This document shows positions 1 to 64,000 of a stretch of 64,000 bases of DNA, piece after piece. Made by a program: the position numbers and the translations under genes. The first letter of the stretch is position 1. Every line of letters begins with the position of its first letter. A model generated the notes under the pieces. The model was given only the letters and a program-made list of their open reading frames with translations, made no database searches and was not told the origin of the DNA. This stretch comes from Zygnema cylindricum (taxonomy: Eukaryota > Streptophyta > Zygnematophyceae > Zygnematales > Zygnemataceae), in the NCBI GenBank assembly GCA_037447655.1, contig JBBHKE010002841.1, positions 160,536-224,535 on the forward strand, read 5' to 3'.

Positions 1-7
1 ATTTTAA

Positions 8-193
8 CCGTCAGATTTGGACGATCTGACGGTCTCTGGTCAAAGTAACGATCTAAGAAGATCACATGGAAAACCCATAACACAACTTACGATAAGACTA
101 TCGTCAGATTCAAACGATCGGACGGTCGCTGATCAAAGTAGCGATCAAAGAAGATCACATGGAAAGCTCGTAACACAACTTACGCTAAAGGCG
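8..193 (+). repeat. Two-copy 93-bp tandem repeat followed by a TATA-like box
   Basis: Units starting at 8 and 101 align along their length; both contain GAAGATCACATGGAAA and end in ACACAACTTACG. Unit 1 opens with a hairpin (CCGTCAGAT / ATCTGACGG, 8-32). Directly downstream is CCTATTTAAGG (about 196-206), which resembles a TATA box. Repeated upstream units before a TATA box are typical of an LTR U3 region, so this is probably the promoter part of a truncated LTR element. No coding region is attached. Confidence 0.5.
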
Positions 194-404
194 GCCTATT
201 TAAGGCCTACGAAAAAATGCCTACTTTTGAACTATGGTTCTCTCGAAAATTTGGGAACTTAAGTTTGTGACGACTGTATACGTCGACAACGCCCGGACGG
301 CTGTCACCGTGTACAATCTGTGATGACGCACCGGATTGTTAAAAACTGTTTGTGACGTCGCAAAAAATTTCGTGACATGTTGTAGACTCCATACCTTTAC
401 AGTA

Positions 405-952
405 CAGTACACCGTGAATCGTTATTAGTGTCAACAACTCTAATTTGGGTTCTTAAAACTTTGATATTTTTCCTCAAAATAGATACGTGATTATAGTTTT
501 TCCTTGACGTTAATTAAGGTACAGTACAAAATAGCGTAAAGAACGAAAGTACAATAATATCTAAATAGTGTGGTGTACGATCGATGTCAGACCGTACATA
601 AATGTTCATTTTCAAGAGAATTTTTAACAAAAAATGACTTAAATCAGACGCGCACGCATAGGAACGTGCGCTAAAAAAACGGGATTAGTCTGACACGTAA
701 ATTAGTCTGACATGTACGAATATTTAATTTTCACGACGACGTACGATTTCTAACATTTTGTACGAATACATATATTAATATATGTAATCGTACAGAAAAA
801 ATTCCATTTTTGCTGTTCCAAGTTAGCATTAACGCCGAAATTAGAATACACATTTAAAAAAAAAAATTCAAATTCTTAATTAGAATCAATTACGGTAAAT
901 TTTCTTCCACACTATTTAGACTTTGACACTAATAACGATTCGTGGTGTACTG
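405..952. mobile_element. MITE with about 30-bp terminal inverted repeats and TA target duplication
   Basis: The left end begins CAGTACACCGTGAATCGTTA and the right end read on the minus strand begins CAGTACACCACGAATCGTTA. By eye 28 of the first 30 bases agree. TA dinucleotides flank both ends (403-404 and 953-954), as in Tc1/mariner-type or Stowaway-like elements. The 548-bp interior is AT-rich with no coding potential, so it is non-autonomous. Related termini occur at 8.1-8.9 kb and 30.55-31.07 kb. Confidence 0.75.
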
Positions 953-954
953 TA

Positions 955-2037
955 ACAGCCCTCTGTCCATGGATGCTGTCCATAGCTGAAGAAGTGACCT
1001 TCCCCTTGCCTTCCCCTTGCCTCTTTGGAAGTTTCTTCGCGCAATGAATCTCTATTTGACTTCCTTTCCCCAAACATTTGCACGCTGCAGAATGAGGTAA
1101 GATGCTAAAGAGCAGCTTCCCCTCCATTTCCACTATGCACTGACAGTGAGCAACTGCATATGTAAGAACCTACCACATTTTGGAACAAAATTTGATGACG
1201 TAGAAGGTGAATGATTTGCAGGTGGAAGCCGAACTGGCTTGGGCTGATGTACTTTTCTGTAGTCTTCTTTTTGACTACGATCAGGTGAGAAAACAACCAA
1301 ATTTCAATGATAAAACTGCTAAATTTCTGTTTCGAATCATCCTGCAAATTTGTGTAACTGTTTCAGTCACTCCATTTACAAACTAATTCCTTTTGTTGGC
1401 CGGGGTGCGGTCTGTGAGATTTTCATCAAGTTTAGTGTGGATTAGCATTGGAAAAACAAGACAAAAGTTGCTAGTAGAAGTAGAGGTTATCGTCAGAGGC
1501 ACTATCATAAACTTCGAAAATAAAGTTACATTAATGATGGTGTTGATGATTTGCAAAAGTACCAGCGTGTCGGATTCCGTTTATTGCTTTGCTGGCAATT
1601 GACTTTGGTAGTGAAATTGCTGGAGTTTTTTTATTAAAATGTTCTTCCCTTTCCCTTGTTTTTTCATCGCCATTTAATATGATTTTTTTTTGACAAACTC
1701 CGCAGTAGTCCACGTGGTTTCCAGATTTCCCTGAGTTACTGTACTTCATTAAAAAGGTTGATCTTTCTCGCCTAGAAATGTTGAACTACTTTATTTAGTC
1801 CGTAGATTATATAAATTATTGTACTTTGTCCATGCTCACTTCAGTGCTGTATTCCATCTTCTTTTTGTTGAATTATAATATTGTGAATTGCAGTGTGAAT
1901 GGGTGAAGGGACGTGTAAAACATATTCCCATCCGACTCGTTTTTAAATCAAGTTTAGAATGTTGAAGGTCATGGGCATTTAGACTCGACTGTGATCCACT
2001 CCCACTAGGAGTCACACTTGCACCAGATGGGATATTT
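955..2037. other. No supported gene
   Basis: AT-rich sequence with short overlapping open frames on both strands and no recognisable domain. I see no repeat termini here. It is the left flank of copia element A. Confidence 0.5.
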
Positions 2038-2481
2038 TGTTAGGTTCTTTGTGAAACGACGTATCAGTTTTGTTGAGCGTCGTATTATAAGTTATATAGT
2101 TTACGTGTGGCTTTATTTGACGTGGCGTGATTAGTTTAGTTTTATATAGTTTTGTTTGGTTTTGCGTGCGTAGTACTTTAGTTTTGTATGGCGGTATAGT
2201 TGTTTCGTGCAGTACCGAGTACTTTATGAAGTTTCGTAGGTATTACTATTTGATTGGTGCGTCAATGTACTTTCGGTAATACGTACGATTTGTTGTACTT
2301 GTTGTTTCGTGAGAGAGACTATTTAGGACTTAGTCGTTTGGGGGAAAATTAATCTTTGTATGAGGGGAAAAATAATCCGGTGAAATATATTGTCTTTTAC
2401 TGGAGTGATCTCTCCTTGCTTTCTTTTGCTTCCGCATTACATCTTGTCTTCCTTCTATCCTTGTGTGTATCGATCCTTTCA
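2038..2481 (+). repeat. Putative 5' LTR of copia element A
   Basis: Begins TGTTAGG and ends TTTCA two bases before the primer-binding site, giving the TG...CA termini expected of an LTR (444 bp). The 5' edge is inferred from the TG terminus only, since no matching 3' LTR is present. The interior is rich in TTTCG and GTAC words, like the LTRs of element B. Confidence 0.55.
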
Positions 2482-2483
2482 AG

Positions 2484-2495
2484 TGGTATCGGAGC
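2484..2495 (+). other. Primer-binding site for initiator tRNA-Met
   Basis: TGGTATCGGAGC matches the common plant copia primer-binding site TGGTATCAGAGC, complementary to the 3' end of initiator tRNA-Met, with one change. It lies two bases after the LTR end, the expected position. Confidence 0.85.
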
Positions 2496-2522
2496 TAGTT
2501 TGCTCTTTTAAGAGATCTCAAG

Positions 2523-4433
2523 GTGGCAAGTCTTGCCGCTATTGGGGGAAAGAAGAAGAAGTCCTCATCCACACCTTCTCCTATTGCTGCTCCTAATCCG
2601 GATCTACCGGATCTGGCCGATTCATCTCCAAATCAGAGTGTGAAAGATTTCGGCTTTGGAGGAGAGACGACTTTTGAAAAGGGCTCTCCCTCCAACCCAC
2701 TTTCAAAAGAGGAGAAAGAGAAACAAGAAGGGATGGTATTGACTGAAGATCGTCTCAATGAATTGTTTAATGGCTTTCTCACTCTTGTAGATCAACGGAT
2801 CACGGACGCCAATCGAAAGGGGAAGTTTAAGGTAGAGGAGGAGGATCCGATTTTGAATACTCTTGAAGTGGCTTCGGATGGAGGGGTCAAGGATGACGAT
2901 ATTTTGAGGAAGGCTCTCCGAAAGGGGAAGTTTGTGATCGAGAACGACTCGGATCTCGAATATGAATCTGATGACGAGTTACCGATCTCTTCCATGCCGG
3001 GGAAGATCGTCCTCTTTAACGGATCCAACTATCAAATATGGAAGAAGTATATCAAGGCGCAACTCATTCTCCGTCACCTTTGGAAGATCGTGAATGGAGA
3101 AGAAAAGTTGCGGATCGACGATCCCAAGGTTCGCCGCCTTTGGAAGAAGAAAAATCTTGCGGCCATCACTGGCCTCATGCAATCTTGCACCGCTTCGGTG
3201 CATGATCATTTCCTTACCCGAGATACAGAGCATGAGTGTTGGAAGGCGCTCGAAGGCCAATTTGAGAAGGGACTCCAAAACAAGGGACAATATGCTTACA
3301 CGGACTTTATCCAATTTAAGATAAAGTCTAACGAATCGATCGATGATGCGATCAAACGATACAATATTATTATGGAGCAACCCTCGAATAACGGTCGGAC
3401 TATTATCGAGGAGGATAAAGTAATTGGTCTCATCAATGCTTTACCCAACAACCTCACTTACATCAAGGAGATTTTTTGGGCAAAAACTAATCCGAGTTAT
3501 GAGTTCCTTGTTAATAACCTTAAAACCATCAAGAGAAATCGTGGAGGCCCTCCTAAAGCTTCGGCCTCGGGTGGATCTCTAAACGCATCCTCCGAAGAAC
3601 CCGCGGATCTAAATTTTCTTCGTGGGGGAAGAGGGGGAAGGGGAAGAGGAGGCGGATCTAGGGGAATGGGAAGAAGCACCGAAAGAAAGGGAAACCTCCC
3701 CGGTCAATCCTCTTTCCAAGTTCAATCTACTGTCACTTGCTTTCGATGCAATAAACCTGGTCATATGTCCTCCTTTTGCCCGGACAAAGAAAAGCAACGC
3801 CATTATTGCGGGAAATGGGGACACATTAGTCCCCAATGCTACGCTAAAGCCGACGGCGGCAGCGGCCGCGGCGGCGATAGTGGCAGATTTGGAGGGCGAG
3901 GCAGTGGCCGATTTCATAAAGGGGGGCGCGGTGGACGTGGCGGCCAATTCGGCGACCATGGACTCTTCGTATGGGAAAATGATGAGAAGGAGGAAAGACC
4001 GATTACATTTTCCACATTAAGTATCAACAACGAACCTCCAAACTTTGAAGCGCAAAACGACAAAGAGTGGATCATCGATTTCGGAGCCTCGCATCACGTT
4101 TGTACGGACGACACACTTTTTGACGAGATGCGCGCCTTGACCATCCCGAAAAGAATAACTGTCGCTAGTGGTCAAACCATTTCTGTCGGTACAGTTGGTA
4201 CCGTACGTCTCGACTTAATTTCGCTAGATCCGAAATCAATACCGCGCATTGATTTCGTAAGCGAAACAAATACCGCGCATGTATTTATTACGGCTACGAT
4301 CAAATGCGAGTTTAATCGGACGGCCGGAATTAGCGCCGAGATCGCGGAAGGAGAATTCAGCGGTTTGTGGGCATCGCCACATCGGATGACACGTGGCGAA
4401 GTTACATTAGAGCGCGGCATCTCCTGGGATTAA
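2523..4433 (+). pseudogene. gag: Copia gag with start of protease (element A)
   Basis: The frame opens with GTG at 2523, probably a decayed ATG; the next in-frame ATG is at 2732. It encodes a lysine/serine-rich N-terminus, a gag core (motifs NGSNYQIWKKYIKAQL and HECWKALEGQFEKGLQ), a Gly/Arg-rich stretch, and two zinc knuckles. The first, CFRCNKPGHMSSFC, is intact. The second, RHYCGKWGHISPQC, has lost its first cysteine. The protease start IIDFGASHH has Phe where the active-site Ser of D-S/T-G should be. From about 4231 the frame is no longer copia-like and reads into inserted sequence. Confidence 0.85.
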
Positions 4434-5640
4434 AGGAGCGAATCCGGACATACCACGTGTCGACATTTGAGGCATGTCGTACAGTGTCCGTACATAAAGT
4501 ACACCGGCAGCTGTACTTTTGCGTACAGAACTGTAATCTAATTAGTTCCGTACATCAGTAGATAGAGTGTGTGAGAGAGATAGGACTTAGAAAATTAGAA
4601 GATAGGACCCTCTCTCCCAGAGAGCTTCTGAACAATAGGTCAACTTTGACCCTCCATAACTTACTGCTCAGGGGAGAAAATCAGAGATTCTTTTTGCTAT
4701 CGACTTAGGGGAGTCTTGCCTTCACAAGGGTGAAGGTGGTCAGAGTTTTTGTCTGCCAGGGTGGCAGTTGTTTTTGCTTAAACACAAAGGGGTCAGGATT
4801 ATCCCAGAGGCTTCTTGGAAGCTGTCCACTCTGAGGACTTATGGAGGTCTCAGAGTTTCATAACTTCTATCTACTGAAGTACTGACCAATCAGATTATTG
4901 TACCGTACCAAAAAGTACTACTGCCGATGTACCTTTTGTACGGCCTATGTACGACAAGGCCATTAAGCGGACACGTGTCTGCTTTTTTCTCGTGCGTACA
5001 TTCCTCGGAATTCCTATGACCGAATGTCATCTCTCCACGTGGCTGTAGGTCATGCCACGTCACAAAACGCCAAAGCGACCACTCCCGGATTTCGGCAATG
5101 ATGTGCGTTGTTGGATTTGCAGGGAAACGCAATCTTAATCGTTATAAATACTTGCGCGATATTTGTTTCGCTGTCAAAACAAAATGCGTGGACTTTGTTT
5201 TGAAAAAGTGTCGTACTTCGTACTTTCATAAAACTTTATCTATGCAAGCTGTATACATTTTTAGTTAAATGAATTTGTTACTCCTTATTGATATATATAT
5301 CTATCACATACTATAGCATTTAGCAATGGTCCTAGTCTTATAGGAAAAAGCTGACCGTTATCGGCCAACTTGACGATCTGAAGGTACCGCGATCAAATCT
5401 TGGGTCCGTCAGGTATATTTTTAGTAGCCTACTAAAAATAACTGCCTGTTGAACTAAGGCAGCCATGGATCAACCACCCTCTCTATCCTTCAGTGACTAC
5501 AACAATTATGGGGGCTAGAGAGAGGAGGTGGAGGCAGACTGTCCGTCTTTTTTCTTTTCTTTTATACTAACCTATTAAACTTAGAAAATACTCTAGAAAT
5601 CTATTATTTTCAACACGACTATATTCTTCACGCTAAATAT
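4231..5640. repeat. LTR-derived insert, two fragments facing each other
   Basis: The plus-strand part (about 4480-4870) resembles the TATA/R region of the LTRs at 29.3, 34.4 and 42.8-43.1 kb, with the shared GTAGATAG...GGACTTAG block. The second part (about 4885-5613) is the same LTR family on the minus strand: GTACGGCC..TGTACGACA near 4940, and CAGCCATGGATCAACC near 5460, which is also found at 43640. The copies meet near 4870-4890, giving a head-to-head arrangement. No coding region. It interrupts the protease of element A. Confidence 0.55.
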
Positions 5641-5650
5641 CACAAACGAA

Positions 5651-7487
5651 ATGACATCCTTCGAAGCACAAAACGACAAGGAGTGGATCATTGACTCCGG
5701 CGCTTCGCATCACGTATGTACGGACAACATGTTTTTTGACGAAATGTGTGCTTTGACCGTACCTACAAATATTACGGCTCCTAGTGGTCAAGTCATTTCT
5801 AATGGTACAGTTGGTACTGTACGACTTGACTTGATTATGCTAGATCCAAATGGATCTGAACGAATCTCTGAAATCCAGCTGTTGAACGTACTTTATATTC
5901 CGGGTGGCTCTGCGAATCTTTTGAGCGTACCTCAAATCCAAAAATCTGGCGCGAGCGTGCATGCATTAGGAGATTCCACGATCAAAATTGTACATAGTGA
6001 TGGAGTGACAATCGGTGAGGGCGAAGTATCTGGCGCCTTCCTTAGTCGTCTTTTATGGAAGCGTCCAAAATCAAATCGTCATGATGACAGCATCATTGGA
6101 CAGATCGCCGAAATTGAAGGAGATCTGACGCTATAGCATCATCGCATGTGCCACACGTCAGAACAAAATTTGAAACGAATGATCAAAGCTGGTTTCACGC
6201 GCGGCTTAGATCTAACGTCAGGAGAAAAAGTCAACGGTTGTGACGGATGTAGTCAAGGGCGTAAGATCCGCAAACCCCATCTTAATAAAGACGCGAATTT
6301 TCGATCAACGCATCCACTTGAAAAAGTACACATGGATCTTTGTGGTGATGTCAAGCCTGAAAGCTTGGGGGGGAACAAATATATCATGGTTATTGTCGAC
6401 GATTATTCAAGATTCACATGGGTTTATCTTCTCAAAAATAAATTCGATGCATCCGCAAAATTTGAAGAGTGGCATGTTATGGCCGAAAGGCAATGTGAAC
6501 GAAAATTAAAGGCGGTTCGATCCGATAATGGAGGGGAGTTTAAGGCATTTGATCCGTATTGCAAGAAATGGGGGATCCGACAAGAATTTACGGCATCATA
6601 CTCAGCGGAATCAAATGGAATCGCTGAGCGCAAAAATCGTACACTTCAAGAAATGGTGCGCTCGATGATTCACGGATCGGGAAGAAAGGAGTATTTATGG
6701 GGAGATGCGATCTTAACGGCTAATTATATTTGTAACCGTCGACTTACCTTTATTTCGGGCAACAAGACTCCTCACGAGTTATGGTATGGACGAAAGCCTT
6801 CACTACATCATTTGCAAATTTGGGGGTGTCGAGCGACGGTGTATATCGAATCGGTAAAACGACGAGGTAAATTTTCTTCTCGCAGTTGATCGGGAATTTT
6901 TGTTGGATATAGCACAAAAGGGAGTTTATACCGGGTTTATGATCCGATTCGTCATGTAATTGAAGAAAGTCGTAATGGAATTTCCATGAGGATCTTAAAG
7001 TTGCAATTTCTTGTTCGTAAAAGTTCTCTACTAATCATGATTTTCTTGAAGTGAATGAATTACTCTCTTTTCCTCATCTCGATGATTCGGATTCCGAAAA
7101 TGAGGCGGATTTGATCTTCAATATTAAGAGGGGGAAAGCTAATTCCGAAACTCATCCGGAATTAGTTAATTTTGACGAGATCCGAAGTGAAAAGTCTCAA
7201 ATGTCTTCGGAAACTCGCTGATCTAAAAGTCGTAAATCTCCGAGTGCCTCTTTCCACGAGGAAGAAACCGAAATCGAAAAATCCGCAAATAAAAAAGAAA
7301 ACGACATCCCATTGAGAAGGAGTCAACGTGAGACAAAGGGGAAGAAACCGGATCGGTTATCATTTGATCGCAAAGGTGGAAATATCAAAAATTCCAACTA
7401 TTTTAATCGGTGGCCTCGGAGGAGGCATTTATTTTGTAGCAATTATTAACTAAGAATATGCCCGGCGATCCCCAATCTTACGCCGAG
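5651..7487 (+). pseudogene. pol: Copia protease-integrase (element A, second part)
   Basis: 5651-6136 encodes protease with an intact active site (WIIDSGASHH). The TAG at 6134-6136 stands where relatives have TGG (Trp), and the same frame continues through 6146-6889 as integrase: zinc-finger part (CHTSEQNLKRM...CDGC), then the catalytic triad in HMDLCGDV, RSDNGGEF and NGIAERKN, all three acidic residues present. After the next stop, shorter pieces continue to the basic linker (PLRRSQRETKGKK, about 7310) and the first residues of the RT region (MPGDPQSYAEA, about 7458). RT and RNase H are missing. Confidence 0.85.
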
Positions 7488-7899
7488 GCACGAAGTTCTT
7501 GTTGTTCTACAACCACCGGTGCAGGTGGAGGAGCAGCAGTAGTAGTAGAAGTAGACATGATACACTCTCAGAAGCTATCAAGAATCCTTCCAAACAGCTG
7601 TTCTTAAGTGCTCACCAATTCTTATACAAACATCCAAACCTCAGAAAACTCTATCAGAATAAAGAGTAGCATAAACAATGATAACTCCTAAAGTTATAGT
7701 ACAATTGACCCGACATCACTCAAGATATAATACTCATAAGTTTCCCAAAAACTGTCTACAATTTTACTACTTGGAAGTCTGGATACATAATATGTTCTGA
7801 GTCCTAAGTCTTATACTTGTGTTGAACTGGCAACACCAGTGTACTTGAGAGGTACGTCAAACCACCAAGCTACCACTAATCTGTCAAGCTACCACTGAG
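7488..7899 (-). mobile_element. 5' end of a minus-strand retroelement (LTR end plus first gag codons)
   Basis: Read on the minus strand, an LTR-like stretch with TGTTTGTATAAGAATTGG leads to an ATG at about 7556 encoding MSTSTTTAAPPPAP. After about 25 codons it runs into the reverse-transcriptase start of element A. It is therefore the truncated start of a different element, joined head-on to A. Its outer end is lost in the assembly gap. Confidence 0.45.
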
Positions 7900-7909
7900 N
7901 NNNNNNNNN
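7900..7909. other. Assembly gap (10 N)
   Basis: A run of ten N, probably a placeholder of unknown true length. It is followed by C-rich sequence and a poly-A run (about 7948-7970), a combination that is hard to assemble. Confidence 0.99.
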
Positions 7910-8120
7910 CCCCTCCCCTTTCCCCATCCTCTCTCCTCCTCTCAAAAAAAAAAAAAAAAAAAAAAAAAAAACACAAGAAAACTAATCTCCCTTTCATTCT
8001 TCCAAAATGAAAGGGAAAAAAAAATTCTCTCTCTTCACCCCCTTCTCTCTCCAGTACCTCTTCTCTCTCCTCCTCTCTCCCTCCCCTTTCCCCTCCCCCT
8101 CCCCCTCATCTATCTAGCTA
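7910..8120. repeat. Pyrimidine-rich and poly-A low-complexity tract
   Basis: CCCCTCCCCTTTCCCC-type sequence, a poly-A tract, then CTCTCTCC-type sequence. No coding potential. Confidence 0.8.
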
Positions 8121-8139
8121 TGTAGATAGCTAAAACTAC

Positions 8140-8860
8140 AGAGTGTATCGCTATTAGTGTTAACGTGTTTTCTGTCTCTTAAAAGATATTTTCCGTGTAC
8201 ACACTTGTTGGATCTTGGATCTGATGGTTGCAATAATTTTCACCTTCTTATTGGCGGTCTCCATTTAAAAATCGGACATGTGTGTACGGTGGAAAGATGT
8301 TTGAATTGGCAAATAAATTATTGGCCTTAATGGCGATACACAGTGTAAATTTTGTCCATTGAATGTGGCTTGTCTCTTATTATTTTTATAACGAGGCTGT
8401 ACATGGTGAATCGCTATTTCTGTTTATGTTATAAATTTGGTGCTCGTTTTTCTTGGCCTCTAAACTCAAAATAACCTTATGAGGTCCAATGCTTTTTTCC
8501 TTTCTTTAACCCCAAATTCCGTAAGTGGTTGAAATTTGTCCTTGCTCTTTGAACCTACATAAAACGCTACACCGTGAATCACTATTAATATTAAACTTTT
8601 GTTCGTCACGTAAAACATTTTTTCTTTATACACACGTGTTAGTTTGTAGATCTGTCGGTTGCGATCAAAAGGTAAAATTCTTAGCTTCTTAATGGCGGTT
8701 TCAAATTGAAAATCGGACAAGTGTGTACGGAGAAAAGGCGTTTTTAAGTGGTGGAAAAATCATGAACAGTGATAGCCCATACACGGTTTATAACAGTAAA
8801 ATAAATCTTACGATGTCTAATTCATAACGCTAATACGATTCACGATGTAGTGGACAAAAC
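8140..8860. repeat. Diverged tandem copies related to the TIR MITE family
   Basis: Two direct copies start near 8146 (GTATCGCTATTAGTGTTAAC) and 8571 (ACACCGTGAATCACTATTAA). Both share the blocks GTTGCRATMA, TTCTTAWTGGCGGT and AAAATCGGACA(A/T)GTGTGTACGG. A reverse-oriented terminus, CGCTAATACGATTCACGATG, lies at about 8830-8849. The terminal words match the MITE at 405-952, so this looks like a partly duplicated member of that family. Confidence 0.55.
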
Positions 8861-8880
8861 TGGCTCGTTATATGACTTTT

Positions 8881-8881
<1 letters not shown>

Positions 8882-8943
<62 letters not shown>
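8882..8943 (+). repeat. (GA)n microsatellite
   Basis: About 31 uninterrupted AG/GA dinucleotides. The Ser-Leu open frames on the opposite strand are artefacts of this repeat. Confidence 0.97.
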
Positions 8944-8946
<3 letters not shown>

Positions 8947-10230
8947 CAAATGTTGGAATATTGCCGAATCGCCAATATATCGCGAAGTGGCATACCAACA
9001 ATTTTTTGTTTGACGTAAAGTGACGCGTCATCGTACGAAATGTGCGATGTCGTTTTGTGGTACTTTTTGAGGCGTCCGCGAACGATATGTGCTATTTCGT
9101 TTCGCGTCACATTTTTTTTTCGTGTGCAGGCGTTTGATTTTGCGTGCAGGTGTTTTCGTGAGGCGACACGTGTGAAACTTAGTGTTTGACGTTTCCCGTT
9201 TGAGAGGAAGAAGGCGTGTGCGCCTTCTTTCGTGGAAGTTTCCTTGTCGTGTGTTTTTGTCCGCTTCTGCCAGCTAGGGACAAAGTTTGGTGACAGGCTA
9301 GTTTGTTTTGCGTTTGTACGTTAGTTTGAAAAGGGGTATAGGCTGCAGTATTCAGCTGGAGTAAGTTAATTGTTGACGTAGAGAATATGGAGAAGAGAGA
9401 AAAGAGGGAAGAGATGATGTAAAGTGGCTTCGGCCAATAACAATTTAAAATCTTTTTGGTTGAATATTCCTCTTTGTTTTTTATGAGCTTCCGCTGTTAA
9501 TAATTTTTGCATATTGTGAATGGAATTTAGAGAACATTATTTTTAGGATCCTACAACAAAGACAAAAATGGCAAAAGAGAGAGAGATTGGAATAAGTGAG
9601 TGAGGGAGAGAAAGAGACTCTAAGACAAAATGGCGAGGGAGAGAGAGGGTGAGAGAAAATCGGTTTGGGTACAATGGGAGGGCAAATGTAAAGAGAAAAG
9701 GGAAAATGGAACGAAGGTATTTAACGTGATTCATAGTGAGTCGTGTGTGCATTTTGAACATCTTAAATTGCTCTCCCACACTAACACTCGTTTTGACCTG
9801 GGAAGCATATCAAAATTACTGGATTCAATGCGCCTAATTAGTGAGGGAGAATCATACGATGCAAGAGAAGAGGAGGGAGTATCATGTGAGGGATGATACG
9901 ATGAGGGAGCTCCCGTTTTCATGAGGGAAGAGCACTAAAGTGGTGAGGCCTAGTCTTGTTAAAAAAAAGTTAGGTGGGGGGGGAGGGGGAGGAAGAGAGG
10001 GAGGAAAGGGTGAGGGTGAGAGGGGGAGGTGGCAAGGGCGAGGGAGGGGGATAGGGAGGGGGAGGGAGGGGGGGGGGGGAAGGGGAAAGGGAGAGAGAGA
10101 GAGAGAGTCGAATACGAGCTTGTTGGTGTGACATATTTTCTTAATGTAGTTTTAGACTCAAAAGTTCGTTTCACAATGACTATACTTTCATCATGATACT
10201 TTGACTTTTTTTTGACCTTGTTTCTTACTT
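8944..10230. repeat. No supported gene; G-rich tract at 9968-10110
   Basis: Ordinary AT-rich sequence, then a purine-rich block (9580-9920) and a strongly G-rich block (GGGGGAGGGGGAGG type, 9968-10110). The open frames inside are low-complexity Gly/Arg/Glu or Pro/Ser translations and are not credible genes. Confidence 0.6.
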
Positions 10231-10509
10231 TTAGTTTATTTGAATTTCAGAAAGCTTATCGATTGGTCGACTGTCTAGACATTTGCTGGCAAGCTGAGTT
10301 AAGAAAAGTGTCACGCGTGCTGCTTTAGAAAGCGATGATGACAACTCAAAACATTTAGGTGACCATGTTACAAATTTTTTCACGTTTTTTTTATTGTGAT
10401 CACTTTTCCTTAAAACTTTCATCATTGCACAAGTGTACACCTTCATATACACATGGTTGCGTCTAATATGTTGCAAATGGCTCTAACGGATAGAATTTTT
10501 TTATTTTGA

Positions 10510-10753
10510 GTTATCATTATTTCATCCGACAAGCTTAACAATTCCCAATTATCATTTCTAAATCCGACGAACCTGAAAAACATCTCTCTTTTACACAAGA
10601 CATTTTCCCTTGGAATAAAGATTTGTGGGCAAATGTTTGGAGAATGGGACAAAGATAACTTCATCAAGTTCCGCGTAGAAGTATTGTCTGCGAATAGGTT
10701 TAGGATGATGGTTAAGAGAGAAATTTGGAAAGGAGGGGGATGTAAGGGTTCAG
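10510..10753 (+). CDS. Candidate internal exon of unknown gene
   Basis: An open frame runs from 10510 to a stop at 10765-10767 and has no ATG near its start. The translation looks protein-like, including LNPTNLKNISLLHKTFSLG and GEWDKDNFIKFRVEVLSAN. It meets a perfect plant splice donor, CAG|GTAAGG, at 10753/10754, so it may be an internal exon. The first part reads somewhat like a leucine-rich segment, but I do not recognise a family. It lies at the start of the dispersed gene-like repeat that continues to 12.5 kb. A chance open frame or pseudogene exon is quite possible. Confidence 0.35.
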
Positions 10754-10859
10754 GTAAGGTTCGTTAGTTTTCTTGACCGTGGTGTGCAAGGTATGCAGGT
10801 CTCTTACACGAGGCGAAATGCGCCGAGACCTGCACACTTTGCAAAATACCGCCTGGGTA

Positions 10860-12512
10860 CCTCGGATGTTTACGGTCATAGTGTTATTGGTTCGGGTTTT
10901 TTTTATAAAAAAAACACGAATGAGAAAAAAACCCTAAACATATTTACACTTGCGACGCGCCGCGCTGCGCGAGGCGTCGTAAAACGAAATTGGAGTGAAA
11001 GGAGTGCAGGGCGACGTGGACCCCCTCACACGCGACCTTCACACCTAAATATGCTCGATTCAGTACAGTACAAGAAGCCTAGGTTCGTTAAGCCTAGGTT
11101 CGTTACGAGGGCCGGTAGTTAAGAAAACCGTGTGTCACTGTGTCCACACCGTAACGTAAAAGTCCCACACGCGTAATCGGGTATGTCAATAAGGTCATAG
11201 GGTTTATTATGTGTTTTTTTATAATAAAACAACCAAAAGAGAGAAATAGAATAACCGTAAACATACAGTCGCGGAGAAAAGGAGATGTGGCCCTAATCAG
11301 CGTGCTCGCGCATGCGAAATGTTGCAAAAAATTGCAAGGTTCAGTATAGTACCGGAAAAATGTACGAAAAATGGCAAAAAGTAACGAACTGCAAAAAATG
11401 GCATGAAACGACGCACTGTATTTAAAAAGTCGTGAATTCATTTTCTTTCTCGCAAGCTTCATCCGAAAGCTGTACGGTAGAGTGCAATCTACGGCAGCGA
11501 AGTCTAATCATGCAAGTCATGACATGTTTTATGAATAACATATATTTTTAATAACAACCTTTTGAAGAGCAATATTTTTTGGACGGGTTTTCAAACACCT
11601 TCACTCCCTACCTCTTCTCGTCCTCCCGCCTTCCCTCTTGTCTCTCTCTCCCTCTCTCTCTTTTTTTAGCAAGATTTCTTGGCTTTTCTTAGACTTGTTC
11701 TTTACTTTATTTTCTAGTCAGTTGTTTACCTCAATTTTAGAGCCCTTGTCGATTGGTCGACATTTGTTGGAAAGATGAGTTTGACGACGGCCCGATTATC
11801 ATCTCTATAAATTCGTTTTCACGGTTTATGTATTTTTTCCGAAGTCGTGATGGTTTACCATTTCACTCTATTTTTTTTTTTGCTAAACTTTATGCATTAA
11901 AGAGAAAAATGTTGGTCCTTCAATTCTTTTTGCATGTTTTTTTGCATTCCGTCATAGGGGGGATGAAGAAAGGTTTCTTTTTTCTCATTGAGGTTGTTGT
12001 TATTGGTTTCACTTGCCAAGTTCTCCGGTCTTGAATTCATATCTTTTTGTATCTTTTTGCATGAATAAATTAGTGGAGGTCTAAAAATTTGGGAAAGTGA
12101 CAAAAAAATTTGTTTGTTGGGTTTTCGAACATGGATTGGTAAAAATCGGATGCAAAAAGGTTGAAAACGAAGCTGGAGCGTTAATATTACTTTATGAAAG
12201 TTCTAGTTAAACCTTGTCAAACACGGTCAAACATGGTAAAATATGGTCAAACACAGTCAAACATGTTAAAACATTGTCAAACATGGTCAAACACAATCAA
12301 ACATGGTCAAACAAGCAGCCGCAGTGTCGGCATTTCATTATGGAGTGAAGGTCTTTTTCTTTTGTTTGAGCCCACGCCACTGTTCAAATGACATTGGATA
12401 CTTTTGTTGACTTGTACAAGTACCTTATGTGTTTGTACAGTACGTTTTTTCGTTTCCACTCTTCTCTCTTCTTTTTGTTTTTTAATCTAAGAAAGTTCAC
12501 CCTTCCATCTAT
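10860..12512 (+). repeat. Dispersed gene-like repeat, copy 1
   Basis: This interval is repeated on the minus strand at about 62330-63660, and partly at 21.2-22.5 plus 28.2-28.3 kb. Shared landmarks are a CpG-rich palindrome (10953-10980, cf. 63540-63565), GGTCATAGGGTT, the pyrimidine tract at 11620-11660, GATGAGTTTGACGACGG near 11773, and a 10-bp minisatellite. Within it, two roughly 300-bp blocks starting at about 10875 and 11195 are themselves related. It may be a duplicated gene with introns, now degraded. It is split by copia element 1. Confidence 0.55.
12211..12312 (+). repeat. Minisatellite, about 10-bp unit TCAAACATGG
   Basis: About ten imperfect copies of TCAAACATGG / TCAAACACAG / TAAAACATTG. 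The reverse-complement array (TTTGACCATG) is at about 62528-62612, and a short remnant lies near 21240-21263, all inside copies of the same larger repeat. Confidence 0.85.
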
Positions 12513-12981
12513 TGAAAGTATTAAATTCTCTCTTAAAGCTTATGTCTAAATTCACATCCTTAAAATCCTAAACGCTACTATAAAAGTACATGTCATTTAT
12601 TGTACTTTATTATTTACGCTAGTACCCTCTTAGTGGAATGTACAATACCATTTTTAGTATGGAACTATACTTAGTGGAATGTACACACTTTTTGTAGTGT
12701 AGACATGATTCTCAATGGAATCGCCAGTCTATTGAATTAGTCAATTGAATTATTTTGACGTGACTAGTTCTACCCACATTAGTGGCGTCTTGTGCTAGAT
12801 CTACCTCAAACCGATGTTTCATTTCACGGTTCTATAAAAGTCACTTGTCTTACATGTATTTTTCATCCATTACGAAACTGACATCTTGACGACAAAACTT
12901 CGTGTCTACTTTCCCTTCTATTGTCATCTATTTATTTTTCGGTCTTTTCTTTACTTTTGGCCTTTGATGGCCTCTCCTTCT
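12513..12981 (+). repeat. 5' LTR of copia element 1
   Basis: Matches 17420-17876 almost throughout, with scattered substitutions and short indels. It contains the repeated word TTAGTGGAATGTACA and TTCTATAAAAG (about 12830), a likely TATA box. The common part runs through ATGGCCTCTCCTTCT, which in this copy is also the gag start. No TGGTATC-type primer-binding site follows, so the primer is unclear. Confidence 0.85.
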
Positions 12982-14317
12982 TTAAGTTATGGGCCTCCCT
13001 CTTCGTCTGTATCCAATTCCATTTCGAAGTTTCAGGGCAAAAACTTTTATGATTGGAAATTTCAGGTGCAACATTTATTCACTTTTGAAAAAATATGGGG
13101 TCACGTCAATGGATCCGTCACTATTCTTGTCCTTCCTACGGCCACCGATGCCACTTACGCTACCACGCAACTTGCTCTTGTCGCTTGGACCAAAAAGGAC
13201 GCCACTGCACTTTCTCGACTTGTTCTTTTTTTGGACGGTCAAGTGTCAAATCTTGTCCGATCTGCTACAACTTCTCATGAAGCGTAGACGCTTCTATGTG
13301 CCGCGTACGAAATCAACACGTGGCCAAATCGACTTGCCATTTGTCGACAATTCATTAATATACAAAAATCTAAAATTGATTCCATGCTGACCTTCATTCA
13401 AGTTGTCCAATCATTTGCTTGTCAATTAAAATGCATTAATTATCTTGTGAGTCATGAAGATTTAATCAGTGCAATTTTGGGTGGGTTACCAAATTCGTTT
13501 GACGCTTTCATAAGTATTGTCAGTAATGACCCATCCCACGTCCCCATCCCACGTCACTTTGTCAAATCTAACAAATCATTTGATGCACGAGGAAAAAAGA
13601 TTGTCATTAAACAAACTTGACTTAACTACTGACGGCGTGGCCCTAACAACGTTTGTTTCCAAGAAACTGTCCAATATTGCAAGATCTCTATTATTTTGCA
13701 AATACTACAAAGAAAGGGACCAAATGTCTGATGCGTGCCCAGCGTTGGCACGCAAGCGTGAAAAAGAATGTGCGATTAGGGTCGCGCCAAAAAATCCAAA
13801 CCAAAAATATCTTGCGAATCCCCATGTCGCGACGACACACTTCGGTCAACCTGCGCATGCGCACGCCGCATTTACTTTTCCATACGGTCCTCCACCTCCG
13901 TGATTCCCGGCGCCAAATTATTTTTATCCTTCGCCAGTACCACCGTTGACGTTGACCTCCGGACTAACCGACCACTCTGGCGGCTCTGCATCTTGAGCTG
14001 TCGCATTTGCTCAAATCGTACCTACCTCAATTCCGCCTGTGGATTATGGGTACCCCTTCACCATATTAGGTAAAACCTCTGAGTGGCTGATTGATAGTAA
14101 CGCTTCTCATCATGTGCGTTGCCAACTTGAATTAATGACAAATGTTGTTCCTTTGTCTTTTCCTCCAAAAGTCTTTCTTGGCAACAATATGATACTAACA
14201 TTGAACCTGGTTGGAAAGGTGCACTTTAACTCCAATACAAGCGATTCTCTTCCCATTATTTTGGACAAAGTATACTTTTTTTCCGGAATAAAAAAAAAAC
14301 CTTTTTTCGGCTGGTAG
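12967..14317 (+). pseudogene. gag: Copia gag and protease (element 1)
   Basis: The ATG at 12967 starts MASPSLSYGPPSSS, then FQGKNFYDWKFQVQHLFTFE, the usual N-terminal region of copia Gag. A TAG stop at about 13285 and frameshifts split the rest: 13384-13620 with AILGGLPNSFDAFIS, then 13517-13903. No clear zinc knuckle survives. The protease piece (14039-14317) reads WLIDSNASHH, so the catalytic D-S-G has become D-S-N. Inactive. Confidence 0.8.
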
Positions 14318-15160
14318 TTGTGTAACAGAAGTTATGGCATCATTATCACCGAAGCGAATGTTCAGTTTTATTCCTCTACTCACACTCTTATTGGTAGTGG
14401 AACTAAATTAGACACTCTTTATGTTCTTAATTTCTTTAAGGACATTACCTTTGCTAATATAGCTACTTTTTCTAACTCGTCTGTTTGTCATAAGTGGCAC
14501 CTTTGCTTTGGTCATTTAAATGGAACTATTTTAACTTCTCTTCAAAAAAGACTTGTTATTGGACTTGACAATTTTAATGAAAGTAAGATTGATTTTTGCA
14601 ATGGTTGTGTCAATGGCAAAATTCCATGTCTTGCTTTTCATTATAGCAATTCTTGCTCACAACCCCCTCTTCATCTCATCCATAGCGATGTTTGTGGACC
14701 TATGCGTATTGAAAGTATGAGTGGTGCGATATATTTTCTTACCTTCATTGATGATTATTTACGTTTTACGTATGTATATTTCATGAAACACAAATCCGAA
14801 GTCTTTTCTCATTTTCAACACTTGAAAGCTCTTGTGGAAAATCATCTATCTTCTCGCATTAAAATATTAAAAACTGATAATGGGGGAGAGTATATGTCTT
14901 ATCTTTTTTCTGAATATTTACCCTCGTATGGCATAATCCATCAAACTACTCCTCCCCATAGTCCACAACAAAACGGTGATGCACAACGGCAAAATCCCAC
15001 ACTACTTGACATGACTCGCTCCATTTTTCATTTTGCTTTTTTACCTTATTCTTTTTGGGCCCAAGCCCTTCTAGCCTCCTTTTATGTGCGTAATGGGTCA
15101 CCTTCCTCTGCTCTTCCCAACAAAACCCTGTTTGAGGCATGGCACGAAAAAAAAACCTGA
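14318..15160 (+). pseudogene. pol: Copia integrase (element 1)
   Basis: 280-residue frame with the HHCC zinc-binding part (CHKWHLCFGHLNG ... FCNGCVNGK) and the integrase core: HSDVCGPM (first Asp), KTDNGGEYMS (second Asp), and PQQNGDAQRQN where family members have NGxxERKN. The third catalytic residue, Glu, is replaced by Gln. The frame ends at 15160 in a poly-A slip, and the C-terminal part continues in another frame (about 15161-15660) with a Ser/Pro-rich linker. Confidence 0.88.
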
Positions 15161-15689
15161 TGTGTCTCATTTTCGGATTTTTGGTAGTGAAGCTTATAAT
15201 AACGATCTCACTAATAAAGATGGCAAATTAGGCGAACGCGCCATTTGAGGAATTTTTATGAGCTATTCCCCAAATTCAAAGGCGTATCGCATTTGGTGCC
15301 CTTCATCGCGTCGTATTATTACTACGCGTGACGTTGCTTTCAATGAAACTCCACTAATCCGTAAACTAAACCTTGTTTTTCCCCTCACTCTGTTGAAATT
15401 CGATTTCCCCTTCGATTTACTATCTTCTAATCCTGATACATCCACTCCATTTAACCCTTTAACACCCCAATTATCTCCTATTCCTTCAGTTCCTATTTCT
15501 TCCTCTTCAGATTTTTCTCTTTCCGACACTTCCAGAAAATTTTCTACCCGAGACGATACTGTACTCCAAACAAATTCTGTCTCATCGCCCAGAGATTATG
15601 TCCCATCGCACGTGGCGTTTGAATTTTTTTCACCAACGACGTCAATTGTTTTGCCCTAAACAGTTTCTAAAGCGACTACGTCTGATTAT

Positions 15690-17350
15690 TTGGATATCGC
15701 TATTTTACCTGGACAACTTGTTGTACGACAAAGCGCACGCACTTCGATTCCCACTTGGAAAATTCTTGACGGATTGGCTCACGCTAATCTTGCTAACGTT
15801 CGCGATCCACCTACATTGAAATCTGCTCTAAAAAGACCTGACGCTGATATGTGGCGCCTCGCGGCTACTCAGGTGTGCGAATCATTAATGACAAATAATA
15901 CCTGGACATTGTGTATTCTGCCGCCAAATCCCTACGCCATTGGTTCAAAATGGGTCTTCAAAATCAAACGGTTCGCCGACGGATCTATCAAAAGGTATAA
16001 AGTGCGCTTGGTGGCGAAGGGTTATTTACAAACGGAGGGAGTTGATTACCACGATACTTTTGCTCCGTCGCAAAGTTTGATTGCATTCGTACAATTTTGT
16101 CTCTTGCCGCCATCCATGATTGAGAGCTTCAACAACTTGATGTAAAAACTGTTTTTCTCCACGGCGGTCTCGATGAGGACATTTACATGGATCAAGCGCC
16201 TGGTTTCGCCATTATTGGTAAAGAATCTCTTGTCTGTCACTTGCAAAAGTCCATTTATGGCCTCAAGCAGGCCCCACGTGTGTGGCATAAAACCTTAGTC
16301 TTTGTTTTGTTAAAAGAAGGATTTCGAGAAATAAGTGCAGATCTTGGAATTTATGTTAGAGGTAAAGGAGATAATTTAATTCTTATCATTATTTATGTCG
16401 ATTATCACATTTTCGCTGGTCCTAGCAAAATAGAAATACAAAAAGTCAAAACTATTCTTTCATCACATTGGCGAATGACAGATTTAGGTGATCTTGATTA
16501 TTGTCTAGGCATTAGTGTTTTACGTCACAGGTCTGAACGCATTTTACGTGTGAGTCAGAAACATTACATCATTGATTTTTTGGAACAATTTCATATGGCC
16601 GATTGCATTTCAGTGACTACTCCTCTTGATCCCAATACTCTTCTTTCCAAACTAGGCTCCGATGGGAATGCCCAAGGTTATGTAGTTTCTCTTTATCGAT
16701 CTATTATAGGAAAGTTGATATATGCTATGCTTGGTACTAGGCTAAATCTTTGCATCTCTGTTTGTCTTTTATCGCAATTCTCTCATTGTGTCACCCTTAC
16801 GCATCTCCAAGCCGCCAAACGAGTACTACAATACCTTCAAGGGACTAAGCATCTTCACCTCACTTTCTCCTTTTCTCCTCCTTCCTCATCCTCATCCCCA
16901 TCTCCTTTTTCTTCTTCCCCGGATACCTTTATTTCCGGATATTGTGATTCGGATTGGGGAAATCAACTCGACGATCGACACTCGATTTTGGGTGTTTGCT
17001 TCTCCCTCGGCAACGGCTTTGTCTCTTGGTCTTCTCGCAAGCAACCTATGGTTTCCCTCTCCTCCACCGAAGCCGAGTATATGGCTGGCACCTCCGCCAC
17101 CATATCGGCCATTTGGTTTCGCCGTCTTCTCACCAATCTCTCCTTTCCTCCTTCTTCTCCTACTCCCATTTTTTGTGATTCTCAAGGGGCTTTAGCCCTT
17201 ATGAAGAATCCGATTCATCACACTTGCACCAAACACATTGATATTCAGTTTCATTTTACTCGAGATAAAATCATTGACGACGTTGTTTCCTTCTCTCATT
17301 GTGCGACGACTTCTCGACTTGCCGATTTCCTTACCAAACCTCTCCCTTGA
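15690..17350 (+). pseudogene. pol: Copia reverse transcriptase-RNase H (element 1)
   Basis: 15690-16145 carries the N-terminal RT part (GSKWVFKIKRFADGSIKRYK, RLVAKGYLQTEGVDYHDTF). A frameshift and stop near 16143 separate it from 16187-17350, which holds YGLKQAPRVWHK, the catalytic box changed from YVDD to YVDY (about 16397), and a well-kept RNase H (GYCDSDWGNQLDDR, SLSSTEAEYMA, FCDSQGALALMKNP, HIDIQFHF). Loss of the second Asp of YVDD predicts an inactive polymerase. Confidence 0.9.
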
Positions 17351-17419
17351 CCTTTGCTTCACAAACACCTCTTCACCACCGATCTTCGTGACTAGCCATG
17401 ATTCAATCAAAGGGGGTTT

Positions 17420-17882
17420 TGAAATTATTAAATTCTCTCTTAAAGCTTATGTCTAAATTCACATCCTTAAAATCCTAAACGCTTCTATAAAAGTACATGT
17501 CATTTATTGTACTTTATTATTTACGCTAGTACCCTCTTAGTGGAATGTACAATACCTTTTTTAGTATAGAATGATACTTAGTGGAATGTACACACTTTTT
17601 GTAGTGTAGACATGATTCTCAGTGGAATCGCCAGTCAATTGAATTCTTTTGACGTGACTAGTTCTACCCACATTAGTGGCGTCTTGTCCTAGATCTACCT
17701 CGAACCGACGCTTCATTTCGCGTTTCTATAAAAGCCACTTGTCTTACATGTATTTTTCATTCATTACGAAAAGGACAACTTGACGACAAAACTTCTTGTC
17801 TACTTTCCCTTGTTTTGTCATCTATTTATTTTTTCGGTCTTTTCTTTACTTTTGGCCTTTGATGGCCTCTCCTTCTATGCCA
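17420..17882 (+). repeat. 3' LTR of copia element 1
   Basis: Preceded by the purine tract AAAGGGGG (about 17409-17416). It starts TGAAATTATTAAATTC and is nearly co-linear with the 5' LTR. The last six bases (ATGCCA) differ from the 5' copy, after which comes the TCTAT target duplication. Confidence 0.88.
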
Positions 17883-19860
17883 TCTATCTTCAATTAAAAA
17901 ATCTGAAGCGGGTAATTTTGAGCTCAAAAAATATCTCTCTCTCGTTTCTACTGCTATGATATCCGGCTAGTTCTGGTTGCTGATTTTGACTACATTCACA
18001 TCATTTGCAAACCTCTATCTACTCACGGAGCATGGACTGTTTTCAAGAATTACCTTCAAAAATAGTATCTGGTCGAGAATTCTCCTTTTGCATCGAGACT
18101 TCCCATCTTTAAAACTTATTCTTAGAATCCTTATTCAAAACATATATTTCTGAAACTCATACATTGGTTGACCGATTGCAAAAAGTCACCCGTCTAATGA
18201 CTGACGCCAATTATTTATTAGAAATTTGGGAGTCTTTTCTATTCGTTATGCATCACTTTTGTTGATGTTTCACTGTGTATCTATTCCATTATCAAAAACA
18301 TATCGATAATTATTGTGTGCTCATCCACCATAAATATTCATACAGTATAACTTTTAAACAGTTTTCTAACAAGGTTTTGTGAAATGACCGCCTTAGCGTG
18401 AATCATGTATTGTGACCAACTGATTTTACATCCTGTACCCATTTTGAAAGTGTCACATTGATTATATTAGGGTTCAAATTTCATAGATTGAAAAGCAGCT
18501 CTGGCCTTATCATTATGAGAAAAGACCAAAGCCCAAAATGGCGGAACAAGTTGTTAACCTTGTTATACTATAAGCTATATTTTCTTTCATTAGTAACGGG
18601 GGAAACATAAAAAACCGTTATGATTACAAAAACATCACCATAGAAAGTTATTTGAACAGATGAAACCATGAGCATACCAAAGATTTCATTTGAACAAACA
18701 TATATAAATACATATGTATTTACACATATATATATATGTTGATTTATATATATATATACACACATACATTTGTATACACAAATACATACATAACATAATT
18801 GATATACATATATATACATACAACATGCATACAAGTATAAGTATGTAGATGTAGATAAAAATATACATATAAAATAACTGAAACAAAGCCTTCATATTTT
18901 GGCCACATTTAATTAATTATAGTTTAAAAACAAAATTGAGCTCATCAAGTTGATATACATAAAAACTGTAGTGACTAGCATTTGACTTTGATATCCAGCA
19001 ACAATGAACACAAGGTTGTCTTCGAATAAACGCACCAAGATGATTAAACACACCTAATAAAAATAATGTTTGACTCCAAAACCTTCAAAATATTTTCACA
19101 AGTACGCAGCCTAACTTTAGAATAAAAACAACAAAGAAATGCTTGACAACTCGATTGGTCAATAGATGATTATATGACAAAGCTATCCATTTATTATACA
19201 AGCGAACTTGCTTGAGTATTGATGGAAAAAAATGTACTTATTGAACACGGAAAGTGCACGTGGTTTTTTTTTTTTTAAACCGGGCTATTTAGAGAATGCT
19301 CCTCCAAAAATTCATTAATGATGAAGACAATCCACAGTGTTTCTAAAATATTGAGTTTTCCACCAAATTTATGATTATGTTTTTTGCATTCATGACGAGT
19401 CTACTTTTGGATACAAGACATCCCAACCAAAAACTTTGAAGTAAAAAGAGAGAGAGAGAGGATGAGTTTTTGTCACCGAGAATCGAACAGTCAATGCAAC
19501 TTATAATGTTATAATTCAAATCTTCAAAGCATGCCCAAATTGCACATATTGCATGGGACCAACAAATCTTCTAAGAGTTACAAAGAAGGAGGCCTTGAGA
19601 TTTTTTACATGTGTGTCTCCCTCTAAATCTTGATGACTTGTCACCACCACCCTCGCTAGAAAAATGGCCGAAGTGGAGACCCTTTAGAGAGATGTTTGAT
19701 TAAAAATGATTCAATCGGATAACAATGTGAAAGGCATTTTTCGGAATGACGGTATTTTTACAGCAACAACAGGTAATCAAACTGTCACATTAATAAAAAA
19801 AGCAGTTTTTTTATGGTGAGACAACTTAAATCAATGCAGTTTATGTTGTTCATAGCCATT
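17883..19860. other. Flank of element 1; AT-rich, no clear gene; AT microsatellite inside
   Basis: 17883-18010 continues the dispersed repeat and matches the minus strand at about 62205-62330. A coding-like stretch at about 18140-18258 (THTLVDRLQKVTRLMTDAN, then NYLLEIWE) ends in a stop and may be a gene remnant. 18699-18860 is an (AT/ACATAT)n-rich microsatellite whose open frames are artefacts. The rest, to 19860, shows nothing recognisable. Confidence 0.45.
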
Positions 19861-20740
19861 TTCAGCCATGAATGTACCCTCGGAAGCACCGCAGACTACC
19901 CCAAAACTGCCTACTTTGATTCCACTCAGAATTCTACAGAATTACCAACCCAAGGTGAAACTACTCAAACAGATATTTCCTAGGCCATTAAGTATTCCCA
20001 CCAATTTTCATATAACAATACCAAACCGAGTAATCACAACACTCAGTCAAAGTTGCAGAAAAACAGCCTGCCAGAACTTTGATAAATCTGACCAACTTCA
20101 CAATGAAGCCCCAAGAAAATTAGACACACAATAGATCTGAAAATTTGCCACAATATTTCAAATACAAGGAGGAACACACAAGCAAAATTTCAGATAAATC
20201 TTCCAATAATACTGAGAGTAATTCTCAGATGAATTTCCCAAAAAAGAGCAGAACAGTTTCTGTCCAAAAAGTTCCTAAGTCTCAAAATGACTAAGTCCTA
20301 CAAATATACACTACAGCTTACTACTCATTGTACGGAGGTATACCAGCCGTACGTAATCAATCAACTATCTCTATTAATGTGAGTGTACAAACAGTCTACA
20401 CTAATAATTAAAACACAGGACAAAACATTGTTACATATTTACAACTCTTACGAATTCTGTCAAATGAATTTGGACCGTCCAAATTAAGTATCATGTGATG
20501 GACGCAATTTCGCGTCCCTCACCAAAATGTCCAAACTGATGCCGCTGCCGTCTGTAGCTCCGGTGGCATCCGATTCACCAAATGTCAACCGCCGCATTAT
20601 GTTTCGTACGGCCAATTAAAATTTCGAACATTAATCATCGGATCGCTTCGCGATCCGCCGTACATTTCTCCAATGTTTCTTCGCGTCACTTGAAGTCCAA
20701 TTCCGTACATTCAATTAGTCTTAGTACCTAGTACGCAAGC
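19860..20740 (-). repeat. LTR-like debris, minus strand
   Basis: On the minus strand, TATATTTGTAGGACTTAG (about 20287-20305) matches the TATA/R-region pattern of the other copia LTRs in the window (GGACTTAG just after the TATA). GTAC-containing words occur on the upstream side. No coding domain is recognised, and the termini are not identified. Confidence 0.35.
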
Positions 20741-20845
20741 TGCTATGACAACGATGTGACCAGCGCAGCATGGCAACACAATATCTTTTCCATACATGCT
20801 GCTATGGCTGCGATGTGACCAGCGCAGCATGGCAGCATAGTAACG
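20738..20845. repeat. Two tandem copies of a palindromic GCTGCTATG/CAGCATGGC block
   Basis: GCTGCTATG...CGATGTGACCAGCGCAGCATGGC occurs at 20738-20782 and 20799-20836. Each copy is a near-palindrome (GCTGCTATGGCTGCG against CGCAGCATGGCAGC), able to form a hairpin. Confidence 0.7.
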
Positions 20846-21239
20846 TGATATAGAGAGGACTAAAGGTTTCCAAAAACCAACAGTTTATTGGAATAATTAT
20901 TTAAATTTTAGAGTCAATAGATGTAAGAGAGAAAATGAGATTTCAAGGCAGGGGTTTTAAAGGACCCCATCACTACATGAAAGCCGCAACAATATCCACA
21001 AAATTAAAGTTAGTTTACTTATGTTAGGTTTCCACTATTTGATGGTTCCAACAAGTATAATATCAAAAAGAGATGAATCCCGAGTTAAATCCATTTCTAA
21101 GTTCTTACATAAAGTAGTTTGGAGTAATAAACCAACATACCATGTCGGCTGAACTAAGAAAACATCAACAATAAAAGGGGAAGAGGTTGGCCATGGAGAG
21201 TCGTCATCACTCCATTATAGAACACCAATACTGCTCACG

Positions 21240-22535
21240 CCTGTTTGACCGTGTTTGACTTGTTGAAAATTGAAAATCGTTATTTTAGTAGATAGGGGTG
21301 TGAGAGGAGACTAAAACAACTTAGAATATTTTCTAAGTTGTTTGTTGTAGTACTTACCTTAATTAGTGTTACAGTAGCAAAAGTACAATAGAGTGTATTG
21401 TACTTTTACTGGGACGCGCGTCGACAAGAGAAACGTATGCAAGAGAAACATATGCAGGTTTCACGGAGTGGCGCCGACAATCAGTTACACGAATCACGTA
21501 GGAAACGATTGGATTCATTGGATAAGACGAACGGAATTTGAACCGAAAATTTCACAAATACATGGTACGGTTCGACGTTATAATCATTGATTGAATTCCT
21601 GCTAACAGACGTGATTCACTTACGACCACAAGCGTGGTTCACGTGGGACCATATGTGACGAATCACTTAGGTGCTTCGTACTACACTACCACAATTTGCT
21701 AGTCTTTAGGGACTACCGCTGACTAAGCTCTTGGAACATTTATTGTACGGTTTACTATCTAAAAATATTTGAAAATAATTGTTTTGTAGTTTAGTGTAAT
21801 AAAAAATAGTGTTTCAGTAATTAGGTTTTTGGAAAATAGTTATTAGGTTTTTGGAGGTAATCTCGGTACAGTAAAGTACAAGCTGGATACTTTGTCGTGA
21901 GTCAGGATATTTTTGTAGTACGGTTACCCGAATTAATATGACCAGTTGATACTCCCTGTGGGTATTTAGTTTAGGACTTAGCCAATTTTGTAGCATATAG
22001 TTTTGGGAATAAGATTTTCTAATGGCAGTTTTTAGGAAACTTCTAGACATCATATCTTATGGTTTACTAAGTCATTTGCGCTGCAATTTTAGAAATTGTC
22101 AGTTTACTGTGTTTTGTATCATTGTGGCAAATTTGAGGCATATTGGCTTTTTGAGTCATTTTTTGTGTCGATTCAAAGTTGACTGTTGAGTAGGTGTTTT
22201 GATAGTTTCTGTTGTTTCTAATTTCTACGTCCACTACTAATGTTGGTTCTTCTCCTGCAACGGTGATTATAGAATCACATGACTAAATCTTATATAGAAA
22301 TAGACGGCTACATCAACTTTATCTTCAACTTTTTTGCATCTGATTTCTACCCATTCATCTTGGGAAACCCAAAGAACAACCTTTTCCTCACTGGCCCAAA
22401 TTTCACACCTCCAATAATTTTCTAGTGCAAAAAGATATGAAATCAAGAGCAAAAACCTTGGCAAGCAAAATAAATAACATATAACTTAATGATAAAAGTG
22501 CAAAACTTTAGAACATACAAAAAGAATTGAAAGCC
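21240..22535 (-). repeat. Dispersed gene-like repeat, copy 2 (split by copia B)
   Basis: 22267-22535 and 28182-28280 together match the minus-strand repeat at 62620-62980 and the plus-strand copy at 11870-12180. A short TTTGACCGTG remnant at 21243 marks the minisatellite position. Copia element B is inserted between the two parts. The section 21270-22200 looks like unrelated LTR-type sequence. Confidence 0.5.
22267..22421 (-). CDS. Candidate terminal exon of unknown gene
   Basis: On the minus strand a good acceptor (ATCTTTTTGCACTAG) is followed from 22421 by an open frame to a stop at 22267. It reads as NYWRCEIWASEEKVVLWVSQ, then DEWVEIRCKKVEDKVDVAV, a plausible folded-protein composition. 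The corresponding frames in the other two copies are broken, for example by stops in the 12060-12180 copy. I do not recognise the family. A C-terminal segment of a plant resistance-type protein is only speculation. Confidence 0.35.
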
Positions 22536-23189
22536 TATTACAATTTACAATGGTTGAATCTATGTTTATGTAATGTTGGTTCGTAGTTAGTGTGGTTTAG
22601 ATTTATTCGTGCAACATTTCGCATATTTTGCTATTGCTTGGCTTACTTTGATTTAGTATTTCGTGCATGTACGTTTCACGTGTACACGATTACATTTGAT
22701 TTAATTTGTTTTGTTTCGTTTGAGTTTTAGATTAGTAGTTTACAAAGTTTTGTTTTGTGCGACGTACGTCTAGTAGTTTCGTTTCGTTTAAGTTAAGTTT
22801 GTCCAACAAGACTTTGTTATTTTCGTTTCTAGTAGTTTCACTTTGCGTTGTACCATGTTTGCGTCTAAGTTAATTTTGACGCTTCTAGAGTTAGTGTTCT
22901 AGATTGTTTGAGCGCCTAACTTAAAAAGCCATCGTGTGAGTTAGATTGAATGAATTAAGAGTCAAATTTGGAATCAATCAAGAGTCAATTAAGGAAAAAT
23001 GAATTAAGCGAAGTGTAATGTTCAAGGATTGAGTTAATATGAGTTTAATTTATTGAGTATTCAATTTGCCTCTATCTTGGATTATGAGTTTTCAATGTGT
23101 TGTAATGTTTGATTTAATTTCAATTTTGATTTCCCATCAAGACATTTAAGTATTTGTGAGCGCATTCCGATTGACTCTTATTCGTATCA
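22536..23189 (+). repeat. 5' LTR of copia element B
   Basis: Shares long blocks with 27528-28181, such as TTAGTGTGGTTTAGATTTA, GTGCGACGTACGTCTAGTAG and GCCATCGTGTGAGTTAGATT. It is followed two bases later by the primer-binding site. Confidence 0.92.
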
Positions 23190-23191
23190 AT

Positions 23192-23203
23192 TGGTATCGA
23201 AGC
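23192..23203 (+). other. Primer-binding site (initiator tRNA-Met type)
   Basis: TGGTATCGAAGC is one base from the site of element A and two from the plant consensus TGGTATCAGAGC. It sits two bases after the 5' LTR. Confidence 0.8.
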
Positions 23204-23339
23204 AGTGTTTATTCCACTTAGATTAGAGTTAAGAAGTGATTAAGAATTGTGATTTTATAATTTATGGTGGAGGAATACTCTGCAAAGAAAGATGACACTG
23301 AAGTTAGTTTTAGAAGTTAGAGAATTGGAGAAGCTATCA

Positions 23340-24190
23340 ATGGCGAAAAAGAGTCTCACCATTCAGTTTGATCCAACGACTATGGAGGAACTTTACAAAT
23401 TTCTCAAGGAAAAAAGAGAAGGCCGATCTTTCGGTAAAACTCTTACTTTTGGTTGCAATTCTGATGATAAGAGTTCTAAGAAGAAAGTCAAAAAAAACAA
23501 AATAGATGTACCCTTTTATGATGATGATGATGAGTCAAGTTCAGATGAAGAGTCAAATTATAAGGTGTCTTCTAAGACTAATATGCTTAACGGAAATAAT
23601 TATCTTGTATGAAAGAGATATATTCAAGGAACCTTTACTCCAAAGAAATTGTGGATAATACTTGGAGAAGAGAAAAGACCATTAGATGCAAAAAGAAGGA
23701 AAATGTGGGATGTTGAAGATCTGGCAGCTACGATTGATTTACTTCCGAATAGTAGTAGTCTGGTTCATGAACATATGGTTACTCATGATACAGCTCATGC
23801 TTGTTGGACTCATCTACAAAATTTGTGTGAGAAAGGATTCGCAAACCACATCGTCAAACATATTTGACGATATTCAAGAGGTGGTAGAAACAATTTTCAG
23901 TATTCACGTTTTGGAAGAGGTTATAGAGATGGTAATCTAAGTTTTATTACTTGTTAAAAGTGAAATAAGGAAAGACATATGACTACTAACTATCCAAATA
24001 AGGAAAAGCAATGCAATATTTGTCATAAATGGTGACATGTTAGTGCTCAATGTTTTCAACGAAATGGAGGAGGATCATCTTATTATTCGGAAAGAGGAAA
24101 CGGTCGAGGTGAACATCGAGGACGAGGGGGTGGAAGATTTGGACAATCACGTTGAGGAGGACATCAAACCCACGATTGAGATTACAATGA
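23340..24190 (+). pseudogene. gag: Copia gag (element B)
   Basis: Starts MAKKSLTIQFDPTTMEELYK at 23340. An acidic/lysine-rich segment leads to NMLNGNNYLV followed by TGA, where element A has Trp (NYQIWKKYI), a TGG to TGA change. The gag core continues at 23649 (KLWIILGEEKRPLDAKRRK, HDTAHACWTHLQNLCEKGF). Zinc-knuckle remnants lie at 24010-24060 (CNICHKW, stop, HVSAQCF), followed by a Gly/Arg-rich region. Non-functional. Confidence 0.8.
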
Positions 24191-24289
24191 CGATCAAGGC
24201 GATAAGTCTGTAAACTTTACTATTATGATGAAAGAAGATTGAATTGTTGCACTCAATTTTGCAAATTCCTCATGTGGGAATCAAAGTTT

Positions 24290-27200
24290 TAAAGGTTGGA
24301 TAGTTGATTCAGGTGCAACTCATCATGTTTGTAGTGATATAAGTTTGTTTATTGAATTAAGAAAGCTTACAGTTCCTAAAACTATTACGGTTGCTAGTGG
24401 ACATGTTGTCCCGATAGATATAGTGTGAACTGTCAGATTAGATTTACTAATTAAGAATGTGAATGTTGAATTTGTTGTAAGGAAAGTGAATTTAAACAAT
24501 ACTTTGTATTTTCTTGATGGAGTTGTAAACCTTATTATTGTTCCTCAAATACAAAGGAATGGAGGTAGAATAACCTCGTTTGAAAATGGAATAATAGTTT
24601 TTTAGATAGAGAAGGAAATCAATTTGGAGAAGGTTATGTAAATGATTGTTTGCAGAGTAAGTTAAAATGGATTAGACCACAGAAAGATCAGAGTTCAGTA
24701 ATTTCAGTCAATGCAGTAATTTCAGTCAATGCTGTAAGTTCTGAATGAGGAGATCTAAGTTTATGGCATTATAGACTTTGTCATAATTTTAAGTCTAATA
24801 TAAAAAATATGATGAAAAATGCAGCAGTAAGATGATAAGAGTGTGTATTTGGAGAGAAAGTTCAAGGTTGTAAGGGTTGTAGCAAAAAAAAACTGATTAG
24901 AAAATCTCATCCTATCAAAGATGTGAAGTAAAGAGCTAGTGCTCCCCTTAAGTTTGTTCATATAGACTTATGTGGAGACGTCAAACCAGTAAGTTTAGGA
25001 GGACATAAGTATATTTTTGTTACTATGAATGATTATAGTAAAAAAAGTGGGTATATTTGTTGAAACATAAGTTAGAAGCGCTATATAAGTTCCGAGAATT
25101 TGTTGTAATGGCTGAGAGAGAAACGGATAGAAAGTTAAAAGCAGTTAGATTTGATAACGGAGGGAAATTTGTTTCTTTTAAAAACTTTTGTCATAAAAGA
25201 GGGATTAAGTAGCAACTTACTGCGGCATACTCACTTAAGTTCCTCACTTGAGTCTAATAGAACTGTTGAGAAAAAAAATAGAACACTTCAAGAGATGGTT
25301 AGGGCTATGTTATATAGCACTAAACATAGTGTGAGGTTTTAGGAAAGAGTTGTTCTTACAACAAATTACATTTGTAACAGAAGACTAACTTCGATTTGTA
25401 GAGAAAGGACGCCTTAAAAATTGTGTAGTGGCAAGATTCAATATGTTTGATATTTGAGGATTTGGGGATGATGAGCAACTATTTACATCAAGAAAGGATG
25501 TCGAACAAGAAAATTCAGTCTCTGATCTTTGACGAGTATTTTTGTTGGATATTGTCCAAATTCAAATCAATACAGGATTTTCAATCTTGCTACTCGAACG
25601 GTTGTCAAATCCAAGAATGTGGAGTTTCACAAAGATTTGGCGAAAGTAATAGAGTTCACAAAGGATAAGGAAGAAAGTTTAGATTTTGAGGAAGAGAGCA
25701 ATTTAGAGGAGTTCAAAATTGAAGACGAGAGTGACGAACAGGAGGATGAACAAATTCCATTGAAAAAAAAGAAATCTATTAAAGTTGGTAAGAGATCTGA
25801 ATCTTCCTAATCTGATTATAAAAGCTTGAAAAGTGAGTTTGGAAGTCAAAGTTCTAAGTCTAAGTTCTAAGTCTAGTGAAACAACCCTTAGCAGACAAAG
25901 AAATGAATGTAGTTTGCCATTTGTAAGTGGAAAGGGTGAGAAAGATGATGTTGTTGAAGGGTTGGTGTTAGAAGAAGTAATTGAGCAAGTAAAGGAAAGG
26001 CTCTTGAATGTTAAGGATAACCCATATGAATGTTAAGGATAAGTTGGTTAATTTTATTCCCGATGTTAGGTTAAATGAGTTACTTTTATAACAATTACTG
26101 AGTGAACCTCAGAATGGGGATCCTAAGTCCTATTCAGAAGCCATAGCATCAAGTGATTGAAATTAAAATTGGAAACCAGGTTTTTAGAAAGAACTTAAGT
26201 CTATTATTGATAATGGGACATTTGAAGAAGTATTTTTACCAGAGGGAAAGAAAGATATTGATTCTAAATGGGTATTTAAGACTAAGACGGGTACATCCGG
26301 TGAAGTTATCAAATACAAGGCAAGATTAGTTGGTAAAGGTTTTGAGTAGAAAGACGGTATAGACTATACAAAAACATATGCACATGTAGTTAAGTTTGAT
26401 AGTTTAAGGATGATTATTGCGATTGTTGTTGCTAAGAGAAAGCAAATCAACCAAATGGATGAGGAAACTGCTTTTCAAAATGGAGAATTGGAAGAAGAAG
26501 TTTATGTAAAGATTCCAGAAGGAGTTTCGGGGAAACTTAAACACGTGTGGAAGTTGAAGAAATCTTACTATGGACTTAAACAAGCACCAAGGACTTGGTA
26601 TACTCGTCTTCACGAGGTACTTTTGGATTTTGGCTTTGTTCATACATTTTCAAATTTAGGTATTTATGTTAAAGGTGAAGAATTGATCAAATTATATTTA
26701 GTGTGTATGTTGATGATCTTATTATGATTTCAGGTAGTTTTAAAAGGATTCAAGAATTGAAATGTTTTCTTTGTAAATTCTTCAAAGCTATAGACTTAGG
26801 AGAAGCTAAGTACATTCTTGGTATTGAGGTGGTAAGAGATGAGTTTGCTTCTTTGAAACTTAGTCAAAAACAATATTGTAAGGAAGTCTTAACTAGGTTT
26901 TTCTATGTTGAATGCTAAGCCTTTGAGTACACATTTGGATCCTAAAGTTTAGTTGAGTAAAGCAGAAAGTGAGCAAACAATTGATGTATCTTATAGAGAA
27001 GCTGTTGGTTGTTTGATGTATCTTAGTGTTGGAACTAGACTAGATATTTCAGCTGCTATTAGTATTGTACGTAAGTATTTTCAAGCACCTAAGAAGTGTC
27101 ATTGGGAGAGTGTCAAAAGGTTTTTTAGATATTTAGTTGGAACCATAAGTTATGGTTTAGTTTGAGGCCGAATATATGGTGGCTTGCCATGCTGCCAAAG

Positions 27201-27475
27201 CTTCAATTTGGTTAAGAGAAATGTTAAGTGAGTTGTAAACTATTATTAAGTGTATGAATTTTTTTTCAGATTGTATGTCAAGTAATTCATTAGCAAATAA
27301 TCCAATGTTTCATAAGAGGACTAAGCACATTAAGATTCAGTGGCATTTTGTGAGAGATTTAGTAAATGCTCGTGAGATTGAGTTTATTTCTGTACCAACA
27401 GATGAAGAAGCTGCTGACATGTTAACTAAAATTGCTTTGTGCGATGCCTTTGTGACAAGAAAACCTAAGTTATGA
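24290..27475 (+). pseudogene. pol: Copia pol (element B)
   Basis: Protease IVDSGATHHVCSD near 24303 is intact locally. Integrase pieces are HIDLCGDVKPVSLGGHKYI (24959), AVRFDNGGKF and RTVEKKNRTLQEMV (25260). RT covers about 26100-26920: FKTKTGTSGEVIKYKARLV, KIPEGVSGKLKHVWKLKKS, YGLKQAPRTWYTR, and an intact YVDD box at 26706. RNase H is deleted in its first half, with LVGTISYGLV running straight into the EAEYMVACHAAK equivalent at 27164. The C-terminus is HIKIQWHFVRDLV. At least ten stops or frameshifts break it. Confidence 0.88.
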
Positions 27476-27527
27476 TTATTTTGATTTTGGCTAAGATTTA
27501 GTATAGATTCAACATTGAGAGGGGGAT

Positions 27528-28181
27528 TGTTGAGATTTACAATGGTTGAATTTATGTTTACGTAATGTTAGTTCGTAGTTAGTGTGGTTTAGATTTAGTC
27601 GTGCGGCAATTCGCATATATTGGTTTTTTTTCGTTTAGTTTGATTTAGTATTTCGTGCGTGTATGTTTCACGTGTACACGATTAGATTAGATTTGATTTG
27701 TTTTGTTTCGTTTGAGTTCTATATTAGTACTTCACGAAGTTTTGTTTCGTGCGACGTACGTCTAGTAGTTTCGTTTTGTTTAAGTTAAGTTTATCGTACA
27801 AGAATTTGTCAGTTTCGTTTCTAGTAGTTTCACTTTGCATTGTACCATATTTGCGTTTAAGTATATTTTGACGCTTCTAGAGTTAGTGTTCAAGATTGTT
27901 TCAGCGCCTAAGTTAAAAAGCCATCGTGTGAGTTAGATTGAATTAATTAAGAGTCAAAGTAGGAATCAATCATGAGTCTATTAAGGAAGAATGAATTAAG
28001 AGAAGTGTAATGTTTAAGGATTGGGTTAATATGAGTTCATTATATTGAGTATTCAATATGCCTCCATCTTGGATTATGAGTTTTCAATGTGTTGTAATGT
28101 TTGATTTAAATTCAATATCGCTTCCGCATTAAGACATTTAAGTTTTTGTAAGCGCATTTCGATTGACTCTTATTCCTATCA
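27528..28181 (+). repeat. 3' LTR of copia element B
   Basis: Preceded by the polypurine tract GAGAGGGGGA (27517-27526). Starts TGTTGAGATTTAC and ends CCTATCA. Same length as the 5' LTR. Confidence 0.92.
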
Positions 28182-28329
28182 AATCCAACATTCTATTTTT
28201 CAATACCTTCAAATTAGGGAAAAAACAAAAGAGTGAAAATGGTAAAACCATCAAGACTTCAAAACAAATTACTTCCATGAAAAAAGGAAAATAAATAAAT
28301 AATAATAATGCATTTTAAAAATTGTAGAC

Positions 28330-28591
28330 GGACTATCTTCTATGATAATCAGGTTGCAATAGCAATTGCAGCAAATCCAAAACATCATTTCAAAGCTAAA
28401 CATATGGACATAAAGTAAAGTTTTTTGAGGGAAAAAGTTGAAAAACAAAATTGTGAATCTTGTGTATAAATCTGATGGAGAAATTATAGCTGATATGATG
28501 ACCAAACGTGTGCCATCTCCTAAGTTAAAATATTGTAGAGAAAAGTGTGGACTAAAAATAAAGTTCAAATTAGACAAGAAAATAAGGGGAG
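28330..28591 (+). pseudogene. pol: 3' end of a copia pol (RNase H C-terminus)
   Basis: Reads FYDNQVAIAIAANPKHHFKA, a stop after HMDIK, then IVNLVYKSDGEIIADMMTK and RVPSPKLKYCREKCG. This matches the pol end of element D (DMMTKHVPSPKLEFCRKK). It ends at a purine tract AATAAGGGGA directly before an LTR. Everything upstream of this element is missing; the sequence before it belongs to the dispersed repeat. Confidence 0.8.
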
Positions 28592-29598
28592 TGTTGAAAT
28601 CAATAGACTAAGGGAGTATTTCTAGGTCTAAATAGAATAAATAAAAGGCAAAAAAAAAAGCATTGGCAGCCTGCCTCCACCTTCTATCGCTAGCCCCCAT
28701 ATTTGTTGTAGTCAATGAAAGAAGGGAGAGTGGTGGAGCCATGGCTGCCTAAGCTCCTTAGGCAGGTCAGACGAAGTGACATAAGTCACATCTAACAAAA
28801 AGGTTGAGTTCGGCAGTACTTGAACCTCCGACCAGCAGAGCAAGGCATAGCCGTCAGCCTTAGCCGATCTGTCATAGAAGTTTGTTAGAGTAAATGGGGT
28901 ATGCTTACTATTTGAATATGTCAAATTTCATTATAAAATTAATGGAATTACGGATAAAGAACATAGAAACAAGTCACCTTATAGTGCGAGTATGAATCCG
29001 CAGGAAACAATTTTACCGGACATTTATATTCAACGGCTAACATTTAAAGCCTGTTTGAATCCAACATCTCACATTATCGTCGAGATCCTGAAATGGGCGC
29101 TTTGGCGGTTTTGGGGCGTGACATGACTTGGCGCCACGTGGTAAGTTAGCATTGGGAAGCGGAAATCTTGAGGAGCATGAGGACAAGGTCGGAGAAGACA
29201 GGCGTCCACTCAATGACCATGTCGTACACAAGCCGTACAGAAAGTACAGCAGACGCAGTACCTTTGTGTACTGTACAGTTGTCTGATTGGTTCTTACATC
29301 AGTAGATACGGGTTGTGAGAGGGGTTTACGACTTAGAGGATTGAGGAGGTAGCCGCCTCTCTCCCAACAAACATGTATAAATATTGGCATTTTTGCCACT
29401 TCATAACTTATTGCCTGGTTGGGCGTTTTCTGTGATTCTTTTCACTGCGGACTTAGGGTAGTCCAGACTACACATGGTTGCAATCAAATTGTCTATTTGA
29501 CTGCTTGGGTAGCAATGGTTCTAGTTGAATGTGGGTAAATCAAAAACTGCCTAGAAGTTCCTTGAATTTTGTAGTCCAATAAGGGACACAGTGTTACA
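28592..29598 (+). repeat. 3' LTR of the truncated copia at 28.3 kb
   Basis: Begins TGTTGAAATC after the polypurine tract and ends near TGTTACA. It contains CAGCC/GGCTGCC and GTCGTACACAAGCCGTACAG (about 29221-29240), then TGTATAAATATTGG (29373-29386), a TATA-like box. The R/U5 part resembles the minus-strand LTR at 63721-64000. Open frames inside are not genes. The 3' edge is approximate. Confidence 0.7.
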
Positions 29599-30298
29599 CA
29601 ATCAACGTCCCAATTCGTTTTAAGTCTAAATCCAATCACATCACAACACGAGTTGATTTAACTAAAATCATTCTATTACATCCACCTGAAATACAACAAA
29701 TAGGATTATACAATGTGTGTACTTTCACTACATCAAAATTGTAACATGACAAATTCTATCAAAACTTAAATCACTCAGGGATGTGCCCCATGTGTTAAAG
29801 TACCTAATTTTCTTTGTCGTTTTGCCCTTAAAATCAGGGAACTTTGAAAAAAACTTCCGCCGTACGTAAAATCCCTTTTATCGAAGTAAAGTAAACGTCA
29901 ATGTGATACTTTGAAATGTACTTCATGTTTGTCGCCATGTGAACGCATTTGGGCATTTTTCGCATTTCGACCCCTGGACAAGAGAATCCAACCCATCAGA
30001 TTACTTCATCAAAAAGCACCTCCAGGGGTTGGTTTTAGGTCAAGTATCACCCAAAAATAAAATGAAAAACGATCCATGCACGCGTCACACGAATGGGAAA
30101 ATTTTAGGGCGAACAAAAAAAACCCAAATTTGTCGCGTTGCGACCTGTCTGTAAAATTATTCCGAGACGTCACCAATTGTCGCGTGTATTGTAGACGTGT
30201 ACAGTCTTCGTAGTTTGTGTACATTATCATTCGTTGAAATTTTCATAGTTGTCTTCAGTCGCAAACTGTACCCTACGTCTACAAGCGTCACATTTCAA
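29599..30298. other. No supported gene
   Basis: AT-rich intergenic sequence between the LTR and the hAT-type MITE. The short open frames show no recognisable domain. Confidence 0.5.
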
Positions 30299-31309
30299 TA
30301 GTGTTGTATATTGGGTGATTTCATATCGCAATAACTTTGATATTCGATATATCGATTATCGAACCGTCAAAGGCCTCAATATTTTTTATCGAGACCAACA
30401 TATAATATCGGGATATATTTCACGATACATATAACTATTTGAATTTTATATTTTTATAGCATAGTAGTTTTTGGAAATGGCGAATTCATTGGACGGCACA
30501 ACAATGTTGCCGCAATATAATTAGTACGTTATAAAATCAACGCATTACTAAGTACACCGCGAATCGTAATTAGAGTTCTGTACGCTAATTTGGTCACCCC
30601 AAATTTTGACTCTATCACTATAAATAGAGTGCATAATTCTAAATTATTATTTATTGTATTTAAAGTACTTTTTGAATGTGTGCTTATAACTTTAATATAG
30701 TGCCATTTTTAATAGGGTGGTGTACAGTTGGTGTTTGACCGTGCAAAGTTGTAATTTAATAAATAAAAAATACAAATAACTGGTCGTTATCTTGAACAGA
30801 GCGCGTAGTGAAACGTCATAATGACGTAAAAGTGTACATTTATTCAGATTTTGTACTTATACTTAATTTACAGTAGATATATTCAACGCCCAAGTTTACG
30901 CCCAAGATTACGCCCAAATTTACGCCCAAATTAAAGTTATTGATAAAGTAGAGTAATTTTTTTTTTTGAAAACAATCTATCACCCAAATTAGAATTCTTA
31001 ACACTAATTTTTTTTCATTTCTTTAGTCTAATTATGTCTTTACTCTAATTACAATCTTGGGTGTACATTAAAAAATATGAAAACCATAAAATACGATTTG
31101 GAACGATTATGGGGGCACAAATACATGCGAATATATAAAAAAGAAAAACGATGTGTCGCGATATAATACATCGGCATATCGGCCCGATAAATTGGCAAAA
31201 TATCGTAGTATTTTGTTCCTCAATATGTTGAAGCGATATATCGTTTATCGGGTACCTGAAATTAGGTGCATATCGAATATCGGTAACTGGTCCTCGATAC
31301 ATAACACTA
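30299..31309. mobile_element. Non-autonomous hAT-type element with 8-bp target duplication
   Basis: The left end is TAGTGTTGTATATTGGG and the right end on the minus strand TAGTGTTATGTATCGAGG. Inverted similarity extends through GATATTCGATAT into both sides for roughly 150 bp, rich in ATATCG. The flanks CATTTCAA (30291-30298) and TATTTCAA (31310-31317) agree at 7 of 8 positions, the duplication size of the hAT superfamily. No transposase is encoded. Its centre is occupied by a second element. Confidence 0.78.
30549..31068. mobile_element. TIR MITE nested inside the hAT-type element
   Basis: The left end, GTACACCGCGAATCGTAATT, and the right end on the minus strand, GTACACCCAAGATTGTAATT, are inverted copies followed by AGAGT. 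TA dinucleotides flank both. The termini resemble the MITE at 405-952. The interior holds several tandem ACGCCCAAATTT-like units at 30889-30930. Edges are good to within a few bases. Confidence 0.65.
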
Positions 31310-31529
31310 TATTTCAAAGTTCCTATTTCATTTTCGCACATGGGGACGCTCTTCCAAGTAGTACGGAGAATATTCACTACAGTCCAAAACACTTTATCAA
31401 AAGAGCGATTACATGGGGCCCAACCCTAACATCTCAAATGTTACACAAAAAGAATAAACAATCAATTTTAGTTGTCACAAGAGACAATGCGACTAAAAAA
31501 AGACAAAGCAAAAAGGCGATGAACAATTA

Positions 31530-31917
31530 ACAACATCCTCAAAAGCCAAACATAAAGTACACCAAGTACATGCACAATTCATCGTCCACGTCGACAGAAT
31601 ATTACAGTACTGTACCTTCTCTCGCACCTTCTCATACCATTATGTATGGACAACATGGTATGAATGACTCTAGGGCCAACCAGTCAACAACATTCATGTA
31701 ATATTGTAAAACTGTACAAAATGCGGTTTGGAAAGACCAGAATTTGGATCCTTTTCCACAACACCTTTTCAAGGAAAGGCAGTCGAAGGTTTTCCACGGT
31801 CAATATGTAAGAAAAGGCGATGTACAATATAACAACATCCGCAAAAGCCACACATAAAGTACACCAAGTACATGCACAAGTCATCGTCCACGTCGACAGT
31901 AGATTAACTGTAGGACA
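31530..31917 (+). repeat. Pair of direct repeats, about 85 bp, 300 bp apart
   Basis: ACAACATCC(T/G)CAAAAGCCA and CATAAAGTACACCAAGTACA, followed by CATCGTCCACGTCGACAG, occur at about 31531-31600 and again at about 31831-31901. The second copy is followed by GATTAACTGTAGGACATTAACTGTAGGACA, a short tandem duplication. No coding role seen. Confidence 0.75.
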
Positions 31918-32761
31918 TTAACTGTAGGACAAAACAGTACAAGAAAAATAAATACTAAATAATTACATGAAATATCAATAACACAGTGAAAAACTACAAT
32001 GAAATTTTACATAGAAGTAAACATTATAGTGATTATTATCTATTAATAATAATCATTAATATATGTTATCATAATAGTGAAAATAAGAGCATATATCAAA
32101 AACAATTTACAAGGATAGTAATTTTATCCACTTGCAATTTTTCATTTAATGCAAGGGAAAGAGGTGGGCGAAGTGAGTGACAAAAGTCAAATGGTATATG
32201 AGCATTATAAATTGCAAAAAATTGTTTTACCTCCAAAATTTTAGGAGTAATTTTTTTGTGGTTTTGCCTTTTTTTTTGCTGTATTTTTTATATTTGATCT
32301 CCTGAAATGAAAGAATTTGTGGTTATCATTTTTCTTGTTGGTTTTTTTTTGTTTTAGTCATTTGACAATGTTGATTTGTGTAAAACACGAGAGTGAAAAC
32401 TAAAAAAAAGAGGATGCGAAAGATAAAGTATTAATACGCATGTATATAGATGTATTCATTATTCAACATTTTTTTCAACATTGTTTTTATTTCAACATTT
32501 TTTTCTTTTACTATATATATATTTATTTTCTTGAAAATTGGTTATGCTGATTTCAAGTTTTTCCTTTTTTTTTGTACAAGCGAGTGAAAAATTTGGGGGT
32601 AGGAGCAAAAAGGGTTAGCAGAAGAGAGTGGAAGAATTTGGTTCATGTAAAGGCATGGTACTCTACCTGGAAAATTGTAAATCGATATTGTTTTGAGTCC
32701 CTCAATGTTTATTCTTTTCTGTTTCTTTTATGATTGGTCTTCTGGCTTCCTGATGTCACAG

Positions 32762-32833
32762 GTCTCTACAGAACAACCGCTTCAGTGGAAGCATTCCATC
32801 GAATATTGGTGAACTGTATACACTCGAAACTTT
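32762..32833 (+). CDS. Isolated 72-nt LRR exon in the inverted arm
   Basis: Acceptor TGATGTCACAG, 72 nt, then donor GTAAGA. In phase 2 it reads SLQNNRFSGSIPSNIGELYT and then LET plus a split codon, a complete plant-type LRR (LxxNxFSGxIPxxIG). All 72 bases are identical to the minus-strand exon at 50177-50248, while flanking intron sequence differs at several positions per 100 bp. It is on the opposite strand to the rest of the gene, so it cannot be spliced into it. It is a duplicate, either spare or belonging to an unseen gene. Confidence 0.8.
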
Positions 32834-34157
32834 GTAAGATTGGAGACACTATGGTCGTGTAACGTATCAAAAAGGAGTTGTAGAAGAAAATGGTTTGTTG
32901 CAAATAACGGTTCTATGCATGAAAAGTTGTCAAAAAAAAAACTTTTTAATTTTTTTTTATTTGCAAAAATTCTGGTTATAGAACTTAAGTGACTTGATGG
33001 CAAACAAGTACAAAAATGTATATTGGTAGCAATTAAAAAATCATATTAATAAATAACACTTAATACTAAATAAAATATTAATTAGTAAATAATGAGTTAA
33101 ATAACACCGTCTATAATTAAAACTATTCGATAATATTATTAAATGCTAAAACTTATTGCAAACATTTTTTTTTTTTAAGTTTTTTATTTTTACTAAGCTT
33201 TGCTATTTTTTTTTTTTGTTTCAGTTGAGAAATTTTAGTTATGGAAATTGCATTAGACTCATAAAGGACGGTGAGAGGGGAGGCTAATGATAAAGAGGGC
33301 AAAAATGTCCAAAATGACGGAAAAGAGAGAGTAGAGGAAAGGCCAAAAAAAGAATTGGCCAAAAAAGCTAAAAGATGACAAGTATAAGAGGCAAATATAG
33401 AACAAAATTATAATTTTGCTATAAACTTCTTTTGTACATTTTAAACAAAATATTTTATAGTGAAAACCGAATAGGAGAAGAAATGAGAAGCCGTGTTCAC
33501 GGGTTCGAGACAAAGCCATCAGGTAAAAGTAAACTCAGTATAAGCAATCAAGAAAAGAAAAGATTGTTCAAGTTCTCGTGGGATATCTTTCTACGATACA
33601 AAAAGTATGTACACAAAACGCTAAAAACATAACTAGAATTAGGACTTAGCAAATATAACTAAAAGTCAATAAAAATCAATATAGACACAGGCTTCTATAA
33701 GAATTCAAATAAGGGCAGCGGGGTTTTGGTAGGATGGGAGAAAGGGACGAGGGAGGGATTCTGATTGACAATGATTAATATTGAAAACCTTGCAGTAAAC
33801 AAATATGCACCTTCCCTTCTATATTTTTACCGGTTTTCAATGCTATTGTGTATGCAATGAAAACAAAGAAGCAAAAAAAGCGTGATAAATCCGGTAGGGT
33901 ATACAAATATTGCAATTTGCAGATTTTTTTTGTAATCGAGAATCAAGAAGGTGCAAAGAATATTCTAGGTAAAAACTAATTCTATGCGTAACTAACGTAG
34001 GTAGAGTTAAATACAGTATATATGTATGTAGATGTATATTTGTTGTTTTTAAGAGGAATCTTTTACACAACCAAAGGTATGCACCATACACTAAAATAGT
34101 ACACAATGCTAGATAAACTTCTAGACTTACAATTTAGTGTTTAAAAATAGCCATTAA

Positions 34158-34663
34158 TGTAGGAATTAGCGATTTCCATTCGCTATTTCCTAGGTCCAGT
34201 TAGCAAAATAAAAGGGTCAGAAACAAAGCTAAGGTACGAAAAAAAACGGTGTATCATAGGTGGAGAGACGTCTTCTAAGGATTTTGTCATACTCAAGAGG
34301 TACAAAATGTGCACTGCATCTATACCTTCTTTTACGATATAGTCATTTAATTGGTGTCGTACTATAGTGGATAGGGGTTTAGAGAGGGCTATAGGACTTA
34401 GAATTTTCACCCGTATCTAAGAGAGCACTTGTATAAAAAGCTAAACTTTGGCAGCACATAACTTAATGTCCACAAGGACAATTCCAATGATTCATTTTGC
34501 TACTGACTCAAAAGAGTCAAAACTATACAAATGTGTATCTGGTCAGAGTTGCTGACTTCCTGGGAGGCATGGGTGATCTGTGAAAGTCTGGGCACTGATA
34601 AATATCCTAGAGTGCTTAACTAGTCTGCTAAATCTGTGTGAGAAAAAAACATACAGAATTACA
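34158..34663 (+). repeat. 5' LTR of the inverted partial copy of copia D
   Basis: TGTAGGAATTAGCG...GAATTACA, matching the minus-strand LTR at 48323-48854 and preceded by the same host flank (GCCATTAA). It is therefore a duplicate of the same insertion, not an independent one. TATA-like TGTATAAAAAGC at 34430-34441. Confidence 0.85.
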
Positions 34664-34684
34664 AGTTATGGGCTAACCTTCTAG

Positions 34685-35640
34685 GTGCCCATTTTTTATG
34701 GATCAGGGTTCATCTACCATGAAAACATGATAAGGAAGGCATTGTGTGAGAAACGACTTTGGGGAATCGTGAGTGGTCGTGTTCGTCGACCAAGGCCAAA
34801 GCTAGTTATGCCACTAGGGTTTGGTGGAGCTAGGTTCTCAGGTGGATCCGAACAAGAAGGAGAGGTGAAAGAGGATGATGGGGAAAGCATCATCGTACAA
34901 AATAGAGATGAAAAAGCCAAGGGAAAAGAAAAGGTCCCTGTCCAAGCAATCAACAGTGGGTGCACCTACTCATAAGACCGAAAAAGAGTAGTGCTAACTA
35001 CTGGGATTACAACAACATGGTTGCCGTCAATCTTATTCTTCAAAATCTAATTCAAGCTATTGCCGCTCCACGCCGAGATGCGATAAAAGCGACAGATCTA
35101 TGGGATACCCTTGTAAGATTGTACAGGAGTGGGACAATCCAACAGCAAAGATTGTCAGGTCAAAAGATACAGGCATATAAATGCAAAAAGGGAGGCATGC
35201 TCGATTTTTGTAATGAGCTTACCAGTTTATTCTACAGTTGGTGAGTGTTGGGAAGGGGGTCACTAAGAAGGAAAAGGTTCACACTCTCCTAATTAAGCTT
35301 CAAGAGGAGTATGAAAGGATTATAACTCGAGTAGAGGAAATGGCGGATCATCGATGGATCTAGAATACTGTTGTGGGGATGATATTGGTCCGGGTAAACA
35401 CCTTCGAGTTTCAGGGGGAAAAAGAGAGCGGTCAAGCATTGGGTGGAGGTTCAGATTGGAAGAGGAAAGACCTCAAGAAGCTTTATGGCGGCTTTGACGG
35501 AGGAAAAGAGACTCAATCGGATTCACCTCCATCCATAGTCGCAAATAAGGTTTGTTTTTTTGTCATAAACCAAGGCACTTCTTAAAGGAGTGCAGAAAAC
35601 TTACGGAATGGAGGATCAAGGATAGTCTGATCTGTCGATC
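34685..35640 (+). pseudogene. gag: Copia gag, duplicate of element D
   Basis: Starts MPIFYGSGFIYHENMIRKAL, then CEKRLWGIVSGRV, a copia Gag N-terminal region with an inserted Glu/Lys-rich stretch. After a stop (CTYS) the frame shifts to NMVAVNLILQNLIQAIAAP and DLWDTLVRLYRSGTIQQQ. The zinc-knuckle region is truncated (FFVINQGTS, then stop). It then joins integrase sequence directly near 35640, so protease and the integrase N-terminus are deleted. Confidence 0.8.
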
Positions 35641-35973
35641 AAGAGAAATCATTTGGAGGTAAAAGGTACATGCTCACAATCACATATGATTGGTGTAAAT
35701 TTTTTAAGGTTTACTTTCTCAAATCTAAGTCAGAGGTTGGATCATACTTCTAATAAGATAAAATTGTGTGAGAAACTTTATGGAGTCCCTATAAAAAGGA
35801 TCAAAAGTGATAATGGAGGGAATTACACATTCAATGAATTTGAAGAATTCTTAAAATGTGGAGTAATACAACATCAAAAGACTATCTCAAATAACCCAAA
35901 TGGGGTAGCTGAAAGATTAAACATAACTTTGGAGGATATTATCAAAAGTATGTTGACTGACAAGAAGATATGA
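35641..35973 (+). pseudogene. pol: Copia integrase core fragment, duplicate of element D
   Basis: Holds KRIKSDNGGNYTFNEFEEFL and NPNGVAERLNITLEDIIKS, containing the second Asp and the Glu of the integrase triad. It ends TDKKI plus stop at 35973. The first catalytic Asp is missing. Confidence 0.75.
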
Positions 35974-35977
35974 AAAC

Positions 35978-36190
35978 TATAACTCTGAGACCTCCATAAG
36001 TCCTCAGAGTGGACAGCTTCCAAGAAGCCTCTAGGATAATCTTGACCCCTTTGTGTTTAAGCAAAAATAACTGCCACCCTGGCAGACAAAAACTCTGACC
36101 AACTTCAGAAAACCGGATGCCTCCCACTTAAAGGTTTTTGGCAGTCAAGTTTTTAGTCTAACTACTTACCGATCAGATTGGAAGCTAGAA
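35978..36190 (-). repeat. LTR fragment
   Basis: Reverse complement of the LTR-like sequence at about 4735-4860; shares GACCTCCATAAGTCCTCAGA and CTGCCACCCTGGCAGACAAA. It marks the inner end of the left arm. Confidence 0.75.
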
Positions 36191-37360
36191 AAATAAAAAT
36201 AATAAAGAAATAAATTATCATTTAATATATGAAATTAAATAAGAATACAAATGCACTAAATATTCTAGAAGAGGAGACCAATCGCAGTTGGTTCACCTAT
36301 TTCCGTAATAAAGGTGAAAATCACAAAAAGTAAAACCCTGAAAATCCTTCTAAAACCATGAAGACCTTGAGATAACCCTCTTTACTTAAAACCCTGAAAA
36401 ACTATAAATCCACCAACAAAGTGAAATTGGGTGAAAAAAAATTCTAACAAACCTTAAACAACCCTTAAAAGCCATGGATAACCCAAAAAAAACCTTAAAA
36501 AGTTGTAGAAAGAAAATCCCTAAAAAATCCTTCACGCCCACATTATATTACTCAACACTTGTGTAGAGTCCAATAACAACAAAATATCGAACGTTTTATT
36601 TTTTTTATCCGGACCATATCCCAATGCCTCATTATACTATTTCCACAACAGTATTAATCAAGGAATTTCCGCGACATTATTAATCAAGGAATTTTTGCGA
36701 TAGCTTATTATGAATTATCAGAATGGTATATTTAACCACAAAATGTGCATAATAAAAGGCCAAATAGTGCAATTTTGACCATTGTATTTAAAGACTTTGA
36801 TGTTTGATCATCATCATTGCTTTAAGGCATATGTATAACGCATTATAATAAAATGCAGGGTCTAATCAAATGAAAACAAAAAACGTTTAATCCATGCCAT
36901 TACAAACATCCTTCAAGTTAAGCCTTGGTCCATTTGAAGTTATGTAAATCGGAGAATATATGCTTTTTAAGGTATTGGTCATAAACACTTCTAAATCAGT
37001 TTTAATGCAAAATACTATTGCAATTGGTGTACACACGATAAGAAAACAACACAAAGGAGAAAGCAAAACGTTTCACACACAACCAAAGGAATTGTCGGAC
37101 ACGGATACTTGACAAACCTGAAGCAGTATTAGCAATCAAGTTATGACTAACCTTTTGATTTAAAAGCCATACCTACAACTGGCTAATTTATCTTCCACAT
37201 AATCGGTCTACCAAAATTCTTATACTTATATTTATGCTTAAACTATCATCACCTCCATTTGTGTTCTCCAACGGATATTTTTCACAGCAACGATAATTTC
37301 AATTTCTTTCACGTTCAATATTTTACTTCCTCAATAGGGAACGGCGACAAAAGGCGACAG
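36191..37360. other. No supported gene; 3' flank of the LRR-EGF-Pro gene
   Basis: AT-rich sequence with no credible kinase or membrane-spanning exon on the minus strand. The block 36300-36530 contains repeated AAACCCTGAAAA/AACCTTAAAA words. If the gene ends at the stop at 37361, this holds its 3' untranslated region. Confidence 0.5.
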
Positions 37361-38127
37361 TTATTTTGAGGGTGGTGATGGAGTGGGGCGAAGAGGAGGG
37401 GGGGATTTTAAAGGAGGTGAGCGAGGAGGGGGGCGACGAGGGGGAGATTTTGAACGAGGTGAGGGTGGAGAGGGGCGACGAGGAGGGGATTTGGAAGGAG
37501 GTGAGCGAGGAGGGGGGCGACGAGGAGGGGATTTGGAAGGAGGTGAGCGAGGAGGGGGGCGACGAGGAGGGGGAGATTTTGAACGAGGTGAGGGTGGAGA
37601 GGGGCGACGAGGAGGGGATTTGGAAGGAGGTGAGGGAGGAGGGGAGCGACGAGGAGGGGGAGATTTTGAACGAGGTGAGGGTGGAGAGGGGCGACGAGGA
37701 GGGGATTTGGAAGGAGGTGAGCGAGGAGGGGGGTGACGAGGGGGAGATTTTGAACGAGGTGAGGGTGGAGAGGGGCGACGAGGAGGGGATTTGGAAGGAG
37801 GTGAGGGAGGAGGGGGGCGACGAGGAGGGGGAGATTTTGAACGAGGTGAGGGTGGAGAGGGGCGACGAGGAGGGGATTTGGAAAGAGGTGAGAGAGGAGG
37901 GGGGCGACGAGGAGTGGGGGATTTAGAATGAGGTGAGGGAGGAGGGGGGCGGCGAGGAGGGGGGGATTTTGAAGGACGTGAGGGTGGAGGGGGGCGACGA
38001 AGAGGTGGTGGACGAGGAGGTGGATATTTTGCTGGAGGAGAGGGAATATATGAGGGACGAGGAGGTGGGGATGGTAATGAACGAGAGGGAGGAGGGAAGG
38101 AACGAGGAGGCGGTGGAGGCTTCACCA
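37361..38127 (-). CDS. Proline-rich, extensin-like terminal exon
   Basis: Acceptor CTTTTGTAG, then VKPPPPPRSFPPPSRS and about 230 residues dominated by alternating 14- and 15-residue units (SKSPPRRPSPPSPR and SKSPPPRRPPPPSPP), an 87-bp higher-order repeat. It ends PTPSPPSK then TAA at 37361-37363. Arg/Lys-rich SPPxR repeats resemble hydroxyproline-rich wall glycoproteins. There is no GT donor in the pyrimidine-pure final stretch, so termination here is likely. The plus-strand Glu/Gly-rich frames are shadows. Repeat number may be mis-assembled. Confidence 0.65.
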
Positions 38128-41100
38128 CTACAAAAGCGTTGAGAGTTTTATTGTCAGTCAGATTGTATTTTGCCAGAAACAAAAATCCTTTCTCAAATAA
38201 TTGACATTGTTGAATGTCCCACGAGTGTTACGGAGACAGTCATAAATTTTTGTTTTATACTTTATTCATTTTATTACGTATAATTATACGTGAAGATAAG
38301 ACTACTGAGGTTGAGAAAAGGAAGGACAAAATTAAGTGGGTGGGGGACAAAAAGTTGAAATGACGGGAAATTAGGATCAGCAGATGGCAAAAGGATGTGA
38401 CCTAAACGATCTTAGTTTGAATTCAAGAAAATATAACATACTTGTGACGACAGTTAAAATTTACAGCTTTAGTTGTTTAATCGTTTACCTTTATGAACAT
38501 ATACATATCCATTTACTAATATGATATTGACAACAAAAAAATTGTGAGCAAAATGGAACTGTCGATTGTCTACACATGCAAAAAATAATTTAGCAACATT
38601 TAATAATATAATCATATAGGAAGATTGCATAATACTGTTCTGTATTTAAAGTTTACTTTCATCAACCACAATGAAAAAGACAAAAAATTGAAATGGAAAA
38701 AAATAAAATAAACGACAATTTTACTCATGATTGGGTTTCTTGAGGATTTTATATATAATATCAATAAGATTTTTTATTTATTTTTAAACTGATGAATATA
38801 CACAGTTTTGGATCACAAAAATAGTTATGGCAAATTCAATCTTACAGTCGTATATGACAATCTGTCTTACGTGCTTTTTTATGATTTAAGCTCCCATAAC
38901 CGTCATGATATTTACGAGCGACAACTTGCCCAAAGCAAGTTCTAAGAAAAATATCTTGTAATTTGTGGATTTACAAGTCTCTTCTAATATTTAAAGATGA
39001 TTTTTTTGACAAAATTTGATTGGTTGTCACACAACAAAATTTCGAAAAAAAGATTCCTGGTGATCACAAAACTGGAAATTCTGTATGCAAAAGACAAAAG
39101 AGAATTAAAAAGATGAAAAAAAAACCTGCATAAACAAAATGTATATATGTACTCTAAAAAAAATAACACAATTGGATAAAGATAGATACGGTGAACAATT
39201 AGTCTATATGGGTTCAATACGGTACAGGTTTAGTGCAACAGTCAGAATATTTAGTATTAATTTAGGAAAGTACATTGGCTTTCAACAAAAATCCTAAATG
39301 ACCGACATTCAATTATAAAAAGTGGAATTATTTCCCATGTTTTTTATTTTTTCCCGAATATTGCCCTAATGAAGTGGCTATATTAACTTTGAAGTATAAA
39401 CCTTTATTACCACTATAGCCATTTTAATGTTATACTGACAAAAACTTGCAAAAACCGGGAGATATATTTCAACCACCAACAACATCAAGAATATCAATTT
39501 GCCAAAATTATTTGGCTCAAATCAAGGTTGTTTTGTGTTTTTTTCCCTTACACTAAACTACTTAAAATTCCATTTTTGGAACCAATCTCCACACATGTCA
39601 AATTATGTTCAACAGCAAAATGTGGTCCGTGAAATTAGACTAAGCAAGTTCACTTTGTTTATAAATATTCTTGTCCTCAACAACAAAGACGTGCGACTTT
39701 AAATGTTCCAAATTTTTGGCCAATCAAGCGCCGGCCTTACGCAATGCTGTAACATTTATCTCTTTCATTTTATTTTGGACTGGGTGATTTTTCTGCCAAC
39801 AAGAATTGTACTGCACGTTGATGTGTTTTATCAAGAGAATAAACCGTTGTACTTTTCTGAAAGTGGAGACTGAAACATATTTGAAGCTTTAAATTATTTT
39901 TGTTTGTAAAATTAAAGGAGCTAAAAATGCTTGAATACAATGGGCATACCAAAGCATATATTAGCCGATTGTGGTGACTGATTTGTACATGAAAGGTATG
40001 TCGTCGAGTTTTTTAAATTTTGTAATTGATGTAAATAAAGATACCTCAACAAATAGATGAAACTCGTGGCTTATGATTTTCTTTTCACTAAAAAAACCTC
40101 ATAGACTAGAAATTACGTTCATATACAAAGAATTTGTTGTATCTTATTGTTCAACAAGGATAGTACAAAGATTACAAGTCAGCATCTTGTCAAAAGAGGA
40201 CATACATTTGCAAATGAACTTGCTCTCCTCATTGCTGTATCCGTTATTGCATTCACATGATGGCCCGTTCGTGCCGTTGGAGCAAATACCACCTCCCGCA
40301 CAAGGGCCTCCTGGCTGGGTAGCATTGCAAAATGCTGTACACTCGTTTGTAGTTCTTTGACTTTTGGATGGGCACCCGATTGGGAGTTTTGAGCCAAACA
40401 GGCAATTTTTTTCTAAGATTTCACAATCTTGGCCCCAGTCAATTGTGGCGGCCACTTCGGTGAAGTAGTTATTATCCGCTGTACTGCAAATATGGTCCGA
40501 CATTGTAAAAGAAAATATCAGGCAAGCCATTAACATCCATGATAACACGTTTGAAAATTCGACATGTTTGCGAAGGCATCAACCTCGACTTACGTACAAC
40601 AGGGCGTACAAAAAATGCAGACAGTAGACCTTTTATATCAAATAATTCAGTATCTAATAGCATTATAATTTACTATTAAACCAAACATTCACAACAATGT
40701 TTTATTACTTTTGGTACATGGTTTTTTTATGCTATTAGTAGTATTATTATCACCATTCCTGCTATTGTTATCATTCGGACATATCTATATACATATATAT
40801 ATATTTATATTTTTAACTTACTATTATTTTTCAAATTTTCATATTATTTTTTATGATCCTAATTAAAACATTACAAATTAGTTGCACGTTAACATTTTGA
40901 AAATTAAGATGCATTTTTGAATTGAAAAAATGACTTATGAAAAATTAATCATAATAACGATAGCAATAATTATCACAAATGCGTCAAAAACAGTTAAAAA
41001 ACTTGTCAAGAAAAAGAAACAAAACAACAAAAAAAAATAAAACAAAAAACACTTTACACCACAGCTATGGTCAAACTCCTCCCCTCCTTTTTCTTTTGTC

Positions 41101-44100
41101 CATTGTGTAAGACAACACACCCTCTACCTTCCACCGTACTAGGTCCCCCCCCTCCTCCCTTCTTCCACCTCCAAGTTACTGAAATGTCCATAGTCATACA
41201 TTTTAAAGAAAACAAAAATCCCATAAAAAAAATACTGCTATTAAAAGCACTTTATTGATGCATAACATAATCATTGTGGAATATATCTTACATCCAGAAG
41301 AATTCCAATTGATTGATAGACAATGGAATGCTTCCACTCAACTGGTTATTACTTAGATCTCTAAGACACAAAAAACCAATCATAAAAACAATAAAGAAAA
41401 TTAACCAATCATAAAAGCAATTGAAAAAAACAGAGGAAAATAAATTGCGCATTTTAGTTTGGCCAATTAAACAAGACTAGTCTAGATGCTCTTAGTAAAG
41501 GCCTTAAGACAGGAATTGAAAATTTTAATGAAATTTAACCTAATTTTTGCAATGGATGTATTATTGGAAAGATGTCTCAGATTTTCTTTCCCTCAAGCTC
41601 ATCCAATTCCCAAGCTCTTGTTTATCCTATCCATAGTGATGCGTGTGGTCCTATGCGTGTCCGGAGTACAATTGGTGCACTATATTTTATTACCTTTATT
41701 GATGATCAATCACGATTTAGATTTAATACATAAAACATAAATCGAAAAATCTCACCCATGTTTTAAATTTTAAAGCTTTTGTCGAAAATAAATTTCTTCT
41801 CGCTTTAAAATATGAAGGATAACGGCGGATAACATAAAGAATTACGTCTAATTTTTTTTCATGCTTTTGGAGAAATTGACTTTTGAGGCGTGGTATTAGC
41901 TTAACATCAACGTTTTTTTATTTTTGCATTTTTGGAAGTGAGGAGTACAACAAAAATCTCGCTGATAAGGACGAGAAACAGGGCGCACACATCATTCATG
42001 GCGTTTTTGTGCCTATTTTCCATTTTTAGATGCGTAACAAATTTTATGTGCCACATCACATGGCGTCATTACCACGCTTAATGTAACTTTTGTTGAAATC
42101 CCACACAAATAGTTAGGCCAAAGATTAGTTTTTTCATGTATATCTTTTCTCAATATTCCCATTGTGCTTCTTCCACTCACCTTCAAGCTTCCAAACGCAT
42201 ATCGACACTAAGCAGCTTCATCTCACCTTTTCTCTTCCTCCTCAAACAAGCAACTCTTCTCCTACACTGTCCATCACAAACTCAACTTTCAGTTTTTTTC
42301 GAGACGCAGAGATGAGCATTGGTTTATATCGAGTGTGAGTTTTTTTCTTGGTGGAGGGCATGTCTCATGGTTTTCCAAAAATCAAGCGACGGTAGCTCTC
42401 TCCTCCATCGAAATAGAGTATATGGCCGGCACCTCCCACCAAAAGAAAAGCCATTGGGTGCCGTCGACTTCTCACCAATCTCACTTTTCCTTTATCTTTT
42501 CTTACTTATATTTTGCTCTTTCTCAAGGTGCTTTAGCTCTCATGGAAAATCTAGTTCAACATACCCACCGGATATTCAATTCTATTCCTCTCTTAAAAAA
42601 ACTATACACCACATCAATTGTTTCTCTCGTTGTGCCACGGATTCCCAGCATGCGAGTTTTTTCACCAATCCTATCGCTTGACCATTTTTTTAAAATAAAC
42701 ATCTAACGTCGGTCTTTGTGACTAGCCATGCTTCAATTAGGGGGGCTTTTAGAAATTGTTGAAGAAGCTTATGTTTGAATAAATTGTAATTCTGTATGTT
42801 CCATTCTCACACAGATTTAGCAGACTAGTCAAGCACTCTAGGATATTTATCAATGCCCACTTTCACAGATCACCCTTGCCTCCCAGGCAGTCAATAATTC
42901 TGACCAGATACACCTTTGTATAGTTTTGACTCCCCAGAGTCAGTGGCAAAAAGAATCATTGGAATTGTCTCCCTTGACATTAAGTTATGTGTTGCCAAAG
43001 TTTGGCTTTTTATACAGATGCTCTTTGAGAGAGAGGCGGTTACCCTATGAAAATTTTGTCTTATAGCCCTCTGTGAACCCCTATCTACAACAGTACGACA
43101 CCAATTAAATGACTGTATCATACAAGAAGGTACAAGTGCGGTGTACATTTTATACGGCCTGTGTACGACATGCTTTTTGGTGGACATTTGTTCGCCTTTA
43201 ATACACCATTTTTCCCTCGCAATGTCCGCTGTCCAATAACACCCCGCCACGTGTCTCCGGCGCCCTTTAGGCCACAAACGGCAAATATGCAATTCCGCAT
43301 CCTCCACTTGTTTGCAAGTTGTTCGATTCTTAGCCGGCTTTCATCGCGTCTATTGAAATGAAACATCATATATGTTTCATTTCGTGCGTATTGTATATTG
43401 TACATTTTACCTTAACTGGTTTTATGCTAGTTAGTCGGTTTTTCCGTTAAATGAATTAGATCCGCAATCATTGTGCCTGACACTAATTCACACTTATGTA
43501 TATGCAACGATTCTCTTACAACAAGCCGATTAAGGCTTAAGGCTACGCCTCGCCTTGCCCGTCAAAGGAATGAGTCCTACCGGACTCACATTTTTGGTAA
43601 AAGTGACTTATTTCATTATTGCCTTCTTACCTACCACACAGCCATGGATCAACCTCTCAATCTTTGGTCTCCAGTGACTTTGACAAGTGTGGGGACATGA
43701 GAGAGAGAAGGCAGAGTCAGACTGCCTTAGCTACTTTTTTGACCTTTTTATTTAGCTAACTCGACCTAGGAAATACCAAACAGGAATCACTAATTTTTAC
43801 ACTCAGAGTCAGACTGCCTTAGCTTCTTTTTGACCTTTTTATTTAGCTAACTCAACCTAGGAAATACCAAACAGGAATCACTAATTTTTACACTCCCTTT
43901 ATTTCCTAGTCCACTTTTAATTTGTGACCATACTTTTTCCTACAAAATTCTAATTTGGGAGAAGGTACATGTTTGGTCATCATATCTACTACCATCTCAC
44001 TATCTGGTCTGTATTCTAAGCTAATTATTTTATTTTATACCTTTTGTCTAACAAAACTTAGTCTATTATTTATGTGTTGTGCTTTGAAGTGGTGTTTGGG

Positions 44101-47100
44101 ATTGTCAACACTAGCAATGGCTGCCTGATTATCACAAAATATTTTTTATACATAACTTTTGAGATGACCTAATTCACTAAGCAATGACTTAACTCACATC
44201 ATTTCTTTTATAGCAGAGCAAGAAGCCATATACTCAGCCTCTATAGTGGACTGTGCAATAACGTTTTGCTCTTTGCTGCTCCAACAACAAGCCTTATCCC
44301 CAACATATAAGACATACCCAGAAGAACACCTCCTCATAGGAGCATCAACATAGCTAGCATCACTCTAAGTGGTGATGTTAGTATTATCCCCTCCGCGATG
44401 TAACCATAGGTCCCTAGTTCCCACTAGATATCTAAGGACTCTTTTAGCTGCCTCCCAATCCTTTTTCATGGGAGCATTTAAGCTTTTACCCAACACTCCC
44501 ACTGCTGCAGCTAAGTCAAGCCTTGTGCAATTCATAAAGTAAATTAGATTGCCTAGCACCTATCTATAAGGGATGGTCTCTATGAACTTTTGCTCTTCAG
44601 ATCCTATCTCATCATCTAGAGTAATAAATCCCTCTTCCAAACTCCCCTCACTTCTTTTCTTCAAGTCTATGGGAGTTTCATACTGTTAGCTTTGTCCATT
44701 TGGAACTTTTCAAATATGTTCCCAATAGCCTTTTTTTTAGTCAATCTGATTATCCTTTTTTTTTTTTCTTTATCAACCTGCCTCATATCTTTCTTTTAAA
44801 GTCTTCTCTTTAGATTCTCTTTTAGTTTGTTACTTTCATCTTTTATTTGCTTGAACCAGCAAATTATCCAAATAAAAAACAATAAAAATGATGCCTTTAT
44901 CATCATCCAACAGATGAATACAATGATTTGAGCTCATCAAGTATAACCTTGTTTTGTAAGGAACTCTTCGAGTTTCTTATTCCATTGATGAGAGGCTTGT
45001 TTCAGCCCATTCTAGGATTTTATCATTCAACATATCTTCCTCTCCTCTCCTTGTTCCACAAATCCCTCATGGTGCCGCATGTAGATCTATTCCTCCAACT
45101 CTCTATATAAAAATGTTCTCTTGAAGTCTATTTGGTGCACCTCCATGTTTTATGTTGCTGCCAAACTTAAGAGAATACAGACATTGGGAAATCTGCCGAT
45201 TGGAGAAAATTTATTGTCATAGTCAATTCCCTCTTTGTGTATAAACTCTTTAGCCACTAACTTGGCTTTAGAGTGCTCAATAGTGTTATCTCGGTTCAGC
45301 TTCAATTTTTACACCCATTTACACCCCATAGGCTTCCTGTCAGGTGGACAGTTTACCAGCTCCCACGTGTTTGGTGTCATTATTGAGGCCATCTCGTCAT
45401 TGATGGCTGTTTTCCATCGATTATTTTCACAACTGTTCATGGCCTCACCATAGGATCGAGGTTCACTTCGGTGAGGCAGTTTAGTTATCTTATTGTTCAA
45501 CAGTTTTTCTTGCTTTCTTTTGTTGCTTCTCTTTCCTCTTTCAATTTCTTGCAGTATTTTGTTGCTTCTCCTTCCTCTTTCAAAATCTCCAACTGGGATA
45601 GATTAGTTCTGTGGAATTTGCCTGATGATTTCAACTTCTCCCCTATCCTCTAACTCATCATCCAATTTAATGTCGTCGTCTTGGATAAGATCCGAGAGAT
45701 CTTTCGTTTGTGAAGAAATTTGGTTTTCAGTCAGAGTTTTTTTTTATAACAAATTTAGTATGTTGACTTTCATTTGTGACATTGAACTCAGACTCATTAC
45801 CTTTTTTTGACTCAATTTTGCCGTCACATCCTCTTTCTAACTCAATGTGACCCTCACAGTTTTGGTATATTTAAAAGGGTCAACTAACTTTCCCTCATCC
45901 ATGACTATTAGGTGTTTAACCATAACAATATCTTTCTTATCAATATTATAGAGTCTCTATATTTTGACTTTTTCTCCATATCCTAAAAGATATCTTGGCT
46001 TTCCCTCTGCATCTAGATTCTAGTCTGATTTGTTTGCGTTCAGTGTATAAACATGACTTTGGAATACTTTCTAGTTTGACAAATGTTGTTTTATGCGTGA
46101 CCACTTTTCATAAGGTGTCAGAGGTGTCATATCTTTCACAGCAGAGGAAAGAGTAAATGTTTTTCAGATAGTTAGCAAAGTTCATAGCCTCTAACCGAAA
46201 TTGTCTTCATATCTTCTTGTCAGTCAACATAATTTTGATAATATCCTCCAAAGTTTTGTTTAATCTTTCAGCTACCCCATTTGGGTTATTTGAGATAGTC
46301 TTTTGATGTTGTATTACTTCACTCTTTAAAAATTCTTCAAATTCATTGAATGTGTACTCCCCTCCATTATCACTTTTGATCCTTTTTATAAGGACTCCAT
46401 AAAGTTTCTCACACTATATTTTATCTTATTAGAAGTATGATCCAACCTTTGACTTGGATTTGAGAAAGTAAACCTTAAAGAATTTACACCAATCATCTGT
46501 GATTGTGAGCATGTACCTTTTACCTCCAAATGAACGAACTCTTGGTGGACCTAGATATCTGTATGAAGCAGATCTAATACTCTCTCCGCTGAATGTAGCA
46601 ACCTTTGGAAATGCAAGTTTATGAAGATTCCCTTGTGCACAACCACTACAATTATTCATTTCCCGAGAATCCTCAAAATTCAGACTCTCAACTATCTTTT
46701 TAGATTTCATTTCTCTCAATTTGTCTACATACACATGTCCCAATCTCTTATGCCACATTATCATGTCTCTTACACCAGAGTAGTAAACACATTTTTTTCA
46801 TTACTCGGGTTAAAATGAAACTTTCCTTGACTGCCTTTATCAGCTATAAAATATACTTCACTCTCATGACTGGCTCTAAAAACTCTTTTTTTAGTGTTAG
46901 TGTCAAACCCTTTATCTTCTAGCACAAATGTAGAAATGAAATTTATGTTGAGTTTAGAAATGAATAAAACTTCTAAAAATGTGAAGATAGACGTATCCCC
47001 GTTGATTGGAAATATTCACTAAGACCTTCAGATCTACTACCCATACTGATGTTGTGGTAACTACTCTTCCATCCCCATGTTGTATCTCAACTAGAGGGAA

Positions 47101-50100
47101 CTGTCTCATCTTGATAAACCACTTCCTATCCTTACACATATGCATAGTGAGTTTATTATCCAACCTTCCTCGGGGTGCTCTTTCATTCCTCCAAAGGCAC
47201 ACTTTTGCTTTCAAGGGAATCTCCCTTTCTTCTTTCAATTCCAACTTTTCATTCAGAAAAAAGTCTCCATCCACCTCGTCAGATTCCTCCTTTCCAACGT
47301 GGATTTGTGTGGCCACCAAGGCCTTTTTCTTGATTTCCCATAATTGACAGATCTGACCATCCTTGATCCTCCATTCTGTAAGTTTTTTGCACTCCCTTAA
47401 GAAGTGCCTTGGTTTATGACAAAAAAAAACAAACCTTTTTTTTTCGTCCATGGATGCAGGTGAATCCGATTGAGTCTCTTTTCCTCCGTCGAAGCCGCCA
47501 TAAAGCTTCTTGAAGTCTTTCTCTTCCAATCTGAACTTGAACCCAATGCTTGACCACTCTTTTTTTCTCCCCGAAACTCGATGGTGTTTTCCCGGACCAA
47601 TATCATCCCCAGAACAGTATTCCAGATCCACCGATGATCTGCCATTTCCTCCACTCGAGTTATAATACTTTCATACTCCTCTTGAAGCTTGATTAGGAGA
47701 GTGTGAACGTTTTCCTTCTTAGTGACCACATTCCCAACACTCACAAAATCTAGAATACACTGGTAAGCTCATTACAAAAATCGAGCATGCCTCCCTTTTT
47801 GCATCCATATGCCTGTATCTTTTGACATAACAATCTTTGCTGTTGGATTGTCCCACTCCTGTACAATCTTACAAGGGTATCCCATAGATCTGCCCCTTTT
47901 ACCACATCGAGATCTGGAGTGGCAATAGCTTGAATTAAATTTTGAAAAATGAGATTGACGGCAACCATGTTGTTGTAATCCTTGTAGTCAACACTACTCT
48001 TTTCGGTCTTATGAGTAGGTGCACCCACAGTGGATCCAATAGCTTAGACAGGGACTTTTTTTTTTCCCTTGGCTTTTTCAGCTCTATTTTGTACGATGAT
48101 GTTTTCCCCATCATCCTCTTTCTCCTCTCCTTGTTCGGATCCACCAGAGAACCTAGCTCCACCAAACCCTGGTGGCATAACTAGCTTTGGCCCTGGTTGA
48201 CGAACACGACCACTCACGATTCCCCATAGTTGTTTCTCACACAATGCCTTTATTATCATGTTTTCTTTGTAGATGAACCCTGATCCATAAAAAATGGGCA
48301 CCTAGAAGGTGGGCCCATAACTTGTAATTCTGTATGTTCTTTTCTCACACAGATTTAGCATGTTTTTTTCTCACAAAGATTTAGCAGACTAGTTAAGCAC
48401 TCTAAGATACTTATCAGTGCCCACTCTTTCATTGATCACCCTTGCCTCCCAGCCAGTCAAGAACTCTGACCAGATACACCTTTGTTTAGTTTTGACTCTT
48501 TTGAGTCAATAGCAAAATGAATCGTTGGAATTGTCCTCGTGGACATAAGGTTACGTGCTGCCAAAGTTCAGCTTTTCATACAAGTGCTCTCTCAGAGACG
48601 GTTGAAAATTCTAAGTCCTATAGCCCTCTCTAAACCCCTATCAACTGTAGTACGGCACCAATTAAATGACTATATCGTAAAAGAAGGTACAGGTGCAGTG
48701 TACTTTTTGTACGGCTTGTGTATGACAGGTTCCTTAGCAGACGTCTCTCCACCTCTGATACACCGTTTTTTTTTGTACCTTAGTTTTTTTTCTGACCCTT
48801 TTATTTTGCTAACTAGACCTAGGAAATACCAAACGGAAATCACTAATTCCTACATTAATGGCTATTTTTAAACGCTAAATTTTAAGTCTACAAGTTTATC
48901 TAACATTGTGTACTATTTTAGTGTTTGGTGCATACCTTTGGTTGTGTAAAAGATTCCTCTTAAAAACAACAAATATACATACATATATATAAATTTATAC
49001 CGTAATTAACTCTACCTACGTTAGTTACGCATAGAATTTGTTTTTACCTTAAATAGTCTTTGCACCTTCTTGATTCTCTATTACAAAAAAAATTTGCGAA
49101 TTGCAATATTTCTATACCCTACGGGATTTATCACACTTTTTTTGCTTCTTTGTTTTCATTGCATACACAAGAGCATTGAAAACCGATAAAAATATAGAAG
49201 GGAAGCTACATATTTGTTTACTGCAAGGTTTTCAATATTAATCATTGTCAATCAGAATCCCTCCCTCGTCCCCTTCTCCCCTCCTACCAAAACCCCGTTG
49301 CCCTTATTGGAATTCTTATAGAAGCCTGTGTCTAAATTGATTTTTATTGACTTTTAGTTGTATTTGCTAAGTCCTAATTCTAGTTATGTTTTTAGCGTTT
49401 TTTGCACATACTTTTTGTATCGTAGAAAGATATCCCACGAGAACTAGAACAATCTTTTCTTTTCTTGATTGCTTATACTGAGTTTACTTTTACCTGATGG
49501 CTCTGTCTCGAACCCGTGAACACGGCTTCTCGTTTCTTCTCCTATTCGGTTTTCACTATAAAATATTTTGTTTAAAATGTACAAAAGAAGTTTATAGCAA
49601 AATTCTAATTTTGTTCTATATTTGCCTCTTATACTTGTCATTTTTTACCTTTTTTGGCCAATTCTTTTTTTTGGCTTTTCCTCTTCTCTCTCTTTTTCGT
49701 CATTTTGGACATTTTTGCCCTCTTTATCATTAGCCTCTCCTCTCACCGTCCTTTATGAGTCTAATGCAATTTCCATAGCTAAATTTTTTCAACTGAAACA
49801 AAAAAAATATAGCAAAGCTTTACAAAAATAAAAAACGTAAAAAAAAAATGATTGCGATAAGTTTTAGCATTAAATAATTTTTACGAATAGTTTTAATTAT
49901 AGACGGTGTTATTTAACTCGTTATTTACTATTTAATATTTTATTCAGCATTAAGTGTTATTTATTAATATAATTTTTTAATTGCTACCAATATACATTTT
50001 TGTACTTGTTTACCATCAAGTCACATGAAGTTCTATAACCAAAATTTTTGCAAATATTTTTTTTTTTTTTTTGCTTTTGACAACTTTTCATGCATTGAAC

Positions 50101-53100
50101 CGTTATGTGCAACAAATTATTTTCTTCTACAACTCCTTTTTGATACGTTACACGACCATAGTGTCTCCAATCTTACAAAGTTTCGAGTGTATACAGTTCA
50201 CCAATATTCGATGGAATGCTTCCACTGAAGCGGTTGTTCTGTAGAGACCTGTGACATCAGGAAGCCAGAAGACCAATCATAAAAGAAACAGAAAAGAATA
50301 AACATTGAGGGACTCAAAACAATATCGATTTACAATTTTCCAGGTAGAGTAGCATGCCTTTACATGAACCAAATTCTTCCACTCTCTTCTGCTAACCCTT
50401 TTTGCTCCTACCCCCAAATTTTTCACTCGCTTGTACAAAAAAAGGAAAAACTTGAAATCAGCATAACCAATTTTCAAGAAAATAAATATATATATATATA
50501 GTAAAAGAAAAAAATGTTGAAATAAAAACAATGTTGAAAAAAATGTTGAATAACGAATGCCTCTATATACATGCGTATTAATACTTTATCTTTCGCATCC
50601 CATTTTTTTTAGATTTCACTCTCATGTTTTACACAAATCAACATTGTCAAATGACTAAAACAAAAAAAAACCAACAAGAAAAATGATAACCACAAATTCT
50701 TTCATTTCAAGTGATCAAATTTAAAAAATACAGCAAAAAAAAAAAGCCAAAACCACAAAAAAATTACTCCTAAAATTTGGAGGTAAAATAATCTTTTGCA
50801 AATTATAATGCTCATACACCACTTGGCTTTTGTCACTCACTTCGCCCCCTTCTTATGGAAAATCTAGTTCAACATATCCACCGGATATTCAATTCCATTT
50901 CTCTCATGACAAAACTATATACCACATTGGTTTTTTCTCTCGTTGTGCCACGGATTCCCAACATGCCAGTTTTTTCACGAAGCCTATCCCTCGACCATTT
51001 TTTAAAAAACATACTTCTAACGTCGGTCTTTTTGACTAGCCATGCTTCACTCAAGGTGGCTTTTTGAAACTGTAGTTCACGCTTATGTTTGAATTAATGG
51101 CTATCTTGACACGCTAAATTGTAAGTCTAGAATATCTAGCATTGTGCACTTTCTTAGTGTTTTGTTCAAACCTTTGGTAGTGTAAATGACTCCTCTCAAA
51201 AACAACAAATATACATATGTATATATATTTACTGTTATTAACTCTGCCTAGGTTGGTTTCACCTACAATTAGTTTGAACAATCTTACCAGTGTCTCCATT
51301 CTCCAATTGAGTATATAACTTTTTAAAAGACTCTTTATCCTAACTGGAAATGTAGACAAAAGCTCAAGCGACAAACCTTTTCCTTTTTGTTCCCTTGATT
51401 TTCTCTTTTTTACTTATACTTTGTTTTTTTGGCTTTCTCCCTATTTTTCAACCTCTCCTACGTTTTTCTTTTTCCTTGTATCGGCCTTTCAAGACCTCTG
51501 TTTTTATGTCAAATGAGTAAAACAAAACATAAATAACAAAAAAACTATGAGGAAAAGAAAACAACTGCAAATTGCAATATTTCCACACCCTACGGCTTTT
51601 ATCACACTTTTTTGCTTCCCTGTTTTCATTGCATAAACAAGAGTATTGAAAACCGATAAAAATATAGAAAGGAAGGTACATATTTGTTTACTGCAAGGTT
51701 TTCAATATTAATCATTTTCAATGAGAATCCCTCCACCATTCCCCTCTCCCCTCCTCCCCAAACCCCTTATCCCTTATTGGAATTCCTATTGAGACCTATG
51801 TCTAAATTGACTTTTATTGATTTCTAGTATTATTCGCTAAGTCTTAATTCTAGTTATGCGTTTAGCGTTTTGGAATTTTTCGTACATACTTTTTGTATTG
51901 TAGAAAGATTTCCCGCGAGAACTAGAAAAATCTTTTCTTTATTGATTGCTTATACCTAGTTTACTTTTATCTGATGGCTCTGTCTCGAACCCGTGTACAC
52001 AACATCTCGTTTCTTCTCCTATTCGTTTTTCACTGTAAAATATTTTGTCTAAAATGTACAAACCAACGTCAATTTTGACAAAAAAATTACAGCAAACTTC
52101 TAAATTTGTTCCTTATTTGCCTCTTATACCTGTCATTTTTTTCTTTTTTGGCCATTTCTTTTTTCTGGCCTTTCCTCTTTGTTTTTTGTCATTTTGGACT
52201 TTTTGCCCTCTTTATCATTAGTCCTCCCCTTTCACCGTCCTTTCTTTGTGAGTCTACTTTAATTTCCATAACTAAGTTTTCGCAACTATAATCAAGAAAA
52301 ATATACCAAAACTTTACATAAATAAAAAACTAAAAAATAACTAAATGTTTGCAATAATTTTTAGAATTAAATAGTTTTTATTAATAATTTTAATTATAGA
52401 TGCTGTTATTTAACTCATTGTTTACTATTTAATATTTTATTTAGTATCAAGTGTTATTTGTTAATATAATTTTTTAATTGCTACCAATATAAATTTTTGT
52501 ATTTACCGCTATCAAGTCACTTGAAGTTTTATAACCAAATTTCTGGAAAATAAAAGTGAAAACCAAATAAAAAAACTTTGCTTTTGACAACCTTTCATCC
52601 ATTGAACCATTATTTGCAACAAAACATTTTCATCTACAACACCTTATTGATACGTTACACGACCATAGTGTCTCCAGTCTTACATCTCTCGGAGCCAATT
52701 TGGTTGCCATGGGTCAATATACAATGGAATGGTTCCACTTAAGTTGTTGTAGCTAAGGTTTCTGTGACAGCGGGCAGCCAAAAGACCAATCATTAAAAAC
52801 ACAGAAAAAAAAAGATACTGAGGGACTCAAAACAATATCAATTTACAATTTCCCAGGAAGAGTCTCATGTCTTTACATGCACCTTTAATCTTCCCTCTTT
52901 TCTGCCAGCCCCATTGTCTCCTACCCCCAAATCTGTCACTCGAACAAAATAAAAAAAAACTTGAAATCATTACCAATTTTCAAGAACATAAAAACATACA
53001 TTTTAAAAGAAGAAAACGTTGAAATAAAAACAATTTTATATATCATGTCAAATCTGAAATTAAACAGTACATGTTCTAACATCTCCTTCACACACAGATG

Positions 53101-56100
53101 CACATGAATAATGAATACATGTATATATATGTACATTAATATATTATCTCTCGCATCCTTTTTTTTAGTTTTCGCTCTCGTGTTTTACACAAATCACCGT
53201 TGTCAAATGCCTAAAACAAAAAAAAACCAACAAGAAAAATGATAACCACAAATTCTTTCATTTCAAGTGACTTAATGTAAAAATATAGGCAAAACCAGAA
53301 AACAATTACTGCTAAAATTTGGAGGTAAAACAATCTTTTGCAAATTATAATGAACATACACCACTTGGCTTTTGTCACTCACTTCACCCCCCTCTTTCCC
53401 TTCCATTAAAAGAAAAATTGCAAGTCGATAAAAAAAATCTTATCAAAATATTGAAAGAAAAATACACATTTGTTAGATAGAAGGATTTTATTCCACATCC
53501 CTTCCAATAATAATTTCCTTCCCCCACGCCCTTCCACTCTCCAAGCCCCACTCGTCCTCACTTCCCATTTCCTTCCTCTATGAACTCACTAAAATTTGGA
53601 AGAATCTCTTAAATATAAAAGAGAAATAAATACAATGCTTTAATACAAGAAAATACTTAAAGAAAATATAGGCTTAAATGAAGGTTAAAAGTAAAACGAA
53701 AATGGTTTTTAATCCTTTTCTTCATTAAAAATATAGACTTTTTCCACGTTTGTTTTATTTAATATATTTAGAAAAGAGGTATTTTAATTATAAATTTAAG
53801 GTTATAGACAATTGTTACTTAAAAATATTATTTATTGTTAATCACTTTTTTTATTCTCAAATGTTCTCTAATCTTATCAATTACAAATTACTATCCTTGT
53901 ACATTGTTTTTGATATATGCTCTTATTGTCACTATTATGATAACATATATTAATGATCATCATTAATAGATAAAAATCACTATAATGTTTATTTCTATGT
54001 AACTGTCATTGTAGTTTTTCACTGTATTATTGATATTTCATGTAATTATTTAGTATTTTTTTTTCTTGTCATTAAGATTTTAACCAATCTGTTGTTTTAT
54101 CATTATTCATGCTCCCTCTCCTTCTATCTCTCCTTCTCCCTCTCACTCTTTTTATCCCCCTCCCTCTCCATATCTCTCCCTCTGCCTCTCCCTATCCCTC
54201 TCCTTCTTCTTCCTGTCACTCTCTCCCTTCCTCCCTCCCCTTTCTCTCTCTCTCTTTCTCTCTCTCTGTCTCTCTCTCTCCCCCTCTCTCTCGCCCATGT
54301 ACAACACTCATTCCCTCCACTGTTACTTCCACACCCATTTTGTTCTTATTTGTCTTTCTTCTTCTCCTCCTCTCTATGTCTATTTCCGCCTATGCCCAAA
54401 AAATTTGTCATAGTTTTTCATGCCTTTTGGAACTCATTCATAGTTTTGATGTTATTTATGGTATTCATTAAAATTTTATATTGTGAATTTGATATATAAG
54501 ATTAAAATTTTCGTAAAAATGCAGTAAAAGTCGAAATTTTTGAATATGTTGAAGTATAGAAAATGTAAAAAATGCAAAAACTTGGAAATTGTTAATTATG
54601 TTGAAAATGTAAAATACGTCAAAATGCATAAAAAAACAAAATGAGAAAATGCCGAAATGAACAAATTGCCGTAATATAAGGCATAAAAATTGAAGAAATG
54701 TCAAAATGCATAAAACGTCGTAATCTAAAAATCTTCCAAATACAAAAATGTGAAAAAAATTAAAAATAAAATCAAAAATATCTAAATGGATCAAGTTTTG
54801 GGATGGGAAATGCGATAGTACAAAAAATATTGTTGCAGAAAAATAAAAAAGCAAAATATCAAAAATGCAAAAATCGTGGAGATAAAAAATACATGAAAAG
54901 AAAAAAAAATGTTAAATTGCAAAGAATGATAATAGGAAAAACAATGCCAAAGCACAAAAAACAATTTAAATAGGGAAAATGCAAAAAATGTTAAAAATGC
55001 AAAATAGTACCATGCACATAAAGCCAAAACAGGCAAAATATTGAAAAAAAAAAATGTCAAAATTTAAAAAAAGAAAATCCAGAAATTTCAAAACCCAAAA
55101 AGCATCGACACTTATTATATGTAGAATTGCGAAATATACTACCACACAATTTTTTTTGAAATTTACACAGTATTGAACTACAGAAAAAATCGAAAAGGAG
55201 AAAATGTCTTTTTGTACAAGATGTGAAATACAAAAGATGCCAAAATGCGAAAAATATCAAAATACAAAATTTGCCATTGTGAAAGAAAAATCGAAATGTA
55301 ACTAGTACACAAACAAAAAATACATTCATTTTGTTGTAGTATGTAATTTTTGTTGATGTTATGTTTAGTTTAGTTTTTGATATTTTGCATTATTTTTTAT
55401 TGCCGATGACCTTTATTGTTTTGCTATAATAATGACATTTTTTCTGTTGATGCTCGTATTAAAATTAGTATAAATAAAAACATTTTTTATCATTTAGATA
55501 TTGCTATTATTATTTTCATTATTATTATTGTTTTTTATGAGATTTACTATCCATTTGGAATAAAGTTACATCTAAATGTTTGAGAAATTGAAAAAAAAGA
55601 TAATAATAATAATAAAAGTAATTGTATCAATGATAATAAAAAAACAGATATATATAACAAAGCATTATAACAAATAAAAAAAGTGACCTAGCAAATGAAA
55701 TACTTTATTAAAACAGAAAAAAAAATGAAATCCCACCACACAGATCTAGTCACGCTCCTCCCTCCCCTCTATTATCCGCTACATAAAAGCAATAATCAGC
55801 AAACCATATAAAAAAACCCGCTAAAATGTAGAAAAAAAAATCTACAATCGTAGCATGCGCGTTTTCCAATCCATATATATTTTAGAAAACGATTTCTCAC
55901 CCCACCTCCTCTCCAACCCAGCTGACCCTCCATCCCTTGTTCAACCGTCAAGTAATTTAACTGTATGACTATGTTTTTTCAAATAGAAAAACGAATAAGA
56001 AATAAAACTTTGTTGTTGACAACCTTCAATGCGGTAAAGTAGCTCTGCAGCCAACAATTTCGGTTTAGAACACATTGTTTATCCATGACGCAACGTGTCA

Positions 56101-58944
56101 TGTGTCTTACAAGTATTCGAGGTATTCCATTCCACCGGTGGAAAATGGAACGCTGCCACTCAACTCGTTATAAGATAAAGATCTGCCACACCGGGCATTC
56201 ACAAAACTGATTACAAAAATAGCTGGAAAAAAATCACAAATTGAAGGAAACTAAGCAATAAACCAAAACAATTTAGCAAAAGGAATAAATAAAAGCTGAA
56301 AAAAACAACCAATTTTCAACAACATGCAAAGATATTTAGCAAAAGAAACAACGAATAAAATAAATATATACATGATGTCAAATATTAAATCAAAAATTAC
56401 ATGTTTCTCTAATATCGCCCTCGAACATACATGCATATAAGTAATGAATATAAGCAAATATATGTAGATATTTGCATCTTATCTCTTGCCCCAACCAGTT
56501 TTTGCTTTCATTTCATTGCTTAACACAGATAATTCCATTTCAAATGACTAAATAAAAAAATACAACAAAAAGAACAATCAGCAAACCCAAAATAATAATA
56601 ATTGCTAAGAATTGCTGAAAAAAACCACTTTAAACTAGAATGGTTACACACCACATGGCTTTTCGAATTATCCTCATTCCCCTCCGATTGCACAAAAAAA
56701 TAAATTTCAAAATAATAAAAAAAAACTCATCGAAACATAGAATGAAATATACACATTTTAATGCAAGGTTCTAAATTAAAAAGATTGGATCACGATTCTT
56801 TGCTCCTCCTTTCGCCATTTTTAACCCAGAACGCTCTCCCCTCCCCCCAATCAACCTCAATAAATTTACTTGAATTCCTACCCCTATTTTTCTAAATGTA
56901 ATCAAAAAACAAATAGCAAAGCTTTGCAACGAGAAAAAATTCAAAAAAAAAAAACTTAGTCTAAAATGTCTACTACACAACCAAATAGTAAATTGTTTTT
57001 TTTTTCTTTCAAATGAATATTGTTTCCAAAATTATTTATCACGCTAATTAGAGATCATTAGTTTTAATTAACAGGATTATATATATATTTTTTTTGGTTT
57101 CTAGGTAATGGTGAAGAGGTCATAAAAGATCGAAACGAGGAAATCAAGGTGTAAACAAAAGGGCAAAAGGAGAGGGAAGGTAAAAAAAAGAAAAAGGAAG
57201 TAAAAGAGACAAACAAAGAACAAAATAAAGATGTGTGCTGTAAATTCATTTGTCTCAGTTGAGATTATTATTGCACTTGAAATAAAAAAAAAATATATGA
57301 ATGAAACACATAGGAGAAGGAATTGAGAAGCCGCGCACATGGTTTCTGGGTAGAGCTAATCTGGCTATGACTAATCTAGGTAGAACTAACCTAGGTAAAA
57401 GATATTTTTTTATTTTTTTTAAACTTCAAAGGAACTATCTACACTAAAAAAAGGCTAGTTTTAAGACATAGTGTTTAGGACTTACAAACAAGAAATGCCA
57501 ATTTGTATTTTAAGAATAGATATTTCATTAACAATTAAATATTACTCGACACAAGCATTCCTTAATGATTTTCAAGGTTTCTTTTTTATTGGTTTCTATG
57601 AATGGTCACCATCATTGTATATTAGTGTCACTTTTTGTTATTTTTGTTATTATTATAATTTTCTATTATTATCGCTAATGTTGTTATAATTGTTATTTAT
57701 AATACTATTACCCCTCTAATCATTGTCATTGTTATTACGTTTACTTATCATGTTAAATATATTTGGAATACAGTCACACAAACATTTAAAGATCTAGAAT
57801 TTCATTTTTCAATAATAAAAAAGGACAGAAATAATATTACCTATCATTATAGTAATGATAATAGTGATAACAGTGATAAAAATAATAATTACTACTATGC
57901 CTATAATAATCGTACTCGAAACAAACAAATAAAATAACAAAAAATAGCAATTAAAAGAAAATCACACCACGTGGGTTTTGTAATATTATTTTTTTTCCTC
58001 CAATGCAAAAAAAAAAAACAATTTGAGAACCAACATAAAAAATCTCAAGAAAAAAGAAAGGGAAAACACACATTTGTAGAATCTATTAAATTGTCATTCC
58101 CTTACCCCCAAACCCTTTATTTCCGCAGAACCCCGTCATCCTCCCATTTTCTACCATCAAGTCAATTAATTTTTTGTTACTAATTTTCTTAATCGAAAGC
58201 TAAAATAAAAAATCTTTCTCTTGCGAAACATTGATTTCGGTGAACTATTTTCTGCGGAAAACCAATTCTATTTAAAACACACTTTAACTGTGTTGTAATA
58301 CACTTTAAGCTGTGCCCCCAATGAATCTCGACTATTGCATTTCTAGTTTTATATTCATGCATATTTTATTTTCAATGAAGTACTATCTTTACGAGACTTT
58401 TAAATCGGTCTATAGTTTGTGTATGGATACCCTTATTACTAGCCGTACACATTGTACTTATTGAAGACCACAACTTTAGTTTACGTTAATTCATTATTGA
58501 TCCCATAATGTTGCATTTGTCCTCAATTCTTTCAACCCGTAACTTTTCATTAACAGTCACTCGTTCAACCTTAATGCATTGCAGCTTCTTTTATTTTGGA
58601 TGTGCAAAAGAGTCCTCACTAAAGCTTAGTGATGAGTCCTCACTAAATCTCGTGCTACTCTAGTTATTATTCAACTTTTTAACTTATCTGTTGCTTCTCT
58701 TTCTGAATTCTTCTTATTTGATTTTGGTCTACCCTTTGCTTCCACAATGTTCATTCATATGAGTCTCCTCTCTCTTGTATTTGATTATTTTCACCGATTT
58801 CTTTTTGTTTTGCTCACCATGCCTTTAAGTTTTATACGATGCATAACACAACCATAGTGTCATGTGTCTTACAAAGCTCGGAGGCCTCTCATACCACCGA
58901 TGGACGACGGAATGCTTCCAGTCAGCTGGTTGCCCGACAATACT
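37361..58944 (-). CDS. LRR-EGF-proline-rich gene (3' part; 7 exons recognised)
   Basis: Exons, 5' to 3' on the minus strand: 58944-58873, 56182-56111, 52761-52684, 50248-50177, 41360-41292, 40483-40206, 38127-37361. Every LRR exon starts and ends in phase 2; the EGF exon enters in phase 2 and leaves in phase 1; the last exon enters in phase 1, so the reading frame is continuous across all joins. The predicted product has at least five plant-type LRRs, a Cys-rich EGF-like module and a basic Pro-rich C-terminus ending in a stop, with no transmembrane or kinase region. That suggests a secreted or wall protein, functionally like LRR-extensins, but with an EGF module they lack. The signal peptide and N-terminal exons are not found. 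Introns reach about 9 kb and contain copia D. A pseudogene cannot be excluded. Confidence 0.65.
38128..40205. other. Intron of the LRR-EGF-Pro gene
   Basis: AT-rich, no recognisable repeat or coding region. Donor ATGTATGTCC at its 5' end (minus strand, 40205) and acceptor CTTTTGTAG at 38128. Confidence 0.55.
40206..40483 (-). CDS. EGF-like cysteine-rich exon
   Basis: Acceptor ATATTTGCAG, 278 nt, donor AAAT|GTATGT. The product begins TADNNYFTEVAATIDWGQDC. A cysteine-rich part follows, with spacing CNATQPGGPCAGGGICSNG and GPSCECNNGYSNEE, then FIC, the C-x-GG-x-C...C-x-C-x-x-G-Y pattern of an EGF-like fold. EGF modules are usually extracellular. The exon enters in phase 2, matching the LRR exons, and leaves in phase 1, matching the Pro-rich exon (joint codon TTG). 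Ten or more Cys residues fit a disulphide-bonded secreted domain. Confidence 0.7.
41292..41360 (-). CDS. LRR exon (69 nt)
   Basis: Acceptor TGTGTCTTAG and donor GTAAGA flank 69 nt reading DLSNNQLSGSIPLSINQLEF then FW plus a split codon, an LRR one residue short of the usual 24. It lies about 0.8 kb upstream of the EGF exon and is probably the last repeat. The adjacent intron shares ACCAATCATAAAA-type words with the other units. Confidence 0.75.
41460..42784 (+). mobile_element. Copia remnant related to element 1
   Basis: Pieces of integrase (CGPMRVRSTIGALYFITFID, about 41645) and RNase H (GGGHVSWFSKNQATVALSSI then EIEYMAGTS, 42348-42440) resemble element 1, followed by the RNase H tail and an LTR-edge-like end (CTTATGTTTGAA). 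The same end recurs at 51082-51095. Heavily frameshifted. It ends at the target duplication of copia D. Confidence 0.75.
42785..43892 (-). repeat. 3' LTR of copia D (1108 bp)
   Basis: About twice as long as the 5' LTR because it keeps a central segment (about 43200-43700) that the 5' copy lacks, and because its U3 end is tandemly duplicated (43712-43803 and 43804-43892, 92-bp period). TATA-like box on the minus strand near 43010. Confidence 0.8.
43893..46230 (-). pseudogene. pol: Copia pol: integrase tail, RT, RNase H (element D)
   Basis: From 5' to 3': the linker, RT start (SEPRSYGEAMNSCENNRWKT, TPNTWELVNCPPDRKPMGCK at 45500-45309), RT middle with several stops and an NGLKQAS motif, MLGNLIYFMNCTRLDLAAAV (44559), and RNase H (WSSKEQNVIAQSTIEAEYMA, about 44280-44210; DNQAAIASVDNPKHHFKAQH; DMMTKHVPSPKLEFCRKK). 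A polypurine tract AATAAAGGGAG directly precedes the 3' LTR. Many stops; the YVDD region is degraded. Confidence 0.8.
46231..46764 (-). pseudogene. pol: Copia integrase (element D)
   Basis: Starts MIMWHKRLGHVYVDKLREMK, with the zinc-binding His and Cys (NNCSGCAQGNLHKLAF). The first catalytic Asp is not recognisable: SASYRYLGPPRVRSFGGKRY stands where relatives have HxDxxGP. After a stop at 46429 the core continues in pieces to NPNGVAERLN near 46270. Confidence 0.8.
46954..48301 (-). pseudogene. gag: Copia gag and protease (element D)
   Basis: Starts MPIFYGSGFIYKENMIIKAL, then CEKQLWGIVSGRV, frame-shifted into NMVAVNLIFQNLIQAIATP and the 47631-46954 frame. The zinc-knuckle remnant is CHKPRHFLRECKK (Gly to Arg). 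At the protease site, RLDNKLTMHMCKDRKWF stands where relatives have DSGAT-HMCKDR, so the catalytic D-S/T-G is lost. Confidence 0.8.
48323..48854 (-). repeat. 5' LTR of copia D (532 bp)
   Basis: TGTAGGAATTAG...GAATTACA. Shares U3 start and the R-U5 part with the 3' LTR. The internal body starts AGTTATGGGCCCACC; the primer-binding site is not the TGGTATC type and is unidentified. Confidence 0.85.
50177..50248 (-). CDS. LRR exon (72 nt)
   Basis: SLQNNRFSGSIPSNIGELYT then LET plus a split codon. Acceptor GATGTCACAG and donor GTAAGA. Identical over 72 bases to the inverted-arm exon at 32762-32833. The join with the exon at 52684 gives codon ATG, and with 41360 gives TTA (Leu). Confidence 0.8.
50852..51095 (+). 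mobile_element. Copia 3'-end remnant at the junction of two LRR units
   Basis: Starts abruptly at CTTATGGAAAATC and matches 42540-42779 (RNase H tail HTHRIFNSI and the CACGGATTCCCA segment), ending CTTATGTTTGAA followed by TTAATGGCTAT. It is the same remnant that precedes copia D in the other unit, so it was duplicated along with the unit. Confidence 0.75.
52684..52761 (-). CDS. LRR exon (78 nt)
   Basis: Acceptor GCTGTCACAG and donor GTAAGA. Reads NLSYNNLSGTIPLYIDPWQP, then NWLRE plus a split codon, an LRR with two extra residues after the IP motif. It is phase 2 at both ends. It is less regular than its neighbours (LYIDPWQPNW replaces xxIGxLxxL), which may mean relaxed constraint. Confidence 0.7.
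54092..55330. repeat. CT-rich tract followed by degenerate AAAATGCAAAA repeats
   Basis: 54092-54300 is CTCTCCCT-type low complexity. 54520-55330 consists of dozens of imperfect AAAATG(C/T)-AAAA words of about 9-13 bp. The long Phe-rich minus-strand and Ser/Leu-rich plus-strand frames here are artefacts. Confidence 0.8.
55331..56110. other. LRR-gene intron, no other feature
   Basis: AT-rich, with a short ATT/ATA trinucleotide tract near 55505-55530 and 55596-55615. It ends at the donor of the exon at 56111-56182. Confidence 0.5.
56111..56182 (-). CDS. LRR exon (72 nt)
   Basis: Acceptor CCGGTGTGGCAG and donor GTAAGA around 72 nt reading SLSYNELSGSVPFSTGGMEY, then LEY plus a split codon. Joins upstream and downstream both give TTA (Leu), restoring the LRR consensus. 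Confidence 0.78.
58873..58944 (-). CDS. LRR exon (72 nt), most upstream found
   Basis: Acceptor GGTTTCACAG and donor GTAAGA around 72 nt reading VLSGNQLTGSIPSSIGGMRG, then LRA plus a split codon. It is a canonical plant LRR. Earlier exons (other repeats, N-terminal cap, signal peptide) should lie above 59 kb but I could not find them, either because an island is inserted at 59.4 kb or because they are outside the window. Confidence 0.8.
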
Positions 58945-59399
58945 CTGTGAAACCAGCCGTCCGCATGAACAATCATTAAAAACTGACAAGAACTCGAACA
59001 TTACGGAAAAACAATATTATTACTTCTCAATTTCCTCAGTCACATTTGTTTACACTCGTTCGCATGGACCCCTCTTCCCTCCCCCGACCCTTCCACCTCC
59101 CTCCCCCCCTCTCCTTTTTTGTTACAACCCGTTGCTCATTTAACCATCTTTCACACAAAAAAAAGAGAAAAAAAATATCAACATAACCAGTATTCATCAA
59201 CATAAATACATACAATAAAAATTTATGAAATAAAAAAACAAACAATCATGTCGAAATCAGAAATTCCATGTTTTTGTAATTTCTTCCACACACATACATA
59301 TGTATATGTGTCGTGAATGTCTGTATATATGTACATTTATATATTATCTTTTGCATCCCTTGGCTTTTGATTTCCCTCCCTTATATCACGCAAATTAAT

Positions 59400-59896
59400 C
59401 CATTAATAAAGAGACTCCTACCGACGGCAGTTTCCAGCGGAGGGTTGCCCCAAACTAACAGGAATGGGGTAGGTGCACACGGGGTGGGCGGAGAAGTTGT
59501 AGGGAATCAGATGGGAAAGCAGAACCTTTACTTCATCAATGCAACTGGACCACCGATGTTTGTGCAACAGTTGTCGACATCTTGAGTACTCTTGGAGGAG
59601 GTGCCCTTTGAAGCTCAACGTCAAAATACAGGCGCGGGAATACAAGGAAGACGGGTATGGCCGAAATACTTAGAATGGAGGGAGAGGGCGAAGGCTTGGA
59701 GGCCCAGGGGACAGATAGGGTTGTCTCAATGCTCCTTTCCCTCCACAGCACCAATAGTGCAGGAATGGCTAAGCAACAATTGCGTATTATGCACCTCTCG
59801 CAGATTCACTCGACCAACATCCTCAATGCCCTAAGCACCAAATACTCCACGAAGGGTGGCACTCGCAAAGCGTGCGCCTATCGAAACTACACATGA
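59400..59896 (+). pseudogene. Unidentified coding-like sequence, island part 1
   Basis: A sharp change to less AT-rich sequence. One frame (to 59585) reads GVGAHGVGGEVVGNQMGKQN then LYFINATGPPMFVQQLSTS and a stop. A second frame covering about 59518-59896 is open except for one TGA near 59610 and contains LRIMHLSQIHSTNILNALST. The composition resembles real protein, but I do not recognise any family. Overlapping frames with single breaks suggest a decayed gene or a captured fragment. Confidence 0.35.
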
Positions 59897-60128
59897 AGCC
59901 TGTTGCTTTTAGAAACATGGTTTCCCAAATGACTTAAAACAGTACACCACTCTGAAAGATATGACCGCGAACCTGATCATCCAAGATCCTTTTGCCACGA
60001 CGGCCTCACAGTCTCAACGGAGAGGAGAAAGGAAAGTTGGAGGCGGATTACACGCAGTCTTAAGTTAACATTACTAGTATCTTTTACCAATAAACAAGAG
60101 TAGCTGCAGAAATAAACGGAAAAATTAA

Positions 60129-60360
60129 GTGTCTCTTTCACCTTTTTATGCTATCATTATTGTAACTAAAGAGGATGTACTCAAGAAAGCACAAGCTTTT
60201 GTGAATGGCCTGAACAAGCACCTTTCAGACGGAGCCCTTTTGAACCAACACAAATTAGGAGGAATTGTTATAGGAAGTGGAGAAAACCCTCAACCTTCTT
60301 GGGTTCTTTCACACGCTTCGTGGGGACTGGGGATTTAAAAATGCACTCAAAACCCTCAAT
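60129..60360 (+). pseudogene. Unidentified coding-like sequence, island part 2
   Basis: Frame reading TKEDVLKKAQAFVNGLNKHL, then GGIVIGSGENPQPSWVLSHA and a stop at 60338. Another frame picks up with GDWGFKNALKTLNALKAYAK (about 60320-60380), which suggests a one-base frameshift in a once longer reading frame. No family recognised. Confidence 0.35.
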
Positions 60361-60769
60361 GCCCTAAAAGCATATGCAAAAACAGGGAGATCGTGACAAG
60401 GGTGTAGGATTAGGACCTAATCCTTTGAGGCAATGGTTATTCCTTGTCAGCAAAATGGGATTCAAAAAAAAACCCACGAATCCCACACCACCAAGAAAAC
60501 CCTTGTCTAGACCACTCCCTCCAGGTTTCCAGAATTGTATACGAGGCGCACAAACAAAAATCAACAACTCAAAAAAAATTGAGAATCCCGAAACCTAAGA
60601 ATTCTCCTCTCCAACAACCAATGAATGCTCCGCCAATTTTTTAAAGGAGTGGGACAGATTGAAAAATACGATTTGACAAGCAAAACCAAGGCTGGCATTT
60701 TAACTTCATTTGAATGAAACGTACTTACCTTGTTGTACCAACTTTAGACATCATATACGTGCTCATTAA

Positions 60770-61334
60770 ATGTCACCGAATAGACTTGTCATACTTCATG
60801 TGCTGCTCTTCGCCAAGAAGAATACTAGGTTTGAGGTAACGGTCACCAGAGAAGGTAGCCAAACGGAAAAGAGTAGACCTTTTTCCACCGGTCCATACAG
60901 AGGGGTGCCTTATTATCCACCCCCGCGAACTACCGTTATAGAACAAAATTATTGTACGTTTATGGTGGCCACAATTCATAACACTACGGACATTTCCAGA
61001 TGATCCACTGTAGCAGGTTTCAGCATGTTAGCACCAATTTCTACCCAATTAAATGACTATTGCGCCTCTTAAACGAATTCTCAAAAAGACAAAGCCGAAA
61101 GTTTTTAAGAGTAGAGTCAAAGTGAGTAATGATGGACAAGGTCACCAACCCGTTTTTAGTTTGATTTCGGCCACGAAAATGACCTTCATGAATAACAAGA
61201 ATTGTAAACGTCCCTACCCGTACCATTCTCAACAAAGACGATCAGTACAAAGTATTGTTGGCCACCTAAACATGGTGACGACTATGGACTACTATGGCAT
61301 TTTCGCTAGAGCCATTAGTTGTCCGCCAATTTGA
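60770..61334 (+). pseudogene. Unidentified coding-like sequence, island part 3
   Basis: Two adjacent frames: 60770-61003, with GPYRGVPYYPPPRTTVIEQN and YCTFMVATIHNTTDISR, and 61053-61334, with a Lys-rich start (PLKRILKKTKPKVFKSRVKV) and QPVFSLISATKMTFMNNKN. Not recognised. Same strand and composition as parts 1 and 2. Confidence 0.3.
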
Positions 61335-61502
61335 TGGACTGAAAATAAGAGCTACATTGATCCCTTCACCAAGTGGAACCGAGGGGGTTTTCTGGGTCCC
61401 CTAAGGGCTAACACAGTTTACGTAGGCTTGTTAGATATAACCAGTCTCTATTGGTAATTTTCGGAGGTTTAATATTGAAGGTTGTGATGGGAGTTTTGAG
61501 GA

Positions 61503-61565
61503 CTTAATTGTAGTACATATTGAAGCTTATTCTAGTTGTAAGCTTCAATAGGTACTACAATTAAG
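61503..61565. repeat. Hairpin with 27-bp arms, one mismatch, 9-nt loop
   Basis: Left arm 61503-61529 (CTTAATTGTAGTACATATTG...) and right arm 61539-61565 are reverse complements at 26 of 27 positions, with loop TTCTAGTTG. It lies at the right edge of the island. It could be an element terminus, a small-RNA precursor or a very short inverted duplication. Confidence 0.85.
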
Positions 61566-62204
61566 TTTATAGTGAAATACATGTACTACTGAGCGAAAAA
61601 TCTGCAAAGTTAAAAAATAAAAGATTCTTGTGTGTCCAATCGTGTATCCAATCACCTCAAATGCAAACATGGTGTTGTCAGCCGCAATCGGTTTAGTTCG
61701 GGAAGTGGAAGTTGCTCACAAATTGATGCGAATGTCCACGTCATGAAGAAATTTCAATGTCCGTCCGTATATAAGGAGGCCAAAAGACGTCTTTAAAAAG
61801 AGATTGTATATACTCTCATATTATATGTTGACACCTGACGATATTTTATAGACATCCGGAATGATCAGTTGACAACAAGCTAATTCAGATAGCCCGAAGT
61901 AACATTGTACGAACGTGAAGATGAAAAGTGCTACATCAAATGAATTTAACTAACGGGGAGAAAGATGACTCATCACTTGGACCATAACTACGCAACAAAA
62001 TTTGTTGGGTGTAAAACACAAATATCGGAGCTTTGTTTTGTTACGAGTTGATTTCTTTTTAGACTGATTGTTTTTTCTGCTGTGTAAAATGTAGTAATTG
62101 ATTCAGGGAGGAATCAGGTGTTGTCTAGATTATAGGAACTGTACTTCTTGTGCATCACAGTGTTTTAATGGTCAGTTTCTCCATGAGTGAGTAGAGAGAG
62201 GTTT
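61566..62204. other. No supported gene
   Basis: Mixed-composition sequence between the hairpin and the dispersed repeat copy 3. No recognisable domain or repeat terminus. Confidence 0.45.
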
Positions 62205-63660
62205 GTAAATGATATGAATGTAGTCAGAATCAGTGACCAGAACTAGCCGGATATCATAGGAGTAGAGACGAGAGAGAGATATTTTTTGAGCTCAAAATTG
62301 CCCGCTTCATATTTTTTAATTGAAAATAGATGGAAGGGTGAAATTCTTTTCTTAGAAAAAAAAAAAAAAAAAGAGTGGAAACGAAAAAACGTACTGTACA
62401 AACACATAAGGTACTTGTACAAGACAAAAAAAGTATCCAATGTCATCATAATAGTGGCGTGGGCTCAAAAAAAAGAAAAAGACCCAAACTCTGGCTTCAC
62501 TCCATAATGAAATGCCGACGCTGCGGCTGCCTGTTTGACCGAGTTTGATTGTGTTTGACCATGTTTGACGATGTTTGACCATGTTTGACCGTGTTTGACA
62601 AGGTTTGACTAGAACTTCTATACAGTAACATTACCGCTTCAGCTTCATCTTCAACCTTTTTGCATCCGATTTCTACCAATCCATGTACAAAAACCCAACA
62701 AACAACTTATTTGTCACTTTTCCAAATTTTTAGATCTCCACTAATTTCTACATGCAAAAAGATACAAAAAGATATGAATTCAAGACCGGAGAACTTGGCA
62801 AGTGAAATAAATAACATAAACCTCAATGAGAAAAAAAAACCTTTCCTCATCCCCCCTATGACGGAATTCAAAGAACATACAAAAAGTATTGAAGGACCGA
62901 CATTTTTCTCTTTAATGCATAAAGTTTAGCAAAAACAAAAATAGATTGAGATGGTAAACCATCACGACTTCGGAAAAAAAAAACATAAACCGTGAAAACA
63001 AATTTATAGAGATGATAATTGCGCCGTCATCAAACTCATCTTTCCAACGGATGTCGACCAGTCGACAAAAGCTTTGAAATTGAGGTAAACAACTGAGAAA
63101 AAAATGAAGTAAAGAACGAGGTCTAAGAAAAACCAAGAAATTTTGTTGAAAAAAGAGAGAGAGGGAGAAAGAGACAAGAGGGAAGGCGGGAGGATGGGAA
63201 GAGGTAGGAAGTGAAGGTGTTTGAAAACCCGTCCAAAAAATCTTGCTCTTCAAAAGGTTATTAAAAATATATGTTATTCATAAAACATGTCACGTGCATG
63301 ATTAGACTTCACAGCCGCAGAAAGCACTATACCATACAACTTTCGCATGAAGCTTGCACTGAAGAATTTTGAATTCACAACTTTTTTAATACAATGCGCC
63401 GTTTCGTACCATTTTTGGCAGTTAATTACTCTTTGAAATTTTTCGTGCATTTTTTTGGTACTGTACTGAACCTTGCGTTTTTCGCGCTACGGACAAAGTG
63501 TGAGACTTTTACGTTAGACGTCCACACTCATTTCGTTTGACGACGCGCCGTGCCGCGCGGACGTTGTGTGTATAAATGTATTTAGGATTTTTTCTCATTT
63601 GTTTTTTTTTTTTTTTAAACAAAAAAACACAACCAACAACCCTATGACCCTAAAATCGCA
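62205..63660 (-). repeat. Dispersed gene-like repeat, copy 3, with empty insertion site
   Basis: Reverse complement of 10.88-12.51 plus 17.88-18.01 kb. The junction TGAAAATAGATGGAAGGG shows the target of copia element 1 as a single ATAGA (62326-62330), with no element. It contains the TTTGACCATG minisatellite (62528-62612) and the CpG-rich palindrome (63540-63565). Candidate exon frames (RWKDEFDDGAIIISIN on the minus strand near 63030) are partly open. Confidence 0.75.
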
Positions 63661-63720
63661 AGGAACCTTGTAGTACTTTACAAAGTGTGGGACTAACGCA
63701 TTTTTTGAATTTGTGTCCCT

Positions 63721-64000
63721 TGCAATTCTGTGTCCTCCATTGGACTACAGAATATTGGAAGCCTCTAGATAGTTACTAGCTAACCCACTTTCAATGGCAA
63801 CCACTGCTACCCAAGCAAAGACGTAGACCATCTGACTACACCCTTGTGCAGCTAGGACTCCCCTGAGTCCAAAAGAAAAAAAATCTCTGAAAACGCCCAA
63901 CCATGCCATAAGTTATGGGGTGGCAAAGATGCCTATTTTATACAAACCCTCAAGGGGAGAGGTAACTATACAAAAAACACTAAGTCTTGATTCCCTCTAA
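63721..64000 (-). repeat. LTR fragment, minus strand, running off the window
   Basis: Resembles the end of the LTR at 28592-29598: GGACACAG(A/T) at the terminus, GTTGGGCGTTTTC near 63895, GCCACNNCATAACTTAT, and a TATA-like TGTATAAAATAGG on the minus strand near 63940. Its 3' terminus is at about 63721 (TGCAATTCTG on the plus strand), next to copy 3 of the dispersed repeat. It may be a solo LTR or an element extending beyond the window. Confidence 0.6.

Follow-up and report, generated by a model that had tools for sequence, protein, structure and literature searches.

A split gene candidate in Zygnema cylindricum with LRR mini-exons, an EGF-like cysteine exon and a proline-rich tail

Main finding

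Seven exons on the minus strand of the window (the whole stretch of DNA analyzed, 64,000 nucleotides of Zygnema cylindricum) join in one open frame. The locus is real-looking and probably codes for a protein. The reading preferred here, with chances that are judged to be about even, is that the seven exons make up the 3′ portion of a eukaryotic gene with multiple exons, whose product would be an extracellular, kinase-free protein which combines LRRs, an EGF-like module and a basic proline-rich part. We are fairly confident that the LRR exons form one gene with the exon coding for the EGF-like module (henceforth the cysteine exon), and moderately so that the proline-rich tail is part of it too.

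Gene model

The model was rebuilt from the raw sequence. The sequence-only reading had proposed seven phase-matched minus-strand exons joined in one frame, and its coordinates, phases and splice dinucleotides were confirmed at all six junctions. In 5′ to 3′ order, there are five LRR exons, each of them phase 2 to phase 2, at positions 58873–58944 (72 nt), 56111–56182 (72 nt), 52684–52761 (78 nt, with an in-frame 6-nt difference from exon 4), 50177–50248 (72 nt) and 41292–41360 (69 nt). They are followed by the cysteine exon at 40206–40483 (278 nt, phase 2 in and phase 1 out), and by the exon of the basic, proline-rich tail at 37361–38127 (767 nt, i.e., 254 whole codons and the stop). The concatenated exons form a single open frame of 468 residues terminated by TAA. 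The introns, as calculated from the coordinates, measure 2,690, 3,349, 2,435, 8,816, 808 and 2,078 nt. The donor sites read GTAAGA in five of the six introns and GTATGT in the remaining one, and all the acceptors are AG. The accompanying statement that no long ORF reveals the gene needs qualification, as the cysteine exon lies inside a 144-codon open stretch and the tail inside a 273-aa ORF.

The model is incomplete at its 5′ side: it begins within an LRR, without initiator exon or signal peptide, and a scan of the minus strand of the window for the plant-type LRR N-cap motif C-x-W-x-G-[VILF]-x-C gave no occurrence. The 5′ end of the gene is either absent or past base 64000 of the window. Scans for Rfam families (at the gathering threshold) and for tRNAs gave no matches.

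Proline-rich tail

The 254 codons of the tail encode 49% Pro and 22% Ser, 59 Lys plus Arg, zero acidic residues and no Met, so the tail cannot start on an ATG of its own. Its DNA is a minisatellite with periods of 42, 87 and others, which appears in the protein as repeats of 14 or 15 codons. The remaining two frames of the repeat contain one and two stops and, since they are nearly open too, the openness of the tail frame is weak evidence. The join between the cysteine exon and the tail, which rests on phase and position, is the least secure of the model, the compatibility of phases being a one-in-three match.

The best-surviving alternative to the preferred reading is concerned precisely with this join. 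It states that the LRR and cysteine exons are one gene, that the proline stretch is a minisatellite, either intronic or independent of the gene, and that the true 3′ end, which might include transmembrane and kinase exons, is lost or located elsewhere. The repetitive nature of the tail DNA and the near openness of its other frames speak in favor of this alternative, as do the lack of any match of the tail in Pfam and NCBIfam and the possibility that the frame of the cysteine exon continues to a stop in the next intron (open stretch 40578–40147). Nevertheless, it is considered rather unlikely, because the phases of the cysteine exon and the tail match, and because the repeat units keep one frame in 12 of 12 consecutive cases in spite of their variable length (seven of 14 codons and five of 15), even if these 12 units are copies of one another and not independent observations.

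Another point against this alternative is that no kinase exon was found on the strand of the gene in the window, though one could lie outside. In tblastn runs with the 120 listed LRR proteins (E 1e-3), only the LRR exons were recovered, and phmmer with 16 kinase-bearing proteins against the 2,299 ORFs of the window (E 0.5) gave no kinase exon on that strand. The 79 rows of the latter search fell on eight ORFs, namely the six LRR copies described below and two ORFs of the plus strand, each with a single weak match, at 42129–42335 (E 0.19) and 12270–12407 (E 0.42), which were taken as chance. So, the absence of a kinase that had been claimed for this gene holds for its strand within the window.

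LRR exons and their flanks

The assignment of the five short exons to LRRs was upheld by domain profiles, as the predicted protein matched Pfam LRR_1 with E=2.7e-18. A pattern for the LRR core motif, composed after the exons were seen, occurred six times in the six frames, whereas 200 dinucleotide shuffles yielded 0.315 occurrences on average and never more than 3. A unit profile constructed with the five exons and 45-nt flanks recovered six strong units and no seventh one (next match E 0.71), the scores of five of the six holding by construction since those five built the profile. The number of five LRR exons is thus correct for the array, at the lengths and phases given, while there are six copies in all: the extra one, at 32762–32833 of the plus strand, is identical to exon 4 in 72 of 72 bases.

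Concerning the flanks of the five units, pairwise alignment over 60 nt (10 pairs on each side) gave a mean identity of 0.63 for the 5′ flanks and of 0.64 for the 3′ flanks, the likeness on the 3′ side being inflated by the common donor sites. Two sets of controls were run with the same aligner, leaving out the pairs with <50 aligned columns: flanks before other AGs gave a mean of 0.48 (84 pairs, 95th percentile 0.61, maximum 0.68), and random pairs a mean of 0.46 (n=74, 95th percentile 0.57, maximum 0.67). On average, the flanks of the units exceed chance likeness. Taken pair by pair, the likeness is strong only for exons 3 and 4 and, on the 3′ side, for exons 1 and 2, and five of the ten pairs of 5′ flanks are under the 95th percentile of the controls. 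We infer that all five LRR exons derive from one ancestral unit formed by an exon plus an intron.

In a protein search with the LRR region, 6,460 of the 7,970 scored candidates passed. The relatives so obtained were rejected as a guide to architecture, the best 120 of the 6,460 being generic LRR proteins from bacteria, metagenomes and flowering plants. Plant-type LRRs thus occur also in bacterial and metagenomic proteins, among the matches listed.

Tandem units, inverted copy and exon divergence

According to a self-comparison of the window, exons 3 and 4 occupy adjacent, head-to-tail tandem units of about 2.5 kb each, at 50851–53396 (exon 3) and 48854–50854 (exon 4) of the minus strand. The unit of exon 4 is split by a decayed Copia-type LTR element (42796–48854, minus strand), placed in the intron between exons 4 and 5 and oriented like the gene, and resumes past this insertion at 42784–42538. 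The pieces of the terminal repeats of the element are 80–86% alike, and its Pol_BBD match, with 20.9 bits, does not reach the curated cut-off of 27. Near 48320 the element reads TTATGGGCCCACC, which we take to resemble half of an initiator-tRNA primer site.

The sixth LRR copy lies within an inverted copy of the exon 4 region and part of the Copia element, at 31939–35980 of the plus strand, also detected by self-comparison. The inverted repeat has about 3.5 kb, with 32159–35651 matching 50854–47331 (92% by BLAST). The far flank of the copy, 31939–32124, matches 54069–53885 (94%), upstream of the exon 3 unit, and so the inverted copy joins an exon 3-side flank to an exon 4-type unit. Judging from this arrangement, the number of units at the locus has apparently varied. 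The plus-strand LRR copy keeps its splice flanks, with no second LRR unit or EGF pattern on the plus strand. The condition of isolated pseudogene fragment, which the sequence-only reading had named as contrary to a gene, is seen in this copy only.

The two tandem units differ in their exons more than elsewhere. Exons 3 and 4 are identical in 42 of 72 positions (58%) versus 1,430 of 1,659 (86%) in the remaining duplicated stretch (Fisher p=1.8e-8), and versus 486 of 588 in the 300 nt next to the exon on either side (p=6.9e-6), these p-values being optimistic as alignment columns are not independent. Among 287 sliding windows along the units, the two with the lowest identities overlap the exon (0.62 and 0.64), and one intronic stretch also gives 0.64. 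The values of dN and dS for this exon pair were 0.67 and 0.35, respectively. General diversifying selection on the array is not claimed here: the excess of exon divergence is restricted to exons 3 and 4, the identities of exons and flanks being similar or mixed in the other pairs, and dN is higher than dS in only three of the ten exon pairs, while dS is higher than dN in seven. Diversifying change would suffice to explain the divergence of exons 3 and 4, and so would conversion from another LRR exon.

These data also bear on an alternative in which the locus is a decayed, unexpressed gene disrupted by transposons. In agreement with it, a Copia remnant occupies the intron between exons 4 and 5, an inverted copy of one LRR exon stands without any further LRR exon or exon with the EGF pattern beside it, and a search for relatives of the cysteine exon retrieved none. 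This search, made with a padded query, gave five word-sharing candidates, none of which scored, its reach being relatives that share several exact 5-residue words and measure 0.55–1.75 times the padded length. The lack of such relatives and the large transposon remnant in one intron count against the gene model as well. On the other hand, the seven exons join without stop, frameshift or broken splice dinucleotide, and they are intact although the exon 3 and exon 4 units carry 20 gap events over 1,876 columns, of which four, including the 6-nt gap of the exon, are multiples of three. This, together with the higher dS in most exon pairs, makes decay improbable.

In a more elaborate version of the preferred reading, the locus would encode an LRR-EGF recognition protein that lacks a kinase and is anchored in the wall, and cassettes of one exon each would be duplicated, deleted and copied again to renew its set of LRRs, with the inverted copy as a silent conversion donor and with exons outpacing introns under diversifying selection. 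Such a locus would parallel, on the extracellular side, the LRR cassettes that are shuffled in the ROCO genes of brown algae. This version is speculative, and the chance that it is correct is small.

Cysteine exon

The cysteine exon encodes ten cysteines and has a GC content of 0.47, versus 0.32 locally. Stop-free stretches of its length appeared in 100 of 300 local shuffles, none of those with ten cysteines. The last six cysteines fit EGF spacing, and the layout of the exon is probably that of half an LRR, followed by a four-cysteine segment and then by a six-cysteine EGF-like module. The spacing of the six cysteines in EGF-like modules includes C-x-C-x2-[GP]-[FYW]. A six-cysteine pattern with this element, composed after the exon was seen, matched once in the window, at 40329 of the minus strand, and in 0 of 300 shuffles; among the matches listed, it was present in 0 of the 120 LRR relatives. 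The EGF profiles gave scores under the Pfam curated cut-offs (hEGF, 19.0 vs 29.3 bits; EGF, 14 vs 21.5 bits), and so the module is named EGF-like only. The proposal of an EGF-like exon is sustained by the cysteine pattern, unique in the window, with weak profile matches. A search of the PDB at E up to 10 retrieved only two distinct sequences, MIC6 (E 0.38) and Notch (E 9.6), both of them EGF-bearing. A single-sequence AlphaFold model of the exon had a mean pLDDT of 37 and was unusable.

The exon opens with TADNNYF, in LRR register. LRR-like starts of this type are found at 34 of the 3,525 AG sites on the strand, six of them being those of the exons described here, while likeness to LRR exon starts at the nucleotide level is matched by 111 of the 3,525. 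The last alternative, in which the cysteine exon and the tail form a separate short gene, unjoined to the LRR exons, could invoke that the frame of the cysteine exon extends upstream, within its 144-codon stretch, and takes in an in-frame ATG plus a short hydrophobic stretch readable as a weak signal peptide, but it is very improbable, as that hydrophobic stretch is where the pyrimidine tract of the acceptor is expected, and the exon starts in the register and phase of the LRR exons (such a start being present at 28 other AG sites).

Other features of the window

Copia-type gag, integrase and reverse-transcriptase fragments were identified with Pfam on the plus strand at 2499–6889 and 14318–17350, and a further Copia-type fragment was recognized by eye at 26350–26724, also on the plus strand. 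The reverse transcriptase at 16187–17350 has relatives with 36–46% identity (best 120 of 1,307); those with an organism name were, within the same best 120 of 1,307, four fungi and a mite, with no land plant. Two additional repeats were observed: an inverted one of about 1.2 kb, 86% identical, with widely separated arms at 11328–12513 and 62325–63482, and a direct one of 648 bases, 90% identical, at 22543–23190 and 27535–28182. The sole run of N in the window, 10 bases at 7900–7909, is probably an assembly gap.

Proposed explanation

According to the preferred reading, the gene would be transcribed and would encode a protein in which at least five plant-type LRRs are followed by a C-terminal cap, rich in cysteines and including one EGF-like module, and by a Pro/Ser/Arg-rich tail of about 254 residues. 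The protein may be secreted and act in recognition at the wall. A ligand would be bound in an arc formed by the LRRs, and the part encoded by the cysteine exon would close this arc and serve as a second contact. The tail, positively charged and probably hydroxylated, would anchor it in a polyanionic wall or matrix, if the tail does belong to the gene, a role similar to the one ascribed to the extensin part of LRX proteins. The LRR array would have expanded by tandem duplication of units that each comprise a phase-2 exon and an intron, which would allow the addition of repeats with the frame preserved.

If the gene is transcribed, a combination of LRR, EGF-like and proline-rich parts without a kinase joins the extracellular LRR proteins, and the locus illustrates the duplication of single-LRR cassettes, with the coding part outpacing its flanks in one pair.

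Comparison with known systems

The nearest architecture is that of the LRR-extensins (LRX/PEX), which share with the protein predicted here, provided that the tail is part of the gene, an LRR domain followed by a C-terminal Ser/Pro-rich part and the lack of a kinase. LRX proteins are not known to carry a module between their LRR and extensin parts beyond a cysteine-rich hinge. Here, a six-cysteine module with EGF spacing stands between the LRR and proline-rich parts, and so the gene is not filed as an LRX. Moreover, LRX genes are mostly intron-poor, whereas the LRRs are here split into mini-exons, and the tail is in this case a basic one, of SPPxR/K type, with no SPPPP and, by eye, no YXY. The LRX2 structure 6qxp scored 88.8 bits, far under several receptor kinases, in a comparison where scores rise with the number of repeats (best 60 of 314). 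In PMC4769139, LRX proteins are described as LRRs plus Ser-Pro repeats, with at least two SPPP as a criterion (there are seven in the tail studied here), and the four algae examined there are reported to have yielded none.

The exon structure has its counterpart in the LRR receptor kinases of rice. According to PMC3050792, the introns of their LRR domains are phase 2 and located at the first Leu, a 72-nt exon corresponds to one LRR, and the duplication of short exons is proposed as the origin. The likeness to the present array includes one LRR per exon, the typical 72 nt and, in that same source, variants of 69, 75 and 78 nt. The difference is in what follows the array, here a cysteine module and a proline tail, with no kinase exon on the strand in the window. 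The ROCO genes of brown algae, as described in PMC11378527, contain 72-bp phase-2 LRR exons subject to shuffling, diversifying selection and alternative splicing. Such tandem exons are also present here, where one pair outdiverges its introns. The modules are in our case of extracellular type, and no ROC-COR GTPase was found in the parts scanned, i.e., the predicted protein and eight ORFs.

An EGF-like module is also a feature of WAKs, where it is thought to face the wall. Unlike them, the protein predicted here has LRRs, no kinase and, in Pfam at E up to 10, no match to the galacturonan-binding domain. In other articles, EGF is treated as a WAK domain and LRR proteins were removed from that set (PMC10834447), oomycete receptor kinases were checked for other ectodomains including EGF and none was found (PMC3268121), and a red alga is reported to be without EGF-containing genes (PMC6928737).

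The combination had been proposed as one not known as a described plant family. In its favor, an LRR-EGF-proline protein was not described in the titles and abstract beginnings searched, among the matches listed, a protein of the same architecture was not retrieved in the word-limited search, and the EGF pattern is missing from the LRR relatives mentioned above. Against a wider novelty, 72-nt phase-2 LRR exons are known, and so are kinase-free wall proteins with LRRs and Ser-Pro repeats, the LRX. The mechanism by which the gene would have been built, i.e., the duplication or shuffling of 72-nt phase-2 LRR exons, is already known, and the protein predicted here adds a new variant to the extracellular LRR proteins and does not amount to a kind of its own.
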